Part shown: positions 1 to 64,000 of the stretch, one piece after another
Layout of the letters: each line of letters begins with the position of its first letter
Position numbering within the stretch: the stretch's first letter is position 1
DNA from: Chloroflexi bacterium GWB2_49_20
Lineage (GTDB): Bacteria; Chloroflexota; Anaerolineae; Anaerolineales; Villigracilaceae
DNA length: 64,000 bases
NCBI GenBank assembly: GCA_001796335.1
Contig: MGMF01000026.1
Span: 62,001 to 126,000, forward strand
Reading direction: 5' to 3'
Program-made: the position numbers and the translations under genes
Notes under the pieces: model-generated
Databases searched by the model: none
What the model was told of the DNA's origin: nothing
The model's input: only the letters and a program-made list of their open reading frames with translations

Positions 1-1
1 G

Positions 2-112
2 CAACATCAGCGCTTGGTGGCGGATGCGTTTGCCCGAAATGTCAAATATGTGGAGCTTGCCACGCATCCGGATTTCATGAAGATCTATGTCAAAGCACTA
101 TCATTTGCCTGA
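2..112 (+). CDS. C-terminal end of a probable corrinoid-activation (RACo/DUF4445, ASKHA-type) protein, partial
   Basis: An open frame enters from the left edge and stops with TGA at 110-112, leaving 36 visible residues. The tail reads ...VKYVELATHPDFMKIYVKAL and ends in SFA. This resembles, from memory, the C-terminus of RACo-like ATP-dependent reductive activators of corrinoid proteins, which end in a 'VEL-x-x-x-PEF-x-x-x-F-x-x-AL-x-F' pattern. That family reactivates oxidised Co(II) corrinoid proteins. The next gene is a homocysteine methyltransferase-like protein, which fits a corrinoid methyl-transfer operon upstream of the window. The assignment rests on a short tail and its neighbour, so it is tentative. 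Confidence 0.45.
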   Translation, partial: QHQRLVADAFARNVKYVELATHPDFMKIYVKALSFA

Positions 113-157
113 CAAGGCAGAGTATACTGGTGCCAATCAAAATATTAGGAGATTCCG

Positions 158-1057
158 ATGTCTCAATTATTTCTGGACCAATTAAATTCAGGAAAAATCC
201 TGATTTCGGATGGCGCTACAGGCACCAATTTACAAAGCGTTGGCTTGAAAGCCGGTGTGTCACCCGAGGTATGGGTGATGGAACAACCGCAAAAAATATT
301 GGATCTTGAAAGGGCATTCGTGCGGGCAGGCTCGGATATCATCCTGACTTGTACGTTTGGCGGAACGCGCTTGCGCCTGAAAGACGGGGATTATGCTAAC
401 CTTGTGCCAGAAGTGAACCATAAAGCAGTTGAGTTGGCGCGCCAGGCAGCCAGCCAACGGACAGGTGTGATGGTTGCTGGCTCAATGGGTCCGGTGGGAG
501 CATTGCTTAAACCCTACGGTCCGCTAACGTTGGAAGAGGTCACTGCTGCCTATGCCGAACAGGCATTTGCGTTGACTGAAGCCGGTGTGGATCTGCTGGT
601 GATCGAGACACAATTTTCTTTGGAAGAAGCCCAGGCCGCTTTAGCAGCTGCCCGCCAGGCAGGTGACCTGCCGGTTGTGGTCAGCTTCAGTTATGATCGC
701 GGCGCGCGTACCATGATGGGAGTAAAACCTTCCCAGGTGGTGAAAACTTTCCAACCGTTAGGAGTGGCAGCCATTGGCGCCAATTGTGGTACCACGCTGG
801 ATAATATGGAATTGATTGTCAAAGAATATGTCGAACTAGCCCCCGCCTTGCCGATATGGGCCAAACCCAATGCAGGCATGCCGGAATTGACCGATGCCGG
901 GGAAACAGTATTCAAGGTCACGCCAAAAGAGATGGGTGCGGCGGCTGTATGCAATGTCAGCGCCGGCGCAAGAATTGTGGGTGGTTGTTGCGGCAGTTCA
1001 CCCGAGCATGTGGCAGATATCGCCCGGAGCATAAAGGAAAAGTTGAGCATAAATTAG
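158..1057 (+). CDS. Homocysteine S-methyltransferase family protein
   Basis: 299 residues covering one Hcy-binding TIM barrel. The N-terminal SDGATGTNLQ motif and the zinc ligands (Cys in GANCGTT and the Cys pair of GGCCGSSPEH near the C-terminus) match the MetH N-terminal module, BhmT and related methyltransferases. These enzymes bind a thiol, usually homocysteine, through zinc and accept a methyl group from a corrinoid protein or methylated donor. The length fits a stand-alone Hcy domain, so a corrinoid partner would have to be a separate protein. The gene begins 45 bases after a probable corrinoid activator and has a GGAG ribosome site ahead of its ATG. The methyl donor cannot be told from sequence. 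Confidence 0.85.
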   Translation: MSQLFLDQLNSGKILISDGATGTNLQSVGLKAGVSPEVWVMEQPQKILDLERAFVRAGSDIILTCTFGGTRLRLKDGDYANLVPEVNHKAVELARQAASQRTGVMVAGSMGPVGALLKPYGPLTLEEVTAAYAEQAFALTEAGVDLLVIETQFSLEEAQAALAAARQAGDLPVVVSFSYDRGARTMMGVKPSQVVKTFQPLGVAAIGANCGTTLDNMELIVKEYVELAPALPIWAKPNAGMPELTDAGETVFKVTPKEMGAAAVCNVSAGARIVGGCCGSSPEHVADIARSIKEKLSIN

Positions 1058-1175
1058 TCTGATCTCAATAAACCGGGAGTCGGAGAGTGTGGGCAACTCC
1101 GCACCCTTCGAGTATGCTTCGCGACTGCCCACCTCCCCCCCATCTTCCCCTGCGTTTTGAGAAGATATATAAATT

Positions 1176-1213
1176 AAAACATAAATTCCTCCACTGGGAG
1201 GAATTTATGTTTT
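1176..1213. terminator. Perfect 17-bp hairpin, bidirectional terminator between convergent genes
   Basis: Arms 1176-1192 and 1197-1213 are perfectly complementary around the 4-base loop ACTG. The left arm starts with A4 and the right arm ends in T4, so it can act on both strands. It lies between the convergent 158-1057 gene and ribA. Confidence 0.85.
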
Positions 1214-1229
1214 GTGACAAAATATTGTA

Positions 1230-1994
1230 TCAGATATGTTTTTGTGTAACTAGCTGGATCAGGTCTTCGCTCATGCCGCGCACGTGTGGGGGGTCGGCCT
1301 GTTCGGGCAGGTGCGTTTTACCGGAAAAGTCTATCAGGTGGCCGGATTTTAAGGCCTTGGTTTCGAGGTAAAACCGGTTGTAGTCGTTGGGTTCCATAAT
1401 ATGGGGAATGCGTCCATTGACAACAATGCCATGACAGGTCAGATTTTCGATCTTCTTGGGATTGTTAGTGATCAGCAGGATCGATCTCACCTTGAGCGAC
1501 ATGAGCATATGGGCGGCTACGCCGTAATCACGTTCATCGTCCCGAAAGCCAAGCGCCATGTTAGCCTGAACGGTATCGTACCCATGCTCCTGCAAGCCAT
1601 AGGCACGGATCTTATTGACCAGACCGATGCCGCGTCCTTCCTGGCGCATGTACAGAAGGATACCCTTTTCCAATTTGCCGATCATTGTAAGGGCAGATTC
1701 AAGCTGGTCACGACAATCGCAGCGCAAGGAGCCAATGACATCCCCGGTCAGGCATTCGGAGTGAACACGTACCGGCACATCTTCACTGTCAGTGACATCG
1801 CCGCGCACAATAGCCACATGTTCTTTATCATCCTTGTTATTGTAAAAGGCAAAAATATGGAAATCTCCAAAACGGGATGGTAATTCAGCGATGGCTGCAA
1901 TGTTTACACAGACATTGTCCGGACCAAAACCATCACACTCATGGGATTTGTTTTCGTCCAGAAGTTCTTGGATTTTCATATGGGTTAAAGTCAT
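1230..1994 (-). CDS. ribA: GTP cyclohydrolase II
   Basis: 254 residues. GTP cyclohydrolase II opens GTP to 2,5-diamino-6-ribosylamino-4(3H)-pyrimidinone 5'-phosphate, the first step of riboflavin synthesis. The diagnostic block HSECLTGD-VIGSLRCDCRDQ holds the three zinc cysteines (C81, C92, C94), and the RQEGRGIGL segment follows. There is no DHBP synthase (RibB) domain, so it is monofunctional. An AGGAG site lies 7 bases before the ATG. It is the second gene of a two-gene minus-strand operon with the reductase at 2016-2708. The pathway also supplies the diaminouracil precursor of the F420 chromophore, which matters for the F420 genes later in the window. Confidence 0.95.
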   Translation of the reverse strand: MTLTHMKIQELLDENKSHECDGFGPDNVCVNIAAIAELPSRFGDFHIFAFYNNKDDKEHVAIVRGDVTDSEDVPVRVHSECLTGDVIGSLRCDCRDQLESALTMIGKLEKGILLYMRQEGRGIGLVNKIRAYGLQEHGYDTVQANMALGFRDDERDYGVAAHMLMSLKVRSILLITNNPKKIENLTCHGIVVNGRIPHIMEPNDYNRFYLETKALKSGHLIDFSGKTHLPEQADPPHVRGMSEDLIQLVTQKHI

Positions 1995-2015
1995 AGAATC
2001 ACTCCTATAAATTGG

Positions 2016-2708
2016 TTATTGAGATTGGCTCGTATAATGAACCAGGACTCCACCTTCATTATCAAATTTACTCACGGATTCCAGGTGAAGGTGTTTGGCC
2101 TGTCCATTTAGAAAACCATCACCATCAGCCAGGGTGGGAGCGGAGGCACCCGAAAAAATTTGCGGGGCTATGTAGGCAAATAGCTCATCCACCAGCCCAA
2201 ATTGGAATAAACCAGCAATTAAAGTTCCACCACCTTCAATCATCAAGATCTGGATGCCCTGATCGTATAGAGACTGGAAAACATCCCTTAAATCGATGCT
2301 TTCTTCACAGCGAACGAATACCTGCGCACCAGCGTTTTCAAGTTTATGGACCTGTTCTGGCAGGGTGCGTTTTGTAGTGTAGATCAGGCGGCGGGCAGGA
2401 CCTGCTGTCATAAAATCTCCCTGCAGGTTAAGGTCCGCCTGGCTGACAACCGATACCTTGACAGGATTCTCTTCCAGACCCTGGGCCAGACGCCGGGAGC
2501 GTAGATCCGCAGATTTGACCGTCAGGGATGGGTCTTCAGACAACAGCGTTTTTCCACCCACCAGGATCGCATCCACTGAGGCGCGCAGTTCGTCCACGCG
2601 CTGTTTATCAGCCCCGGATGAGATGGTTGCACCTTTGCGCTCTATAGTGTCAAGCTTGCCGTCGATGGTCATGGCTACATTAACGATAACGTGAGGGCGG
2701 CTGTTCAT
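2016..2708 (-). CDS. 2,5-diamino-6-(ribosylamino)pyrimidinone 5'-phosphate reductase (RibD C-terminal/archaeal RIB7 type)
   Basis: 230 residues, a dihydrofolate-reductase-like fold. The start HVIVNVAMTIDGKLDT, the segment DAILVGGKTLLSEDPSLTV and the late IEGGGTLIAGLF are typical of RibD reductase domains. No cytidine-deaminase-like zinc domain is attached. This free-standing form is the arrangement of archaeal and fungal riboflavin reductases, which reduce the ribosyl side chain before deamination. It sits 21 bases upstream of ribA in the same direction, so the two are probably co-transcribed. Confidence 0.85.
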   Translation of the reverse strand: MNSRPHVIVNVAMTIDGKLDTIERKGATISSGADKQRVDELRASVDAILVGGKTLLSEDPSLTVKSADLRSRRLAQGLEENPVKVSVVSQADLNLQGDFMTAGPARRLIYTTKRTLPEQVHKLENAGAQVFVRCEESIDLRDVFQSLYDQGIQILMIEGGGTLIAGLFQFGLVDELFAYIAPQIFSGASAPTLADGDGFLNGQAKHLHLESVSKFDNEGGVLVHYTSQSQ

Positions 2709-3333
2709 AATAAGGCAATTCTACTTTTATTAATCCGAATATTCCATTAATTATATATATGAGTTTGGTAAACCTATTCTAAATTCAATAATTCAGAGAA
2801 GGAATAAAACACAGATGACGGAGACTAGGCGGATTTGCACGGACCTTTATAAATTATTGAGTCCAATGGAAAAAATTCTCTTACACCACGAAGCAACAAA
2901 GACACAATGATTCTATATTTATTAAGCTTCGTGTCACCATGGTCAATGGGGCGCGACTCATGTCCTATTTCTTGGGGATCGCGGTTAAACCTTTTTGAAT
3001 AACAGTAATAAATGAATAGATAAAATGTACTTCAATACCTTACTGAGAATCTTAAACTCCTCAGCGTTTGCATTTGCGTACCGTCCCGACGGTTCGCTCT
3101 GAATGCAGGCTTGAATGATGCAACCTTCAGGAGGATTTATCTTCAAAAAAATACACCGCGGAGACTTAAAAAACAGGCAGCTCCATTCAGGATATAATCC
3201 TGCCATTATATCCATTAAGGATTCATATAACTGCCAATTAGCACCATGCGATGTTTTTTCTCAATAATTTCGAGGGCATATCAAACATTTTACAACTCTC
3301 AATCGGGTCCAATAGTGGATATAATAAATACTG
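2709..3333. other. 625-bp intergenic region without a convincing gene
   Basis: AT-rich spacer between the divergent reductase gene and the L,D-transpeptidase. A short inverted repeat (CACGAAGC at 2887-2894 and GCTTCGTG at 2926-2933) is the only structure seen. An open frame at 2985-3215 (minus) has no recognisable sequence character, and I do not call it. Promoters for both flanking genes must lie here, but no consensus pair was clear. Confidence 0.6.
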
Positions 3334-4584
3334 ATGGACTCAATCCCTTTTAATGATAATCCAGCCTTATCTTTTGCGATAAAAGCACTGCGAAGCGGTG
3401 ACAAAAAGAATGCCAAACGTTTTGCCAGGCAAGCTGCCTGGCTTACCCCAAATCTGGAATATGCCTGGCTTATACTGGCGGAAGTATCCTCTCCACGTGC
3501 CCGGATAGCCTACCTGGAACAGGCCATACGGATTAATCCGGGTCGGGTAAGTTCCCATGAACAGTTGCAACTGGCCAGGGAAAAAGTGGGAAGCCTTGGG
3601 GGTCAGGCATTAGCCCTCTCATCTGCCCAAAGGAAATGCATCGATCTCCCTGACAACGATATTTCTAAACCCATTTTTTCTGTGCCTTTATTCCTGGTCA
3701 GTATTATCATCATCGGGCTGATATTGTGGGGCTGGTTTGGAAATACTCGATCGGCTTTTGCAGCCATAGTGCCTGGAGCCAATTCGGGTGCAGCCGGAGC
3801 GCCTGAAACCTGGGCAGATGTGAACATCCCAAAACCCACCCAATCTCCAATTGCCACCGCAACTCAAACTCTGACCGCCTCCGCCACCCAAGCTCCAACA
3901 CCCACCGTAACCCAAACTCCAATTTCAAGCGCCACCATCACTGATTTTGTGGTGCCGGCGCAACAAAAACCAAACTCCAGCAACCCGACAGCCGTTCAAC
4001 TGACGGGAGATGGGTACATCATCCAGGCTGGTGATACTTTATTCAAGATCTCTCAAAAATTGGGGGTCAGTATGGATGACCTGGCGGCGGCAAATTCGAT
4101 CAGCTCCCAGGCAATCATTTACACGGGACAAAGGCTGGTTATTCCGGAACCGGGTTTTGTATCCATTTCCACGCCGGTACCTGAAGATAGCCTGCCTACT
4201 GAAGCAAGTGAAAAATACATTCTTATAGATATCTCGGATCAACATCTCTATGCTTATGAATCTGGTGTTCTGATTTTTAGCTTTGTTGCTTCAACCGGGA
4301 TGAACAATGCCACGCGTGTTGGTGTATTCAGTGTTTTGGATAAAATTCCCAACGCATATGGAGCAATCTGGAATATCTGGATGCCAAATTGGCTGGGTAT
4401 TTATTGGGCGGGAAGTTTGGAAAATGGGATTCACGCCCTACCCATCTTGTCAAATGGGGTGCGCTTATGGGCGGGTTACCTGGGAACACCTATCTCCTTT
4501 GGTTGTATAGTACTGGGTGTTAGCGAATCACAGATGCTATATGATTGGGCGACTGTCGGCACTCCTGTTGAGATCCAGTGGTAA
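3334..4584 (+). CDS. Membrane-anchored LysM and YkuD (L,D-transpeptidase) protein
   Basis: 416 residues. Order: an N-terminal helical TPR-like segment (about 1-90), one membrane segment (about 115-135), a threonine/proline/serine-rich linker, a LysM peptidoglycan-binding domain (about 225-270, YIIQAGDTLFKISQKLG) and a YkuD catalytic domain (about 290-416). The YkuD motif SFGCIVLG carries the nucleophilic cysteine, and the upstream histidine is in NGIHALP. Family members form 3-3 peptidoglycan cross-links or attach proteins to the wall outside the membrane. The TPR-TM-TP linker architecture resembles other Chloroflexota surface proteins and has no obvious operon partner. Confidence 0.85.
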   Translation: MDSIPFNDNPALSFAIKALRSGDKKNAKRFARQAAWLTPNLEYAWLILAEVSSPRARIAYLEQAIRINPGRVSSHEQLQLAREKVGSLGGQALALSSAQRKCIDLPDNDISKPIFSVPLFLVSIIIIGLILWGWFGNTRSAFAAIVPGANSGAAGAPETWADVNIPKPTQSPIATATQTLTASATQAPTPTVTQTPISSATITDFVVPAQQKPNSSNPTAVQLTGDGYIIQAGDTLFKISQKLGVSMDDLAAANSISSQAIIYTGQRLVIPEPGFVSISTPVPEDSLPTEASEKYILIDISDQHLYAYESGVLIFSFVASTGMNNATRVGVFSVLDKIPNAYGAIWNIWMPNWLGIYWAGSLENGIHALPILSNGVRLWAGYLGTPISFGCIVLGVSESQMLYDWATVGTPVEIQW

Positions 4585-4647
4585 AGGAATCTTATTCCTG
4601 AAGGTTCAACTAATTTGAAACGCAGCTCCCTGCCAGGGAGATGCTTT

Positions 4648-5640
4648 ATGGTAGACTATGCCACTATGGACCAAACTCAACGTCCGGCAATGTTCAAAGC
4701 TTTGTTTTCAGTTATTGTGTGGGGGGCATCTTTTGTTGCCACCAAAATCGCTTTGCGGGATGTCTCTCCTGTAACAGTTGTATGGCTGCGCTTTGCCATG
4801 GGAGTGATCATTCTGGGTGGGGTGGTATGGGTTCGAAAGCAACTCAGGTGGCCTGAAAAAGAGGATTGGCTATACTTTGGGCTGCTCGGTTTTTTGGGAA
4901 TTGCATTTCACCAATGGCTGCAATCCACCGGGCTGATCACTGCACGAGCTGTGACCACAGGTTGGATCATCGCAAGCACCCCGGTTTTTATGGCGTTGCT
5001 GAGTTGGTTGTTCTTAAAAGAAAAGTTAACCTGGCTTCAAATCCTTGGGATAAGTTTGGCTGCATTTGGAGTTCTGTTGGTGATCACAAAAGGTAATTTC
5101 TCCAGCTTGTTTTCAGGCCATTTTGGATCGATTGGGGATTTACTGATCCTGATCAGCGCTCCAAACTGGGCAATTTTTTCCACCCTCTCAAGACGGGGTT
5201 TGCAAAAATACAAGGCTGCCCAGATGATGTTTTATGTGATGAGTTTTGGGTGGCTGTTTTCTTCCATATTATTCTTAAGTTCCGGAAAATTTTATCAAGT
5301 GCAAGATCTTAGCACGAACGGTTGGCTGGCGGTAAGTTTCCTGGGAATATTTTGTTCAGGGATTGCATACATTTTTTGGTATGATGCTTTGCAAGTTCTT
5401 CCGGTTGCTCAAACCGGGGCTTTCCTTTACTTTGAACCTGTGGTCACTTTAATAGTGGCAGGATTGGTTTTAGGGGAGGCGATTTTTTTTGCAGGTTTGC
5501 TGGGGGGAGCGATCATCTTATGCGGTGTTTGGATGGTCAATCGGAAGACATCCCAAAAAAAAGTGGATATATCCCGGACGACAATCTGGCGGAGTTTCCT
5601 TCCAGAAGAGATTAATAATTGGCTCTCTGGAAGACATTAA
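4648..5640 (+). CDS. EamA/DMT-family membrane transporter
   Basis: 330 residues from the ATG at 4648, chosen because AGGGAG at 4635-4640 sits 7 bases upstream; a TTG at 4615 would add 11 residues. About ten membrane segments form two EamA repeats; WGASFVATKIAL in repeat 1 and the FYFEPVVTLIVAG segment in repeat 2 are typical. Members export metabolites, amino acids or drugs by exchange or proton coupling. The substrate cannot be predicted. The gene follows the LysM-YkuD gene by 63 bases in the same direction. Confidence 0.85.
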   Translation: MVDYATMDQTQRPAMFKALFSVIVWGASFVATKIALRDVSPVTVVWLRFAMGVIILGGVVWVRKQLRWPEKEDWLYFGLLGFLGIAFHQWLQSTGLITARAVTTGWIIASTPVFMALLSWLFLKEKLTWLQILGISLAAFGVLLVITKGNFSSLFSGHFGSIGDLLILISAPNWAIFSTLSRRGLQKYKAAQMMFYVMSFGWLFSSILFLSSGKFYQVQDLSTNGWLAVSFLGIFCSGIAYIFWYDALQVLPVAQTGAFLYFEPVVTLIVAGLVLGEAIFFAGLLGGAIILCGVWMVNRKTSQKKVDISRTTIWRSFLPEEINNWLSGRH

Positions 5641-5911
5641 GAAACTTAATTGTCACGAAAACCAAATGTATCAACAATTTTCTTTATAATCGTTGCGTTT
5701 TCGGGGTAAACAAACAGAAATTTGAAACCTGAATTTTAGATCGACGGGACAATATCCGCATGACACAATAAACTTTGCGCTGATATTTACATAAAAGGAA
5801 CATCAGCTACTTCTTCAGACAATTCGCGCGTAAGGTTGAAATTTACGCCAACAGGGATTGGCGTTGGTGTGATCAGCAAGGTTCCCATGGCCAAAGAAAG
5901 CGATTGTGGCC

Positions 5912-6376
5912 TTAATCGTAACCCACCTCGGTTGATAAGGGAATGTGGCTGGGCACGAAGGTGCCATTGCCACGTCCAAGCTCGCGACCGTCTGAATCTG
6001 TCAGCACTGAGTCTGCGATCAGCAATCTGCTGGAATGATGGATAACCCTGCCAAATGCACGCATTTCTCCACGAGAAATGGGTCGGAGGAAGTAAACATT
6101 GAAGGAAACTGTTAGAACAAAATAACCAATTATCAAAGAATTGGAGGCGAAAAAAGCGGCATCATCCATGGCTTTGAAATAGACACTCCCATGAACGGCA
6201 TTTGCAGCATGGTGGAAGTCAGATCGGATCGGGATGCATATTTCAGCACAACCATCACTCACAAGGATGGTGGGATTGTAATACCGGTTGATCGGAGCAA
6301 GAGCATACATACGTTCCAATTTTCGAAAATGCTCCGGGTTCACTGTCCCTGCAATAGGTTTGGGTTCCAATAACAC
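5912..6376 (-). CDS. PaaI-like hotdog-fold thioesterase
   Basis: 154 residues from a GTG start with GGAGA a few bases upstream on the minus strand. The hotdog signature is NAVHGSVYFKAMDDAAFFASNS, with the His-Gly-Gly-like turn (here HGS) and the acidic pair DD that usually supplies the catalytic aspartate. Family members hydrolyse acyl-CoA or related thioesters in the cytoplasm. It is a lone gene between a plus-strand transporter and a minus-strand dehydrogenase, so context gives no substrate. Confidence 0.75.
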   Translation of the reverse strand: MLLEPKPIAGTVNPEHFRKLERMYALAPINRYYNPTILVSDGCAEICIPIRSDFHHAANAVHGSVYFKAMDDAAFFASNSLIIGYFVLTVSFNVYFLRPISRGEMRAFGRVIHHSSRLLIADSVLTDSDGRELGRGNGTFVPSHIPLSTEVGYD

Positions 6377-6529
6377 CTGTTTATCTCCTTGGGCTTTGAA
6401 ATCTTAATGCTTTATGCATTAATCTCTGAACTTGTTTTTATCGGATTTCTCACAAATACCAGGAATATGGTTCAGATTTTTGTGCAGTGCCCTGTAAAAC
6501 AGTATAGATTAAATCCAACAATAAGACAA

Positions 6530-7558
6530 CTAGCCTATTTTCAATACTTTGGATCCATGGGTGATCCTATTTTTCAGTTCCACAAGTGCCTGGTTGGCTT
6601 CCGCTAAGGCAAACATTTGTATTTCAGGTTTAATGGATGCGTGTGCGGCCAGATCCAAAAACTGGATGATATCTGCCCGGGTGACATTGGCAACACTTTT
6701 AATTTTCTTCTCCATCCAAAGGTGGCGAGGATAATCCAAATTCAACAACCAATCATGATCAATATTTTCTTTGCGGATGGCATTAATGACAAGGTGTCCG
6801 CCTGGTTTTAAATTCTCCAACGCTTTTACTATTGGTTTCCAGGCAGGTGTTGTATCAATAATTGAATTGATCAGTCCAGGTGGTTTATCATCAATATCTC
6901 CTGCCCAGGATGCACCCAGTTGCATGGCAAAATCTTGTTCCTTTTGGCTGCGTGTGAAAACAAATACACTGGAATTGGGGAAACGATGCATGACCATTTT
7001 TAAAACCAGATGGGCGGAGGCTCCAAAACCGATCAGTCCCAGAATTTCTCCATTCTTGAGACAGGTCAGGTTCAAGGATCGGTAACCGATTGCACCTGCA
7101 CAAAGCAGGGGAGCAGCCTCGAAGTCTGAAATGGAAGCAGGGATCGGGTAACAAAACGCTGCCGGAACAACCATAAATTCGGCATAACCTCCATGAGCAT
7201 CTCTCCCCGTGGCTCGGAAATCCATGCACAGGTTTTCTTTCCCGGCCAGGCAAAATTCGCAATTTCCGCAAGCGGAGAAGATCCACCCCACTCCGACCCT
7301 ATTCCCAATAAGCATGCCTGTGACTGCCTCACCCATCCCAGCTACCCGGCCGACCACCTGGTGTCCCGGGATGACCGGTAAATTTGGCGGGGGAGTACGA
7401 CCTTCAATTTCATCCAGTTCAGTATGGCAAACACCACACGCTGAGATTTTGAGAAGAATCTCCCCTTTCCCTGGAATGGGGACTGGAAGTTCGCACAATT
7501 CAAGGGGAGTATCCTGCTCTTGTATATGACAAAGTTTTTTTAAAAGCATTGCTTTCAT
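6530..7558 (-). CDS. Zinc-dependent alcohol dehydrogenase (MDR family)
   Basis: 342 residues beginning at MKAMLLKK; a GGAGGA site 7 bases upstream on the minus strand decides this start over a longer frame that reaches 7711. Catalytic zinc ligands are in CGVCHTELDE and GHQVVGRV; the structural zinc site is the four-cysteine block CGNCEFCLAGKENLC. The Rossmann segment is IGFGASAHLV, which lacks the third glycine of GxGxxG. The family oxidises alcohols or reduces aldehydes with NAD(P). The closest recalled relatives are AdhA-like dehydrogenases with the same 'GRTPPPNLPVIPGHQVVG' style N-terminal region. Substrate unknown. Confidence 0.9.
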   Translation of the reverse strand: MKAMLLKKLCHIQEQDTPLELCELPVPIPGKGEILLKISACGVCHTELDEIEGRTPPPNLPVIPGHQVVGRVAGMGEAVTGMLIGNRVGVGWIFSACGNCEFCLAGKENLCMDFRATGRDAHGGYAEFMVVPAAFCYPIPASISDFEAAPLLCAGAIGYRSLNLTCLKNGEILGLIGFGASAHLVLKMVMHRFPNSSVFVFTRSQKEQDFAMQLGASWAGDIDDKPPGLINSIIDTTPAWKPIVKALENLKPGGHLVINAIRKENIDHDWLLNLDYPRHLWMEKKIKSVANVTRADIIQFLDLAAHASIKPEIQMFALAEANQALVELKNRITHGSKVLKIG

Positions 7559-7711
7559 GGTTATCCTCCGGGATAACGCTATTATTAATATTGTAACAAT
7601 TATTCTGGTTTTAAAGTTATGAAGAAACAGATGACTTTTTCGGTCTGGTTCAACATAGGTCAGCAAAGTATTGATAATGTTGCGATGTTGATCATAATTG
7701 ATATTAAGCAT

Positions 7712-7749
7712 CGTTCCACAGGTTTATACAACATGCAACCTGTGGAACG
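7712..7749 (-). terminator. 13-bp stem hairpin downstream of the KAS III-like gene
   Basis: CGTTCCACAGGTT at 7712-7724 pairs perfectly with AACCTGTGGAACG at 7737-7749 across a 12-base loop. It lies between the minus-strand KAS III-like gene (ends 7858) and the dehydrogenase start. There is no long T run, so termination is plausible but unproven. Confidence 0.5.
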
Positions 7750-7857
7750 TTAGGTTGATCTAATCCCCTGAGAAATACTTATTTCATGGTTCGGGTTATA
7801 CCGGGATTATTAACCCGATCTTTCGAACCAGTGTTTTTTATTATTGTAGGACGGATA

Positions 7858-9123
7858 TTACCCACCCATCGCCACGGCCATGACGTCATAATATGTACCC
7901 GCGCCGAATCCATCAAATAAGACATGGTCGCCTGGCTTGACTTGAGGAAGCTGACGCAGGAATGCGATCATGTTGGAGGCAGCACATACGTTACCAAAGT
8001 CATTCAACAACCAGGGCATGGGAATATTAATCCCTAATTTTTGAAGCTGTTTATTTTTAAGGCTGTTGATTTTTAAGTTGGCGTGGTGAGCTATTGCCAC
8101 TGAAATGGATTTGTCTGGAGTGCCAATTTTTTGCATCAAGGCTTGATAGGAATTGTACACATCCGAAACCACCTGTACACCTGTGCGGACGAACAGCTTT
8201 ACCATACCCATCAATCCAGCCATTTCAATTGGGTTACCATCTTCTGGTTCGTGCATTAATCCAGCAACGCGTATGCCATTGCTTCCGTCCTTGGAGACTT
8301 CTACCAGCGACTTGCCTGGTATTCTCTCCCTGGAATGGGGGTAGAACATGCGGACGGCCAGAACACCATCCTCATCATAGGCTTCATGTTCTTTCCCAAC
8401 CAGAAATTTAAAGGACTCTCCGGGAACTACTCCCAAAACACCTGCGCCATTTGCAAAGAGCTGCAGTGCGTTTATATCACGTGTTTTGCTGATAAAACGG
8501 CTAAGACCTTCGATGCCACCCACCAGGATCTTCTTCCCATACAGCTCTTCAGCAATGTTGATCTGACCTGGAACTGCCAAATGGGGATTTAGACTTAAGT
8601 TGAGGGCACCCATGGATCCATCGCAGGCTTTGTGAACACTGACTTTTAGGGCTGATTCGGGTATTCCAGCCTGCCTGCTTATCTGGCAGACATAATCATC
8701 CGAGACAGGTCCACTTACACCCAGCAGGACCCCTCCGATTTCAGATGGTTTCCAGCCATTGATCTGGATGGCTTCTTTTAGTAAATGGGTACCAACTTCC
8801 AGCTCCAATTTGAGGTGTTCTGATACGGTCAAATCAGGTATATGGTGGCGGCTTACGAAACCTAAATCTGCCAGGTTCATTTTTTCTTCTTCCAACATGG
8901 ATTCGCCCAGCCAGTTTTCAATCAGAAGAGTCAAAGATAAGTTGTCGTAGCTTTTGCCCCAGGCGCCGTAAACTCCCCCAATCCCCAACCTGGAATTAAA
9001 TACACTTTCCAATCCCAGCGGAATGCCTCCAGCAACCGGGATGATCGCTTGATTCACATTGGGTCGATCGAAGAAGGATGAACCCTGTACTGGCGGGTTT
9101 CCGGATTGTTTTTCGTCAGACAT
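7858..9123 (-). CDS. 3-oxoacyl-ACP synthase III-like (FabH/KAS III family) condensing enzyme
   Basis: 421 residues, a thiolase fold, longer than typical FabH (about 320). The nucleophile is C167 in VHKACDGSMGALN. The His and Asn of the C-H-N triad are in AIAHHANLKIN and NDFGNVCAAS near the C-terminus. The end GDHVLFDGFGAGTYYDVMAVAMGG is the usual closing strand. Such enzymes condense acyl-CoA with malonyl-ACP or catalyse other Claisen or ester-forming steps. It stands alone, transcribed away from rho, so a role in housekeeping fatty acid synthesis is not certain. Confidence 0.8.
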   Translation of the reverse strand: MSDEKQSGNPPVQGSSFFDRPNVNQAIIPVAGGIPLGLESVFNSRLGIGGVYGAWGKSYDNLSLTLLIENWLGESMLEEEKMNLADLGFVSRHHIPDLTVSEHLKLELEVGTHLLKEAIQINGWKPSEIGGVLLGVSGPVSDDYVCQISRQAGIPESALKVSVHKACDGSMGALNLSLNPHLAVPGQINIAEELYGKKILVGGIEGLSRFISKTRDINALQLFANGAGVLGVVPGESFKFLVGKEHEAYDEDGVLAVRMFYPHSRERIPGKSLVEVSKDGSNGIRVAGLMHEPEDGNPIEMAGLMGMVKLFVRTGVQVVSDVYNSYQALMQKIGTPDKSISVAIAHHANLKINSLKNKQLQKLGINIPMPWLLNDFGNVCAASNMIAFLRQLPQVKPGDHVLFDGFGAGTYYDVMAVAMGG

Positions 9124-9635
9124 AATAATTTGCTCCTAAAGTATATACACGTATGCAAGCTTGGATTCATTCAGCTTGCTTTATAGTTTAACCCCTGAAA
9201 TAAAAAAAGGTTTTCACCGAGGGGAATATTGAAACAATTTAGGACTTAAGCACTTAAGGGTAATTGGGTGTATGGTGGGCAGTTAAACCCGCCACCATAC
9301 ACCCAATTCCTTTCCAACTACGTAACTTCTCCAATTAAATTTTCCTCTCGAAAATCTGATCAAAAGTAGATCATGATATATCCAAGAGTAAAAAAATCTG
9401 GCTTGCGCATGCTAAATATACATGCTATAATGTTTGCAACTCCCCAGTGTTTTACAATGACATGACCTGAATCATTTTCTTTGCCTGAATGACAGGTTGC
9501 CGATTAAATTGTGGAAATTTGCCCGTTGAACAAAAAAAATTAAAAGAAGAATGATGCCCGTTAGTGGGGACGCCTCTTGTTGTATTCACCCATTATAACC
9601 AACCATATCCTTTTTGATTCCATTGAGACAAAAAT
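9124..9635. other. 512-bp divergent promoter region with a strong hairpin
   Basis: Spacer between the minus-strand KAS III-like gene and rho. A near-perfect inverted repeat (arms about 9262-9280 and 9290-9308, core GGGTGTATGGTGG and its complement) lies upstream of the rho promoter. The rho leader from about 9438 to 9635 is about 200 bases long with no open frame that I would call. Confidence 0.6.
9403..9431 (+). promoter_or_regulatory. Sigma-70-type promoter of rho
   Basis: -35 TTGCGC (9403-9408) and -10 TATAAT (9426-9431) are separated by exactly 17 bases. Transcription from here would leave a leader of about 200 bases before rho, a common place for Rho autoregulation in other bacteria. 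Confidence 0.7.
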
Positions 9636-10913
9636 ATGAACATTCTTGAACTTGAAAGTATACCACTGGCAGAGTTGCGTCAGATCGCCAAAGGCTTTGA
9701 CATACAAGATGCCAACCGACTAAAAAAAGAAGCACTTATCTTAAAAATCCGAAAAGCAGATGCCGAACGGGAAGGGCTTGAAATTCGAGGCGGAATCCTT
9801 GAGATTATGAACGAAGGCATCGGTTTTTTACGCTCTGAACGCTACCAAATTGGAGAAGGGGATGTCTATGTCTCCCAGGCTCAATTAAGGCGATATGAGT
9901 TGCGAAGCGGGGACTTGATCATTGGTAATGTACGCCCACCACGCGAATCTGAACGACATTATGGTCTGCTCAAAGTTGAAAGCGTCAATGGGTTGGATCC
10001 AGACGAGGCACGTAATCGCCCGGTTTTTGAAACCCTTACTCCCATCTTCCCGGATCAACGGTTTAACCTTGAAACCAGAGGGGATATTTTATCCACGCGG
10101 GTGATCAATATGATCGTTCCAATCGGTCGCGGTCAACGTGGTTTGATCGTTTCTCCGCCCAAGGCTGGAAAAACCACCATTCTTAAGGATATTGCCAATG
10201 CTATTTCAACGGTATATCCAGATGTGCATTTGATGGTAGCTCTTATTGGTGAGCGTCCTGAAGAAGTAACCGATATGGACCGTTCGGTGGATGCTGAAGT
10301 GATCGCATCAACTTTCGATGAACCGGTTACGGCTCATGTGCGCACAGCCGAAATTGCACTTGACAGGGCCAAAAGATTGGTGGAAACAGGTCGGCATGTG
10401 GTGATCCTGATGGACTCGATCACCCGCCTGGCACGGGCTTATAACCTGGTTGTAAATCCTTCCGGGCGTACACTCTCCGGAGGAATGGATCCCTCGGCTT
10501 TATACCCTCCGAAACGTTTCTTTGGTGCAGCCAGAAACATTGAAGGAGGAGGCTCTCTCACGATTATAGCCACCTGCCTGGTGGATACCGGCTCACGTCT
10601 GGATGATGTTGTCTACGAAGAATTTAAAGGCACCGGAAACATGGAGTTACACCTGTCCAGAAAATTGCAGGAACGGCGTATTTTCCCGGCAGTAGATATG
10701 GAGCGTTCTTCAACGCGACGCGAAGACTTGCTGCTCGGTCCGGATATACTGCAGCGTGTCTGGCTCATGCGTCGTATGTACATTCAAATGGTTTCGCCAC
10801 CTCCTCAAGGGGCAGGTATGGATGCGGCCGTGGCAACTGAAGCCTTGTTGCAACGAATCAGCCGGACCAAAGACAATCAAGAATTTTTGGAACGCTTGAC
10901 AGAAGATCAATAA
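9636..10913 (+). CDS. rho: Transcription termination factor Rho
   Basis: 425 residues. Order: N-terminal Rho_N helix-extended-loop (about 1-45), the RNA-binding cold-shock-like domain (about 50-125, GILEIMNEGIGFLR) and the RecA-like ATPase. Walker A is SPPKAGKTT at about residue 172-180. The Q-loop/R-loop region SGGMDPSALYPPKRFFGAARN is intact. The hexamer translocates on nascent RNA and stops transcription. A long leader precedes it. The following M23 peptidase begins 3 bases after the stop, so the two are probably one transcript. Confidence 0.98.
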   Translation: MNILELESIPLAELRQIAKGFDIQDANRLKKEALILKIRKADAEREGLEIRGGILEIMNEGIGFLRSERYQIGEGDVYVSQAQLRRYELRSGDLIIGNVRPPRESERHYGLLKVESVNGLDPDEARNRPVFETLTPIFPDQRFNLETRGDILSTRVINMIVPIGRGQRGLIVSPPKAGKTTILKDIANAISTVYPDVHLMVALIGERPEEVTDMDRSVDAEVIASTFDEPVTAHVRTAEIALDRAKRLVETGRHVVILMDSITRLARAYNLVVNPSGRTLSGGMDPSALYPPKRFFGAARNIEGGGSLTIIATCLVDTGSRLDDVVYEEFKGTGNMELHLSRKLQERRIFPAVDMERSSTRREDLLLGPDILQRVWLMRRMYIQMVSPPPQGAGMDAAVATEALLQRISRTKDNQEFLERLTEDQ

Positions 10914-10916
10914 ATT

Positions 10917-11972
10917 ATGAACAATAATAACAAACCGGCACAACCTTCCCGGCTTTTCAATATCACAAGTTGGGTATTAACCGGGTTGGTTGTACTCTCC
11001 TTAATGGGCTTTGGGTATGTAAAATTCCAGGCTGCACAAATACCCGAAATTTCGTTTCAAGCCACGGCAACCACTGAGCAGGGTGGATCACTGACTTTAC
11101 CAGAAATTGCCTATGCTTCAGGAAAAGTTCAGGCAATTGTTCGCCTGGTATCACTCAAGACAAACATCCCTGAGCGACCGCGTTACAATGAGATTGATCA
11201 TGAAGTTGTGAGGGGAGATTCGGTTTTTGGTATTGCCGCAGAATACAATATTAAACCAGAGTCTCTCTTATGGGCAAACTACGATGTGTTGGAAGATAGC
11301 CCGGACAGCATTCGTGTAGGCATGGTGTTAAGAGTTCCGCCAACGGATGGAGTTTATTATCAGTGGCAGGAAGGCGATACGCTCGACTTAATAGCCACCA
11401 AGTTTAAGGCAGTAAAAGATGATGTGATCAATTGGCCGGGAAACAACATAGATCTTGTGGATCCGGAACCTAAGGCAGGCAGCTTTGTGATGATCCCCGG
11501 GGGTAAGCGGGAATTCGTGCAGTGGTTGATCCCTACTGTAGCACGGGGAAGATCTGGAACTGCATCACTCAGTGCTGGTGTATGTGGGGGAGGGCCTGTG
11601 GGAAGTGGCGGATTCATTTGGCCGGCAGATAACCACTCACTGTCCGGTAATGATTTCTGGTCCGGGCATCTTGGGATCGATATTGCCGCTGGTGAAGGGG
11701 CTGCTGTGTATGCTGCAGACAGTGGGGTTGTTACCATGGCAATAGGAGGTTATAACGGCGGTTATGGAAATGTTGTCATGATCGATCACGGCAACGGATA
11801 CGCCACCCTTTATGCACACTTAAGCCAGATCAATGTGACAAGGTGCCAGGGTGTTTATGCTGGCAATATGATTGGGCTGGCTGGAAATACTGGAAATTCA
11901 TTTGGTGCTCATCTTCATTTCGAAGTTCGCCAGGGAGGTGGTTTCATCAGCCCCTGGTATGTTTTGCCATGA
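10917..11972 (+). CDS. LysM and M23 zinc metallopeptidase (cell wall endopeptidase)
   Basis: 351 residues. A single N-terminal membrane segment (about 15-38) is followed by two LysM-like domains (about 95-145, VVRGDSVFGIAAEYNIKP; and 148-195, WQEGDTLDLIATKFKA) and a C-terminal M23 domain. Zinc ligands appear as the His and Asp in GHLGIDIAAGEG and the HxH of AHLHFEV, so the enzyme looks catalytically complete. It should cut peptide cross-links of peptidoglycan outside the membrane. It starts 3 bases after rho, and its stop overlaps the start of birA in an ATGA, which points to one operon. Confidence 0.9.
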   Translation: MNNNNKPAQPSRLFNITSWVLTGLVVLSLMGFGYVKFQAAQIPEISFQATATTEQGGSLTLPEIAYASGKVQAIVRLVSLKTNIPERPRYNEIDHEVVRGDSVFGIAAEYNIKPESLLWANYDVLEDSPDSIRVGMVLRVPPTDGVYYQWQEGDTLDLIATKFKAVKDDVINWPGNNIDLVDPEPKAGSFVMIPGGKREFVQWLIPTVARGRSGTASLSAGVCGGGPVGSGGFIWPADNHSLSGNDFWSGHLGIDIAAGEGAAVYAADSGVVTMAIGGYNGGYGNVVMIDHGNGYATLYAHLSQINVTRCQGVYAGNMIGLAGNTGNSFGAHLHFEVRQGGGFISPWYVLP

Positions 11973-12772
11973 CCAATAATGAGTATGACATTAACAAAAT
12001 CCATGCCGCCCTTGGTGATTTGCCTATAGGCGGCATTCGTTATTACCAGAAAGTCAGTTCAACCAATGACCTGGCAATTGCCTGGGCTGAACAGGATGCA
12101 CCCGATATGAGCGTGGTGATCACAGACGAGCAAACCTCCGGGCGTGGTAGAAATGGTCGCAAATGGTTCAGTCCCGCAGGTGTTTCGCTGGCATTCAGTT
12201 TAATCCTGCGACCTGGGAAGGGTGAAAAACATTCCATTGGTTTATATTCAGCCCTCGCTGCACTGGCTGTTGTTCAGGCAATTAATGAATTGGATGGCAT
12301 TCCCAGACCTGAAATTAAATGGCCGAATGATATCCTTGTAAACACACGGAAAGTATGCGGGATTTTGACAGAAGCTACCTGGGTTGGGGATCAAGTTGAA
12401 AGCATGGTGATTGGAATAGGAGTGAACGTCTCACTGGGATCTGTTCCACCAGGGGAAATTCTCAACTTTCCGGCCGCCAGCCTGGAAGAGATTGCGCATA
12501 GAAAAATTAATAGACTTATTCTTCTTAAAGAAATATTGAAACTATTACCGGAATGGCGGAAGAGGATGAATACGCATTCATTTATCAATGCCTGGAATGA
12601 GCAACTCGCTTTTCGTGGAGAACAGGTAACCATCTGGACAGAAAATTCCCAACCCAGGGTTGGTACCATCACGGGTCTGGATCCGGACGGAGGATTGTGC
12701 CTGAAAGATCCTGATGGGAAAAATTTCACCATCCATTTTGGGGAAGTACATTTGATGCCTGTCAGGCTATGA
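11969..12772 (+). CDS. birA: Biotin--[acetyl-CoA-carboxylase] ligase, short form without DNA-binding domain
   Basis: 267 residues from the ATG at 11969, which overlaps the stop of the M23 gene by 4 bases. The class I ligase core is clear: STNDLAIAWAEQ, the biotinyl-AMP loop SGRGRNGRKWFSP (GRGRxGRxW) and KWPNDILVNTRKVCGILTE, then a small C-terminal SH3-like domain. The N-terminal helix-turn-helix of E. coli BirA is absent, so it should biotinylate carboxylases without repressing biotin genes. Confidence 0.93.
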   Translation: MTNNEYDINKIHAALGDLPIGGIRYYQKVSSTNDLAIAWAEQDAPDMSVVITDEQTSGRGRNGRKWFSPAGVSLAFSLILRPGKGEKHSIGLYSALAALAVVQAINELDGIPRPEIKWPNDILVNTRKVCGILTEATWVGDQVESMVIGIGVNVSLGSVPPGEILNFPAASLEEIAHRKINRLILLKEILKLLPEWRKRMNTHSFINAWNEQLAFRGEQVTIWTENSQPRVGTITGLDPDGGLCLKDPDGKNFTIHFGEVHLMPVRL

Positions 12773-12811
12773 TATACTTGCGCAAGCTTGCTAACAGAGA
12801 CGAGGTGCTGA

Positions 12812-13054
12812 ATGTTGGATAATTTACGAAACCAGGATTCCTCCCCCTTTAATAAAGATGAGGAGGATGAAAACAACGCTGAAGACTCTGATCAAGTTGC
12901 AATAGCCAAAAAAACCTGGAGCTTTGATGGCAAAATCTTGGGATTGAAATCACAACAATTATTCATTCTTCTACTGATGCTGCTTTTAGCAGTTTGTTTA
13001 CTGGGGACAATGCTCTTGCTGGTAACCGGCAAGATAGTACCGACATTCTTTTAA
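12812..13054 (+). CDS. Small single-pass membrane protein, function unknown
   Basis: 80 residues. An acidic, charged N-terminus (DEEDENNAEDSDQ) is followed by one hydrophobic segment at about 49-75 (LFILLLMLLLAVCLLGTMLLLV). A GAGGTG site lies before the ATG. It follows birA by 39 bases in the same direction and may be the last gene of the rho operon. I do not recognise the family. The clean start site and well-formed membrane segment make it more likely real than not. Confidence 0.65.
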   Translation: MLDNLRNQDSSPFNKDEEDENNAEDSDQVAIAKKTWSFDGKILGLKSQQLFILLLMLLLAVCLLGTMLLLVTGKIVPTFF

Positions 13055-13222
13055 AACCTACGCGAAAAAATGGGGTCCTTGCAAGCGAGCGTTCTCCAAA
13101 AAGCGAAATAACAATCTCCATAAGGTTGGCTTAGCTTGTTCAACGGGAGATCCCTTCGCCCTATGGGCTCGCAAAGACACTTCAAAAGTGTGATCAGAAT
13201 TTCCGGATAGGTTATTAGATTC
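13055..13222. repeat. Short REP-like intergenic sequence between convergent genes
   Basis: The segment around 13145-13185 (GGGAGATCCCTTCGCCC..GGGCTCGCAAAGACA) resembles the palindromic REP-like units scattered between genes in many environmental genomes. Only one copy was noticed here, so its repeat nature is inferred from the sequence style. Confidence 0.35.
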
Positions 13223-15787
13223 TTATAAATCCATTTCAGGTAATTCAAATTGTTGACCTGGTTCTGTACCGTTATCATTATCGTTACCGTCATTTAGCGC
13301 GCCTACCTTTATTAGTTCTGCACTGGATGTGCGCGCCAGGGATACAATTCGATCTCCTTCTTTTACACCCATCAATTTTACTCCCCTGGTTGCCCTACCT
13401 GCCAGGCGAAGGTTTTTAACTTTGGCACGTAGTACCTGTCCATTGGCTGAGATAATGGTGAGATCATCCGATTCTTGAACTACTCTGGCGGAAGCAATGA
13501 GGCCGATCGACCCCAAAGCCTTCTTATTGGTGGTAGCAATACCTCGAGCTCCCCGCCTTTTGGATGGATACTCAGTCAATAGTGTACGTTTTCCGTATCC
13601 TTTAGTTGTAATCAAGAGCAGGGCTCCATCAGGCTCAACCACTTCCATGCTGGCGAGTCTATCCTGGTCAGCCAGGCGGATGCCTGTCACGCCTGCTCCC
13701 GTGCGCCCCATTGCCCGCAGAATTTCTTCGCTAAAACGAAGTGCCTGTCCATGCTCAGTGACAAGAATGACATCATCTTTTCCATTTGTAAGGCGCGCCC
13801 ATCCCAACTCATCACCCTCAGCCAGATTGATTGATATAATTCCAGAGGGACGAACCGCTGAAAGGGCTGATAGGGACATGCGTTTGACGCGACCTTTGGT
13901 AGTGGCGAGGGTAATGAATTTGCCTTCATCAAACTTGGGAACAGATACGGCTGCTGTAATAACTTCCCCCGGATCAAGAGATAGGATATTGACTAAAGGG
14001 ATACCTTTATTTGTGCGGTCTGCGTCTGGGATCTGATAGACTTTTTCTGAGTAAACTTTACCCCGATCCGAGAAGAAAAGCATGGTGTCCAAAGTGTGAG
14101 CCGGTATGAGGTTGATGACCTCGTCTTCCAATTTGGTTGAATGTCCCGTGACACCTTTGCCTCCTACCCCTTGGGAACGATAAGATGCTACTGCTACGCG
14201 TTTTATATAGCCGCGGGCGGTCATACTGACCAGGACGGACTCATCCGGGACAAGATCTTCCTCGTTGAACCCTTCACTGGCTTCCACAGCAATGCGAGTA
14301 CGGCGTTCATCGCCATATTTTTCAGTGAGTTCATTCATGTCTTCCTGGATGATTGCCAGGATTTTTTTAGGATCCGCCAGGAGGTCTTCAAAGTAAGCGA
14401 TTTGCGCCTGGGTTTGTTTGTACTCGTCTTCAATTTTCTGTCGTTCCAGTGCCGCCAGTCTGCGTAGTTGCATATCCAGAATGGCTTGTGCCTGGATCTC
14501 GGAGAGATTGAAGCGTGTGATCAAACGTTCCTTGGCTACGTCTGCATCCGGTGATTTACGTATGGTATCAATCACATCATCCAGATTTGTCAAAGCGATC
14601 AACAAGCCTTCCAAAATGTGCGCTCGGTGCCGGGCTTTATCCAAGTCGAACTTGATACGCCTTGTAATCACATCCTGGCGATGTTGAATGAATAAGTGAA
14701 GAGCCTTCTTTAAAGGCAGTGTACGCGGTTCATTATCCACCAATGCCAGCATGCTGACCCCGAATGTTGATTGCAAGGCGGTGTATTTGAATAACTGATT
14801 AAGTACTTTCTTGGGTTGAGCATTTTTCTTGAGCTCGATGACGATATTCATACCCCTACGATCGGATTCATCGCGCAAGTCTGAAATGGCGTCAATCTTA
14901 CCGGAACGAGCCAGGTCTGCAAATCTTTCAATTAAAGTAGTCTTATTTACCTGGTAAGGGATTTCAGTGATCACAATACGGAATCTTCCGGCTTTCATTT
15001 CTTCGATATGCGCCAGACCGCGTATAACAATGCGGCCTCTTCCGGTTCCATAGGCTTGCTCAATACCTTCCTTCCCAACGATGATGCCTCCAGTTGGAAA
15101 ATCAGGCCCGGTGATGAATTTCATCAGATCTTCAACAGGGATGTCATCGATGGTGTCATAATTGTTGATCAGATAGATTATGGCGGCAGATAATTCCTTC
15201 AGGTTATGGGGAGGAATGTTGGTCGCCATGCCAACAGCAATACCGGAAGAACCATTCAAGAGTAGATTGGGCAACCTGGATGGGAGTACCTGGGGTTCCT
15301 GTAAAGAACCGTCAAAGTTATCGGTAAATTTTACCGTGTTCTTTTCAATGTCAGCCAGCATCTCTTCAGCCATTTTTGCCAGGCGCGCTTCGGTATAGCG
15401 CATGGCAGCTGGAGAATCGCCATCCACGGAACCAAAATTTCCCTGCCCATCCACGAGCATATAACGCATGGAAAAATCCTGAGCCATTCGTGCCATGGAT
15501 TCGTAAACAGCAGCATCTCCATGGGGGTGATATTTGCCCAAAACTTCACCAACGATGCGGGCAGATTTCTTGTAAGCAGAGTTGGAGCGCATGCCCAACT
15601 CCTGCATTGCAAACAATATGCGTCGATGAACAGGCTTTAAACCATCGCGGGCATCGGGCAAGGCACGTGCAACGATAACGCTCATGGCGTAATCGATATA
15701 GGCAGTACGCATTTGTTCGTCAATGTCCACCATTTGAACTGAGCCAACGAATTCGCTTGCGGATGGCAGATTGTTTTCAGATTCCAT
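13223..15787 (-). CDS. gyrA: DNA gyrase subunit A
   Basis: 854 residues, usual length. The breakage-reunion domain has the catalytic tyrosine Y131 in [10 protein letters not shown]; the six-bladed C-terminal wrapping domain begins near residue 510 and contains the GyrA-box-type QGVGGKGV. The tail is acidic and ends ELPEMDL. At the quinolone-contact positions the residues are A92 (E. coli Ser83) and E96 (E. coli Asp87), in [10 protein letters not shown]; mycobacteria also carry Ala at the first position. GyrA introduces negative supercoils together with GyrB, which is not in the window. Confidence 0.98.
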
Positions 15788-15881
15788 AAATCAATTCCTT
15801 TGAATATCAAAAATCGTGGAGGGGCATATCCTCAACCACGATATAACCAAATAATTATACCCCAAGTAGGATGATTGGAAT

Positions 15882-15911
15882 AAAAAAGAGGCTGTCCATA
15901 AAGACAGCCTC
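15882..15911 (-). terminator. Intrinsic terminator of the S1-domain gene
   Basis: On the minus strand a perfect 9-bp stem GAGGCTGTC/GACAGCCTC (15888-15896 with 15903-15911) with a 6-base loop is followed by six T residues (A run at 15882-15887 on the plus strand). It lies 27 bases after the stop of the S1 gene. Confidence 0.9.
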
Positions 15912-15937
15912 GAGATTAAATAATGCACTTCAAATAA

Positions 15938-16711
15938 CTAACCTGTGGGCAAACGGGTTTCAAGAGTGCGGTGCAAGAGCTCTTCCTGGTCTTTATCTGC
16001 ATTTTTTGTACGTTTTGTTTTCTGACTTTTTTTGCTTTCAGCACGTTGCAAAGCTTGCTGCCAGGCGATCTCAAATACTGTTTGTTCGGGTTCAGAAGCT
16101 TCTGAAGCTGCCACAACATCATCCGCATAATTTGTGTTTTTGGGTTTTCTCGTTTGAGCCTTGCGCGGTTCAGGTTTACTTTCTACGACGGTTTCTTCAG
16201 GTTTTGGCTGGGTGGCTTTAATGCTCAAGCGTATCTGCTTTTTACGACGATTGACTTCCAACACCATGGCTTCGACTTCATCACCTTCGTGCAGGATCTC
16301 GGAGGGTGATTTCACGAAACCGTGAGTGATTTCGCTCACGTGAACAAGCCCCGGACGTTCTGCGCCAATTTCGATAAATGCGCCGTAAGATTCCAGGCGG
16401 GCAACTTTCCCTTTAACCACCATTTCGGGTTTGATTTCACGCCATTCCAGACCCATGGGTTCAATCATAGTCAGTTCAATTCGATCCTCTTTTACCCGAC
16501 GGATCCATACATCCACCGATTGCCCAACTTGGAGAACGTCCTCCACCCGGTTCACAGATTCAGCTTTTAATTGAGAAATGTGTATTACACCAGGAAGATT
16601 CTGACCGACATCCAAGATTGCCCCTGCCAGAGTAGTCTTTATAACTTTTCCTGTGAGTTTTTCTTTTGGTTGTATCGCGTTTTCAGGCGCGGGGGTTTTT
16701 ATTGTGTCCAT
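15938..16711 (-). CDS. Protein with two S1 RNA-binding domains
   Basis: 257 residues. Two S1 domains occupy about 18-83 and 93-165; the second (GKVARLESYGAFIEIGAERPGLVHVSEI) has the full conserved signature. A lysine/glutamate-rich, low-complexity tail (about 168-257) may bind RNA. It resembles the S1 repeats of ribosomal protein S1 and YugI/GSP13-type proteins but is too short to be S1 itself. It probably binds RNA or the ribosome. It is monocistronic, with its own terminator. Confidence 0.85.
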   Translation of the reverse strand: MDTIKTPAPENAIQPKEKLTGKVIKTTLAGAILDVGQNLPGVIHISQLKAESVNRVEDVLQVGQSVDVWIRRVKEDRIELTMIEPMGLEWREIKPEMVVKGKVARLESYGAFIEIGAERPGLVHVSEITHGFVKSPSEILHEGDEVEAMVLEVNRRKKQIRLSIKATQPKPEETVVESKPEPRKAQTRKPKNTNYADDVVAASEASEPEQTVFEIAWQQALQRAESKKSQKTKRTKNADKDQEELLHRTLETRLPTG

Positions 16712-16843
16712 TTCAGTTTCTCCATGTTCGAAAATTTGCCGAAGGTGGATTATACTTGATTAGGAAAAAATCGTCAAACTAATTTCGGTATTATTTTGAA
16801 TGGATAATTTAAAGGGACATCTTATACGGATAGGCAAGTTATC

Positions 16844-16884
16844 AAAAAAAATAGCCCCGGCGTGTTAAATGCCGGGTCTATTTT
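16844..16884 (-). terminator. Intrinsic terminator of the DegV gene
   Basis: Read on the minus strand, GCCGGG and CCCGGC pair (about 16853-16876), extended by AATAG/CTATT, and a run of T follows (A run 16844-16851 on the plus strand). It starts 15 bases beyond the DegV stop. Confidence 0.85.
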
Positions 16885-16899
16885 AGACTAATTTCAGAA

Positions 16900-17757
16900 T
16901 TACTTCCAGCCTGCCATATATGCCAATCCAACAGTCCCGGGACCTGCGTGAGTTCCGATAACAGGGCTGACACTGGTAAATATTGTCTCCATGGGTTTTA
17001 GTTGGGATGCCGCGCTTTCGAGCAAAGCTCTGGCATCGGCTTCAGCATTTGCATGCAGCGTAGCCAGGTGGATATTAGATTGCGATCCGATCCGTTCAAC
17101 CAATATATCCAAAACGCGAGCGTAAGCTTTACTTTTCGTGCGAACTTTTTCCAAGGATTCAATCCTGCCATCTTTTAACTCAAGAATAGGTTTAAAGTTC
17201 AACGCGGTTCCCAGCAATCTTTGAGCACCTCCAATGCGGCCACCCCGATGTAGAAACTCGAGTGTATCGACCACAAACAAGACACCTGTGTGCTCGCGGG
17301 CAGTTTCAGCAAGTTTTTTGCATTCCAACAATGAAGTACCTGCTTGAGCAGCTTGAGCTACTGTTAATACCTGAAAACCCATTGCCATGGCAGTAGTTTC
17401 CGAATCAATAATCGCTATCTTTTCCTTTGCCTCGGACAGCATATCGACAGCCTGGGTGGCTGAATGGATCGTCCCAGAAAGTTTGGATGAAAGGAAAATA
17501 CCACAGACATCGTACCCTTCACCCAGCAGCTTTTCGAAAACGATTTTCATTGTCATGGGTGAGATCTGGGATGTACTGGGCATGACCTTGGTGGTTCCAA
17601 GGCGCTTATAGAATTCGTCGGGCAGGATGTTAACACCATCCTGGAAAGTCTCTTCGCCCCAGATCAATACTTGTGGAATAGAAGTGATGTTGTACTTGGA
17701 TAGCAAATCGCCGGGTAAGTAGGCCGTGCTATCTGTTACTACAGCAACTTTGGACAT
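16900..17757 (-). CDS. DegV family fatty-acid-binding protein
   Basis: 285 residues from MSKVAVVTDSTAYLP. This start is chosen because GGAGG lies 9-10 bases upstream on the minus strand; a longer frame to 17805 lacks such a site. The hallmark blocks are VTDSTAYLP, TSQISP, FLSSKLSGTIHSA and the late GTHAGPGTVGLAY. Family members bind a fatty acid, and FakB proteins present it to the kinase FakA. No FakA is nearby, so a phospholipid role is possible but not shown. Confidence 0.92.
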   Translation of the reverse strand: MSKVAVVTDSTAYLPGDLLSKYNITSIPQVLIWGEETFQDGVNILPDEFYKRLGTTKVMPSTSQISPMTMKIVFEKLLGEGYDVCGIFLSSKLSGTIHSATQAVDMLSEAKEKIAIIDSETTAMAMGFQVLTVAQAAQAGTSLLECKKLAETAREHTGVLFVVDTLEFLHRGGRIGGAQRLLGTALNFKPILELKDGRIESLEKVRTKSKAYARVLDILVERIGSQSNIHLATLHANAEADARALLESAASQLKPMETIFTSVSPVIGTHAGPGTVGLAYMAGWK

Positions 17758-18029
17758 GTTTTCGTTCCTCCTGGCTAATAATTGCTTGGTTAATTGATTT
17801 ACCAACTAACTATAACCCCCTTTTGTGAAAGAAGTCGCGCAATTGAGAAATTATTCCTATTCTGAAACTGACTCAAGTGTCAATTCAAAAGATAATTTTA
17901 CCGAAAAGGGTTCGTTGGTTCATTTGATTCTGGTACTGAAGCGTCCGCCTCCAACCTCCTTGACCATCCACTGGTTCTGGGCTAAAATCTGACGACTCTT
18001 GGGCTTATGTTAACTAATGAAGAACATAC

Positions 18030-19352
18030 ATGTTTGAGACATTAACCGGTCGCCTAAACCAGGTTTTCAATCAACTGCGTCGTAGAGGTAAGCTTTCTAC
18101 GGAAGACGTTGATGCAGCTTTACGGGAAGTACGCCTGGCTTTATTGGAAGCAGATGTTCATTATAGTGTGGTCAAAGATTTTGTAACGCGGGTTCGTGAA
18201 CGCTCTATTGGGCATGAAGTTTCGAAAGCTTTAAACCCAGGTCAGCAGATCATTAAAATCGTCAACGAAGAATTGATCGCGACTCTTGGACAACCTGAAG
18301 GGTTGAACCTGACTGGACCTCGCCCGCGGATCATTCTCCTGGTTGGCCTGCAAGGATCTGGTAAAACAACGGCTGCTGGCAAACTGGCATACTTACTGCG
18401 TTCCAAGGGCGAGAGGGTCATACTGGTGGCAGGTGACCCTTACCGCCCGGCTGCAATCCAACAACTACAGATATTAGGCAAAAGCTTGGATGTTCCAGTT
18501 ATCTCTGATCCAGGATTAAAACCTCCTGAGCTGGCCAGGCATGCTTATGAAAAAGCAAAAAATGGTGGGTTTAGTGTCATGATCATAGATACAGCAGGGC
18601 GCTCCCAACTGGATAACGCCTTGATGGATGAATTGAGAGCGATCGTTAAAAAAGTGGAACCCTCCGAAATCTTGTTGGTTGTGGATGCCATGGTTGGACA
18701 GGAAGCCTTGCATATAGCCGAAGGTTTCAGAGATACGATCTCTCCAACCGGGCTCATTCTCACCAAGATGGATGGAGATGCACGCGGCGGGGCTGCCATC
18801 TCAATCCGCTCAGTTACCGGAGTGCCAATTAAATTCATTGGAACTGGGGAAAAATTAGAGGCTTTGGAGGTGTATAATCCAGAGCGATTGGCTTCCCGCA
18901 TCTTGGGAATGGGCGATGTGCTCGGTTTGATCGAAAGAGCCGAATTAGCCTACGATGAAGACACAGTCCGGGACCAGACAAAGAAACTCTCCACCGGAGA
19001 ATTCAGCTTTGAAGACTTGGCGGAAATGATGCGTTCAGCCAAGAAGATGGGTCCGATGAGCCAGGTTATGGAAATGCTTCCGGGAGGGCTTGGCCAAAGG
19101 GCGCTCAACATATCTCCTGATGATGTTGAGAAGCAAGTGAAAAGAACCGAAGCCATCATCAGCTCGATGACGGTACAGGAACGTCGCCATCCAGATATTT
19201 TGAATGCGAATCGGAGACGGCGGATCGCACGTGGATCGGGTACGAATGTTCAAGAGATCAATCGATTGATGAAACAGTACCAGGAGATGCGGCGACTTTT
19301 TAAGACGATGAAGAAAACTGGCGGACGTGGACTTTCACGTCTGTTTGGTTAG
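18030..19352 (+). CDS. ffh: Signal recognition particle protein Ffh
   Basis: 440 residues. N domain (1-90), GTPase G domain (about 100-295, LLVGLQGSGKTTAAGKL as P-loop, then IDTAGR and TKMDGDARGG) and methionine-rich M domain (about 325-440) with the RNA-binding segment RRRRIARGSGTNVQEINRL. It binds signal peptides on ribosomes with the 4.5S RNA and hands them to FtsY. It begins the ffh-rpsP-khpA-rimM run that is common in bacteria. Confidence 0.98.
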   Translation: MFETLTGRLNQVFNQLRRRGKLSTEDVDAALREVRLALLEADVHYSVVKDFVTRVRERSIGHEVSKALNPGQQIIKIVNEELIATLGQPEGLNLTGPRPRIILLVGLQGSGKTTAAGKLAYLLRSKGERVILVAGDPYRPAAIQQLQILGKSLDVPVISDPGLKPPELARHAYEKAKNGGFSVMIIDTAGRSQLDNALMDELRAIVKKVEPSEILLVVDAMVGQEALHIAEGFRDTISPTGLILTKMDGDARGGAAISIRSVTGVPIKFIGTGEKLEALEVYNPERLASRILGMGDVLGLIERAELAYDEDTVRDQTKKLSTGEFSFEDLAEMMRSAKKMGPMSQVMEMLPGGLGQRALNISPDDVEKQVKRTEAIISSMTVQERRHPDILNANRRRRIARGSGTNVQEINRLMKQYQEMRRLFKTMKKTGGRGLSRLFG

Positions 19353-19499
19353 ACAGTTTGTTGGAAAGAAGCACATCCTTTCGTGCACCTCAACTTTCCA
19401 GGTGAACTGCAAAATTGAACCTAGTATCGACTCAAAAGTAAAAACCAGGTATTATTTTGAGTGGCTACTGCATATATTTGTTTAAGGAGATAGATTTCG

Positions 19500-19844
19500 A
19501 TGGTACGAATTCGCTTACGTCGTGTTGGTTTAAAAGGCCAGGCCAGTTACCGCATCGTTGTGGCTGATAAGGAAAGCCCGCGTGATGGCCGGTTCTTAGA
19601 GATCCTGGGTTTCTACAATCCACGCACAGAACCCGCTACAATCAGTGTCAAGGAAGACAGAGTTTACGATTGGATGGGCAAGGGTGCTCAACCAACCGAA
19701 TCGGTTGAGCAGTTGTTCAAGTCCAATGGCTTGCTCGATCGTTTTTCCAGGTTTAAGGCTGGAGAAAATGTTGAAACCCTGCTGGCTGAAGTTGAGAAAG
19801 CCAACCAGGAACGTGTTATAAACCCAAAGACACAGAGTAAATAA
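19500..19844 (+). CDS. rpsP: 30S ribosomal protein S16
   Basis: 114 residues. MVRIRLRRVGLKGQASYRIVVAD is the S16 signature, followed by SPRDGRFLEILGFYNP. The C-terminus is about 30 residues longer than the shortest bacterial forms. AAGGAGA precedes the ATG. It lies 148 bases after ffh and 13 bases before the KH gene. Confidence 0.98.
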   Translation: MVRIRLRRVGLKGQASYRIVVADKESPRDGRFLEILGFYNPRTEPATISVKEDRVYDWMGKGAQPTESVEQLFKSNGLLDRFSRFKAGENVETLLAEVEKANQERVINPKTQSK

Positions 19845-19857
19845 ATATAAATAAGCC

Positions 19858-20091
19858 ATGAAAGAATTAACAGAATATATTGCCAAATCACTGGTTGAAC
19901 ACTCTGATAAAGTTGAAGTACGCGAAAATAGCCGCGGGCATCATATCACCCTGGAATTAAGTGTAGATAAAGAAGACATGGGCCGGATCATTGGCAAAGG
20001 TGGCCGTGTGGCAAACGCCATCCGTACTTTACTAAGAGTAGCAGCTGAACGTGATGGACAACAAGTGACATTGGATGTAGTTGAACCATAA
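19858..20091 (+). CDS. khpA: KH-domain RNA-binding protein (KhpA/YlqC family)
   Basis: 77 residues, a single type II KH domain with the GKGGR loop in IIGKGGRVANAIRTLLRVAA. KhpA binds RNA with KhpB and affects cell elongation and division in firmicutes. Its place between rpsP and rimM is the standard one. The rimM frame begins inside its last codons, so the two overlap by 11 bases. Confidence 0.93.
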   Translation: MKELTEYIAKSLVEHSDKVEVRENSRGHHITLELSVDKEDMGRIIGKGGRVANAIRTLLRVAAERDGQQVTLDVVEP

Positions 20092-20653
20092 GCGTACAGT
20101 GTCCGGTGTGACTAACCGACCGGCAGGCTCGCCAACTGCTGGCGAGCCTGCTTTTTTTGAAGCAGGTTTAATTCGTCGCCCTCACGGAGTGGAAGGCGAG
20201 CTCCTCGTGGAAATTGACAGGTATTATCAGGGTGTCATTTTACCCGGCACTGTGATTTACTTGGGTGAGCAACGAAAACCGGTGACTTTGCTTTCCACCC
20301 GCCATCATAATCAAGGGCTTTTGATCCGACTTGATGCGATAAATACACCCGAGCAAGCTGGTGAGTTTCGGTTGCAGCGCATTTACGTTTCTTCATTACT
20401 ACAGCGAAGCAAATTGCCCTTGGGTGAATATTATTTTGATCAAATTCTTGGCTTACGAGTCAGAAGTGATATGGATGAGGAACTTGGCCAGGTAAGCGAA
20501 ATTATTGAAACCGGGGCGAATGATGTCTATGTGGTATCCAGTCCAGGCAGACAAGACATTTTACTACCAGCGATCCCTGATGTTATTAAGGAAGTTGATC
20601 TTGAGAAAAGAGAAATCCTTGTCCATATCCTGCCTGGTTTGATGGACTTATAG
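20081..20653 (+). CDS. rimM: Ribosome maturation factor RimM
   Basis: 190 residues if translation begins at TTG 20081; GTG 20099 or 20108 are alternatives. The RimM domain starts EAGLIRRPHGVEGELLVE, and the PRC barrel (about 110-185) has YYFDQILGLRV and GANDVYVV. RimM assists 30S head assembly and binds S19. The segment before the domain, about 25 residues, is encoded by a perfect terminator-like hairpin (20123-20158), which is odd and makes the true start uncertain. TrmD and L19, which usually follow, are missing; dprA comes next. Confidence 0.9.
   Translation: MNHKRTVSGVTNRPAGSPTAGEPAFFEAGLIRRPHGVEGELLVEIDRYYQGVILPGTVIYLGEQRKPVTLLSTRHHNQGLLIRLDAINTPEQAGEFRLQRIYVSSLLQRSKLPLGEYYFDQILGLRVRSDMDEELGQVSEIIETGANDVYVVSSPGRQDILLPAIPDVIKEVDLEKREILVHILPGLMDL
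20123..20158 (+). terminator. Intrinsic terminator embedded in the 5' end of rimM
   Basis: GCAGGCTCGCCA (20123-20134) and TGGCGAGCCTGC (20140-20151) form a perfect 12-bp GC-rich stem with a 5-base loop, followed at once by seven T residues (20152-20158). It is the strongest terminator shape in the window. It lies 32 bases after the khpA stop but inside any rimM frame that uses an ATG, GTG or TTG start. Confidence 0.85.
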
Positions 20654-20730
20654 GAAAATTGCACATCTCCCCCCAGGAATAGTTTGGGTTTAAGAAATCA
20701 ATTGGGAGAATTTTAGAATTCTTTCTAGAA

Positions 20731-21846
20731 ATGAACGAAAAATTATACTGGGTTGGTTTTAATCTTGTTAAAGGAATTGGTGCGGTCCGTTTGCGTGCTT
20801 TAAACGAGCACTTTGGCGATCTTGCACAAGCATGGGAAGCCACACCATCCCAACTGCGTGATACCGGTCTAAGCAGCAAGATCGTTGAAAATATTGTTCA
20901 AATGCGTTCAAGTGTTAATCTTGAAAATTATTATGAGAAAATTCTATCCAAGGGGATTGTGGTAATTACAAGCCAGGAAGACAATTACCCTAACCGCTTG
21001 AAGGAGATTGACCAGCCTCCCCCGGTAATTTATGTCAGAGGGGATTTGATTGCAGATGATTTTTGGGCTGTTGCGATCGTCGGAACCAGGAGAGTAACAG
21101 CTTATGGACGCCAGGTTACCGATGAACTAGCCTCTTACCTGGCTCAAAATGGAGTTACAGTCATTAGTGGCATGGCGCGCGGAGTGGATGCAATCGCTCA
21201 TCAGGCAGCTATTAAGGCGGGAGGCCGAACGATCGCAGTTTTGGGTTCCGGTGTGGATCGAATCTACCCTCCAGAGCATAGAAGCCTTTCAGACCAGATC
21301 ATAAACCAGGGTGCCGTGATCAGCGATTATGCTCCGGGTACACCCCCGGATAGTTCCAATTTTCCACCTCGCAACCGAATTATATCCGGATTATCCATGG
21401 CAGTTGTGGTCATAGAAGCAGCTGAAACGAGTGGTGCATTGATCACTGCCAGTTTTGCAGGCGACCAGGGACGGGATGTATTTGCAGTGCCGGGAAATAT
21501 CCTGGCTCCACAGAGTAAGGGAACAAATCGTCTTATCCAACAAGGGGCGCACCCGTTACTTTCCGGACGGGACTTATTGGATACTCTCAATTTGACCCGT
21601 GTCAATGAGCAACGCGTCGTTCGCCATGCCATTCCTGTGGACGCTACTGAAGCCAAAGTCTTAGATGTTCTTGGAAGAGAACCTTTGCACGTGGACGAGA
21701 TTCGCTCACAAACAGGACTGGCTATTGAGAGCGTTTCTGCTGCATTGGTAATGATGGAACTGAAAGGTATGGTACAACAGGTGGGTGGAATGAATTATGT
21801 GGCTGTGCGTGAAGAACAATCCGAATATCTGGTGAATAAACTATGA
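20731..21846 (+). CDS. dprA: DNA processing protein DprA
   Basis: 371 residues. N-terminal SAM-like helices (1-75), the Rossmann-like DprA core (about 80-290) with VAIVGTRRVTAYGRQ, SGMARGVDAIAHQAA and AVLGSGVDRIYPPEH, and a C-terminal winged helix (about 305-365). It loads RecA on incoming single-stranded DNA during transformation. Its stop overlaps the start of manC by 4 bases. Confidence 0.95.
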   Translation: MNEKLYWVGFNLVKGIGAVRLRALNEHFGDLAQAWEATPSQLRDTGLSSKIVENIVQMRSSVNLENYYEKILSKGIVVITSQEDNYPNRLKEIDQPPPVIYVRGDLIADDFWAVAIVGTRRVTAYGRQVTDELASYLAQNGVTVISGMARGVDAIAHQAAIKAGGRTIAVLGSGVDRIYPPEHRSLSDQIINQGAVISDYAPGTPPDSSNFPPRNRIISGLSMAVVVIEAAETSGALITASFAGDQGRDVFAVPGNILAPQSKGTNRLIQQGAHPLLSGRDLLDTLNLTRVNEQRVVRHAIPVDATEAKVLDVLGREPLHVDEIRSQTGLAIESVSAALVMMELKGMVQQVGGMNYVAVREEQSEYLVNKL

Positions 21847-22931
21847 AACATTTTTATGCTGTAATCATGGCTGGTGGAAGTGGAACCAGGCTGTGGCCTT
21901 TATCACGCCAAAGCCATCCGAAACATACGCTGCCTTTGCTTGGGAATCAATCTTTATTCCAGACGACTGTGGAAAGATTGCAAGGTCTCTTCCAAACCGA
22001 AAAGATACTGGTCGTTACCACTGAAGCTCAATATTCCAAATTGAAGAAACAGGTTCCTGAGATCCCTAAGGAAAATTTCTTATTGGAACCTGAGCCACGC
22101 GGCACAGCATCCGTGGTGGGTCTGGCTGCTGCAGTTATACATTCTCGTGATCCGGAAGCGATCATGGCGGTTTTACCTTCGGATCACTACATTTCGAATA
22201 TTGATCTGTTCCATCATATTATGAAAATAGCCATGGATGTAGCCGAGTGTGGATACCTGGTTACACTTGGCATTACTCCTACTTTTCCAGCGACTGGATA
22301 TGGATACATCCAAAGAGGTGAACCGCTCCCTGAGGAATTCCCTTATCCGGTTTATCAGGTATTAAAATTCAAAGAAAAACCGGATGAAATTCAAGCCCGG
22401 GATATGATAGCTCATCGAGATCACTCATGGAACTCCGGGATATTTGTCTGGCGTACAGATAGGATATTGGATGAGTTTTCTCTCCAAATGCCAACCCTAA
22501 AAGAAAAGCTGGATGAGATCATAAGTTCCTGGGGTACACCCGATCAGACTCGTAACTTGAAAAGAGCATGGATTGGTTTACAGGTGGAGACAATTGATTA
22601 TGGGATCATGGAAAATGCCACCAAGGTGGCAATTTTACCTGCTTCGGGGTTAGAATGGAACGATGTTGGCAGCTGGGATTCGTTATTCGAAGTGTTAATG
22701 CCGGATGAAAACGGAAATATTGTTTTTAGTGGACATCATATGGCTATCAACACGCATTCAAGCCTGGTTTACGGGAACCATGATGGCAAATTGGTGGTCA
22801 CAATTGGAGTGGATGATTTGATAATAGTGGATGCAGGGGACGTACTCTTGGTATGCAAGAAAGATCATGCCCAGGAAGTTCGACAGGCAGTTAAGAACTT
22901 AAAGAACTCTGAGCGGGAAAGATATCTTTAG
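21843..22931 (+). CDS. manC: Mannose-1-phosphate guanylyltransferase
   Basis: 362 residues. The nucleotidyltransferase signature MAGGSGTRLWPLSR is at the N-terminus; FKEKPD and WNSGIFVWR are the sugar-nucleotide binding segments. A left-handed helix end follows, but there is no phosphomannose isomerase (cupin) domain, so it is monofunctional. It makes GDP-mannose for glycans. The ATGA overlap with dprA and 10-base gap to topA make a dprA-manC-topA operon. Confidence 0.92.
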   Translation: MKHFYAVIMAGGSGTRLWPLSRQSHPKHTLPLLGNQSLFQTTVERLQGLFQTEKILVVTTEAQYSKLKKQVPEIPKENFLLEPEPRGTASVVGLAAAVIHSRDPEAIMAVLPSDHYISNIDLFHHIMKIAMDVAECGYLVTLGITPTFPATGYGYIQRGEPLPEEFPYPVYQVLKFKEKPDEIQARDMIAHRDHSWNSGIFVWRTDRILDEFSLQMPTLKEKLDEIISSWGTPDQTRNLKRAWIGLQVETIDYGIMENATKVAILPASGLEWNDVGSWDSLFEVLMPDENGNIVFSGHHMAINTHSSLVYGNHDGKLVVTIGVDDLIIVDAGDVLLVCKKDHAQEVRQAVKNLKNSERERYL

Positions 22932-22941
22932 GAGGATCTTC

Positions 22942-25248
22942 ATGGATGCCTATTGTATGAAGTGTAAAACAAAACGAGAGATTCAAGATCCCCAGGCAGG
23001 CTTTAACAAAGCTTCAACTCCAGTTACCCGCGGAACATGTGGAGTATGTGGTACTACACTTTACCGGATTGGGAAAACGACGGCCCATGAAGGATTGTTT
23101 GCACCGAAAAAAAAGGATAATCGAAGCGGTAAACTAGTGATTGTAGAATCTCCAGCCAAGGCCAGAACCGTCGGAAGATTTTTAGGCAAGGGATATACCG
23201 TACGAGCATCAGTTGGGCATGTACGTGACCTCTTACGCTCCCAACTATCAGTGGATGTTGATAATAATTTTACACCAAAGTACCGTGTCCCTAATGAAAA
23301 GAAAACAATTGTCAAAGAGCTTAAGACGTTGGCAAAAGGAGCTGCTGAAATTTATCTGGCAACCGACCCTGACCGCGAAGGTGAGGCTATTGCCTGGCAT
23401 TTGGCAGAGGCAGCAGACATTGATGAGAAAATATCCCGCCGCGTAGTTTTTCATGAAATAACCGAAAGTGCGATTAAGGATGCTTTTTCGCACCCGCGCG
23501 AGATTAATATGGACCTGGTGAATGCGCAACAAGCCCGCCGGGTTTTGGATAGATTGGTTGGCTATAGTATCAGCCCAATTTTGTGGGAAAAAGTAAGAAG
23601 CAGACTCTCAGCCGGGCGTGTTCAATCCGTGGCTCTCAGGTTGATCGTTGAGAGGGAGAACGAAATTGATGCATTTGTTCCAGTCGAATATTGGAGTATC
23701 GAAGCAGAATTTCATCCCCAGGGAGAAAAAAGTAAAAAAACCGTATTTATTGCTAAACTTGCTCGTGTGGATGGGGAAGAACCGGATCTTTCCAAAGAAG
23801 AGTTCGTTCAGCCTTTGCTGGGCGATATGGAAAAAGCAGATTATGTTGTAAGTAAACTAAAGCGTAGTGAGAGAAAACGAAAACCATCAGCCCCTTTTAT
23901 CACCAGTTCCTTGCAGCAGGAAGCTTCCCGCAGGTTGGGGTTTACTGCAAAACGCACCATGGCCTTGGCTCAGGCATTGTATGAAGGGGTTGATGTAGGC
24001 GAGGGTGGACAAACTGGATTGATAACGTACATGCGTACTGACTCAATTAATATCGCGGATGTAGCCCGCAACGAAGCCAGGCAATATATATCTGAAAGAT
24101 ATGGTAACGACTTTGTGCCCGGAATTCCACCGGAATATAAAACACGTGCGGTCGCAGCACAGGAAGCACACGAAGCCATCCGCCCAACTTCTGTGCTGCG
24201 TGAACCGGGAAAAGTAAAACCTTTCCTCGAACCAGCCCAATTCAAGCTCTACCAATTGATCTGGCAAAGATTTGTTGCATCGCAGATGGAATCAGCCATA
24301 TATGACACTTTGTCTGTTGATATTTCTGGTAAGGGATCAGCCCATGATTATTTACTACGCGCCTCAGGTTCATCTGTAAAATTTCCTGGATTTTTGATAG
24401 TATATGAGGATGCCAGGGATGAAGATGCCAAAGCCTCTCCGGATGAAGAGAATGTGAAGATACCGGCTTCCATATCAGAAGGACAAAAGCAAGATCTGGT
24501 TCGATTAATCCCTGAACAGCATTTTACACAACCCCCACCGCGATACAGCGAAGCCAGCTTGGTTCAAGCGTTGGAAGAGAATGGTATTGGAAGGCCTTCC
24601 ACATATGCTCCCATCTTGTCTACAATCCAAAATCGAGGCTATGTTCTCAGGCAAGAAAAGAGATTGTTCCCGACCGATACGGGAATTCTTGTAAACGATC
24701 TAATTGTGAAGTATTTTCCTGACATTGTAGATGTGGGTTTTACTGCCCGTATGGAAAGTGATTTGGATCATGTGGCTGCAGGCGAGCAAAATTGGGTTGA
24801 TGTAGTCAAAACATTTTACGATCCTTTTGCAATTACGGTGAAACACGCCCAGGATGATATGCCTGTCACAAAATCTGGGCCTGAACCGGTTGGTAGAGCC
24901 TGTCCGGTATGTGGAAAAGACCTGGTAATCCGCTTTGGGCGTTATGGCAAATTCATCAGTTGTGGTGGGTTTCCTGATTGCCGTTTTACAGAAGCCTGGC
25001 TCGAGAAAATTGATATATTCTGCCCCAAGGATCATGGTGATATTGTCGAGCGCAAAACCCGCAAGGGAAGAGTGTTTTATGGGTGTGCAAACTACCCAAC
25101 CTGCGACTTTACCTCGTGGAAACGGCCTCTCTCAACTCCATGCCCCAATTGTAAAGGGATGCTTGTGATTTCCAACAAAAGAGAAGCGCTTTGTCTTGAT
25201 TGTGAAGAGAGTTTTCTACTTGAAAATGTGATTCCAGAAGAAGTTTAG
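22942..25248 (+). CDS. topA: DNA topoisomerase I with extra N-terminal zinc ribbon
   Basis: 768 residues. Residues 1-55 form an added zinc ribbon (YCMKCK..., CGVCGTTL, four cysteines in two CxxC pairs) not present in E. coli TopA and reminiscent of DUF5679. The Toprim domain follows (LVIVESPAKARTVGRFLGKGY, DPDREGEAIAWHL). The catalytic tyrosine is in LITYMRTDS at about residue 363. Three C-terminal zinc ribbons end the protein (CPVCGKDL..., CPKDHGD..., CPNCKGML...). It relaxes negative supercoils. A GGAGG site precedes the ATG. Confidence 0.96.
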   Translation: MDAYCMKCKTKREIQDPQAGFNKASTPVTRGTCGVCGTTLYRIGKTTAHEGLFAPKKKDNRSGKLVIVESPAKARTVGRFLGKGYTVRASVGHVRDLLRSQLSVDVDNNFTPKYRVPNEKKTIVKELKTLAKGAAEIYLATDPDREGEAIAWHLAEAADIDEKISRRVVFHEITESAIKDAFSHPREINMDLVNAQQARRVLDRLVGYSISPILWEKVRSRLSAGRVQSVALRLIVERENEIDAFVPVEYWSIEAEFHPQGEKSKKTVFIAKLARVDGEEPDLSKEEFVQPLLGDMEKADYVVSKLKRSERKRKPSAPFITSSLQQEASRRLGFTAKRTMALAQALYEGVDVGEGGQTGLITYMRTDSINIADVARNEARQYISERYGNDFVPGIPPEYKTRAVAAQEAHEAIRPTSVLREPGKVKPFLEPAQFKLYQLIWQRFVASQMESAIYDTLSVDISGKGSAHDYLLRASGSSVKFPGFLIVYEDARDEDAKASPDEENVKIPASISEGQKQDLVRLIPEQHFTQPPPRYSEASLVQALEENGIGRPSTYAPILSTIQNRGYVLRQEKRLFPTDTGILVNDLIVKYFPDIVDVGFTARMESDLDHVAAGEQNWVDVVKTFYDPFAITVKHAQDDMPVTKSGPEPVGRACPVCGKDLVIRFGRYGKFISCGGFPDCRFTEAWLEKIDIFCPKDHGDIVERKTRKGRVFYGCANYPTCDFTSWKRPLSTPCPNCKGMLVISNKREALCLDCEESFLLENVIPEEV

Positions 25249-25325
25249 CTCTATTGCATGCATTGTCTTTTCCTGATAGTATTTGTATAATTAGATATAC
25301 TACAGGGTAAGAAAAGGAGAGACAC

Positions 25326-26342
25326 ATGAATTCATTACTTGCATATCTCAAAAAACCGCTTATCTTGGGAATTTTTGCGGGAATTCTTGGTTTTGGGCTG
25401 GGATTGTCATGGGGCTGGGGGATCCAACCAGTGCAATGGAAGGACGCGCCACCGTCTCTATTGCATGCTGTTTACCAGGAAGATTATTTACGCATGACAA
25501 TTGATTCATATGGTTTAAATGGAAACCAGTCGCTGGCCGTAAAACGATGGGAGTCTTTGGGTGAATTAGCAAAAGGCAGCCTCGAAACCATCCAGCAGAA
25601 TCCGGGCAGCCAGGATCCAACGCTGATCATGCAATTCTCCAACCTGGTTCTATCAAATGTAGAGGTTGCAACACCTATCACGGTTACTGAGACTCCCGCA
25701 GCAAGCAGCAGCTCCTCAACCGGACGGGTCGCTTTGATTGCCTTGGCAATATTGGCAATCCTGGTTGTATTGTATGCGGTTATTAAATTCCTTAAACCAC
25801 ATAAACCAAATACAAGCCTTGGTGCAGGTACTCCGACTCAACAAGCCGGGGATTATTCCCGCCAGGTGGAGATGACCGATTATTCTGCAATAGGCGAGCA
25901 ATCACCTATTGCACAATTTGTAACCACCTATGTCAGTGGTGATGATCTTTTTGATGACTCTTTCAGCATAGATTCAGCCTCTGGCGAATTTTTGGGAGAA
26001 TGTGGTATAGGCATCTCAGAAACAATTGGGGTGGGTGATCCCAAAAAAGTTAGCGCTTTTGAGGTTTGGATGTTTGATAAGAACGATATCCAAACCGTAA
26101 CGAAAGTATTGATGAGTGCACATGCTTATAATGATCCTTCTACCTACCAGCGCTTGCAGGCGAAAGGTGAACCGATAATGGTTGAACGAGGTCAACGTGT
26201 AACCCTCGAGACCGCCACCCTTCAAATGATAGCAACCATCTCCGAAATAGAATATGGGCAGGGTGCACTACCAGCGGAGAGTTTTTTCAACCGAGTCACA
26301 TTGGAGTTGGCCATCTGGCAAAAAACTTCTCCAATTGGATAA
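25326..26342 (+). CDS. Membrane protein of unknown function (Chloroflexota-type)
   Basis: 338 residues. Membrane segment 1 at about 12-33 (LGIFAGILGFGLGLSWGWGI), an extracellular stretch with a TPITVTETPAASSSSSTG linker, membrane segment 2 at about 137-158 and a soluble C-terminal domain (about 200-335). I do not recognise an established family. An AAGGAGA site precedes the ATG. The gene lies between topA and the opposing greA and is probably expressed alone. Confidence 0.75.
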   Translation: MNSLLAYLKKPLILGIFAGILGFGLGLSWGWGIQPVQWKDAPPSLLHAVYQEDYLRMTIDSYGLNGNQSLAVKRWESLGELAKGSLETIQQNPGSQDPTLIMQFSNLVLSNVEVATPITVTETPAASSSSSTGRVALIALAILAILVVLYAVIKFLKPHKPNTSLGAGTPTQQAGDYSRQVEMTDYSAIGEQSPIAQFVTTYVSGDDLFDDSFSIDSASGEFLGECGIGISETIGVGDPKKVSAFEVWMFDKNDIQTVTKVLMSAHAYNDPSTYQRLQAKGEPIMVERGQRVTLETATLQMIATISEIEYGQGALPAESFFNRVTLELAIWQKTSPIG

Positions 26343-26422
26343 ATAGACAACCCCGTTTAATATAAGCCGGGAATCAAACCTGCGTTATAAGGGAAACGCC
26401 AATTATTTTGTTTAAAATAAAT

Positions 26423-26890
26423 CTATTCAATTCTAAGTATCTTAAGGTTAATAACACCACCGGGAGTACTGACTTCAACGACATCACCTACCTGACGATC
26501 CATCAGTGCACGACCTATGGGGGACGCATGTGAAATCTTTCCGTTGCGTGGATCCGCTTCAGATGCACCAACCAGGTGATACACTTCGGGGGAATCATTA
26601 TCCTCCTGGATAGTTATCTTGGCACCAATTGAGACGTATTCTTTACTGATTGCCTTGTCGTCTATTATGGTGGCATTGCGTAAAATATATTCCAACTCCT
26701 GAATTCGGCCTTCCAGAAACCCTTGATCTTCTTTGGCTTTTTTATAATCAGCATTTTCTGATAGATCGCCCATTTGGATCGCATCGCGCAACCTGGCTGC
26801 CAGGGCTGTACGCTCAATCGTTGTTAATCTGACTAATTCTTCTCTTAGTTCTTTTTCACCGTCTGCTGTAAGGAATACATCATTACTCAT
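26423..26890 (-). CDS. greA: Transcription elongation factor GreA
   Basis: 155 residues, the normal length. The N-terminal coiled coil (FLTADGEKELREELVRL..., GDLSENADYKKAKEDQGFLEGRIQELE) carries the acidic tip residues D and E that activate RNA polymerase cleavage. The C-terminal FKBP-like domain ends with SPIGRALMDRQVGDVVEV. Confidence 0.97.
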   Translation of the reverse strand: MSNDVFLTADGEKELREELVRLTTIERTALAARLRDAIQMGDLSENADYKKAKEDQGFLEGRIQELEYILRNATIIDDKAISKEYVSIGAKITIQEDNDSPEVYHLVGASEADPRNGKISHASPIGRALMDRQVGDVVEVSTPGGVINLKILRIE

Positions 26891-27079
26891 TAAAATTACC
26901 TACTTTCTAATTCTTATTATGAGATGGCGATATATTCTCATAAAAGATGGGGGTTAGAGTATGAAAGACAACTTGGCTCGCTTTCATACTCCAACCATCA
27001 CCCAAATTATTGAAATGATACAAAAAGAGTTTAATCCAGTAACGAAAGTATGTCAATCAATGAAAAAATTAATAGGTTC

Positions 27080-27093
27080 GGGTATGCTATAAT
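27080..27093 (+). promoter_or_regulatory. Extended -10 promoter for the TP-repeat membrane protein
   Basis: TGCTATAAT (27085-27093) is an extended -10 element (TGn TATAAT) 28 bases before the ATG at 27122. No good -35 box is visible, which is normal for extended -10 promoters. Confidence 0.55.
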
Positions 27094-27121
27094 TTAATAC
27101 ATGTCTTGTAGAGGAATATAA

Positions 27122-27961
27122 ATGAGACTGGATATCCACGCTGCTACTGTGACTGCCAGTATTATTGCCATCATTGGCGCGCTTTTTTGTGTTTGGGTTG
27201 GAGTTCGAGCAATCCAAGCTGGTAGAAAGAATACTTTCTATCGAATCCGACACGAACGCGAAGTCTATGGATGGCGCCTGATCAGCCTGTCTATTGTCCT
27301 GGGTATTTGCACTTTGATATTAAGCCTATTTGCTGAGCCAATAATTTATTCTGTTTATGAGCCCACCCTAAAACCCAGCCAAACGCCGACCATCACACTG
27401 ACACCCACAATTACTTTAACTCCGACCATTACTTTGACGCCAACCATCACTCTTACTCCCGCCATATCCAATACCCCTACATTTACCCCAACCCCATACC
27501 TGCCCCTTGCGATCCTTGAAAAATTTGAAAGCTTGGTAACACCTAATCCGGATGCGGTTTTCAGCCCATTGCAATTTTCCGATCGAACGGCAAATGGGCA
27601 GGCTGTAAACCCAAAAACATTGTTTTTAATCCCGGTAGGTCATATATACGCTGTATTTTCTTACAATAACATGACCCCAAATTCCCAGTGGACAGCCCTT
27701 TGGTTCCACCAGGGAGAATTGGTTTTCTTTGAAACCAAGCCGTGGGATGGAGTTGAGGGAGGTTGGGGATATACGGATTGGGATCCTGCTCCGGAAGATT
27801 GGAAGCCAGGAGATTACCAGGTTCAAATATTTGTAGGAGAGGTTTTCAAGGTGGAGAGTAAATTTACCGTTCAAGGGGATCCACTCACGCCGGATTCCAC
27901 AACCTCACCTGCCCAGACACTGACCAGTACTCCGCAACCATCAACGACAAGAACTCCGTAA
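27122..27961 (+). CDS. Membrane-anchored protein with TPTITL repeats
   Basis: 279 residues. Two membrane segments (about 8-30 and 55-77) come first, then a tandem array of six-residue TPTITL units (about 88-118, encoded at 27385-27470), then an extracellular beta-rich domain (about 130-260) with WTALWFHQGE and YQVQIFVGEVF, and a second threonine-rich tail. Proline/threonine repeats of this kind are common spacers in Chloroflexota surface proteins. Function unknown. The repeat number may vary between strains. Confidence 0.75.
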   Translation: MRLDIHAATVTASIIAIIGALFCVWVGVRAIQAGRKNTFYRIRHEREVYGWRLISLSIVLGICTLILSLFAEPIIYSVYEPTLKPSQTPTITLTPTITLTPTITLTPTITLTPAISNTPTFTPTPYLPLAILEKFESLVTPNPDAVFSPLQFSDRTANGQAVNPKTLFLIPVGHIYAVFSYNNMTPNSQWTALWFHQGELVFFETKPWDGVEGGWGYTDWDPAPEDWKPGDYQVQIFVGEVFKVESKFTVQGDPLTPDSTTSPAQTLTSTPQPSTTRTP

Positions 27962-27988
27962 TTTTTATTCTTACATCATCGAGGCAAC

Positions 27989-28471
27989 ATGGCAACAAAA
28001 CCATTTCAAGATTTCTATCCAGACCATATGGCACATTGCTACGGATGCGGCAGACTCAATGATGTTGGGCATCAGATAAAAAGCTATTGGGATGGAGAAG
28101 AATCCATCTGCTTATTCAAACCAGAGCCCTATCACATTTCAATTCCCGGCTACGTTTATGGGGGCTTAATAGCATCCCTAGTGGATTGTCACGGTACGGG
28201 AACTGCTGCGGCTGCAGGTTATCGTGCTGAAAACCGTTCAATGGATTCGCTGCCCCCACTCCGATATCTAACAGCATCCCTGCATGTTGACTATCTTAAA
28301 CCAACGCCTTTAAATGTGATCCTGGAATTAAGGGGGATCGTGAAAGAAATCAAAGGTAGAAAAGTTGTTGTTGAGATTAATGTAATTGCAAATGACATCA
28401 TAACTGCACGAGGGCAAGTGGTGGCAGTTCAGGTTCCTGAACACCTTATTCCAGGATTAATTGAAAGTTGA
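27989..28471 (+). CDS. PaaI-like thioesterase (hotdog fold)
   Basis: 160 residues. The hotdog helix reads YVYGGLIASLVDCHGTGTAA, with the catalytic acidic residue as D in LVDCH. The N-terminal HCYGCGRLNDVGHQIKSYW is typical of the 4HBT family members that start with a CxxCG motif. It likely hydrolyses acyl-CoA thioesters. Its 3' end overlaps the 3' end of the convergent psuG gene by 15 bases. Confidence 0.8.
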   Translation: MATKPFQDFYPDHMAHCYGCGRLNDVGHQIKSYWDGEESICLFKPEPYHISIPGYVYGGLIASLVDCHGTGTAAAAGYRAENRSMDSLPPLRYLTASLHVDYLKPTPLNVILELRGIVKEIKGRKVVVEINVIANDIITARGQVVAVQVPEHLIPGLIES

Positions 28472-29386
28472 TTCCGTTCTGGAAAGTGTACAGGCAATAT
28501 GTGCCGCAAGGTGGGCATTGTTCAATAAAAGATCAATATTGGTCTTTAATGTTGCTCCATTGGTTAATTTGGTTAATCGGGATAGAAGATAAGGGGTCAA
28601 TGCCTGCCCATGAATATTCTTCTCTTCTGCTTCCTGTTGAGCCTGTTCGATAGCTGAATTGATTTTTTGCGCAGATATGGCTGATGCGGCAGGAGGGGGC
28701 AATGTAACCAGCACTGCACTTTGAAACCCAAGCAACCAGTGTGATAAAGCAAATTCCACAATTTCTTCAGGTGAATCCAGGCGTGCGCTGACCGGTAAAC
28801 CACTTCCGGATGAATAAAAAGCCGGAAATTCATTGGTTTGATAACCAATAACCGGTACGCCTTTAGTTTCCAGTACTTCAAGTGTTGCCGGTAGATCCAG
28901 AATCGCTTTTGCACCTGCGCAAACGACAATCATGGGAGTTTGGGATAAGGCTGATAAATCGGCTGATATATCAAAATTAGAATGCGGGTGGACTCCACCT
29001 ATGCCACCGGTGGCGAAAACTTTGATCCCGGCTTTATTGGCTACAAATAGGGTGCCTGCAACCGTCGTACCTCCAAATTCTTTCTTTACGATGGCGGTTG
29101 CGAAATCACGATGACTGATCTTGCGGACATTTTTCTCTTGTACCAGCTTTTCCATCTGGTTTTTGGTTAAACCTACATGGATGCTTCCGTCAAGGATGGC
29201 AATGGTGGCAGGGCAAGCGCCCTCGGCGTGAATGGTTGCTTCCATGCCAAGTGCCAATTCCAGATTCTTGGGATACGGCAGACCATGAGTGATAACGGTG
29301 GATTCAAGGGCAACCAGTGGTTTGGAGGAGTGTAATGCCTGTTCAACCTCGACGGAATATACAAAGTTGGGTAAAGTTGTTGTCAT
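28457..29386 (-). CDS. psuG: Pseudouridine-5'-phosphate glycosidase
   Basis: 309 residues from MTTTLPNF. The longer frame to 29536 runs into the neighbouring promoter and lacks family similarity. Signature segments are ALESTVITHGLPYPKN, GGTTVAGTLFVA, FATGGIGGVH and VIGYQTNEFPAFY. The enzyme splits pseudouridine 5'-phosphate into uracil and ribose 5-phosphate during RNA turnover. The kinase PsuK is not adjacent. It is followed on the opposite strand by a thioesterase gene that overlaps by 15 bases. Confidence 0.94.
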   Translation of the reverse strand: MTTTLPNFVYSVEVEQALHSSKPLVALESTVITHGLPYPKNLELALGMEATIHAEGACPATIAILDGSIHVGLTKNQMEKLVQEKNVRKISHRDFATAIVKKEFGGTTVAGTLFVANKAGIKVFATGGIGGVHPHSNFDISADLSALSQTPMIVVCAGAKAILDLPATLEVLETKGVPVIGYQTNEFPAFYSSGSGLPVSARLDSPEEIVEFALSHWLLGFQSAVLVTLPPPAASAISAQKINSAIEQAQQEAEEKNIHGQALTPYLLSRLTKLTNGATLKTNIDLLLNNAHLAAHIACTLSRTESTFN

Positions 29387-29460
29387 GATAATTATTATAA
29401 CTTCGGATCTGTTAAAAATAAAACGATTTAGAAATTTCGGACCTGCTTCGTCCAGCCAGG

Positions 29461-30150
29461 ATGAATAAGAAAATGGATGCCATCGAAAATAAAAACAAAT
29501 TGCGAGTGGATTTTCACTGTCATTCTTTATATTCAAGAGATTCTTTAACCAAGCCAGAAACCCTGGTAAAAATATGTCTCCAAAAAAGACTGGATCGGAT
29601 TGTTATAACGGACCATAATACAATTCAAGGAGCCCTTGAAGCCTATCGTTTGGATCCAACCCATGTGATCGTCGGAGAAGAAATTATGACTGCAAGCGGA
29701 GAAATATTGGCTGCATATGTAAAAGAATACGTCCCGGCTGGTCTTTCTCCGCAAAAGACCATCCAAATTTTGCGGGATCAGGATGCATTTATCAGCATTT
29801 CCCACCCTTTTGACCATATGCGAAAAGGAAGCTGGAACAAGGGTGACCTTTTGGCAATTCTGCCAATGGTGGATGCGATCGAAGGATTTAATGCCAGGAG
29901 TATGGTTCCGGATGCAAACCAGAAGGCCATGTTATTCGCAAATGAACATGGCCTGGCAATGACTGCCGGATCGGATGCACACGCTGCTTTTGAAATGGGC
30001 ATGGCAACGATCTGCTTGGAACCGTTTGAGAATGTGGACGAACTGAAAAAGAATATTGGCAAGGGGACAATGTCTGCAAAACAATCTCCCTGGTGGGTGC
30101 ATATACTCTCGCTATATGCCAAATACCACAAAACCCACTCAAAGGGTTGA
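29461..30150 (+). CDS. PHP-domain phosphoesterase
   Basis: 229 residues. PHP motif I is VDFHCHSLYSRDS (HxH), motif II VITDHNTI, then EEI, ISHPF and the last metal site TAGSDAH. Members hydrolyse phosphate esters such as nucleoside 3',5'-bisphosphate or 5'-3' nucleic acid ends with a trinuclear metal centre. Substrate unknown. It is the last core gene before tRNA-Leu. Confidence 0.88.
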   Translation: MNKKMDAIENKNKLRVDFHCHSLYSRDSLTKPETLVKICLQKRLDRIVITDHNTIQGALEAYRLDPTHVIVGEEIMTASGEILAAYVKEYVPAGLSPQKTIQILRDQDAFISISHPFDHMRKGSWNKGDLLAILPMVDAIEGFNARSMVPDANQKAMLFANEHGLAMTAGSDAHAAFEMGMATICLEPFENVDELKKNIGKGTMSAKQSPWWVHILSLYAKYHKTHSKG

Positions 30151-30183
30151 CGTATTCGTGGGTTTGGGTAGAATCATAACCAC

Positions 30184-30267
30184 GGGGCGGTGGCGGAATA
30201 GGCAGACGCAGTGGACTTAAAATCCACCGGCCGCAAGGCTGTGAGGGTTCGACCCCCTCTCGCCCCA
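30184..30267 (+). tRNA. tRNA-Leu (anticodon UAA)
   Basis: Acceptor arms GGGGCGG (30184-30190) and TCGCCCC (30260-30266) pair, with discriminator A at 30267 and no encoded CCA. The anticodon stem GTGGA/TCCAC encloses the loop CTTAAAA with anticodon TAA at 30218-30220. A long variable arm (CGGCCGCAAGGCTG region) and the T arm GAGGGTTCGACCCCC complete a class II tRNA. The 3' half recurs in degraded form at 52174-52243. Confidence 0.97.
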
Positions 30268-30309
30268 TATATAGATTATTAAGGCATTTTCTGGCGAAAT
30301 ACCCCATAT
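30230..30309 (+). repeat. Left copy of the tRNA-Leu 3'-end direct repeat (putative attL)
   Basis: The 3' end of tRNA-Leu plus about 42 bases of downstream flank recurs in the same orientation at 52174-52243. Hand alignment gives 24 of 26 matches (30230-30255) and 34 of 44 (30266-30309), with a 10-base gap for 30256-30265. This is the arrangement left by tyrosine integrases that use a tRNA 3' end. Confidence 0.7.
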
Positions 30310-30636
30310 TTGGGGGTGTTCGGCGAGAAAAAAATTCTAAAGAATCCTCCGGCTGTCGATTTCATAAAGGACACTGAGGATTTCTTTATTTAGTATACAA
30401 CAAAAAACTAATCAGTTGGTAATTTCTATAAAGAAAATACAACAAGCATATCAAAAAATATTATTGTTATTGCGATCTCGAACTGATAATACAGGCTCAT
30501 CCATTTTTTAAAAGGTCATTAGAATGGTGCTCATGCAGCTTTGAATAAAAGCAAGATGGATTGGTGTTATATTTGACGATATTTAAAGAGGATTTCAAAA
30601 AAGATTAATAATAAATTCTGCAACAAAGAGGGTTTC
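30310..30636. other. AT-rich spacer at the left edge of the island
   Basis: Between the tRNA-Leu repeat and the F420 oxidoreductase gene. No gene, integrase remnant or clear promoter was found. Confidence 0.5.
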
Positions 30637-31320
30637 ATGGTTGAAAATACCAAATCACAAAAGATAGCGATAATTGGCGGTACAGGAAAGGAAGGCAAGG
30701 GATTGGCTTATAGATGGGCAAAAGCCGGTTATGAAATCATTATTGGCTCTAGAAATCCATCCAAAGCGCTTGAAGTAACCGATGAAATAAGGAAGATGAT
30801 TCCCAGTGATATTATTATCCAAGGTATGTCCAATGAACAGGCTGCTCGATATTGCCAGATTGCAGTCTTAACTGTCCCTTACTCTGCACACCGGGCGACT
30901 CTTGAAAGCATAAAAGACTTTCTTACAGGAAAATTATTGATTGACGTGACAGTTCCTCTTGTGCCGCCCAAAGTATCCAAAGTTCAGATGCCACCCGAAG
31001 GAAGTGCAGCCCAGGAAGCACAACTTATTCTCGGTAATTTAGTCCAATTGGCAGCTGCCTTCCAAAATATTTCTTATGAAAATCTGGTCGAAGGGCCACA
31101 GGGTTGTGATTGTGATGTACTTGTCACGGGTACCAGCAAAGAAGCACGCAATATGACTCTTGTAATGGTAAAAGAGGCAGGCTTTAATGGCTGGGATGCA
31201 GGACCCATTGAGAATTCAGTTGTACTTGAAGGTTTAACTAGCATATTGATAGGAATCAACCAGAAATATGGATCCACTCATGCCGGTATTCGGATTACAG
31301 GTGTGTTAAAAAACGAATAA
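30637..31320 (+). CDS. npdG: F420H2:NADP+ oxidoreductase (NADPH-dependent F420 reductase)
   Basis: 227 residues, the usual length. The N-terminal Rossmann motif IAIIGGTGKEGKGLAYRWAKAGYEIIIGSRNPSKA is the family signature, with the GSR segment that binds the NADP 2'-phosphate. It moves hydride between F420H2 and NADP in the cytoplasm. In the island it would connect the Mer-like LLM enzymes to NADPH. GAGGG lies before the ATG. cofC follows in the same direction after a 268-base gap, so they may have separate promoters. Confidence 0.92.
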   Translation: MVENTKSQKIAIIGGTGKEGKGLAYRWAKAGYEIIIGSRNPSKALEVTDEIRKMIPSDIIIQGMSNEQAARYCQIAVLTVPYSAHRATLESIKDFLTGKLLIDVTVPLVPPKVSKVQMPPEGSAAQEAQLILGNLVQLAAAFQNISYENLVEGPQGCDCDVLVTGTSKEARNMTLVMVKEAGFNGWDAGPIENSVVLEGLTSILIGINQKYGSTHAGIRITGVLKNE

Positions 31321-31588
31321 TAGGCACAATATTTTTCCATTTAAAATCTCCACTTGACCAGTAAGTTGATGGCAGAATGATCGGAACCTCGATTATGACA
31401 TGATTTTCTTTTTCAACAGATTTTGGTCTTGATTTACAAGGTTAACCAAGACATTGACAAAATAGGAAAGAGATAATTCAAGTCATTTTTTCTTACTAGA
31501 ATTGAAATCTTCGTTGTTTTAGACAAACATACAGGCTTATTATATAGAAGCTATCTGCACGTATTCATATGGATGTAAAATCAGGAAA

Positions 31589-32209
31589 ATGATGATTTAT
31601 GCAATTGTCCCTGTAAAGTCATTTCAAATGGGTAAGTCTCGCCTAGCGAGTACCATGTCTGTCGAAGATCGCATCAAATTGAATACGAGGTTATTAGAAC
31701 ACACAGTAAGGACACTGGTATCTATAAAGAGTATAGGTCAGGTTTTTGTTGTCAGTCAGGATTCCAATGTTCTCAAAATTGCAAGAGATCTTGGAGCAAA
31801 AGATATAGTGGAAAAAGGTATTCCACACCTGAATTCAGCTTTAACCAGAGCCACAACCTTAGCTCAAAAAGATTCAATAAGCGGAGTGTTGATTCTTCCG
31901 GTCGATATGCCATTGTTTTCTGAGAAAGACATTCTGCCATTAATTATTCTAGGCGAGAATCCTCCGGTTGTTGTGATTTCTCCAGACAAGTACGAAGATG
32001 GCACAAATGCTCTTCTCATATCACCTCCGGGACTAATGGGGTACGATTTTGGCCCAGGTTCATTTGAAAGGCATTGCTGCCAGGCCAAACAGGCTGGTGC
32101 AAGGCTCGAAATTGTAAGAACACCATCTTTGGCATTTGATCTTGACAACCCGGAAGATCTGCAATTGCTTTCAGAAGAGAACTCAATATGGCTAGAATTT
32201 ATCCATTAA
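31589..32209 (+). CDS. cofC: 2-phospho-L-lactate (or phosphoenolpyruvate) guanylyltransferase CofC
   Basis: 206 residues. AIVPVKSFQMGKSRLAS is the CofC N-terminus, followed by the ILPVDMPLFSEKDI metal site and the FGPGSFERHCCQAKQAG block. CofC makes the GDP-lactate-type precursor that CofD joins to the Fo chromophore of F420. ATG at 31589 or 31592 may be used; AGGAAA lies just upstream. It is the only F420 biosynthesis gene in the island, so the others must be elsewhere. It converges on the amidohydrolase at 32244. Confidence 0.9.
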   Translation: MMIYAIVPVKSFQMGKSRLASTMSVEDRIKLNTRLLEHTVRTLVSIKSIGQVFVVSQDSNVLKIARDLGAKDIVEKGIPHLNSALTRATTLAQKDSISGVLILPVDMPLFSEKDILPLIILGENPPVVVISPDKYEDGTNALLISPPGLMGYDFGPGSFERHCCQAKQAGARLEIVRTPSLAFDLDNPEDLQLLSEENSIWLEFIH

Positions 32210-32243
32210 AAACATTCAATCTGTTTTATTAACGTTACATGAA

Positions 32244-33557
32244 TTAAATAACATTCCATAAACGCTGAGCATTTTCAAATACTGACTTGCGAAGTTGAGT
32301 GATATCCGAATTTTCAACCTTGTAATCTTTGACAAGTAACCTACCTGAGACAAGAACTGTCTCTACCCAGTTCTGACTCCCATATAAAATCAGTTGATCG
32401 TAGAGATTCCATGTTTCAAGAGATGTAGGTAATTGCGGGAAGATCAACTGCAGATCGGCCTGCCAACCAACCTCAATCCTGCCGATTTTCTCCAAACCCA
32501 GAACCTTTGCCCCTCCTTCGGTTGCCAGGTACCAGACGAGATCGGCTGGCATCACACGAGGATCTTGCTGATTTGCTTTGTGGATCAAAAAAGCTCCACG
32601 CATAATATCGAAGAAATCATCAATATAACCATCACTACCCAAACCCACGGTGACCCCGGCTTTTAACAACTGCGGAACCGGAGCGATCCCGCCTCCAACT
32701 TCACAGTTGGATAGAGGCATATGTGACATGCGAATGCCTCGCTTTGCAATCAGAGCTATTTCTTTTGCATCCAAGTGTACGCATTGGGAAGCCAACATAT
32801 TAGACCCTGCAACACCCAGGTAATCGTAGTAATGGATTGGTCGCATACCAAAATTTACCAACGCCTGATCGGGTTCATAAGATCCTTCTGAACAGTGCAT
32901 ATGCACACTTACACCAAGGTTGGTTGCCATTAAAAAAGCTTTTTGAATGAAGTCAGCAGAGCAAGAAAATGTGGTATGGAAGCACATCATGCCAGAAAGG
33001 AGGCCGCCGGTTTTCTGGCAACTGACAATAAAATCCACATTCTCTTGTAAGCCCTTTTGGCCATTTTCAGGGCTGGAACGTTCAGTTGCTTCAAAAGAGA
33101 GAATACCTCTTAGCCCTAAATTTCGCACAATTACCGCCTGGGCTTCCAAACAACCTGGCAAAGCATTAGGTGCTTCGAGGCAATCGTAAAAAGTTGTCAC
33201 TCCACCCCGAACCATCTGGGAACATTGGTAGGCCGTGGCTGCCTCGATCATTGGTTGATCAAGACGATCTTCCACATTTGGCCACCAAAAATCTTGAAGA
33301 AAAGGCCAGAAACCTTCTGGGGCTTTATCCAAGGGGATACCGTGAGCCAGAACGCCATAAAGGTGTGTATGGGTATTAACAAAGCCGGGTGAAAGTATCC
33401 TGCCATTCGCTTCCAATACCTCGTCTTGTGGGTATTTATTACACAAATCTGCATTTGGGGCAACGTCGCTGATCTTATCATTAAGGATGCGCACTCCCCA
33501 ATTAGGTCGTGGTGCTTCTTTACCCTGGACGATTAACCAACTTGGAAGGATTATCAT
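32244..33557 (-). CDS. SsnA/cytosine-deaminase-like amidohydrolase 1
   Basis: 437 residues, an amidohydrolase TIM barrel flanked by a beta sandwich. Metal ligands: H63 and H65 (NTHTHLYG), the His of HMHCSEG, the His of QCVHLDA and the Asp of LGSDGY. The subgroup with a single metal and a CSE/GSD pattern contains deaminases of guanine, cytosine, 8-oxoguanine and triazines, and SsnA of the E. coli purine cluster. It is the last gene of a minus-strand operon after the Mer-like oxidoreductase and the hydantoinase, which suggests successive steps on one nitrogen heterocycle. The reaction could be deamination or dechlorination-type hydrolysis. Confidence 0.85.
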   Translation of the reverse strand: MIILPSWLIVQGKEAPRPNWGVRILNDKISDVAPNADLCNKYPQDEVLEANGRILSPGFVNTHTHLYGVLAHGIPLDKAPEGFWPFLQDFWWPNVEDRLDQPMIEAATAYQCSQMVRGGVTTFYDCLEAPNALPGCLEAQAVIVRNLGLRGILSFEATERSSPENGQKGLQENVDFIVSCQKTGGLLSGMMCFHTTFSCSADFIQKAFLMATNLGVSVHMHCSEGSYEPDQALVNFGMRPIHYYDYLGVAGSNMLASQCVHLDAKEIALIAKRGIRMSHMPLSNCEVGGGIAPVPQLLKAGVTVGLGSDGYIDDFFDIMRGAFLIHKANQQDPRVMPADLVWYLATEGGAKVLGLEKIGRIEVGWQADLQLIFPQLPTSLETWNLYDQLILYGSQNWVETVLVSGRLLVKDYKVENSDITQLRKSVFENAQRLWNVI

Positions 33558-33599
33558 AAAAAGACTCCGATAATAATTATTAGCATTAATATAATAGTA

Positions 33600-35009
33600 T
33601 TAGATTTGTGATTCTCTAATATTCTTATTACTCCATAGGTCTTCTACCCAGCGTGGCATGAATTGTCCGGAACCTAATTGTCCTGTAAATTTTCCTTCTT
33701 CAGAAATAACATCACCACGGAGCAAGGTCATAACCGGATAGCCGTGTAATTGAAAACCCTGATACGGTGTGTAATCCACATGCTCATGAAGCATAGTAGA
33801 TGAAAGCACAACTTTACGATTCGGGTCAAAAACAACGATGTCTGCATCTGAACCTGGTAAAAGAGATCCTTTCTGGGGATAAAGTCCAAAAATACGCGCT
33901 GGATTGGTTGAACATAAATCTACCCATTGATTGACCGATATGCGTCCAGCCCGGACACCAAAAGTATATAGTAATGCCAAACGCGATTCAATTCCTGGCA
34001 GACCAGAAGGAATCTTGGTAAATACGTCTTGTCCAAGATCCTTTTGCCCGAAATAGTTGAATGGGCAATGATCCGTTCCTACTGATTGAAGGGTGTCTTC
34101 TGAAAGAGCCTTCCATAGCTGTTTGTTATCAAATTCCGTTCGGAGGGGAGGGGAGCATACAAATTTAGCGCCTTCAAAATCCGGCCTCTTGTATTCTGCT
34201 TCTGTAAGTAGCAGGTACTGAGGACATGTTTCGCCGAATGCGATTACACCGTTTCCCTGGGCTCGAGCCAATTCCTCGACGCCATCGGCAGTTGAAATGT
34301 GAACGATATAAATGGATGCATGGGCAACTTTAGCAAATGTAAGAACTCGATGGATCGCTTCACTCTCTGCACTAGCAGGTCGTGAAACAGGATGGTAAGC
34401 TGGATTTGTTTTTCTGGCCGAGACAAGCTGATGGGTTATATGTTCGATGATGGCGTCATTCTCAGCATGCACTAGTGTTAGACCACCTAATGTTCCAACA
34501 GATTCCAAGACTTTTAGCATGGCAGCATCGTCTAATTTAAAACCAGCATAGGTCAGGTAAGTTTTAAAAGATGGACAACCATGGGCGATTACTCCAGGCA
34601 ATTGGGCAATCGTTTCAGCCAACCCATCCCGTACGGTCATATGCAGGCCATAATCGATGGCTGCTTTTCCATTTGCTTCCATCTCACGAGATATCAAGGC
34701 TTGCAGCAAGGGTTGGCCAGGTTCAGGTTCGATAAAATCAATAATGGATGTGGTTCCCCCGCAAGCTGCAGCGATCGTACCACTTGCCCAATCATCGCTT
34801 GAGCGAGTTGCTCCAACAGGCATGTCGAGGTGAACATGCGGATCCACAGCACCTGGTAGAACCAACTTACCAGTAGCATCAATATTCCGTGCTCCAATTA
34901 GGTTTTTACCTATTTCAGCGATCTTGCTTTCAGAGATTCCAAGGTCAGCAACAAGATTCTCATTAGGAAGCACCAATGTTCCATCGTGAATAACAAGATC
35001 AAAATTCAT
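33600..35009 (-). CDS. Dihydropyrimidinase/hydantoinase
   Basis: 469 residues, the usual length of D-hydantoinases. Metal ligands H58 and H60 (DPHVHLDMP), the bridging carboxylysine candidate K149 in GCPSFKTYLTYAGF, LVHAEND, IVHIST and the Asp of GTDHCPF are all present. The family opens cyclic ureides such as dihydrouracil, hydantoin or dihydro-oxopurine fragments to N-carbamoyl amino acids. It lies between a Mer-like F420 oxidoreductase (45 bases upstream) and an amidohydrolase (42 bases downstream). A knotted transcarbamylase encoded 5 kb away could use the N-carbamoyl product. Confidence 0.92.
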   Translation of the reverse strand: MNFDLVIHDGTLVLPNENLVADLGISESKIAEIGKNLIGARNIDATGKLVLPGAVDPHVHLDMPVGATRSSDDWASGTIAAACGGTTSIIDFIEPEPGQPLLQALISREMEANGKAAIDYGLHMTVRDGLAETIAQLPGVIAHGCPSFKTYLTYAGFKLDDAAMLKVLESVGTLGGLTLVHAENDAIIEHITHQLVSARKTNPAYHPVSRPASAESEAIHRVLTFAKVAHASIYIVHISTADGVEELARAQGNGVIAFGETCPQYLLLTEAEYKRPDFEGAKFVCSPPLRTEFDNKQLWKALSEDTLQSVGTDHCPFNYFGQKDLGQDVFTKIPSGLPGIESRLALLYTFGVRAGRISVNQWVDLCSTNPARIFGLYPQKGSLLPGSDADIVVFDPNRKVVLSSTMLHEHVDYTPYQGFQLHGYPVMTLLRGDVISEEGKFTGQLGSGQFMPRWVEDLWSNKNIRESQI

Positions 35010-35054
35010 GGTTACCTCACCTTATTAATATGAACCAGATCATTATCAAATCAC

Positions 35055-36077
35055 CTAGAATCCGTCAGCAAAGGCATCTACGAGTGGCCGGATATCCAAC
35101 ATCAGCGGGAAAAGGATTGGACAGGTTACCCCTGCGTCCACATATTCGCGGACTTTCGCTCGACATTCTGCAGATGTACCGACTGCCATCAATCCACGTA
35201 CCACTTCATCCGGGATGACATGGCTGGCTCGGACGTAATCTGCTTCGGTGGCTGGCCAACTCACAATTTTTTGTACTTTTTCAAGTAATTCATCACTTAC
35301 GCCGCTTGCCTTCATGATGTGAGGTTCGGTTGCCAGGTAGTATGCTACAAGTTTTTTGCCTTCCAGCATTGCTGCTTCGGGATCTTCGTCTGAGAGGGAA
35401 CAGGCGAGTAGTTCGGGACGGTCAATTTGAGCAAGAGTCTTTCCTGCTTTCCTGGCTCCATTCTCTACCAGGGCAACTGCCCTCTTGATATAGTCAACCG
35501 AAACGACATAGTTCAGGACAACCCCATCAGCGATTTCTCCTGCCAACTCCAGCATTTTATCACCCGTGGCACCAATGTAGATCGGTATATCGCGAGGAGA
35601 TTTATCTCCGTAGGCCACATCCAACGATACCCTATCGAGATGAACAAATTCGCCTTGATAGGTCACTTCTTCCATTGTGAAAAGCTTGCGAATGGATTCT
35701 ATGTTTTCTCGCATCGCTTGGAGGGGTTTGCGACGCTCTACGCCGACCCGGCTGGCAATAGGTTCCCACCATGCGCCAAGACCTAACATAAGACGTCCTT
35801 TCCCATTCACTTTTCCCCCCAGTTCCCACATCGAACTCCATGTAGCTGCGATAACAGCCGGATTTCGTGTCCAGATGGGCAAAACACCAGAACCAAATTT
35901 CATCCGTTTTGTGATAGCTAGAAATGCACTCATCATGACCACGCAGTCGCGTGCCAGGCGAGTATCTGCCTGCCATATCTCACTGAAACCTCGCTCCTCA
36001 GCGTATCGGACGATATCCAACTCAGATTGTATCTCGTGCTTATCCTGTAAGTATAAAGCAACTCTCTGTGACATCAT
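35055..36077 (-). CDS. LLM-class (Mer-like) F420-dependent oxidoreductase 1
   Basis: 340 residues, a luciferase-like TIM barrel. The segments [38 protein letters not shown] and [26 protein letters not shown] match the methylene-tetrahydromethanopterin reductase (Mer)/F420-dependent group rather than FMN luciferases. It is the first gene of the minus-strand operon with the hydantoinase and amidohydrolase and is transcribed divergently from the XRE-AOR operon. It could reduce or oxidise the heterocycle with F420, or act on a folate-bound one-carbon unit; sequence alone does not decide. GGAGG precedes the ATG on the minus strand. Confidence 0.85.
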
Positions 36078-36235
36078 TTGCCTCCTGGCAGGTTTGGATC
36101 TTGACTTTTATAAGTCATATATGTTGAAAAACCTGATTTTTATCAAAAAATTAATTTGTAGCATGATTTCATGTTGTAAAGTAAGGAACAACAAAATCTA
36201 CCGTTCTTATCAATTTTGGGTCGATAATTTGCTTA

Positions 36236-36263
36236 ATTATGACCGTTTCCTAGCGTTTGTCAA
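36236..36263 (-). promoter_or_regulatory. Promoter of the oxidoreductase-hydantoinase-amidohydrolase operon
   Basis: On the minus strand, -35 TTGACA (36263-36258) and -10 CATAAT (36241-36236) are 16 bases apart. The -35 box lies in the left arm of the 9-bp inverted repeat shared with the divergent promoter. Confidence 0.7.
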
Positions 36264-36298
36264 GTATTGATTAACAATTTGATAACTGCTACTTGACA
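36258..36298. promoter_or_regulatory. Putative operator: 9-bp inverted repeat spanning both divergent -35 boxes
   Basis: TGTCAAGTA (36258-36266) and TACTTGACA (36290-36298) are perfect reverse complements, with centres 32 bases apart, about three helical turns. Each arm contains the TTGACA of one promoter. A third copy, TACTTGACA, is at 40957-40965. The XRE-cupin protein encoded just downstream is the obvious candidate to bind. Confidence 0.65.
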
Positions 36299-36320
36299 TG
36301 TTGCCTTTTGGAATTATAAT
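36293..36320 (+). promoter_or_regulatory. Promoter of the XRE-ferredoxin-AOR operon
   Basis: Both hexamers match the consensus exactly: -35 TTGACA (36293-36298), 16-base spacer, -10 TATAAT (36315-36320). The XRE start follows about 60 bases after the expected start of transcription. Confidence 0.8.
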
Positions 36321-36388
36321 CCAATAAATTAAATTTAAGGTTATTATCCACAATTTATCTAATTAACGGTTTTAGATTGGGTGAATTT

Positions 36389-37009
36389 ATGATGAGTAAA
36401 TCGCATACCAGCCACGCGATAAGGCAAAGCAGGCAAGAGCTAGGCCTGAGTTTGCGTGAGTTGGCTCGCCGCACAAACCTGACAGCATCTTTCCTCTCTC
36501 AGGTTGAAAACGGAAAAACCAATGTATCTCTTGATTCATTACGACGTATCTCAGAGGCTTTAAATGTTTCGATACTTACATTGATTCCAAGTCAGTCTAT
36601 TACTGATCGAGATGAATCAACGATTGAAAGTACTACCGTAGATGAAATCAGTTTTAAGCGAAAGGTTTATTCACCAGTAGTCCGGAATGATGCGCGTGTT
36701 GAGCTTACACTCCCAGGGCACGGTATAACCTACCAATTATTAACCCAAGATTTAAATAGAAAAATGGAAGCGATTTTAGGTTGTCTTGATCCGGGAAGCG
36801 GAAATATTGCCAGACCATTGCGCGAACCTACCGAAGAATTTATCTATGTTCTTTCTGGAAAGCTGTTGGTTGAATTGGAATCGGGAGAGTCTATACTTAT
36901 GGCCGGCGACTCGATCTATTTTGAAGGATTATCTCTCCATCGATTGGAATGCGCCTCACAAGATGAACCAGTTCGATGGATTTCGGTGTTCACTCCGGCG
37001 GTTTTCTGA
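36389..37009 (+). CDS. XRE-family regulator with C-terminal cupin domain (1)
   Basis: 206 residues from the ATG at 36389, with GGGTGA just upstream; a TTG at 36377 is possible. HTH_3 at about 5-60 (LGLSLRELARRTNLTASFLSQVENGKTNVSLDSLRRISEALN) is followed by a cupin (about 120-200, REPTEEFIYVLSGKLLVELESGESILMAGDSIYF). Such regulators sense small molecules bound in the cupin. It leads the ferredoxin-AOR-MoaD-transcarbamylase operon and is flanked by the divergent promoter with the 9-bp inverted repeat. It probably controls both operons. Confidence 0.9.
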   Translation: MMSKSHTSHAIRQSRQELGLSLRELARRTNLTASFLSQVENGKTNVSLDSLRRISEALNVSILTLIPSQSITDRDESTIESTTVDEISFKRKVYSPVVRNDARVELTLPGHGITYQLLTQDLNRKMEAILGCLDPGSGNIARPLREPTEEFIYVLSGKLLVELESGESILMAGDSIYFEGLSLHRLECASQDEPVRWISVFTPAVF

Positions 37010-37037
37010 TGAGTTATTACTTTATGATAGGTTGCTC

Positions 37038-37574
37038 ATGTTGATCAAGGTTAATCCTGAATTGTGTACGGGATGCAGGGCTTGCGAAGAGTTCTGTAGT
37101 ATCAATCAGGAAGGGTTAATAAATCCGGAATTATCAAGAATACATGTCTATAAGGATTATGTTAATAATATTTTTTTGCCCATTTTGTGTGTGCCTTGCT
37201 CTGAAAAACCTTGTATTTCAGCTTGTCCAGAAGAACAAGCTATTATTTTGGATAAGAACACAGGAGCAGTCATTATTCAGGAGGAATTTTGCACGGGATG
37301 CAGCAAATGTATTCGAGCTTGTGAAATAGGCGCTATCGGATTCCTAAAACAAAAAGGGCGAGGTAAGAAAGAAAAAGCGGTTGCCGTCAAATGTAACCAA
37401 TGCAATGGTGACCCTTGGTGTGTAAAAGTCTGTGAACCGCAAGCTCTTCAATATATTGAATCAAACTCTGAAATGGACGGACAAGTAATATTTGATCAGC
37501 TCTGTTCAGATTTGTCGCAATTGGATCCGAATTTTTATGGAACTGGGATTGGGAGGGGGATTCGAAAAAAATGA
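37038..37574 (+). CDS. Polyferredoxin, four [4Fe-4S] cluster electron-transfer subunit of AOR 1
   Basis: 178 residues from the ATG at 37038, 28 bases after the XRE stop. The longer open frame back to 36786 lies inside the XRE gene and has no similarity to the family. Cysteine groups: CTGCRACEEFC, CVPCSEKPCISAC, CTGCSKCIRAC and CNQCNGDPWCVKVC, which give four clusters as in HycB/AorX-type proteins. It should carry electrons from the aldehyde oxidoreductase to ferredoxin or another acceptor. Its stop overlaps the AOR start by 4 bases (ATGA), supporting a tight complex. Confidence 0.9.
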   Translation: MLIKVNPELCTGCRACEEFCSINQEGLINPELSRIHVYKDYVNNIFLPILCVPCSEKPCISACPEEQAIILDKNTGAVIIQEEFCTGCSKCIRACEIGAIGFLKQKGRGKKEKAVAVKCNQCNGDPWCVKVCEPQALQYIESNSEMDGQVIFDQLCSDLSQLDPNFYGTGIGRGIRKK

Positions 37575-39562
37575 GTCCATTTCCATATACTGGATACGCT
37601 GGAAAATACTTACGAGTCAACCTTACGACCAAGGATATCAGTATATATGATTTGCCTGAAGAATGGGCAGAACTCTACCTGGGTGGGAATGGGATTGGGA
37701 CAAAGATTCTTTGGGATGAAGTTCCACCCGAAGTTGATCCACTCAGTCCGGAGAATAAATTGATATTAGCTACCGGTCCTTTATGTGGCGGACCGATGCC
37801 CAACTCATCGAGAGTTGAGTTTATTGCTAAATCACCGTTGACCGGTATTTACGGAGATTCCAACGCAGGGGGCTGCTTGGGACCCGAATTGAAATTTGCA
37901 GGGTATGATCTGGTTATTTTTGAGGGACATTCAAGTTCTCCAGTGTATTTATTAATTAAAGATGATTTGGTGGAGTTGCGTGATGCTTCGCATCTTTGGG
38001 GTTTGGGAGGATACGAGACTGAGACCTGGTTGCAGCAAGAGCTCCACGATCCTCAAGTGAAGACTGTCGTTATTGGACCGGCAGGTGAAAACCTGGTCCG
38101 TTATGCGGCAATTATGGTGTCCTTTAGTCGCCATGCTGCCCGCTCAGGCATGGGAGCGGTAATGGGTTCAAAGAATCTCAAAGCAATAGCTGTACGTGGA
38201 ACCAGGGGAATCCACTTGCATGATCCGATTGGCCTGAGAGATTATTCCTACAAGCTCCACCAAATATTGCGTAAAAACGAGTTCTTTACCGGCGTAAAAA
38301 GTTTCGGTACACCCGGGTTGGTGAGTCTCATGAACCCGATGGGGCGCTTTCCCACCAAGAACTTCCAATATGGCAGCTTTGAAGGGTTCAAAGAAATCTC
38401 AGGTGAAACTCTAAAACAGGAACACTTTGTCCGGGATATTGCCTGTTTTGATTGCCCTATTGGATGCGACAAAACATATTCCTACGTTGGCGAAGATAAC
38501 CAAGAGGTAAAAACTTTTAGTGTTGAGTATGAGACTCTTAATTCGCTGGGTGCTGGTGTCCTGAATCGCGATCTATCGACTGTACTCAAGGGAAATGTAA
38601 TTTGTGATGACCTTGGAATGGATACAATGTCAGCCGGGAGAGCTATCTCTTTTGCCATGGAGCTGGCAGAGAAAGGCATTTTATCAACAGCGGAATGGGA
38701 TGGCCTAGATCTCTCGTGGGGTAACGCACATACAATCCTTGAATTACTACGTCGCATCGCTTTCAAGGAAGGTTTCCTTGGGAATTTATTAGCGGAAGGT
38801 GCAGCTCGGGCGGCCAAAATCCTTGGTCGCAACGCGGATCGTTATGCCATGCATGTGAAAGGTCAAGATATCTCTGCCCAGGATGGCCGGGCACAACAAT
38901 CCATGGGATTGGCTCACGTTACCTCATCTCGAGGTGCTGACCACTTAAAAGCATTTCCTGTAATTGATGAGACGGGATATCCATCTGAGGGTGTTCGGCG
39001 GTACGGTGAGAAATACATGCCTGAATTGATCGACCCATTGGCAACTCGTTATAAAGCCTTTATAGTCAAGGATGGTGAGGATTTTGGTGCGATTGTAGAT
39101 TCGAGTGGAAATTGTAAATCAGGTGGGACTTTCGTTATGTCGGAAATATATTGGAAGGAACAGGCGAAAGCCATTCATTTGATGACAGGCATGGAAATTG
39201 ATGAAGAAAAGCTGAAGATAATTGGAGAACGGATATACAACCTACAGCGCAGCTACAATGCCATTCATGGAATTTCGAAATCCGATGATGTCCTCCCTTG
39301 GCGCATGACACAAGTGCCATCCCCTTCAGGAAATGCAAAAGGAAGTATCTGTCATCTTGAAATAATGCTTCCTCAATACTACACCTTACGCGGCTGGGAT
39401 TCTGACACTGGAACTCCGACAACGGAAACCCTGAAACGTCTTGGCCTAGAAGCGATAGTTGATAAATTAAATGAATCTTTCAGATCAGGATCCGGAGCAC
39501 AGGTAAGAGCTGCACTAGGCTGGGCTGAGCCTTACACTGGTCCTGTAGAAGATGAATTATGA
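37571..39562 (+). CDS. Aldehyde:ferredoxin oxidoreductase family protein 1 (tungsten/molybdenum bis-pterin)
   Basis: 663 residues. The N-terminal domain (YAGKYLRVNLTTKDIS, GGNGIGTKILWDE) and middle domain match the AOR family. Cluster ligands are CxxCxxxC at about 291-298 (CFDCPIGC) with a fourth cysteine near 515 (SSGNCKSGG). The family oxidises aldehydes to acids with ferredoxin, using tungsten; members with other substrates exist. Here it sits between its own polyferredoxin (4-base overlap) and a MoaD-like protein (4-base overlap). The true substrate may be an aldehyde released from a heterocycle, or a ring carbon. Confidence 0.93.
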   Translation: MSPFPYTGYAGKYLRVNLTTKDISIYDLPEEWAELYLGGNGIGTKILWDEVPPEVDPLSPENKLILATGPLCGGPMPNSSRVEFIAKSPLTGIYGDSNAGGCLGPELKFAGYDLVIFEGHSSSPVYLLIKDDLVELRDASHLWGLGGYETETWLQQELHDPQVKTVVIGPAGENLVRYAAIMVSFSRHAARSGMGAVMGSKNLKAIAVRGTRGIHLHDPIGLRDYSYKLHQILRKNEFFTGVKSFGTPGLVSLMNPMGRFPTKNFQYGSFEGFKEISGETLKQEHFVRDIACFDCPIGCDKTYSYVGEDNQEVKTFSVEYETLNSLGAGVLNRDLSTVLKGNVICDDLGMDTMSAGRAISFAMELAEKGILSTAEWDGLDLSWGNAHTILELLRRIAFKEGFLGNLLAEGAARAAKILGRNADRYAMHVKGQDISAQDGRAQQSMGLAHVTSSRGADHLKAFPVIDETGYPSEGVRRYGEKYMPELIDPLATRYKAFIVKDGEDFGAIVDSSGNCKSGGTFVMSEIYWKEQAKAIHLMTGMEIDEEKLKIIGERIYNLQRSYNAIHGISKSDDVLPWRMTQVPSPSGNAKGSICHLEIMLPQYYTLRGWDSDTGTPTTETLKRLGLEAIVDKLNESFRSGSGAQVRAALGWAEPYTGPVEDEL

Positions 39563-39846
39563 GTGAGATAACTGTTTCTATAAGCTATTTCAACATCCTA
39601 GCTAGTTATGCAGGCACAAGGAAGGTTGAGGTGTCCTTACCAGAAGGAGCGACCCTTCGCCATGTGGTGGAACACCTTGACAAAAATGCCTCACAACAGC
39701 TCCACCAGGTTCTATTTCAGAAAGGAGAATTCAGCAAATATATAAAAATATTTTTGAATCAACAGCTTGTAGGTGAAGGTAGATTGGAAACCCCACTTAA
39801 AAATGGGGATGAAATGATGATCTTTCCGGCTATTGCCGGTGGGTAG
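39559..39846 (+). CDS. MoaD/ThiS-family sulfur-carrier protein
   Basis: 95 residues, a ubiquitin-like fold, ending in the required Gly-Gly (PAIAGG). It follows AOR 1 with a 4-base overlap. MoaD carries the thiocarboxylate sulfur used to build the pterin dithiolene. Dedicated copies next to AOR genes are common and probably serve tungstopterin assembly. Confidence 0.9.
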   Translation: MSEITVSISYFNILASYAGTRKVEVSLPEGATLRHVVEHLDKNASQQLHQVLFQKGEFSKYIKIFLNQQLVGEGRLETPLKNGDEMMIFPAIAGG

Positions 39847-39889
39847 ACCCAGCAAGTAATCACACACTTTGTTTTTTAGGAGCCAATAC

Positions 39890-40948
39890 ATGAAGACAAC
39901 AGGATTTAAAGGCCGTGATTTCCTGGCCGAAACAGACTTCACCAAAGAGGAAATTGAAACTGTTTTATCGGTAGCAGAAGATTTGAAGCTCGAACGGGCA
40001 AAGGGAATTTACCATGATGATATGCTGCGCAGTAAAACACTTTTCATGATTTTTTACAATCAGTCTTTACGCACTCGCAACTCTTTCGAAGCCGGCATGA
40101 CCCAACTCGGTGGACATGCCCATTACCTGGATCCAGATAAGATATACAAACCAGCCATGGAAGGTCGGGAAGTGGCCTACGCTACGGAACGAGTCTCGGA
40201 TGTGGCGCGTGTTCTGGATCGGATGGGTGATGCAATCGCTATTCGTTGTTATGGCGATCCGGTGGATTGGGAATATGGTGGCGCGCACGAAATGTTGAGG
40301 GAATTTGCCCGTTGGGCGGATATCCCGGTTCTAAATATGGAAGATGATGTGTACCATCCTTTCCAGGGATTGGCAGATGTCCTGACCGTAAAAGAAAAAT
40401 TTGGTGGGTTCAAAGGGGTTAACTTCACCATGTCGTGGGCTTATTCACCCAGCATTCATAAACCGCGGGCTGTTCCGCAATCAGCCATCTTGTATGCGAC
40501 CATGATGGGCATGAATGTGACCCTCGCTCATCCCCAGGGAATGGAATTGGCTCCAGATATCATGACACAATGTGAAGAATATGCCCAGGCTGCTGGGGGT
40601 TCATTCCGATTGACCAATGATTTCAAAGACGGTGTGGAGGGTGCTCATGTGGTTTATCCCAAAGCCTGGTGTGCAACTCCAATTTTCCAACCCCCGATAG
40701 GTGAAGCCGACGTTAAGAAAACCCAGGCGATCTTCGACCAGAATAAAGATTGGATCTGCACCAGCAAGATCATGGATATGGCAGCCAAAAATGCCATCTA
40801 TATGCATTGTCTACCCTGCGATCGCGGTTTTGAAGTGACCAATGAAGTGATCGATAAGACCGAGGGCAAGGGATGGCTTTCAGCAGCATTTGATGAGGCT
40901 GAAAACCGGCTGCATGTGCAAAAAGCAGTGATGTCGCTTGTGATGTAA
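39890..40948 (+). CDS. Knotted transcarbamylase (YgeW/AOTCase-like)
   Basis: 352 residues from the ATG at 39890, with TAGGAG upstream. Carbamoyl-phosphate motifs are intact: SLRTR (S59-R63), HPFQG and HCLPCD. The segment SWAYSPSIHKPRAVPQS followed by GMNVTLAHPQG matches the knotted branch containing N-acetylornithine transcarbamylase and E. coli YgeW; the C-terminus DEAENRLHVQKAVM is AOTCase-like. With no arginine genes nearby and a hydantoinase in the same island, the likely role is phosphorolysis of an N-carbamoyl product to carbamoyl phosphate. No carbamate kinase is present in the window. It is the last gene of the AOR operon. Confidence 0.85.
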   Translation: MKTTGFKGRDFLAETDFTKEEIETVLSVAEDLKLERAKGIYHDDMLRSKTLFMIFYNQSLRTRNSFEAGMTQLGGHAHYLDPDKIYKPAMEGREVAYATERVSDVARVLDRMGDAIAIRCYGDPVDWEYGGAHEMLREFARWADIPVLNMEDDVYHPFQGLADVLTVKEKFGGFKGVNFTMSWAYSPSIHKPRAVPQSAILYATMMGMNVTLAHPQGMELAPDIMTQCEEYAQAAGGSFRLTNDFKDGVEGAHVVYPKAWCATPIFQPPIGEADVKKTQAIFDQNKDWICTSKIMDMAAKNAIYMHCLPCDRGFEVTNEVIDKTEGKGWLSAAFDEAENRLHVQKAVMSLVM

Positions 40949-40956
40949 TGAAGAAA

Positions 40957-40988
40957 TACTTGACAATGGATAATTTTTCGTGTAATGT
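40957..40988 (+). promoter_or_regulatory. Promoter with third TACTTGACA box, for the corrinoid-methyltransferase operon
   Basis: -35 TTGACA (40960-40965), 17-base spacer and -10 TAATGT (40983-40988). The preceding TAC makes the same 9-mer as the operator arms at 36258-36298, which suggests shared control. Confidence 0.55.
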
Positions 40989-41129
40989 TAACTTTAAGTA
41001 AACATTATTGATTATAACGGAACATTCATTTAGGTACTTTCTGTCTTATGATTATAATTCAGACTACCATCAAATTAATTGCTTATCCGCTGATTTGTCG
41101 TAGCAAATTAGTAGTAGCAATCCATGTGC

Positions 41130-41170
41130 AAAAATCCCTTCTAACTGTATCCTTGTTAGTGGGGATTTTT
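41130..41170 (+). terminator. Terminator or attenuator between the transcarbamylase and corrinoid genes
   Basis: AAAAATCCC...CTAAC (41130-41145) pairs with GTTAG...GGGATTTTT (41155-41170), leaving a T-rich 3' side. It would end the AOR operon, or act as an attenuator for transcripts that begin at 40995. Confidence 0.75.
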
Positions 41171-41276
41171 CTTTCAAAGAGATTTTTTGGGTTAACACGG
41201 GTAATAATTCCAGTCATTTGATTATTTAAGAAATAATTACTTGAACATTATCGTAATGAAAGGATCATGAAAAGGA

Positions 41277-41927
41277 ATGGAAATCTCTCCGGAATATCAA
41301 AATCTTATCAATGCAATTGAAAACGGCGATTCACAAGAAGGCGTGTCTGAAGCAAAGAAGCTCAATGATTCAGGTCACAAAATAGAGGACATTTTCGAAA
41401 AGGCTATTGTCCCTTGTTTGCAGGATATCGGCGATCGTTTTAGTCGATTGGAACTATTCCTACCCGAAATGATGGAAGCTGCTGATGTAGTTAAGGCAAT
41501 TCATAAGGAAATGGAAAGCAGACTGGAAGCAGGACAGAAAGTAGCCTCTTCAGGGAAAGTAGTGATTGGTACAGTTTTTGGTGATATTCACGATATTGGC
41601 AAGAATATTGTTTCTTCCATGTTGGAAGTAAATGGATTTGAAGTCTACGACTTGGGAATCAACGTTTCCGCCCAGGATTTTGTACGCCGTGCTCGTGAGA
41701 CAGATGCAGATATTATTGCCATGTCTTCCCTACTGACGACTTCTATACCCTATATGTCTGATGTGATTGAACTGCTTCAATCCAACGAAAATGACCGTAA
41801 GAGATTTAAGGTCCTGGTTGGCGGTGGACCAATGACACCAGAGGCAGCTAAGAAGATTGGCTCAGATGGCTTCGGCAAGGATGCCAGCGATGCTGTCAAA
41901 CAAGCCAGAGCTCTGGTAACAAAATAA
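41277..41927 (+). CDS. Corrinoid (B12-binding) protein, MtmC/MtbC/MttC type
   Basis: 216 residues, the normal length of methylamine corrinoid proteins. An N-terminal four-helix cap (about 1-85) precedes the cobalamin domain. The lower-ligand motif DxHxxG is D103-I-H105-D-I-G108 in FGDIHDIGKN; later SxL (SSLLTTS) and GGGP are present. It carries the methyl group on cobalt from the adjacent methyltransferase to a folate- or thiol-dependent acceptor. The MtmB-like gene starts 69 bases downstream, so they form one operon and a cognate pair. A corrinoid activator is not in the island; one may lie at the left edge of the window. Confidence 0.93.
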   Translation: MEISPEYQNLINAIENGDSQEGVSEAKKLNDSGHKIEDIFEKAIVPCLQDIGDRFSRLELFLPEMMEAADVVKAIHKEMESRLEAGQKVASSGKVVIGTVFGDIHDIGKNIVSSMLEVNGFEVYDLGINVSAQDFVRRARETDADIIAMSSLLTTSIPYMSDVIELLQSNENDRKRFKVLVGGGPMTPEAAKKIGSDGFGKDASDAVKQARALVTK

Positions 41928-41996
41928 ATGATTGATCACTCATAAGCGATCATCTCTACCAATTAATCAAAGTACTTATAGTGAGGTTATTTCAAT

Positions 41997-43373
41997 ATGC
42001 AAAATATGACTCGCCTGATGGACATCCTAGATCGCTCCTATAATGGACCATTGACCGACGAACATGAGTTTGATTTGAGATTCGTAGCGGATGGGATCGC
42101 CAAAGTTGTTAAGAAATACAACATCAAATTTGATAAAAGCCACATTATCCAAACAGATGATGCTTTAAATGATCGCGTCTGGCAAGCCGCGATGGAATTT
42201 TTTGAGTATTGCGGCATCTACAATACAAGTACCCAGCGACGGATGATTTTTACACGCCGGGAAATAGAAGATGCGATTAAAGCTGCTCCAGCCCAAGCCA
42301 TAATAGGTGAAGGAGCAGACGCCCGTATCGAATACCACCGGGAAGTTGAGGATCCTCGCCCGCCTCTTATCGTCGGAGGACCAATCGGGACCAATTTGAA
42401 CGAGGAGATGTACCTCCCTGTGATGCAGAGCTATATCCAGGAATCGGTCATTGACACCATTACGTCTGGAACATTGATGACCACTCACGGACGTGACCCT
42501 CGTACAAAATCTCCATTGGAAATTGTGGCTGCCTGGGAAGAAGTTGATCTCCTTTTCACGGCTGCCAAGCGTGCCGGTCGACCGGGGATGGCAATTGGGG
42601 CAGTGCAGATGGGTTTGAGCGATATTGGCTATCTCTCTGCGATCAGTCGTTTCGGTTACCGGCCTTGTGATTGGCACATGATTGCCCTGGTCGGTGAAAT
42701 GAAGACCAATAATGAATTGCTTAACAAACTGGCTCATTCTGTACGTCAGAATGGAATTATTCACGGATTTTATAACCCGATCTATGGTGGGTTGGCTGGC
42801 GGAGAAGAGGGGTTGGCGGTGATCATTACGGCTGGAATGATCGCTTTGCAGGTTGTCTATATGGCAGTTCAACATTCTACTTGTCCCACCCATCCATCCA
42901 TATTCAATGACACAGCTCCCCAGATACTGCGTTCGGTAAGCGTTTCTACTGCTGCCATTTCCCGTAATTCGAACATCATGAGTACTGTGATGACCTCCCC
43001 GGTGGGTGGTCCGCTCACTGATACCCTTCTCTATGAATGTGTAGCCATGGCTACTACAGCATCCTCATGCGGAGTCACGCAGATTCTGGGAGTTCGTTCA
43101 GCTGTAGGAGTGGTGCCGCATCACTGTACAGGGTTGGAAGCCCGGTTCAATGGTGAAGTTGGACGTGCAGCAGCTGGTCTGAGCCGCGATAGTGCAAATA
43201 CAATCGTTGAAAAGGCTGTTGCCAAATACTTACCGGTTATGGATACCAAACCGGTAGGGAGACCATTCTGGGAAGCTTATAATCCCATCACAATAAAACC
43301 TCGTCAGGATTGGTTGGACATTTACGATCGGGTAAAGGAAGAAGCCAGAAGTTGGGGCTTGCCACTCACCTAA
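41997..43373 (+). CDS. MtmB-family (monomethylamine methyltransferase-like) protein lacking pyrrolysine
   Basis: 458 residues, the same length as Methanosarcina MtmB as I remember it. Collinear matches include ECGIY/YCGIY near residue 73, GGPxG near 127, KSPxEVLAA near 171 and the C-terminal GLEARFNGEVGRAAAGL. In MtmB the pyrrolysine is residue 202 in AGRPGMGV-O-GPETS. Here the aligned stretch is AGRPGMAI-G201-AVQMG and the codon is GGG (42597-42599), so no UAG is read. It probably moves a methyl group from an unknown N-methyl compound to the corrinoid protein. Non-pyrrolysine members are well known in the MttB family; I do not recall characterised ones in the MtmB family. Confidence 0.88.
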   Translation: MQNMTRLMDILDRSYNGPLTDEHEFDLRFVADGIAKVVKKYNIKFDKSHIIQTDDALNDRVWQAAMEFFEYCGIYNTSTQRRMIFTRREIEDAIKAAPAQAIIGEGADARIEYHREVEDPRPPLIVGGPIGTNLNEEMYLPVMQSYIQESVIDTITSGTLMTTHGRDPRTKSPLEIVAAWEEVDLLFTAAKRAGRPGMAIGAVQMGLSDIGYLSAISRFGYRPCDWHMIALVGEMKTNNELLNKLAHSVRQNGIIHGFYNPIYGGLAGGEEGLAVIITAGMIALQVVYMAVQHSTCPTHPSIFNDTAPQILRSVSVSTAAISRNSNIMSTVMTSPVGGPLTDTLLYECVAMATTASSCGVTQILGVRSAVGVVPHHCTGLEARFNGEVGRAAAGLSRDSANTIVEKAVAKYLPVMDTKPVGRPFWEAYNPITIKPRQDWLDIYDRVKEEARSWGLPLT

Positions 43374-43669
43374 AATCGAGATAAGTAATCATTAACTAAA
43401 TATCGTGCTTAACCAATGGAACAAGGAAAGATGATGGATCGAAAACTACAAAGTTGTGTGAAGAAATAACTTTATCCGTTCACAACAGGTTTGACTATTT
43501 ACAGCAGCGATGCGATATGAATAATATGGAACCAGAGAATGTTAACGTTTTGGTATTTATTATTCAAGAAATCAGGAAGGAGGTGAACATCGATTAATCC
43601 GGAAAAAAAATAGGTTTGATTTTTTATTCTCCAATTCAATCCAAACATTAGTATAAAGGAGCTCTTGAA
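43374..43669. other. 296-bp spacer before the ECF transporter
   Basis: No gene and no TPP riboswitch core (CTGAGA with ACCTGATC-type partners) was found, although YkoE-type transporters often carry one. A strong AGGAGGTGA at about 43577-43585 is followed only by a four-codon frame. A GGAG site before 43670 serves the transporter. Confidence 0.5.
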
Positions 43670-44236
43670 ATGAAGAACAAATGGGTAACAAAAGACATTG
43701 TGACCTTGGCGGTCATCGCAGTAGTATTTGGTCTACTGGGAGCAGGTTGGGGGTACATTTGGAATCTGGCCTACGCCATTCCAAATATTGGAGCTTGGTT
43801 TTCTTCTTTGATAAGTTTCCCCTGGTTCATAACTCCTCTTCTTGCTTTCTACTTGATCCGCAAGCCAGGAGCTGCCCTGTATAGTCAACTATTAGCGGGT
43901 GTTGTCGCCATTCTGGCGGGACATCCAGCTGGTGTAGTGGCTTTTGGGTGGTATGTCATTCAAGCAGTTGCTGTTGAAGTTGTATTTGCAATATTCCGCT
44001 ACAAGAGATGGGATATGTTGCCGATGCTGATAGCTGCAGAGATGTGCGCCTTGGAATACGCCTGGGGTTTATTCTACTTCCAGATCTACAACTATGGTTT
44101 CGCTGCCTGGTTCTGGCCGTGGATCGCCATGTTTGCAACAGCCTGGATGGCAGCACCGCTCACGATCTGGCTTGGCAAAGCCCTGGCAAAGACCGGATTG
44201 GCTGGGTCCTCTGTTAAAGAAATCGGTGGCGATTAA
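43670..44236 (+). CDS. ECF transporter substrate-binding (S) component, YkoE-like
   Basis: 188 residues, five to six membrane segments. The blocks WVTKDIVTLAVIAVVFGLLGAGWGYIWN, RKPGAALYSQLLAG and EVVFAIFRYKRWDMLP match the YkoE family, whose known members bring in the thiamine pyrimidine HMP or related pyrimidines. Here there is no thiamine riboswitch, and the neighbours are a methyltransferase and Mer-like and AOR enzymes. The cargo may therefore be the island's own heterocyclic substrate. A and T components follow directly. Confidence 0.85.
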   Translation: MKNKWVTKDIVTLAVIAVVFGLLGAGWGYIWNLAYAIPNIGAWFSSLISFPWFITPLLAFYLIRKPGAALYSQLLAGVVAILAGHPAGVVAFGWYVIQAVAVEVVFAIFRYKRWDMLPMLIAAEMCALEYAWGLFYFQIYNYGFAAWFWPWIAMFATAWMAAPLTIWLGKALAKTGLAGSSVKEIGGD

Positions 44237-44252
44237 TCTTTAATTTTCATTG

Positions 44253-44297
44253 GACGAATCCCGACTCGATAATTCAAGTGATCTTGTCGGGGTTCGT
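44253..44297 (+). promoter_or_regulatory. Hairpin between S and A component genes
   Basis: ACGAATCCCGAC (44254-44265) pairs with GTCGGGGTTCGT (44286-44297) with one G-T wobble. No T run follows. It may adjust transcript level or stability of S versus A/T subunits. Confidence 0.45.
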
Positions 44298-44358
44298 GCC
44301 GATGACCAAAAACCATTTATTCTTTTGAAGCAGTTTAAGATCTGAAAGGGAGATTAGT

Positions 44359-46089
44359 GTGTCGATTATTGCAGAAAATTTATCCGTTTGGGTCCACGAG
44401 GATCGTCCGATGCTATCGAATGTATCCTTTGAGATCAAAGATGGGGAGTTTGTTTTGGTACTTGGAACCAGCGGAAGTGGTAAATCGGTTTTTTCATTAT
44501 GCTTTAATGGAATAATCCCTCAGGTCGTGCCTGTTTACTATTCAGGAAAAATTCTCGTTAACGGTCGCAACCCTCAGGAAACGCCGGTTTCTGAAATGGC
44601 AACTGAGGTGGGTTTGGTCTTCCAGGATCCTGATGCACAATTGGTTGCCATGTATGTCGAAGACGAAGTCGTCTTTGGACCTGAGAATCTCATGTTCGAA
44701 CGAAATGAGATTGGCGAGAGACTTAAGAATTCTCTTGAAATGGTTGGCATGTGGGATTTCAAAGATATGCATACCTGGAGCCTCTCTGGAGGACAAAAAC
44801 AACGGGTTGCAATCGGTTCAGTATTATCGATGAAACCAAAGATATTGGTATTGGATGAACCAACCTCAAATCTTGACCCAGCCGGGACACGCAGCGTTTT
44901 TGAACTACTTTCCCAGTTGCGTAGCCAATCCGACCTGACTGTTATTGCCATCGAACACAAGATTGATGAGTTGATCGAACAAGTAGACCGGTTACTCGTC
45001 TTTGATAAAGGTCAATTGATCGCAAATGGTCACCCCCGCCAGGTGATTTCTCAGCAAGGCGATGAATTGATGAAAAAAGGAATTAATCTGCCACAAATTT
45101 CCGAAATGGCTTTGGGAGCAAGAAGTAGAGGGCTGGCAATCCCGGATGACAAATTTCCTTTGACAAGTAAGGATCTGACCGAGTTATTACCCGCCACGAA
45201 TGAATTTATTCCAACTCAAAGAGAAATAGTGAGCAATCAAAATGGAAAATCCCCCCAGGTGAGTTTCGAGCATGTCACATTCAGCTACCCTTATCGCTCG
45301 CCTGCACTGAACGACATTTCTTTGAATATCTACCCAGGTGAATTCCTTGCCATTGTCGGTCAAAATGGGGCTGGAAAGACGACTTTAACAAAATTGATGG
45401 TTGGACTTCTAAAAGCCACAAAAGGGCACGTTCTATTTGAAGGGCAGGACATCGCAAAAATGCCTCTTGAACGCCTAACTGAAAAAGTAGGCTATGTATT
45501 CCAGTATCCGGATAACCAGTTGGTAACAGATACGGTTTTCGACGAGGTAGCATTTTCAATGCGGATTCGTGGTTATTCAGAAGATAAAGTAAAGAATACC
45601 GTTGATGAAGTATTAATGGAAATGGAGTTGACAAGTCTAATCAACCGACATCCTTTAACACTCAGCATGGGAGAAAAGCGACGTTTAAGTGTGGCCACGA
45701 TGCTGGTCTTGGATCAGGACATCATCATTCTGGATGAGCCTACCATGGGAATGGATTGGGGGCATACCGTCTCAACCATGAAGATCTGCCAAAAAATTCA
45801 AAAACAGGGCCACACGATTATAATGGTAACCCATGACATGCGGGTTGTATCCAATTGGGCGGATCGCGTTATCGCCATGACAGATGGCAAGGTGCTACTG
45901 GATAGTGCACCACAAGCTTTCTTCGTGGATGAAATTTCTTTGGAAAAAACCCATCTCTCGCAGTTGCCTGTTTGCAGGTGGCGTAACTGCAAGCTAAATT
46001 CGCAAGCCCGCTGTACAACCTGTGTGGAAGACAGCTTGAACTTTCTACTCGACCCAAAACGACAACTTAAACAAGAGGTGGCAATATGA
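44359..46089 (+). CDS. ECF transporter ATPase, two ABC domains fused (YkoD-like)
   Basis: 576 residues from a GTG start with AAGGGAG upstream. Two ABC modules: Walker A GTSGSGKS (36-43) and GQNGAGKT (about 334-341). Signatures are LSGGQKQR in the first and LSMGEKRR in the second; both Walker B motifs (LVLDEP and IILDEP) are intact. The C-terminus carries a four-cysteine cluster (C539, C544, C552, C555) in CRWRNCKLNSQARCTTC that is not a standard ABC feature and could bind zinc or an Fe-S cluster. It drives uptake with the S and T subunits; the T gene overlaps its stop by 4 bases. Confidence 0.93.
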   Translation: MSIIAENLSVWVHEDRPMLSNVSFEIKDGEFVLVLGTSGSGKSVFSLCFNGIIPQVVPVYYSGKILVNGRNPQETPVSEMATEVGLVFQDPDAQLVAMYVEDEVVFGPENLMFERNEIGERLKNSLEMVGMWDFKDMHTWSLSGGQKQRVAIGSVLSMKPKILVLDEPTSNLDPAGTRSVFELLSQLRSQSDLTVIAIEHKIDELIEQVDRLLVFDKGQLIANGHPRQVISQQGDELMKKGINLPQISEMALGARSRGLAIPDDKFPLTSKDLTELLPATNEFIPTQREIVSNQNGKSPQVSFEHVTFSYPYRSPALNDISLNIYPGEFLAIVGQNGAGKTTLTKLMVGLLKATKGHVLFEGQDIAKMPLERLTEKVGYVFQYPDNQLVTDTVFDEVAFSMRIRGYSEDKVKNTVDEVLMEMELTSLINRHPLTLSMGEKRRLSVATMLVLDQDIIILDEPTMGMDWGHTVSTMKICQKIQKQGHTIIMVTHDMRVVSNWADRVIAMTDGKVLLDSAPQAFFVDEISLEKTHLSQLPVCRWRNCKLNSQARCTTCVEDSLNFLLDPKRQLKQEVAI

Positions 46090-46925
46090 GCGGCGGCACA
46101 CAATTTGCCTATAGGCAGGGCAAGTCATTCATGCACGGCCTGGACCCAATATCAAAAATGATCTGGTTAGGGTGCATGAGTATGTTGATCATATTGCTGA
46201 ATATTGCCTGGATTCAACTTATTACTTTTGGTGTCATACTCATTATGGCTTTGACCCTTGCGCGTTTATCGCCTGGCTTTATCTGGCGGTTTTCACGATA
46301 TATTTACCTTTTAGGTGGAATGATGTTTGTACTACAAATGTTTTTTGTACAAGGTGACCAAACATTGTTCTTATTGGGTCCATTGAGAGCCTCTATTCGC
46401 GGGGCTTTGATCGGCGCCGCGGCTGGTTTTCGTGTCATCAACCTCGCCAGTACTTCAATGATCTTCCTGGTGACAACAGCTCCGCGTGATTTAGCTATTA
46501 GTGCCCATGAGAAGTTAAAATTACCGGCTAGGGCTACACAGGCTTTATTCCTTGCGTTACGATTTTTACCTTTGTTGGAAGAAGAATATGCAGATCTTTC
46601 TGCAGCCCATACGGTCAGGGGAGCAGGGGCAGGCAAAAGCCTGAAAGATCGAGTCCAACGTATGGGACGTTTTACGGTACCCTTCCTTTTTGGAGCACTG
46701 CGACGAGCACAGACGACAGGATTAGCTATGGATTCAAAAGCCTTTGGAGCATATCCTACAAAGGTTTTTTACCACCAGGTTAGGTATCCTCTGAAAGGGA
46801 AAGTTTTCGCAATGCTTTGGGTCCTATTGTTGATATTATCCATTTACCTCCTCGCTTCAGGAAAGTTAGTGATTATTGGTGATTTGCGTCTGGCTTTCCA
46901 GGTTTTAATCGCCCAGGTGGTTTGA
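46086..46925 (+). CDS. ECF transporter transmembrane (T) component (YkoC-like)
   Basis: 279 residues. About five to six membrane segments, and the coupling region AHTVRGAGAGKSLKDRV with A-R-G type motifs that contact the ATPase, then MDSKAFGAYP. It joins the YkoE-like and YkoD-like subunits in one transporter. It starts inside the stop codon of the ATPase gene. Confidence 0.9.
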   Translation: MSGGTQFAYRQGKSFMHGLDPISKMIWLGCMSMLIILLNIAWIQLITFGVILIMALTLARLSPGFIWRFSRYIYLLGGMMFVLQMFFVQGDQTLFLLGPLRASIRGALIGAAAGFRVINLASTSMIFLVTTAPRDLAISAHEKLKLPARATQALFLALRFLPLLEEEYADLSAAHTVRGAGAGKSLKDRVQRMGRFTVPFLFGALRRAQTTGLAMDSKAFGAYPTKVFYHQVRYPLKGKVFAMLWVLLLILSIYLLASGKLVIIGDLRLAFQVLIAQVV

Positions 46926-46999
46926 TCTAGTAATATTCAGGCCAATTATTTAAGCAGTACTCATGAAGTTGATGATCCTTGTATTTCGGAGGACATAAG

Positions 47000-47989
47000 A
47001 TGATCAAAAGTGGAATCGGGATTAACCAATCGCCAGGAGTAAAAGTACAGCAGATGGTTGAAATCTGCCAGGAAGCTGAGCATTTTGGATACGACAGCTG
47101 CTGGGCAGCCGACCAGGGATTGGATACTCGGGATATTTTTGTCACTCTGGCAGCAATTGCCCAAAAAACAACCACTTTACGTCTGGGGACCGGTATCACC
47201 CATCCATTTACTCGACACCCAGCGGTGACTGCTTCAGCGATAGCCAGCTTGGACGAGTTATCTGGAGGGCGGGCTTTTCTGGGTGTCAGTGCTGGTGGCA
47301 TTGACACCTTTATCCCATTGGGTGTGGATCGCCCCAAACCGGTCGCTGCAACGCGTGAAATGATCCAGATTTCCCGAGCCCTATTTAAGAATGAGGCGGT
47401 GAATTTCGATGGGGAGTTGTTTCACTTGAAAGGTGCCCGCATCGATTCCGGTCGATCGGATATCGAGATCTGGATGGCTGCCAGAGGACCCAAGATGATC
47501 GCCTTGGGTGGTGAAATGGCGGATGGAATCCTTGTAGATTTCATCCACAAGGATTTCCTGCAGGATTTTATTGACCAGATTCAAGTGGGTGCCAAAATCT
47601 CAGGCAAGAAGCCTAAGATCTGCTATTCAACTATGATTGTTACGAATGAAAGGGCGTTGGAAGAAGTCCGACCCCTTATGTTCTATCGATTGTTGGAACC
47701 ACCACAAAATGTTAGGGAAGCTATTCACCTGACTCAGGAAGATACGGAGAGCTTGCGCCGAGAAGCTGCCCGTGGAGGTTTGCTTGCAGCTGGCAAGCTG
47801 ATCAAAGATGAATGGGTGGAACCTTTTGTCTTTATGGGTTCAATTGAAAAATGCGCAACTGAACTAACACAATTCATAAAGAAGTACAAAATCGACGAGT
47901 TCATGTTGCCCATTATGGGTGTCGAATCAGCCCCTGAGATTATGTCGGATGTGGCTAAAGTGATGACACTTGTAAATAATGGTAGTTGA
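47000..47989 (+). CDS. LLM-class (Mer-like) F420-dependent oxidoreductase 2
   Basis: 329 residues from the ATG at 47000, preceded by GGAGGA. GTGITHPFTRHPAVTASAIASLDELSGGRAFLGVSAGG closely follows the methylene-tetrahydromethanopterin reductase pattern, and IEIWMAARGPKMIALGGEMADGILVDF completes the F420 site. The enzyme may oxidise a methyl- or methylene-carrier, or a substrate-derived group, with F420. Encoded between the transporter and AOR 2, it belongs to the same transcription unit by spacing (74 bases after, 36 before). Confidence 0.87.
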   Translation: MIKSGIGINQSPGVKVQQMVEICQEAEHFGYDSCWAADQGLDTRDIFVTLAAIAQKTTTLRLGTGITHPFTRHPAVTASAIASLDELSGGRAFLGVSAGGIDTFIPLGVDRPKPVAATREMIQISRALFKNEAVNFDGELFHLKGARIDSGRSDIEIWMAARGPKMIALGGEMADGILVDFIHKDFLQDFIDQIQVGAKISGKKPKICYSTMIVTNERALEEVRPLMFYRLLEPPQNVREAIHLTQEDTESLRREAARGGLLAAGKLIKDEWVEPFVFMGSIEKCATELTQFIKKYKIDEFMLPIMGVESAPEIMSDVAKVMTLVNNGS

Positions 47990-48025
47990 GCAAGTTTTTA
48001 ACAAGGTTAAGAGGCGGAGGTAGAA

Positions 48026-49930
48026 GTGGCCATCACAGCATTTGTGGATCTGTCAACCGGATCAATACGGTACGAAAAAACCGATCCAATTCTAAAAGAA
48101 CATTACCTGGGTGGTCGGGGGATAGGTGCCAAGCTTCTTTTTGATCTCGTAGGTCCGAGTGTTGAACCTTTTGATCCAGAGAATTACCTGATATTTACTA
48201 CAGGCCCTTTGAGCGGAACCTCCTGGCCATTGGCATCCCGCTATCATGTTACCTTCAAATCACCCGAGACCAATGCTTACGGGTACGCCAATTCAGGTGG
48301 GCATTTTGGTCCAGAACTGGCAAGAGCAGGATTCGATGTTTTAGCTGTAACCGGACAATCCCAGACACAAGTTTACCTGCAAATCAAGGATGAGAAGATC
48401 GAGATTCTGCCTGCGGATAAACTCTGGGGGAAGACGGTGAGCCAGGTACAAGAAACACTCCTCGGTGCAGATTCAAAAAATGGTAAAAGCGGGCGGATCC
48501 TTTGCATTGGACCAGCAGGAGAACATCTTGTACGGATTTCAGCGATCATGAACGATTATTCACGCGCTGCAGCCCGCGGTGGACCGGGAGCTGTGATGGG
48601 ATCAAAAAACCTGAAGGCGATCCACGTAAAAGGTAGACGACATATCCAAACCGATCCGGATTTTATTACAGAATTGCGTACCACCAGCAAACACCTTTTT
48701 CAGGATCCCAAAAATCGCTTTATTAAGGCGGATGGTACGGTTTTTCTTATGCGACCCAAGAATATGACCGGTGATCTGCCTGCGAAAAACCACCAGCTGT
48801 CACAAGTGCCATTTATTGATGATATTGATGCCGAAGCGCTCAATTGCTATCGAATCGACCAACCGGGCTGTGAGATGTGTGTGATCAAATGCTCAAGGAT
48901 ATCGCAAGTAAAGGAAGGTCCATACGCGGTGGAAGTGGAAGGACCAGAATATGAAACAACGGATGCACTTGGCCCGATGTGCTGGAATGGGAATCCTGAA
49001 GTGATCATGAAAGCCAATGCTCTTTGTAATGAATTTGGTCTGGATACAATTTCTACTGGTGTAACAATTGCTTTTGCAATGGAATGCCACCAAAATGGTT
49101 TACTTAACGATTCAGATTTAACCTTGGAATGGGGAGATCCACAAACCATTCTAGGGTTAATTAAAAAAATATCCCTTCGGGAAGGAATTGGAGATATTTT
49201 AGCAGATGGGGTTAAACGTGCAGCAGCTAAAATTGGTGGCAGAGCAGGGTATTTTGCAATGCATGTCAAAGGACTTGAAATGCCTCGTCAGGAACCTCGT
49301 TTCTCTAAGGGATTTGGGTTGGGGCATGCAACTTCCAACCGTGGTGCAGACCATCTTTATGGATTGCCAGCGATTGATCTGGGTGGAAACTGGGAATTGG
49401 CGCGCAAAGTCTTTCCTGCCGAAATTGTGGATCGTTTGATGGATCCGGATGATGAGTCTTTCAAGCCGGATATGTTGGTTTATGGGGAACATTATTGTGC
49501 GGTGACCGATGCAATAGGTGTATGCAAATTCAGCACGGTGCAGGAATACAGTTTGCTTCCTGAAGATTTCGTTCCAGGGTTAAGAGCTCTTGGTATCGAT
49601 GTCACCACAGAGAAATTGGTAGAAATTGGTGAAAGGATTATCAATCTTGAACGACTCTACAATGTTCGTCAGGAATTTGATAGATCTGATGACCAACTTC
49701 CCAGGCGTTTCATTGAAGAACCTCTGACATTACGTGCCAATGTGACTGATCCCGAGACAAACCGTACAGTATTAGGGGAAGTAATTCGAGTTGGACATAT
49801 AAATGATTTTGATGCCATGCTTGATCGCTATTATGATTTGCGGGGTTGGAGCCGCAATGGTCGGCCAACAGAAGCGACCCTCGAAAGATTAGGGTTGATG
49901 AAAGAATCAAAAGGAATCTTGCTTGAATAA
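48026..49930 (+). CDS. Aldehyde:ferredoxin oxidoreductase family protein 2
   Basis: 634 residues from a GTG start with GGCGGAGG upstream. Same family as AOR 1: GGRGIGAKLLFDL, CEMCVIKC (about 282-289) and a later cysteine near 500 (AIGVCKF). No polyferredoxin or MoaD is encoded beside it, so it may share the AOR 1 partners. Two different AORs in one island suggest two aldehyde-level intermediates, or one AOR used for another oxidation. Confidence 0.93.
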   Translation: MAITAFVDLSTGSIRYEKTDPILKEHYLGGRGIGAKLLFDLVGPSVEPFDPENYLIFTTGPLSGTSWPLASRYHVTFKSPETNAYGYANSGGHFGPELARAGFDVLAVTGQSQTQVYLQIKDEKIEILPADKLWGKTVSQVQETLLGADSKNGKSGRILCIGPAGEHLVRISAIMNDYSRAAARGGPGAVMGSKNLKAIHVKGRRHIQTDPDFITELRTTSKHLFQDPKNRFIKADGTVFLMRPKNMTGDLPAKNHQLSQVPFIDDIDAEALNCYRIDQPGCEMCVIKCSRISQVKEGPYAVEVEGPEYETTDALGPMCWNGNPEVIMKANALCNEFGLDTISTGVTIAFAMECHQNGLLNDSDLTLEWGDPQTILGLIKKISLREGIGDILADGVKRAAAKIGGRAGYFAMHVKGLEMPRQEPRFSKGFGLGHATSNRGADHLYGLPAIDLGGNWELARKVFPAEIVDRLMDPDDESFKPDMLVYGEHYCAVTDAIGVCKFSTVQEYSLLPEDFVPGLRALGIDVTTEKLVEIGERIINLERLYNVRQEFDRSDDQLPRRFIEEPLTLRANVTDPETNRTVLGEVIRVGHINDFDAMLDRYYDLRGWSRNGRPTEATLERLGLMKESKGILLE

Positions 49931-50051
49931 ATGCAAAGGTTTTTAATTGCATTTAATGATCGGTCATTATCGTTATGTTGCTCTACTGAAAAAATCATTA
50001 ACTGAAAGTGGAAGCATATCTTTAATAAATAGAACAAAGGAGAATTAAACC

Positions 50052-50585
50052 TTGATTGGGGAACGAATTAAAAAGCGACGAGTTGAATTGGGGCTAAGCC
50101 TCAGAGATTTGGCTGAAATCATAAGTATGACAGCCGGCTATCTTAGCCGGGTCGAAAATGATCAGGTTTCCCCTTCTTTGGATGCCTTGCAAGCGATTGC
50201 GCAAGCATTACAGGTACCCATGTTTTTTTTCCTGAACTCTGGCCCCTTAGATCCGATAATAAGGGAAGGATCACGGAGAGTTCTTTATTTCCCAGACTCA
50301 AAAATTGGTTACGAATTACTTACCCCTGATCTTGTTCACCAGATGATGTGTTTGATGATCCGAATGGAACCAGGTGTAAAGAGGATAACCGTTCCACTGG
50401 CCAAGCCGAACGAACAATGGATGTTCGTGATTAAAGGGAGTTTGGAGATTGATATCGACGGAACTGTTTATACTCTTCACCCTGGAGATAGCATTTATTA
50501 CGATGGCAACTTATTGCGAGATTTCTCCTCCGTCGGACAAGAGGAACTGGAACTTATTTGTTGCATTACCCCGCCAGCTCTGTGA
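50052..50585 (+). CDS. XRE-family regulator with C-terminal cupin domain (2)
   Basis: 177 residues from a TTG start with AAAGGAG 10 bases upstream. HTH_3 at about 3-58 (LGLSLRDLAEIISMTAGYLSRVENDQVSPSLDALQAI), cupin at about 105-172 (LEIDIDGTVYTLHPGDSIYYDGNLLRDF). It shares the architecture of the first XRE-cupin protein and precedes amidohydrolase 2 by 60 bases. It is likely a substrate-responsive regulator of the right part of the island. Confidence 0.9.
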   Translation: MIGERIKKRRVELGLSLRDLAEIISMTAGYLSRVENDQVSPSLDALQAIAQALQVPMFFFLNSGPLDPIIREGSRRVLYFPDSKIGYELLTPDLVHQMMCLMIRMEPGVKRITVPLAKPNEQWMFVIKGSLEIDIDGTVYTLHPGDSIYYDGNLLRDFSSVGQEELELICCITPPAL

Positions 50586-50645
50586 TTTACCTTGGGTTCA
50601 CAACAATTAATAAATATATAATTAGGAAATAACGGAGACATAAAC

Positions 50646-52025
50646 TTGGATTCATTACTTATTTTCAATGGATTTGTAATGCCTTTTCGAAAAAACGCCA
50701 TGGAAGTTTTCAATCCGGGCTATGTATTTATACGCGGGAATAGAATCGAATGTGTTGAAGAAGGTGATCCTCCTCAGGTTCTGGTCCAAGAAGCTGACCA
50801 AATAATTGATGCAAGAGGAAAAGCGGTCATTCCTGGATTGATCAATGCACACACACACCTTTTCCAGACTTTCTTGCGCGGTTTGGCAGATGATAAGCCG
50901 TTGCTCCGCTGGTTGGAAACTGCAATTTGGCCAGGTGGATTGGCCATGACAGAAGAGGATTTTTATCTTTCTGCACTTTTAGGTTTTGTAGAGAACCTAA
51001 AATGCGGGGCAACTTCTGTATTGAATCAGGATTATATGCAGAGTTCCACAAGAAATATGGATATGATTGCCGAAGCAGCCCATAACAGTGGCGCTCGCGT
51101 TTTGCTGGCACGCGGTTTTGCTGACCGCGACCCCTATCATCCTAAGTTTCAAGAACCGACATATCAGGTACTTCATGAGACCGAGCGCCTTGTGAAGGAT
51201 TGGAATCAACGAGATGGTGGAATGGTACGTGTTGAATTTGGACCATTGATTCCCTGGGGATGCAAGGAGGAGACCTTAAAGAGTATCAACCAACTGGCAA
51301 AGGATTGGGATGTAGGCGTCCATATTCATCTGAGCGAGACTCAACCGGAAGTCCAGATGAGTATAGAAGAGTACGGAGTTACTCCTGGACATTGGTTGCA
51401 TGATATCGGAGTACTGAATGAGCGTTGGCAACTAGTCCATGGTGTATGGCTTGAAGAGGAAGAAATGGATATGATTGCAGACGCAGGCAGCGTAATCGTT
51501 CATTGCCCGGTGAGCAACATGTATCTGGCTTCCGGCATTCCAAGTGTAACAAAGTGGCTTCAGCGTGGTATTCCGATTGCGTTAGGCACTGATGGTCCGG
51601 GTTCAAACAACTCACAAGACATGTTGGAAGTATTGAAGTTCACTGCTTGCTTACAAAAAATTGGTACGATGGATGCTATGGCACTGATGCCAGAAGATAT
51701 CCTTGAAATGAACTACAAAGGCGGCAGACTTGCTATGGGGTTGGATGGAAAAATCGGGTCATTGCACCCGGGATTATTTGCAGATATCACAATCGTAGAT
51801 TTGATGCGTCCACATATAGCTCCTGTTCACTCTCCACAATCTGCCTTGGTTTACAATGCCAATGGAAATGATGTGGACACTGTAATAGTAAACGGGAAAA
51901 TTCTTTTACAGGGTGGAAAGGTATTAGGTATAGACGAAAGCAAGCTTATGGAGGATTGCCAGAAGGCGGCAGAAGCCATGCTTGATCGGGCAGGAATCAA
52001 AACAGGGATAAGTGAAACAGCCTAA
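50646..52025 (+). CDS. Amidohydrolase 2 (TrzN/AtzA/methylthioadenosine-deaminase-like)
   Basis: 459 residues from a TTG start with GGAG 8 bases upstream. Metal ligands: H69 and H71 (NAHTHLFQ), His of HIHLSET, His of LVHGVWL and Asp of ALGTDGPG. The HLSE plus GTDG pattern marks the subgroup of adenosine/SAH deaminases and s-triazine hydrolases. It probably removes an amino or other leaving group from a ring carbon of a nitrogen heterocycle. It is the last gene of the island before the tRNA-derived repeat. Confidence 0.87.
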   Translation: MDSLLIFNGFVMPFRKNAMEVFNPGYVFIRGNRIECVEEGDPPQVLVQEADQIIDARGKAVIPGLINAHTHLFQTFLRGLADDKPLLRWLETAIWPGGLAMTEEDFYLSALLGFVENLKCGATSVLNQDYMQSSTRNMDMIAEAAHNSGARVLLARGFADRDPYHPKFQEPTYQVLHETERLVKDWNQRDGGMVRVEFGPLIPWGCKEETLKSINQLAKDWDVGVHIHLSETQPEVQMSIEEYGVTPGHWLHDIGVLNERWQLVHGVWLEEEEMDMIADAGSVIVHCPVSNMYLASGIPSVTKWLQRGIPIALGTDGPGSNNSQDMLEVLKFTACLQKIGTMDAMALMPEDILEMNYKGGRLAMGLDGKIGSLHPGLFADITIVDLMRPHIAPVHSPQSALVYNANGNDVDTVIVNGKILLQGGKVLGIDESKLMEDCQKAAEAMLDRAGIKTGISETA

Positions 52026-52173
52026 CTTGTATCATTTAATAATTGAATTCTAGGTTAAGGTCGAAACACTATAAATTTCGTATGAATATCGTGTTATTGA
52101 GATTGTGAGAATACTTGAAAAACTTCAATTGTAATTCACCAAAATATATATTAAGTTTTATTAATATCCTCCT

Positions 52174-52243
52174 GCCGCAAGGCTGTGATGGTTCGATCCC
52201 ATATAAAGAATAAAAAGGCAAAATCTGGCTAAATATCCCTTAT
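52174..52243 (+). repeat. Right copy of the tRNA-Leu 3'-end repeat (putative attR/attB remnant)
   Basis: Starts with GCCGCAAGGCTGTGA, identical to the tRNA variable/T-arm region at 30230, and continues into the downstream flank (CATATAAAGAATA...). It lacks the acceptor-stem part, so it is not a functional tRNA. It is in the same orientation as tRNA-Leu, 22 kb away, and 345 bases before the integrase stop. Confidence 0.7.
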
Positions 52244-52310
52244 CTAGGAATTTTTCTTTTAAAATTCGGCCAATATATTCTGCCCCTACTTACTACTCAA
52301 AATAATCAAA

Positions 52311-52347
52311 GAATAATATTAGCTACCCTAGTCCAAAGATATTAGAA
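52311..52347. repeat. 37-bp direct repeat, copy 1
   Basis: Begins GAATAATATTAGCTACCCTA and ends AGATATTAGAA; identical to 52576-52612. It duplicates the last eight codons and stop of the integrase without the rest of the gene. Confidence 0.9.
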
Positions 52348-52574
52348 CCTGAGTTTATCATTTGACCTATTTTTACCCAATTTTACGGGTAAAAAGGAGT
52401 TTTTTGGGACACTAAGCAATTTAACCCCAATACAGGTGACAGCTATCTGTAAATTTCTGGTGTCAGGATACTAATTCGAGAAAATTAGGAGTTTTTGGCT
52501 GAACCATACATCCCATACGAGGTGAAATCTGTGAAAATTGGCTTGGTTCGGGACACTAGGATGATAAACTCAGG
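52348..52574. mobile_element. 227-bp segment with 14-bp terminal inverted repeats (MITE- or excision-scar-like)
   Basis: CCTGAGTTTATCAT (52348-52361) and ATGATAAACTCAGG (52561-52574) are perfect inverted repeats. The segment contains no gene and is flanked on both sides by the 37-bp direct repeat. The flanking repeat is much longer than usual target duplications, so its origin is unclear. Confidence 0.55.
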
Positions 52575-52575
52575 A

Positions 52576-52612
52576 GAATAATATTAGCTACCCTAGTCCA
52601 AAGATATTAGAA
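52576..52612. repeat. 37-bp direct repeat, copy 2, overlapping integrase 3' end
   Basis: Identical to copy 1. It includes the integrase stop codon at 52588-52590 and the codons for NSNIFGLG. Confidence 0.9.
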
Positions 52613-53550
52613 TTATCAACAGGCCCTGCTCGTCGGTGAGCAGCTTCTGTATCCTGATAAGTTTGTTTTAAGTAGCGCTGTAAGACCGTGATCCCCTCAT
52701 GTCCCATCAATTTTGCAAGTGTGTATAGATCAGTTCCATTCCGGAGCATAGATAATGCAAAGGCTCTCCGGAAATCATGTGGGGATGGTTCTACCACCTT
52801 CGCTTCAGAAGCCCTTCGACGAAGGACAGCTCGCAGTCCATCATACTTCAATCTCTCAGAACCATAACGAGGATCGGATACCCACAATGCAGAGTTATTA
52901 TCATCGCGATGTTTAAGGTACTTTCTCAGTGCTCGCCGGGAATATTTTCCCAGATAAACCTGTCGCGGCTTACTCCCCTTGCCTTGTCGGATAAGAATAT
53001 CTCCTCGCGCCTGGTTTATATCATCCAGGTCAACATCGAGCAGCTCATTTGCGCGTGCTCCGGTATCTAGCAGGCAGAGTAATAAGGCTGCATCTCTGTC
53101 TCCCGTGAAGGTGCCTTTCTCACAGGTTTTGACCATACTAGCGACATTCTCAAATGACACTGGCTCCAGGGGATCTGTTGGTACCTTGGGTGCTCTTACT
53201 TTACCGATAGGATTTGACCAAAAAGATGGCTCTACCTCATCATCATACCAATTCAGGAAAGCACGCAGGGCTCTAAATGCTGCATGCCTTCCACCGGGAT
53301 TGTGCCCAGTGGTCTCCAGGAAAAGCAAATATTGCCGGATCATGGTAGGTGTTATTTGGCTGATGCGATCGACCGCAATTGCTTCACAGTATCCAATGAA
53401 GAGTTTTAGCTTCTTACTATAAAAATAGATCGTGCCTTCTGCAGCCCCGCGTGCCTTTCGGTCATTCAAGAAGGCTTCCGCCCACACTAATAATGAATCA
53501 TCAAAAGCTGAAGTATATTTTGTTTGTACGTTTTCGATAATTTTTGCCAT
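52588..53550 (-). CDS. Tyrosine recombinase/integrase 1
   Basis: 320 residues. Core-binding SAM-like domain (about 17-105) and catalytic domain (about 130-310) with R166 (GARANEL), K191 (GKGSKPR), H258 and R261 (HDFRR), H284 (MGHEG) and Y293 (LQRYL). All six catalytic positions are present, so it should be active. It resembles Xer-type integrases of integrative elements. It points toward the tRNA-derived repeat and carries the 37-bp direct repeat in its last codons. Confidence 0.93.
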   Translation of the reverse strand: MAKIIENVQTKYTSAFDDSLLVWAEAFLNDRKARGAAEGTIYFYSKKLKLFIGYCEAIAVDRISQITPTMIRQYLLFLETTGHNPGGRHAAFRALRAFLNWYDDEVEPSFWSNPIGKVRAPKVPTDPLEPVSFENVASMVKTCEKGTFTGDRDAALLLCLLDTGARANELLDVDLDDINQARGDILIRQGKGSKPRQVYLGKYSRRALRKYLKHRDDNNSALWVSDPRYGSERLKYDGLRAVLRRRASEAKVVEPSPHDFRRAFALSMLRNGTDLYTLAKLMGHEGITVLQRYLKQTYQDTEAAHRRAGPVDNSNIFGLG

Positions 53551-53747
53551 ATTTATTTAACTACCCTGACGATCACATATTGAAGCATGACCCTGGCTTA
53601 ATCGTACTTTGACCTACGATCATCCTAAATACCAGAAGATTGCCCGGCATTCAGAACCTTGCTCATTCAGACTGGCTTTTTCACTCAGCCTTTCGCATGA
53701 AGTTCGTTGATTATTTGCTGCACAACGGTAGGTTGATCTATTTTCAA

Positions 53748-54518
53748 TCATTCAATCACCTCGATGCCCTGGTCCGTACGACGGATCTTTCCAGCCTTCT
53801 CCAACTGCTCCAGGTAGCTGTAGATCGTCTGCCGGGAGACATTCAACAAGCGGGCAACATCACTGATCCCCAGGCTTGGATTTGTATGATAGATGTCAAG
53901 TAACCTGTCCAGCCGGCTGTCCAATTTTGCTTTTCTTCCAGCCTGTAATTTGTTTAGATTCATGTCCAACTGCCCATTTTTTGACAGCATATCTGACAGG
54001 GATGCTTGACCAGGAACCTGTAAATCTTGACGTCTATTGCTGGAACTCGCTTGACGTTCTGCTCTTCGATCCGCTTTCTCATTTGCGATCTTCTGAATAC
54101 GATCCTGATAATTCTTGCGCAATGCTATCTCGGTAACCCCAACCAGGCTGAGCAAGGGGAAGATAGCCGGCGCTACCAGCGACCAGGCGGGTTGAATGTC
54201 CAACACGATCGTTAGAAAGACCGCCACCACGAAGTAGATCAAGATCAAGAATACTGCCAGCCCAAAAGGTGCCGGCGGATCATTCTTGCGCCTGTTCTGG
54301 TTGAATTGATAGAGATCCAAAGCGGTTGCACAGGTCACCAATCCAAGCGACTCGATCACAGCCCCTGCCAGTATCCCAATTGCGACCGGCCATTCCAGAT
54401 GCTCCACAGTAGCCCGGCCTACCAGAAAGGCTGTGGGAATAGGTGCAAACCATGGTGCGATCTTTGCCACCAGGTCGATCACATTGTTTTCAAAATTATC
54501 AATCTTGCATCGATCCAT
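53748..54518 (-). CDS. Membrane-anchored helix-turn-helix protein of the integrative element
   Basis: 256 residues from MDRCKIDNF, with AAGGTGA 4 bases upstream on the minus strand. Four hydrophobic segments (about 30-135) come first, then a charged, arginine-rich linker (about 140-185) and a C-terminal winged helix-turn-helix (about 200-256, LGISDVARLLNVSRQTIYSYLEQLEKAGKIRR). It could regulate transcription at the membrane or help to partition or position the element. I do not recognise a named family. The PrimPol gene ends 22 bases upstream. Confidence 0.75.
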   Translation of the reverse strand: MDRCKIDNFENNVIDLVAKIAPWFAPIPTAFLVGRATVEHLEWPVAIGILAGAVIESLGLVTCATALDLYQFNQNRRKNDPPAPFGLAVFLILIYFVVAVFLTIVLDIQPAWSLVAPAIFPLLSLVGVTEIALRKNYQDRIQKIANEKADRRAERQASSSNRRQDLQVPGQASLSDMLSKNGQLDMNLNKLQAGRKAKLDSRLDRLLDIYHTNPSLGISDVARLLNVSRQTIYSYLEQLEKAGKIRRTDQGIEVIE

Positions 54519-54540
54519 TTTCACCTTATATAATGAGCGG

Positions 54541-56994
54541 TCAATCGCACAAATCAAAATTGCGGGGTTTGCGGGCAACCTTGGAATGGCTGTCATCTGA
54601 AAAGCGTGCAACCCTTACCTGGGAATCTCCATAGCGGGTATTCTGGCGCTGAATAAATCCCTTCCCCAAACGCTTCTTGAAGTTGGGGCGGAGATAGCCG
54701 CGCTCTTCTATTGGGGTTTCAAATGTGTCTGGCATTATTTCCATCAGCTCAGGGTTGGAAGTTAATTGCTTGCATATTTCTGCAATCGTGACCGGGTCCT
54801 GTCGAAAGATCTCGTGTAGAGCCAATAGAAAGTTTTCCCACTGGGGACCTTCGTCATCCACAATTTCATACAAGGATTCCAGGTTGGCCAAGAATCCGGA
54901 GATGCCGGCAAAAGCCAGGACACCCCCGATCACTTGCGACCATTCGGAGAATCCGCCGATACTGGGAGCATCGCCTGCTGGTTGGCCAGCCTTGAACCAA
55001 CCCTGAGCCAGTGTCAGGATTGAGATGATCAGGTCCCCGCGATTCTTGAGAACCCATTCCGGCAGGTCGGGATGCAGGAAGTCATCTCTTTGCCAGGGGC
55101 GTGAAGTCTGCGCATCCAGGCGGATCCAATAACAACGTCTCGGAAGGTCGCCACCCAGGCGCAGGTTATTGTCGTTGGCGATCCAGGTGGCACGCTGTGG
55201 AATGCGGACCATCTCCGAATGTCCCAGGATCCTATCCGACCAGACCGGTGCGGTAATGGCAGCTGCCAGTTCACCCGAGTCAAGTGACTCGGTCAGGTTA
55301 TCGATCGAGATCACGGCAGCCCCACTCATCAAGGTGGCTGTGATCTTTTTCCGCCATTCATCCGCGGCCCGGGGAACAGTGATGATGACCGGTTCATGCC
55401 CACTTGCCAGCATACCGACCACGGATTGCAAAAGGGATTTGCCCGTTCCGGATTGGGGAGAATCGATCAAAGCCAGTGGCACTTTGCCAGTTATGGCCGG
55501 CCGGATGAGCGGCGTGATCAGCAGGGCGATGGCATTGGCACGCGAGGCTGGATCTGCAAAAGGGAAATCATGCATCAATTCCTGGATCAAATTCACAGCT
55601 GATTCTTTCCTGTCAGGTCCGAAAGGCGGCAACTTGATCTCTAGCGTGGGAACGTAATACAACCTGGTAGAAGGATCATAGCCAGGATCATTGAGGAGCG
55701 ATCCATCCGGACGGATAGTCGGGGTCTCAATAAGCCCCTCGATACGTGGGAATGGCCAGGCACCCAGCGAGAGAATGTCACGAACAATTTCATAAGGAGG
55801 TGGAACAGGATCCTTGAAGGTGGTCTTCTTGTAGGTTCGTTCAGAATAAAAGTTGGCGATGCGGGCCAGCCGGCCGCGTAAGGCCACATCGGAGAGCGGT
55901 TCGATGAATGACGTCTGAATCTCATCCGTGCGGATCCTGGACAGAAACCCTGAGCGGATAAATATTAGCGGGGGAACATTGGCTCCTATCAGCGCTTGAA
56001 TTGAATCATCCACAATATCACGCATAGGACGGTGATTGACCTGAATGTCTGGCATTCCATCCCCCTCAAATTGTGGTTCAGACTGCTCCCGGTCTTCATT
56101 CAATCCAAGCATTTTTGCAGCCGCGCTCACTGCAGCAGATATATTCCCCTGGTGTCCGAGTAGACAAAAGACATCAAAGGGGGAATGCCAGTATCCGTCT
56201 CCCAATGGGTCATTGCTGTTATGGTGATAGCTGCGATTTCTTTCCTTTGAGATGGCTACCGAGAAATGCGATCCTCCGGGTCGCATGGCCTTATCGCCAG
56301 AAACCTGGTACCCATTTCGGGTCAGGATCTCCGCGATCCTCACCTGGCTGTTATAAGTGCCGATCACATCGGTTTGTTTTCCGGAAGATTTCATGTTAAA
56401 AGAACGGGCCTGATCTTGTTTTCTCTGCTGCCGGCTGGTCAGGGGACACTCATCCAACAAGCGGGCTGCCTGTAATAAGGCCTTGGCCTGCTCTTGTTCA
56501 ATGGTGGGAACATCGGTCAGGCTGCCAGATTGAATGGTATAGGGGGCTCCATTGGGATGGATTCTGGGTGCCACCAAAATGTAGCCACCCTCCCCGCGTA
56601 TTTCGATGGCGATCCTGCGACCATCCAGCTCGTTTTCATCGGCAACAAAAGCCAGCTTGAGATTGGGGACGGGTTCCTGGCAGCGAAAGATGACATGGAA
56701 TCCATGGCCAGCCTTCTGTACCACCAATCCTGTTCTGAGATTCCCTACCTTCTCCAGCCAGGCCTGGTAGAAACGAGGTTCATCAAAATCGATCGCCACC
56801 AGGTTGCCGGATACCTTGCCGGTTACCACGGCGATATTGCCTTGCGAACTGAACCAGCGTTCCAGCGTCCTTTCATCGGCAATGTGGGTTTGAAATTCAG
56901 CCCACCGGCAGCGCGGCTTTTTATCCTTACCAACTGGGATCACGGATAGGCCGGCGGATGCATACGATCGTGCGATTTCAAGTAGATCAGCCAA
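54541..56994 (-). CDS. Bifunctional primase-polymerase (PrimPol) with P-loop helicase domain
   Basis: 817 residues. N-terminal PrimPol domain (about 5-175) with acidic residues D69 and D71 (AIDFDEPRF) and histidines in KAGHGFHVIF. A linker follows, then an ATPase domain with Walker A SPQSGTGKS near residue 515 and a Walker B-like AAVISIDNLTE. This combination is typical of replication initiators of integrated plasmids and phages, which prime, extend and unwind their own origin. The next gene upstream overlaps it by 8 bases. It is the main evidence that the element replicates on its own at some stage. Confidence 0.9.
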   Translation of the reverse strand: MADLLEIARSYASAGLSVIPVGKDKKPRCRWAEFQTHIADERTLERWFSSQGNIAVVTGKVSGNLVAIDFDEPRFYQAWLEKVGNLRTGLVVQKAGHGFHVIFRCQEPVPNLKLAFVADENELDGRRIAIEIRGEGGYILVAPRIHPNGAPYTIQSGSLTDVPTIEQEQAKALLQAARLLDECPLTSRQQRKQDQARSFNMKSSGKQTDVIGTYNSQVRIAEILTRNGYQVSGDKAMRPGGSHFSVAISKERNRSYHHNSNDPLGDGYWHSPFDVFCLLGHQGNISAAVSAAAKMLGLNEDREQSEPQFEGDGMPDIQVNHRPMRDIVDDSIQALIGANVPPLIFIRSGFLSRIRTDEIQTSFIEPLSDVALRGRLARIANFYSERTYKKTTFKDPVPPPYEIVRDILSLGAWPFPRIEGLIETPTIRPDGSLLNDPGYDPSTRLYYVPTLEIKLPPFGPDRKESAVNLIQELMHDFPFADPASRANAIALLITPLIRPAITGKVPLALIDSPQSGTGKSLLQSVVGMLASGHEPVIITVPRAADEWRKKITATLMSGAAVISIDNLTESLDSGELAAAITAPVWSDRILGHSEMVRIPQRATWIANDNNLRLGGDLPRRCYWIRLDAQTSRPWQRDDFLHPDLPEWVLKNRGDLIISILTLAQGWFKAGQPAGDAPSIGGFSEWSQVIGGVLAFAGISGFLANLESLYEIVDDEGPQWENFLLALHEIFRQDPVTIAEICKQLTSNPELMEIMPDTFETPIEERGYLRPNFKKRLGKGFIQRQNTRYGDSQVRVARFSDDSHSKVARKPRNFDLCD

Positions 56995-57355
56995 TGCGCT
57001 GCTCTTCTTTTTCCATGCTGTTTGGAAGATCGTTGACTTCGGTGTTCTTTTTTATGCAATTGATTTGCCTGTGTTTTTCATCCATGGCCTTTATGGTTAA
57101 ACGAATTTTCCTACCATAAGCAGACAACAGGTCCGCGATCTCGCACAGCTCCTCTGGTGGATGAGCCACTTCAGCAACACTGATCAGGTCAGGACCAAAG
57201 GACAATTTGTCAGCCGGCAGCAGTCCACACCGGATCAATTCATCGCGGACGATAACGACGACCTGGTCGGCAGGAGTGCGGATCTCCTGCGCAGATAGCT
57301 GGATCAGGGCAGAGTATTCGGGTTGTTCAAGGATAATGCGGATGCGATTGATCAT
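56987..57355 (-). CDS. Small conserved-looking protein of the element, unknown function
   Basis: 122 residues, start MINRIRIILEQPEYSALIQLSAQEIRTP. The N-terminal 'xxIRIxLEQPEYSAL' look suggests a ribbon-helix or small regulatory protein related to others found beside PrimPol genes. The C-terminal part is charged. It overlaps the PrimPol start by 8 bases, so the two are co-translated. Function not recognised. Confidence 0.65.
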   Translation of the reverse strand: MINRIRIILEQPEYSALIQLSAQEIRTPADQVVVIVRDELIRCGLLPADKLSFGPDLISVAEVAHPPEELCEIADLLSAYGRKIRLTIKAMDEKHRQINCIKKNTEVNDLPNSMEKEEQRIG

Positions 57356-57428
57356 TTAACTCCTCATAAATAAATGGTGATTATGTGTTTCGATGCCATT
57401 TTCCTGCCAGGGATATCCTTTTGGCAAT

Positions 57429-57468
57429 ATCCCGAAACATCCCGAAATATCACGATTTATCCCGAGCG
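57429..57468. repeat. Four tandem 10-bp ATCCCGAAAT-like repeats
   Basis: Units start at 57429, 57439, 57449 and 57459: ATCCCGAAAC, ATCCCGAAAT, ATCACGATTT, ATCCCGAGCG. The exact 10-base step places each on the same face of the helix. The last unit overlaps the stop of the 57457-58590 gene. The ATCCCG core recurs at 60478-60510. Confidence 0.8.
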
Positions 57469-58590
57469 GTAGGTTGCATGGCGATACGGCACGGCTTGTT
57501 CACCAAATTCATTTCGCAGCTGGTTCAAGCGGTTGAGAATGGTCTTGTCCGTTTTCTCAAGTCGCCGGCCGATATCCTTGCTGGTCAAGCCGCGATGCCA
57601 CAGCCGGATGCATTCCCGATCCCAACCCCTATCCGGGATGGTCAGCCAGACCTGCGGCAATTCGTTCCTGTGTTCACCTTCGGGAGGAAGATGTTCAATA
57701 TCCAGTTTTTGGACGGTGAATTCTGGAATATTTTTCTGTTGGGGTTCAGTGGTTGTGGATGGAGAAACATTTTCTAAGGGAGAAATCGAAAACCAGCCCA
57801 GCCGTTCCATCTCATCTCGCAATGCATTCCACAACCCCCAGCCGCATTCATTTGCAGACACCGTTGCCTTGATCAGTGAATTTCCGTTCGGCAGCTTGTG
57901 GACCAACAGGTTGAGAAAGCCGTCATCCTTGCGATATTGAACAGCAACCGGATTGATATCGGATGGAACCTCGAGAAGTTCTCTCTGGGTGCCAGGGCTC
58001 AGAACTGTGCAGCCCACCCCAAACGAGGCGTATGCCATGACCGCAAACTCAGCCGGCGTACCCTGGGTCATAAAGTCAAAGGTACATTTTGGATGCTCGA
58101 TCTGGCCTGTCTGATTTCGATATCCTCTTTGTGTTTCGCCCTTGCTCGGTTGATCCAGACTTTTGACACCCCAGATTCTCAACCCTTGCAGGAACCATTG
58201 CATGGCGGCATCCCGCTGTTTTGAGCGGACCTGGTCCAGTTCGTTTGCTAGGCACACCAATAACCGTTGTTCCTCTAATTCTGTACCAACCAGGCGGTGA
58301 TCTTCTGGATGCTTTGGCTCTAACTTCAATAAAAGCGCAGTTCGGTATTCCTTCGCTTCTCTCCGATCTGGATATTCCGGAAGATGCATGGTTAATGAAG
58401 ATTGGGAAGCCGGCAGGGCAGATACCTCCAGTGTTGCCAATAATCCCCAGTTCTTGTGCTCCAGGCAAATTTTGGATCTTTCCACATCCACCAGACAAAG
58501 AATGTCGGATTGGGCATAGGGAGGTCTGGAAAGCAACTGGCAGATCTCCAATAAGCGCTTGGAAGGAGAATTGAGAATACAACTGGTCAA
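57457..58590 (-). CDS. Element-encoded protein with C-terminal HTH, unknown function
   Basis: 377 residues if translation begins at TTG 58590, four bases after the stop of recombinase 2 on the same strand. A longer frame to 58701 lies inside that recombinase gene and is unlikely. The C-terminus (about 305-370, WDRECIRLWHRGLTSKDIGRRLEKTDKTILNRLNQLR) looks like a Myb/GcrA-style DNA-binding helix-turn-helix. The rest is not recognised. It is a candidate to bind the 10-bp repeat arrays of the element. Confidence 0.6.
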   Translation of the reverse strand: MTSCILNSPSKRLLEICQLLSRPPYAQSDILCLVDVERSKICLEHKNWGLLATLEVSALPASQSSLTMHLPEYPDRREAKEYRTALLLKLEPKHPEDHRLVGTELEEQRLLVCLANELDQVRSKQRDAAMQWFLQGLRIWGVKSLDQPSKGETQRGYRNQTGQIEHPKCTFDFMTQGTPAEFAVMAYASFGVGCTVLSPGTQRELLEVPSDINPVAVQYRKDDGFLNLLVHKLPNGNSLIKATVSANECGWGLWNALRDEMERLGWFSISPLENVSPSTTTEPQQKNIPEFTVQKLDIEHLPPEGEHRNELPQVWLTIPDRGWDRECIRLWHRGLTSKDIGRRLEKTDKTILNRLNQLRNEFGEQAVPYRHATYRSG

Positions 58591-58594
58591 CGAT

Positions 58595-59545
58595 CTAGTT
58601 CCTGCGATCCTGTGGTGGCACATAACTCTGGCTGGTGATTTCCTTGCGGTTGTGACCCAGCTGAATGGAGGTATCCAATAAAGCCTGGTCATCATTCGCA
58701 CCGGCAGCGATCTTCATCTTGTAATTTTGGGCTGCGAAGGTCTTCCGGAAACCGTGGGTACCCAGGCAGTGGATCCCTTGTGCTGCACAGGCTTTACGCA
58801 CCTGTTCACGGACCCGATCCGGGAGAGAGCCGCGATCATGGAAGATATGACCGGTTGGATTTTCCTCACCAAGAGCTTTCATTTCAACCAGGAACTCTTT
58901 TTCTTCTGGTGGGATGTGGACCTGACGCGGTCTGCCGCCTTTGGTGTGGTTCACATTGCCTTCCAGGGTGACCAGGCAGGTGTCCACTTTGATATCCTGG
59001 GCACGCAGGTAGACCGCCTCCCGGATGCGCAGCCCGGTCCTGCGCATGACCTGCAGCACCCTTGCCGAGATCGGGTCGATGGTGTTGATCCAGGCAATGA
59101 TCTGTTCGGCTTGCTCAGGTGAATAGGCCACCGGACGAGGTTCCGAGTGAAAGCCACCCAGGCCCCCATCCGATTTATAGGGAAGTAACGGTGGGTTATT
59201 TTTTTCAATAACCTGGGTGATCCTGCAGGCTCGATCCAGTTTGCGCAGCGAAGCCATCACTCTTCCAAGCCGGCCGCCACTGCGTTCCCTTCGGATCAAT
59301 TCTTCGATAAAGGCCTGCGCCATAACAGGTTCAACCTCTTCAATTTCACTCACTTCCGGCCACTGCCGGCGGATGAATCTCGCAAACTCATGCACATCCG
59401 CCACCATACTTTGCATGGTCCCGATGCTGCGGATCACGTCCCGGTTACGTCCATGCTGCTTATCTTCATGCCGGCTGTATCCAGGTTTGAAGATAGCCTG
59501 GAGCGCTTGCATCATTTGATAGGATAATCCACCTTTGTTTGACAT
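58595..59545 (-). CDS. Tyrosine recombinase/integrase 2
   Basis: 316 residues. Catalytic residues R173 (TGLRIRE), K202 (TKGGRPR), H264 and R267 (GTHGFRK), H298 (LGHNRKE) and Y308 (SQSYV) are all present. It differs from recombinase 1 in the GLRIREAVYLRAQDI helix and has an N-terminal SNKGGLSYQMMQAL segment, as in the integrases of other conjugative elements. A second recombinase in one element may serve resolution of concatemers or a second attachment site. Confidence 0.9.
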   Translation of the reverse strand: MSNKGGLSYQMMQALQAIFKPGYSRHEDKQHGRNRDVIRSIGTMQSMVADVHEFARFIRRQWPEVSEIEEVEPVMAQAFIEELIRRERSGGRLGRVMASLRKLDRACRITQVIEKNNPPLLPYKSDGGLGGFHSEPRPVAYSPEQAEQIIAWINTIDPISARVLQVMRRTGLRIREAVYLRAQDIKVDTCLVTLEGNVNHTKGGRPRQVHIPPEEKEFLVEMKALGEENPTGHIFHDRGSLPDRVREQVRKACAAQGIHCLGTHGFRKTFAAQNYKMKIAAGANDDQALLDTSIQLGHNRKEITSQSYVPPQDRRN

Positions 59546-59928
59546 TAATCTGCACCTGCCTGTTAGTCCTTAAATCGGGCTCGAACGGCTTTTGCTCCGT
59601 TCCTGTCAGTTTCCCTTTGTTTCCTTAAGGGAACCCCGTGATGAAAATGAGGTGATTTGGTTGTATTTACCTCGTTCAGACAGCCGTCTTGGCTGCACAC
59701 CCAGATTGGGTGCCCTATCCTGTGGACAGGGTGACCGTTTGGGGTGAGGCCCACGGACCAGCAAGAATACGGTCAAAGCTCGCTGCCGTGCGCTCATCAG
59801 ATCGGCTGAACTCTGTTGAGCGGCTCCCGCTGCAAACTGCACAACGGGAAGGTGGGAATAGGTCAACCTTTGGGGATTTTTACGCCATCAGCAACAACTG
59901 CTGGCGATCCATTCCCTCTGGTTGTCCG

Positions 59929-59965
59929 GTTCGGTTTTTTGTGTATTAAAACAAAAATACCGAAC
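59929..59965. terminator. 14-bp stem hairpin, terminator-like
   Basis: GTTCGGTTTTTTGT (59929-59942) pairs with ACAAAAA (59951-59957) and ACCGAAC (59959-59965), with T59958 bulged and an 8-base loop. Oligo-T and oligo-A in the stem allow termination on either strand. Confidence 0.5.
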
Positions 59966-60191
59966 TTTGCACCCGGGCGGAAAATTTTCAGGCCAACGTT
60001 TGGTATTACTAGAACTTATCTATCGTTAATTTTTTTTGGATGCCTTTGCATCTCATTCAAATGTAATTTTATTTTAGCACGTACTTTCTATTATCCTAGG
60101 TGGGCACCTGCATAATTACAAAAATTATGGACGGCTGAAAGGAAATTGTAAGGTAGAAAACTTGTCAGATAAGGACGCACAGCTGTTAAAG

Positions 60192-60230
60192 TCGGAAGAA
60201 ACTCGTAAAAACTCGGAATAAACTCGGAAA
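60192..60230. repeat. TCGGAA-type repeats with 10-11-bp step (candidate iterons, array 1)
   Basis: The core TCG recurs near 60192, 60203, 60213 and 60224 in the style ACTCGGAATAA, spaced 10 to 11 bases. It is separate from the CGGC array 450 bases to the right. Confidence 0.6.
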
Positions 60231-60349
60231 ATGATGCTAACCACTTATCATACAAAGCATTTTACCCACGAATTGACCAAAAGGCATTCAGCGGATTCTT
60301 CCGAAAAATCTGGTTTTCTGTTGAAAGAAGAATACCCGGGTAAACTCAC

Positions 60350-60400
60350 AAATACAAAAAAACATGACACTTGTCAGAGGTGTCATTGCCTTTTGTATTT
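60350..60400. repeat. Interrupted palindrome with 10-bp and 7-bp stems
   Basis: AAATACAAAA (60350-60359) pairs with TTTTGTATTT (60391-60400), and ATGACAC (60364-60370) with GTGTCAT (60380-60386). A 4-by-4 internal loop separates the stems. It could be extruded as a cruciform or bound by a dimer. Confidence 0.7.
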
Positions 60401-60475
60401 GGGGGAGGTAGGAAAAAATGGAGTGAGGGGTTGGCCTTCTTCCCCAGCTCATTAACTTATAGATATACACACAAA

Positions 60476-60510
60476 CAATCCCGCCATTTATGACGGGATT
60501 GTGTCGGGAT
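60476..60510. repeat. ATCCCG/CGGGAT motif cluster
   Basis: CAATCCCG (60476-60483) faces CGGGATTG (60494-60501), followed by another CGGGAT at 60505-60510, 11 bases on. The core is the same as in the 57429-57468 array, in both orientations. Confidence 0.6.
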
Positions 60511-60637
60511 TTGGCGCGAATGATTTTTTTGAATTATCCTTGATATAAGTTGTACTGTGTTTTCTTCCTGTGGCTGATTTAACCTATAAGTTTCTTATCT
60601 TCTAAGTCATTGAGATCTCATTTTTGTGATATTCAGT

Positions 60638-60677
60638 TATCGGCCTTTATCGGCAAATAACGGCATTATTCGGCATT
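60638..60677. repeat. Four CGGC repeats at exact 10-bp spacing (candidate iterons, array 2)
   Basis: CGGC begins at 60641, 60651, 60661 and 60671, within TTATCGGCCT, TTATCGGCAA, ATAACGGCAT and TATTCGGCAT. Spacing is exactly one helical turn. Confidence 0.8.
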
Positions 60678-61069
60678 TTACTTTATTGCAACCACTCTGA
60701 ACTGGCATCCATACGCAGTCGCTTTCCCAACATTGTCCAGGAGAGTCGTTCAACTGTATTCCACCAGATTCCAGGAACTTCAAACCATTTCGCCCAATCC
60801 ACACCGGTAGGAATATCCGGATCTGGAGCTGTGGCTTTTTCCAGGAATCCACCAGGTTGAATCGCGACCGCGGTGTAATCGCAACTATAACTCGAGCCAA
60901 GCACTGCTAATGAAAGCATCATTCCCCAACCACATCAAGAAGGTCGGACTGTTTTGTGTGCATCCAAACGATCCTGAATAAACTAAACATAAGTCATACC
61001 CTAAGGAGCCAATGAAAAGCAGACTAAAAAGAACAGGTATGAGTTATTCTTCTATTGCCGTCCGTGATA

Positions 61070-61086
61070 TACTTACGATGTAAGTA
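61070..61086. promoter_or_regulatory. Operator palindrome of the AbrB-Doc pair
   Basis: TACTTAC (61070-61076) and GTAAGTA (61080-61086) are perfect inverted repeats around 3 bases, 18 bases before the antitoxin ATG. Antitoxins of this type repress their own operon by binding such sites. Confidence 0.65.
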
Positions 61087-61104
61087 CAATCAGAAAGGAT
61101 CACC

Positions 61105-61350
61105 ATGCATAGAAAAGTATTTAAAACCGGAAACAGTCTAGTCGTCTCCCTCCCCAAAGACCTCCTTGAATCGCTGGGGATGCAGGATGGCACGGATGTC
61201 TCTGTGGAACTCGATCGGAAGAACCGACAGATTCTGATTCGACCGGCCGAACTACCGCTGGCAGGCGATCTGAGCCAGGAATTTGCGCGCCAGGTAAATG
61301 AATTCATCGATCAGTATCGACCAGCATTGGAAGCCCTATCCAAGAAATGA
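61105..61350 (+). CDS. AbrB/MazE-type antitoxin
   Basis: 81 residues. N-terminal SpoVT-AbrB swapped-hairpin domain (KVFKTGNSLVVSLPKDLLESLGMQDGTDVSVEL), then an acidic C-terminal tail that would cover the toxin. AAAGGA lies before the ATG. It overlaps the toxin start by 4 bases and has a palindromic operator upstream, as is usual for toxin-antitoxin operons. Confidence 0.9.
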   Translation: MHRKVFKTGNSLVVSLPKDLLESLGMQDGTDVSVELDRKNRQILIRPAELPLAGDLSQEFARQVNEFIDQYRPALEALSKK

Positions 61351-61733
61351 TATATCTGACCCCCGAACAAGTGCTTTTCATTCACTCGCGCCTGGTGGCT
61401 GAGACCGGCGGGAGCCATGGCGTGCGCGATCTGGGTCTGCTCGAATCGGCTGTCGCCCGTCCGCGAGCCACTTTTGATGACAAGGAACTTTATCCTGACC
61501 TGTTCACAAAAACCGCGGCTCTGATGGATTCTCTGATCAATAACCACCCCTTCCTGGACGGGAACAAGCGCACCGGCATCACCGCGGCCGGGTTGTTCCT
61601 GCTCCTAAACGGATGGAAGCTGACCGCCTCCCCGCAGGATCTGGAAACGATCACGCTACGGGTAGCCTCGGAAGGGCTGGAAGTTACCGCCCTGGCCGGC
61701 TGGCTGCGCAAGAATACGGTTGGGAAAGATTGA
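61347..61733 (+). CDS. doc: Doc-type Fic-domain toxin
   Basis: 128 residues. The active-site motif is HPFLDGNKRTG (H67 onward), the Doc version of the Fic core in which the last Arg of HPFxxGNGR is replaced by Lys-Arg. Doc phosphorylates elongation factor Tu with ATP and stops translation. It overlaps the AbrB-type antitoxin by 4 bases. Doc usually pairs with Phd, so an AbrB-type partner is a known but less common combination. Confidence 0.9.
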   Translation: MIYLTPEQVLFIHSRLVAETGGSHGVRDLGLLESAVARPRATFDDKELYPDLFTKTAALMDSLINNHPFLDGNKRTGITAAGLFLLLNGWKLTASPQDLETITLRVASEGLEVTALAGWLRKNTVGKD

Positions 61734-61776
61734 CCTTCGCTGATTTCTCAAAGACGTGGTTATTTTCGATATTGGA

Positions 61777-62304
61777 TTATCCTGGCTTTACGATCTCCCG
61801 AAGTCTCCAGGGACGATATTCCCTGACTTCAACACTCATATTAATGTGATTGGGACCCAGGCCTGAACCTTCAAGTGGCGGAGGATTATTATGGATGTGA
61901 CCATGGAGGTTAATAATGCCATCGGATAGTGGAAAGATCGATCGATGAGAAAATGCCAACATGACATAATCGCCAAATTTAACCATTAATGGATCGTTCA
62001 GGATGGTTACTCCCTGGGTTTCGCAATACGTCCTCCCCAGCCGGTCATGATTACCACGAATCAAAAACAATTTTCCATTCAGCAAGTTGGTAAGTAGCTC
62101 AAAATTACTTTTCTTACCCAGCGCAAAATCGCCCAGGTGAAGAACCTGTTCATCCCGAGATATCAGAACATTCCAATTCTTAATGATCACGTCCTGCCAG
62201 TTTTCAGGCCTACTGCAATAGTTCCCAATATTCTCATGAAAGAAATGGGTGTCCGAAATGATCCAAGTATCAGGAGTTATCTCAAAAATATTTTCTATAT
62301 CCAT
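61777..62304 (-). CDS. Calcineurin-like metallophosphoesterase
   Basis: 175 residues. Metal-binding motifs in order: SDTHFFHENI (DxH), GDFAL (GD), GNHDR (GNHD) and HGHIHNN (GHxH), all intact. It belongs to the small YfcE-like/phage-type branch and probably hydrolyses a phosphodiester. It converges on the Doc gene, whose stop is 43 bases away, and has no clear partner. Confidence 0.9.
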   Translation of the reverse strand: MDIENIFEITPDTWIISDTHFFHENIGNYCSRPENWQDVIIKNWNVLISRDEQVLHLGDFALGKKSNFELLTNLLNGKLFLIRGNHDRLGRTYCETQGVTILNDPLMVKFGDYVMLAFSHRSIFPLSDGIINLHGHIHNNPPPLEGSGLGPNHINMSVEVREYRPWRLREIVKPG

Positions 62305-62786
62305 CCTATAATTATAGTCTGATCGTCAGCTTATCAAACTTTCACTGGAAAATCTATTATATGGGGAATTGCTTCCAAGGGACGATATTCTTACTCAGTG
62401 ATCTGGTTCAGAGGTTTTCGGTTGTATTCCCCCAGGTGGGCTCACTTTCAATGTTAAAAAACACCTCTAATTGTCGCATAGCTTGAAAATACAATGCTTA
62501 AATATTTTTCGATAAACCGGCTGTTGCAGATCTTGATCATCCTTAGCCGTAACGCTTTCATAACAATACCTCCTGTATAAAATTGAATTCCGATTCAGTT
62601 AATATAGACTTAACTGAAGTGGTTTATTAAACTAATACAAGTTTTTTCAGATGTGAATCTGCACGAAGCGCTTAGTTCAAGTACACTTATACGAAGGTAT
62701 TTCCCTAAAACCTGTCATAAAAGAGTGGTCTTGAGGCTCACAATGTGGTAATTTCCCGCCGTGAAAGAAAGGTCAATTGAAAAGTT
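62305..62786. other. 482-bp region with a short open frame and an operator-like palindrome
   Basis: Contains the 35-codon frame at 62454-62561 (minus) with a strong ribosome site and the inverted repeat TTCAGTTAA/TTAACTGAA at 62594-62618. Otherwise nothing is recognised. Confidence 0.5.
62454..62561 (-). CDS. Possible 35-residue peptide with a strong ribosome site
   Basis: On the minus strand, AGGAGGT (62574-62568) lies 6 bases before ATG at 62561, and the frame ends with TAA at 62454. The product, MKALRLRMIKICNSRFIEK..., is basic and unrecognised. A perfect 9-bp inverted repeat (62594-62618) sits about 20 bases upstream of the ribosome site. It may be a real small protein, a leader peptide or the start of a truncated gene. 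Confidence 0.4.
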   Translation of the reverse strand: MKALRLRMIKICNSRFIEKYLSIVFSSYATIRGVF

Positions 62787-63527
62787 TTATTTCAACATAA
62801 CCATTTCTTCATTCAATCCCTGGCGAAACAGTTCTAAGCCGGAATGTTGCCCTGGTATGAAAGGTTCTTCGAATTGAAAAGGAAATAACCGGGGTGAACG
62901 CAACACTGTCTTTAGAGGCGCAATGTTTTTACCTTCACTGATCAACAAAGCTTTCATTAGCCATTCCTGCAATTGCTGGTCTATTAGACTTTTCGAAGCA
63001 GATAACCGGTAAACACCTCTTTCAGACATATCGTTCAAAACACCCCAATGAGTAAACGAATCCATTACATATCGAGTGGAACGCGCCACTTGTTGCCTTT
63101 CACCGTACAATTCGCGCATTCTGTTCTTTAGCATGACGGTGGCAACTGAACCCTGTAAGTTTAACATTCGCCCTGCGCTCTCTGCAACAACACCAAAAAA
63201 TGGGTAGGCAGTCATTGTCATTCCCCAATGTAAGACGATGTGCTCGCTAGTGGAGAGTCGCTTCAACAAGGACAATGCTTCATTCCTTAATTCAATCAGA
63301 TGTTTGGGCACAGTGACCCAAATACTTAACAAGATAGAAATTGTTTTTCCACGGCTTCCACGGACAGCATTGCTGCCAACCGACAACTGCTCTTGAAGAA
63401 ACAATTCCAGAGCGTCCTTTATCTCTTGTGTTGATCGGCCGGATGCCATCATGCTGGATGTTAAATCCAACCATTCCAGTCGGACTTGGCGGTTATATCC
63501 AATTTGATTGTCTCTGTTATTTTTCAT
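62787..63527 (-). CDS. Helical protein downstream of PglZ, BrxA-like architecture
   Basis: 246 residues, mostly predicted helix. It overlaps the pglZ-like gene by 4 bases (its ATG lies in the PglZ stop region). The layout (N-terminal helices, YPFFGVVAESAGRMLNL segment, ARSTRYVMDSFTHWGVL, then a FPFQFEEP end) is like that of BrxA proteins, but I see no strong sequence identity to the DUF1819 family. It is probably the last component of a BREX-type phage defence operon. Confidence 0.55.
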   Translation of the reverse strand: MKNNRDNQIGYNRQVRLEWLDLTSSMMASGRSTQEIKDALELFLQEQLSVGSNAVRGSRGKTISILLSIWVTVPKHLIELRNEALSLLKRLSTSEHIVLHWGMTMTAYPFFGVVAESAGRMLNLQGSVATVMLKNRMRELYGERQQVARSTRYVMDSFTHWGVLNDMSERGVYRLSASKSLIDQQLQEWLMKALLISEGKNIAPLKTVLRSPRLFPFQFEEPFIPGQHSGLELFRQGLNEEMVMLK

Positions 63528-64000
63528 GGTTTCTCAATCCGCACAAACGGTACGATCACTTCTTCTAACGATAATCCGCCGTGACATATTGTATGTTTTT
63601 CGTTCCGTACAAATGCGGTTCGGCCTGGTGCTAATAATGGGAAATAATTTACAGGCAATCCGATCGGCTTCCATTCAATAGCTTCCGGATATTTTGCTTT
63701 GATTGAACTCCGTAAAACTTCATCCGAATAAATTCGAGCTCGCTCGCCTCGCAGATCAGCGGTAGCACCCTCATTCGGACCACCCCGACCGGTCGCCTCT
63801 ATATTACCATGATCAGATGATATCATTACTCGATAACGATTTTCGCTCAGGAACTGGATTAGCTTTGCAAGGTGACCCTGTTCAGCCCATTGGCGTACTT
63901 GGTTTAACATCCCCGCTGTGCCCAATTCCATACCATGCATGATCTTATCCACTTTATCGATCACCAATCCCAAAACTCGCACTTGTCGTTCAGCGATTTC
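63524..64000 (-). CDS. pglZ: PglZ-domain protein of a BREX-type defence system, C-terminal part
   Basis: The frame remains open to the right edge, so the gene is cut by the window; 158 residues are visible. ISSDHGNIEATGRGGP (alkaline-phosphatase-fold metal site SDHG), the RGERARIY segment and the C-terminal FPLLAPGRTAFV...CHGGLSLEEVIVPFVRI are typical of PglZ. PglZ is the core phosphatase-like component of BREX phage defence. The gene downstream overlaps it by 4 bases. Confidence 0.85.
   Translation of the reverse strand, partial: EIAERQVRVLGLVIDKVDKIMHGMELGTAGMLNQVRQWAEQGHLAKLIQFLSENRYRVMISSDHGNIEATGRGGPNEGATADLRGERARIYSDEVLRSSIKAKYPEAIEWKPIGLPVNYFPLLAPGRTAFVRNEKHTICHGGLSLEEVIVPFVRIEKP

Follow-up and report, generated by a model that had tools for sequence, protein, structure and literature searches.

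The window, which is the whole stretch of DNA analyzed here (64,000 nucleotides from Chloroflexi bacterium GWB2_49_20), encodes an MtmB-superfamily methyltransferase that carries glycine in the pyrrolysine (Pyl) column, designated MtxB, next to its cognate corrinoid protein, MtxC. The genes near this MtmB look fit for the anaerobic breakdown of a purine-like ring, and the enzyme may therefore demethylate nitrogen rings rather than simple amines. Its substrate is likely a compound other than monomethylamine. We tentatively favor the reading that MtxB N-demethylates a methylated purine-like heterocycle in a corrinoid-dependent reaction and that the surrounding module then reduces and cleaves the ring. 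The features are listed by window position and strand, and percentages given with L or G numbers are identities in loci or genomes other than the window's own.

30637-31320, +, F420-dependent NADP reductase-type protein (PF03807), 72% identical to its paralog in the separate SsnA cluster of this genome
31589-32209, +, CofC of F420 synthesis (PF01983), paralog of the SsnA-cluster copy (70% identity)
32244-33557, -, SsnA-like amidohydrolase, 247.6 bits against an SsnA cut-off of 444; 65 to 67% in three module loci and 50% in G011
33600-35009, -, D-hydantoinase/dihydropyrimidinase of the HyuA type (TIGR02033, 532 bits; cut-off, 393)
35055-36077, -, luciferase-like F420-type oxidoreductase LLM1, candidate ring reductase, 51% identical to the SsnA-cluster LLM
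36377-37009, +, XRE-cupin regulator 1 (54% in L125)
36786-37574, +, 4Fe-4S ferredoxin-like subunit, as the listed ORF, with the true start probably further downstream (54 to 57% in L124, L126, and L127)
37571-39562, +, aldehyde:ferredoxin-oxidoreductase-family enzyme AOR1 (71% in L124, L126, and L127)
39559-39846, +, MoaD/ThiS-type protein (PF02597; 39 to 41% in L124, L126, and L127)
39869-40948, +, aspartate/ornithine-type carbamoyltransferase (OTC), candidate for ureido phosphorolysis (82 to 85% orthologs in four module loci)
41277-41927, +, MtxC, cognate corrinoid protein with B12-binding_2 and B12-binding domains (PF02607 and PF02310) and DIHDIG at residue 103
41997-43373, +, MtxB, non-Pyl MtmB-superfamily methyltransferase (PF05369, alignment, and structural match)
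42597-42599, +, codon GGG for Gly201 of MtxB, aligned with pyrrolysine 202
43670-44236, +, PF09819-family membrane protein, read as an ECF S component
44359-46089, +, fused ECF ATPase with two ABC domains (profile matches)
46086-46925, +, ECF T component of the CbiQ type (PF02361; under the cut-off of the NCBIfam CbiQ model)
46979-47989, +, luciferase-like (LLM) oxidoreductase LLM2, with F420-dependent Mer as its nearest solved structures
48026-49930, +, second AOR-family enzyme, AOR2 (65 to 70% in L124, L126, and L127)
50052-50585, +, XRE-cupin regulator 2 (profile match)
50646-52025, +, TRZ/ATZ-family amidohydrolase, deaminase-like (N-ethylammeline chlorohydrolase model, 374 bits; cut-off, 609)

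An MtmB homolog with glycine in the pyrrolysine column

The mtxB ORF encodes 458 amino acids with no internal stop. It matches PF05369 (MtmB) with 327 bits (cut-off, 25) over its whole length, residues 7 to 455 covering positions 3 to 450 of the 450-position profile. A phmmer alignment with M. barkeri MtmB1 (1l2q/1tv2) places residues 8 to 455 on 10 to 456 (E value of about 6e-70), with 32% identity over 447 aligned residues. The two proteins are collinear, and the only gap, of a single residue, lies at a distance from the Pyl site. The AlphaFold model (pLDDT, 94.6; pTM, 0.94) matches 1tv2 in Foldseek with a TM score of 0.96 and an rmsd of 1.3 Å and matches 1nth in VIA-align with a Z score of 60.7 and an rmsd of 1.4 Å over 452 residues, against a Z score of 24.6 for the best MttB-type structure. 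The full-length collinearity with MtmB proposed in the initial annotation is thus borne out by profile, alignment, and structure.

In this alignment, the Pyl column (X/K202 in 1l2q/1tv2) falls on Gly201 (codon GGG), where the initial annotation had put it. Neither an in-frame UAG nor pyrrolysine at position 202 occurs in the ORF, and the best PylS (TIGR02367) match in the genome, which is 99.4% complete, scores 21 bits against a cut-off of 178, which the positive control, M. acetivorans, passes. No listed MtmB match (lists of 14, 17, 4, and 17, with some repeats) has an internal stop. A missed amber codon or a sequencing error was rejected because two base changes would be needed to turn GGG into TAG, the listed relatives are stop free, and PylS is below its cut-off; an amber reading of codon 201 is neither needed nor supported. 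MtxB thus shares fold, length, and a corrinoid partner with M. barkeri MtmB, but it has no pyrrolysine, four further Pyl-site positions are changed, and its genome has no PylS above the cut-off. Those four positions are Glu229, Glu259, Gln333, and Tyr335, which we take to be the residues around Pyl that form the catalytic site of MtmB; they align with Met228, Phe258, Met332, and Ser334 of MtxB. W180 and N260 are invariant in all 12 rows of its clade.

These replacements argue against a weakly active or decayed methyltransferase on methylamine itself, as do the open frame, the high-confidence fold, the invariant W180 and N260, and the pairing with MtxC, and we consider such an enzyme highly improbable. 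A precedent for weak activity comes from MtqB, a non-Pyl MtmB whose monomethylamine activity is low, at 11 nmol/min/mg (PMC13044021).

Relatives of MtxB

MtmBs without pyrrolysine have been described before. An MtmB tree published in 2026 and built from 1,061 sequences holds both Pyl and non-Pyl forms, and MtqB demethylates tetramethylammonium and choline (PMC13044021). A bacterial non-Pyl MtmB-superfamily protein, Ga0180325_111810 of strain DCMF, had already been flagged in 2022 and was tied to dichloromethane growth by proteomics (PMC9768040). MtqB, from Methanococcoides methylutens Q3c, has its own corrinoid protein, as MtxB does. Its active site bears a Met/Cys signature (PMC13044021), and, compared by description, MtqB is archaeal and acts on quaternary amines, whereas MtxB is bacterial and lies in a ring-degradation-like module. 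The non-Pyl MttB superfamily (MtgB and others) offers a parallel, a Pyl-free member on another N-methyl substrate with a distant common fold (Z score of about 24), but MttB is another Pfam family (PF06253) with 10 to 11% identity over the structural match. According to the literature consulted, the MttB family includes quaternary-amine enzymes.

The first alignment of MtxB relatives held 44 rows after near-repeats and rows missed by a crude choice of frame were dropped. Five re-read rows were added and one repeat was removed, giving 48 rows for the tree (49 with L126, added later); the fragments L009 and L079 were excluded from both. With M. barkeri left out, the Pyl column over 48 rows has 11 Asn, 10 Gly, 10 Leu, 4 gaps, 3 Thr, 2 each of Val, Glu, Met, and Ile, and 1 each of Ser and Tyr. 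The 12-row clade of MtxB mixes Gly (8), Met (2), and Thr (2); Met is the residue in the two closest relatives (58% identity), and a different clade contributes 2 further Gly rows. Glycine was therefore rejected as a family or clade mark. The joining point of the Pyl-type MtmB is not settled by the tree, which has a long branch and an open fork (86/72) there. A contig scan gave only 2 relatives; plasmid-borne relatives were considered, and the idea was dropped as none was found.

The initial annotation therefore stands in describing an MtmB without pyrrolysine beside a corrinoid protein and probably acting on another substrate, whereas its view that non-Pyl forms have been described mainly in MttB is not supported and its suggestion of a Gly-type clade does not hold.

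Corrinoid protein and helper enzymes

The mtxC gene lies 69 bp upstream of mtxB, and its product carries the DxHDxG motif in addition to both corrinoid-binding domains. Its nearest named family is MtbC (NF041607, 169 bits), under the cut-off of 350. Gaps of 328 bp to the OTC gene and 296 bp to the ECF genes flank the mtxC-mtxB pair. Elsewhere in the genome, a pterin-binding methyltransferase and RACo are paired at C26:59459-62112, and a second such pair lies inside the CODH/ACS cluster on C21; Pterin_bind matches are at C26:59459 and C5:152027, and RACo matches are at C26:61375 and C21:152905. These genes are candidates for the second methyltransferase and the activase that would serve MtxB. 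MTHFR and MttB-family proteins are also encoded in the genome.

Gene neighborhood and relation to urate-type chemistry

The neighborhood points to ureide or N-heterocycle chemistry, the area in which the substrates named in the initial annotation (N-methylhydantoin, creatinine, and methylated pyrimidines) also fall, with purine-type rings somewhat favored. The reductive uric acid pathway consists of XdhD-YgfK-SsnA-HyuA-YgeW-YgeY-YgeX, with a Chloroflexota variant that has an F420-type LLM, and Chloroflexota SsnA genes colocalize with such LLM genes (PMC12507026). The window cluster resembles that pathway in part, as it has a near-SsnA amidohydrolase, HyuA over its cut-off, a carbamoyltransferase under the YgeW cut-off, and an F420-type LLM, here in place of YgfK. 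It differs in having two AORs with no XdhA/XdhD-type gene recognized in the cluster, in an SsnA-like protein under the cut-off, and in the added corrinoid methyltransferase; the genome has no YgeX diaminopropionate ammonia-lyase above the cut-off (best match, 33 bits; cut-off, 274). A separate cluster of the same genome encodes SsnA above the cut-off (517.5 bits), CofC/D/E, an LLM, an FAD subunit, and an XdhA/XdhD-like molybdenum subunit. The window module is partly paralogous to this SsnA/F420 urate-type cluster through its F420 reductase, CofC, and LLM1 (72, 70, and 51% identical). An AOR-like gene (35%) lies near the C21 cluster, so that AOR in place of XdhD is not a clean distinction.

The carbamoyltransferase reaches 274 bits with the acetylornithine carbamoyltransferase model (cut-off, 288) and 167 bits with YgeW (cut-off, 453), and a 74% relative in L134 passes the former cut-off with 293.5 bits. 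It is thus closer to the acetylornithine type than to YgeW and possibly anabolic. LLM1 was considered as a methylene-H4MPT reductase for methyl oxidation. Although an Mch gene lies beside LLM1 in the L127 module, the idea was rejected, as the window's own genome has no Mch match and the Mer scores of LLM1 are far too low (158 against 276 and 155 against 349 bits).

The presence of HyuA at 532 bits, a carbamoyltransferase in the same cluster, and two amidohydrolases would suit a nonaromatic N-methyl ureide as the substrate, either N-methylhydantoin or creatinine, both named in the initial annotation, or a similar compound such as N-carbamoylsarcosine, with HyuA and the carbamoyltransferase acting downstream. 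Such a substrate leaves the two AORs and the paralogy with the SsnA/F420 cluster unexplained, and none of the module loci L124 to L127 showed a hydantoinase; we regard this substrate class as rather unlikely.

PF09819 is named ABC-type cobalt transport permease component in Pfam; we take it to be an ECF transporter S component, "YkoE-like." MtxC, MtxB, and the ECF transporter might form an operon of their own for another imported compound, such as one resembling a thiamine precursor, with the AOR module unrelated. The order MtxC-MtmB-EcfS-EcfA-EcfT is repeated with another MtmB clade (33 to 34% identical to MtxB) in genomes of the same family, and EcfS occurs in 9 of 33 MtmB loci, a count of loci that are not independent, as L080 to L082 come from a single contig and the 9 ECF loci are closely related. 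Those 9 loci, however, represent one close clade with other Pyl-site residues (Leu, Asp, and Tyr), the MtmB-EcfS gap in the window is 296 bp, and an Rfam scan of positions 30000 to 53000 gave no family at the gathering score except a tRNA. With no riboswitch at that score, a thiamine riboswitch at the ECF genes was rejected, and a separate ECF operon appears improbable. Promoter and terminator scans gave results at chance level.

Conservation of the module in other genomes

Parts of the module AOR2-Fd-AOR1-MoaD-OTC-SsnA-like-LLM1 are also present in G731, G641, G788, and G713, with identities of 39 to 41% for MoaD and 54 to 85% for the other members; no AOR was seen in L125 (G641). The OTC search behind these loci took 16 stretches, among them the source of L126, several of which (e.g., L128 and L133) are too short for a neighborhood. 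MtmB is present in only one of the four module loci reached through OTC: in L126 (G788), mtmB is upstream of the SsnA-like gene on the same strand with a 4-bp overlap, and MtxC adjoins it. In G011, another MtmB and MtxC are adjoined by an SsnA-like protein (50%), MoaD, AOR1 (55 to 59%), HyuA (46%), and AOR2 (51%). L036 holds an AOR and two TRZ/ATZ amidohydrolases, and its MtmB is the nearest kin of the G788 MtmB (51%). The module setting of MtmB looks new, and two further genomes, G788 and G011, place an MtmB other than MtxB within or next to a module of this kind.

The orthologs of MtxB itself do not travel with the module, since AOR, hydantoinase, OTC, and ECF S were seen in none of the 9 other loci of its 12-row clade, in which some stretches are short or reach contig ends. 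Both 58% orthologs adjoin XdhA, and one of them has a Bmp-type ABC transporter and an amidohydrolase as further neighbors. The 33-locus count excludes L002 and L003, which repeat stretches of G868 and G869, as well as L061, a continuation of L034 with XdhA, ECF, and TRZ/ATZ genes. The controls were 20 stretches chosen nonrandomly by contig number; 2 under 5 kb were dropped, and the 18 kept contain one XdhA, one AOR, two MtxC, and one MttB, with zero in the ten remaining rows.

The serious rival to heterocycle demethylation is an MtqB-type demethylase of a quaternary amine (tetramethylammonium, choline, or a similar cation) that lies beside the module by chance. MtqB is the sole non-Pyl MtmB found with a demonstrated function (PMC13044021), and the hydrophobic site of MtxB (Met, Phe, and Tyr) could hold a cation. 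Against this, MtxB is surrounded by an ECF transporter and by enzymes of ring and ureide chemistry, profile searches of these neighbors recognized no gene for choline or betaine, the AOR/SsnA-like setting is common to the other MtmB genes of G788 and G011, and the genome also encodes proteins of the MttB family. Overall, we judge this rival unlikely, though by no means negligible.

Proposed function and implications

In the heterocycle reading that we favor, MtxB would be the substrate-specific methyltransferase of a three-component corrinoid system. The N-methyl group would be held in the MtmB barrel and attacked by cob(I)alamin on MtxC, and a pterin-binding methyltransferase would transfer the methyl group to a folate-type carrier, from which it would enter CODH/ACS or be oxidized, with RACo re-reducing the corrinoid. 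A nitrogen in the ring of a purine-, ureide-, or pyrimidine-type heterocycle would serve as the leaving group; being a good one, it would make a pyrrolysine adduct unnecessary, and Gly, Met, Phe, and Ser would make up the rebuilt Pyl site. The two AORs and ferredoxin could then carry out redox steps on the demethylated ring, LLM1 could reduce it in an F420-linked step, the SsnA-like amidohydrolase and the hydantoinase could open it, and the carbamoyltransferase could release carbamoyl phosphate. The fold, the lost Pyl site, the pairing with MtxC, the helper enzymes in the genome, and the module with its partial paralogy are observed; the substrate, the order of these steps, and the coupling of the module to MtmB are inferred.

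More broadly, and with greater reserve, Pyl-free MtmBs may include a corrinoid N-demethylation route for methylated purines and similar aromatic N-heterocycles, one of them built into a ring-degradation module based on AOR (tungsten/molybdenum) and F420, from which energy could be gained anaerobically in two ways, from the methyl group by CODH/ACS and from the ring by carbamoyl phosphate. In a literature search on corrinoid N-demethylation of purines, no such anaerobic enzyme was among the matches listed.

MtmB is the textbook case for the existence of pyrrolysine, and the roles of its Pyl-free relatives bear on what the fold does without Pyl and on which substrates Pyl opened. With the gene cluster defined, candidate substrates can be tested in a small set of compounds. 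Should a methylated purine prove to be the substrate, MtxB would represent an anaerobic N-demethylation route for such rings, and the reductive urate pathway, described in 2025, would be widened.

Identity of the window protein

The ORF at 41997 to 43373 is genuine, full length, and open, and its product (MtxB) matches the PF05369 profile end to end, at 327 bits. The initial annotation described it as collinear with monomethylamine methyltransferase MtmB and as having glycine in place of pyrrolysine (Pyl), and both statements held: residues 8 to 455 align to M. barkeri MtmB1 with a single one-residue gap, and the alignment and a codon check place Gly201 (GGG, 42597 to 42599) in the column of pyrrolysine 202 (the Pyl column). 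A model predicted from an alignment of 28 sequences (the window and loci) has a pLDDT of 94.6 and a pTM of 0.94 and superimposes on MtmB with a TM score of 0.96 and a Z score of 60.7, versus 24.6 for the best MttB-type structure. Glu229, Glu259, Gln333, and Tyr335, which we take to be the other residues lining the MtmB site, correspond to Met228, Phe258, Met332, and Ser334. The genome (3.37 Mb, 99.4% complete) contains one PF05369 match, and PylS gave no match above the cut-off in it. The window protein is a real non-Pyl MtmB-superfamily methyltransferase.

Loss of Pyl in MtmB is of an already known kind, because PMC13044021 describes MtqB of Methanococcoides methylutens Q3c as a non-Pyl MtmB homolog that methylates cobalamin, and a non-Pyl MtmB-superfamily protein of strain DCMF was named earlier (PMC9768040). 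With these two precedents, the view that non-Pyl forms are found mainly in the MttB family is not supported. PMC13044021 also gives a tree of 1,061 MtmBs, both Pyl and non-Pyl, some of which have no known function, and PMC11264602 places mtmB among the methylamine-type methyltransferase genes of many MAGs, commonly Anaerolineae.

Distribution and phylogeny

PF05369 is present in 7 of 400 genomes sampled from the phylum, relatives of the window protein turned up in 14 of the 152 family genomes, and 4 of the 396 genomes in the class contain a match passing E 1e-90 (own genome included in each count). Both named relatives belong to Chloroflexi MAGs, which makes a Chloroflexota host probable. Two genomes show MtmB expansions, namely, Chloroflexi RBG_16_57_11 (G868), with 7 matches, all non-Pyl genes on one 53-kb contig, C2 (L080 to L082), and a LaPlata MAG (G869), with 10 matches, 1 of them a fragment. 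Bmp-type ABC transporters, XdhA, adenosine-deaminase-family proteins, and amidohydrolases lie near some of these genes.

In a 48-row tree, in which L086 is the G869 copy of L003, the window protein groups with L002 and L086, each 58% identical to it (100/99), is joined next by L081 and L084 (100/99), and falls inside a 12-row clade (100/99). Glycine proved not to mark this clade, because its Pyl column mixes Gly (8 rows), Met (2), and Thr (2); Trp180 and Asn260 are present in 12/12 clade rows and 0/37 other rows. In the enlarged set, the 48 rows other than M. barkeri have in the Pyl column N (11), G (10), L (10), a gap (4), T (3), V, E, M, and I (2 each), and S and Y (1 each). In another non-Pyl MtmB clade, with Leu in the Pyl column, genomes of the same family keep the order MtxC-MtmB-EcfS-EcfA-EcfT (L037, L043 to L047, L050, L051, and L062, with some genes missing and some at contig ends).

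Gene neighborhood and conserved module

The corrinoid protein reported to adjoin the methyltransferase was confirmed: MtxC contains DIHDIG and lies 69 bp upstream.

Features of the window
158-1057, homocysteine S-methyltransferase-family protein, beside the corrinoid cluster at the window start
41277-41927 (+), corrinoid protein MtxC
41997-43373 (+), window protein MtxB
Around mtxC-mtmB (+), XRE-cupin regulator, ferredoxin (Fd), aldehyde:ferredoxin-oxidoreductase-family protein AOR1, MoaD, carbamoyltransferase (OTC)
Around mtxC-mtmB (+), ECF transporter S, A, and T genes
Around mtxC-mtmB (+), luciferase-like oxidoreductase LLM2, AOR2, second XRE-cupin regulator, TRZ/ATZ amidohydrolase
Around mtxC-mtmB (-), SsnA-like amidohydrolase, below the SsnA cut-off
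Around mtxC-mtmB (-), D-hydantoinase, above its cut-off
Around mtxC-mtmB (-), LLM1
Beyond the SsnA-like, hydantoinase, and LLM1 genes, F420-NADP reductase-type gene and CofC

By eye only, phage-integrase-like recombinases (52588-53550 and 58595-59545) were seen around a primase/helicase-like protein (54541-56994), and 52588-59545 resembles an integrated element adjoining the catabolic cluster. BrxA and the C-terminal part of PglZ (62787-64000, minus strand; PADLOC) form the edge of a BREX-type defense system, near a Fic-domain protein (61347-61733).

The carbamoyltransferase matched 290 of 396 genomes of the class at E 1e-70 (own included), and among 16 of the listed places that were examined, the closest 4 (82 to 85% identity) share a common module. 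Their orders are AOR2-Fd-AOR1-MoaD-OTC (L124), OTC-SsnA-like-LLM1-XRE with no AOR seen (L125), MoaD-AOR1-Fd-AOR2-OTC-SsnA-like-MtmB-MtxC (L126), and LLM1-AOR1-Fd-MoaD-AOR2-OTC-SsnA-like (L127). The module itself is conserved, with MtmB as an optional member: of these four loci, only L126 carries MtmB, and there the MtmB and SsnA-like ORFs are encoded on one strand and share 4 bp, an operon-like arrangement. A genome found via MtmB (G011) has another MtmB, with MtxC and MttB, beside module-type genes (MoaD and, with identities to the window copies, SsnA-like, 50%; AOR1, 55 to 59%; hydantoinase, 46%; AOR2, 51%). The nearest kin of the G788 MtmB (genome of L126) is that of L036 (51%), whose locus holds an AOR and two TRZ/ATZ amidohydrolases. 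Because the window, G011, and G788/L036 MtmBs all occur in the AOR/module setting, three lineages are apparently represented there, the placement of G011, on a long branch, being unsure.

In L127 (2193-4177, G713), an LLM1 ortholog (71%) directly adjoins methenyl-H4MPT cyclohydrolase (PF02289), a family with no match in the window's own genome. In G788 (L134, 9566-17079), the neighbors of a paralogous carbamoyltransferase (73 to 74%) are an SDR, XdhA, an allantoinase-like protein, and a TRZ/ATZ amidohydrolase; this cluster probably serves purine degradation.

Possible relationship to purine breakdown

According to PMC12507026, the reductive urate pathway comprises XdhD-YgfK-SsnA-HyuA-YgeW-YgeY-YgeX, and Chloroflexota SsnA genes colocalize instead with an F420-type luciferase-family dehydrogenase. 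The main text of that paper mentions neither caffeine nor aldehyde ferredoxin, and "methyl" appears only in methylviologen (twice) and one reference title. Contig C21 of the own genome carries such an F420/LLM-type cluster, with an SsnA above the cut-off (517 bits), F420 reductase, CofE, CofD, CofC, an LLM, the FAD subunit of a molybdopterin dehydrogenase, and a molybdenum subunit. The molybdenum subunit comes closest to TIGR03313 (738 bits, under the cut-off of 1102), and we read it as XdhD-like. The window F420 reductase (72%), CofC (70%), and LLM1 (51%) are paralogs of the C21 copies; identity is lower for the SsnA-like protein (28% to C21 SsnA) and for HyuA (41% to a copy in another part of C21). 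The window cluster is read as a second, related ring-degrading module in which AORs stand in for the XdhD-like enzyme of the C21 cluster; an AOR-like gene (35%) near the C21 cluster, however, weakens the idea of such a replacement.

Predicted substrate

The simplest task for a methyltransferase in a ring-degrading module would be to strip an N-methyl group, either ahead of ring breakdown or in its course. A ring N-H is far more acidic than an amine and is thus the better leaving group, so that a Pyl adduct may be unneeded. The window protein is predicted, probably if still tentatively, to act on an N-methyl heterocycle. At the other clade loci, 9 in number, Bmp-type ABC transporters (5/9), XdhA (2/9), and TRZ/ATZ amidohydrolases (2/9) suggest nitrogen rings or nucleosides. 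Across 33 MtmB loci versus 18 control stretches, Bmp-type ABC transporters number 10 and 0, XdhA 6 and 1, TRZ/ATZ 5 and 0, ECF S 9 and 0, AOR 3 and 1, and hydantoinase 1 and 0, the loci not being independent and the AOR counts being no proof by themselves.

Several observations count against the heterocycle prediction. AOR, hydantoinase, OTC, and ECF S were found at 0/9 of the other clade loci (some stretches being short), and the orthologs thus lack an association with the AOR module. The SsnA-like protein and the carbamoyltransferase fall below the SsnA and YgeW cut-offs, and a carbamoyltransferase relative (74%) passes that for acetylornithine carbamoyltransferase. YgeX gave no match above the cut-off in the own genome, hydantoinase was not found in L124 to L127, and gaps of 328 and 296 bp set off mtxC-mtmB from its neighbors. 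The main alternative, a quaternary-amine role, is less likely than the heterocycle reading but a serious contender; for MtqB, PMC13044021 gives rates of 42 (choline), 37 (tetramethylammonium), and a weak 11 (monomethylamine) nmol/min/mg.

Possible fate of the methyl group

A second corrinoid methyltransferase cluster lies about 42 kb upstream of mtmB (window 1-112 and C26:49161-62112; L060 and L099). Immediately left of the window, it includes two MttB-type genes, one confirmed by a Pfam match and the other (L060, 1162-2577) 31% identical to the Pfam-confirmed MttB of L042, a pterin-binding methyltransferase, and a RACo activase gene whose end extends into window positions 1-112. An M20-type peptidase and a peptide-type ABC transporter were also seen there by eye. 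On contig C21, MTHFR, a pterin-binding protein, and RACo belong to a CODH/ACS cluster. Because the genome holds pterin-binding methyltransferases, RACo, CODH/ACS, and MTHFR, the methyl group removed by the MtmB-type enzyme may have a route into the Wood-Ljungdahl pathway.
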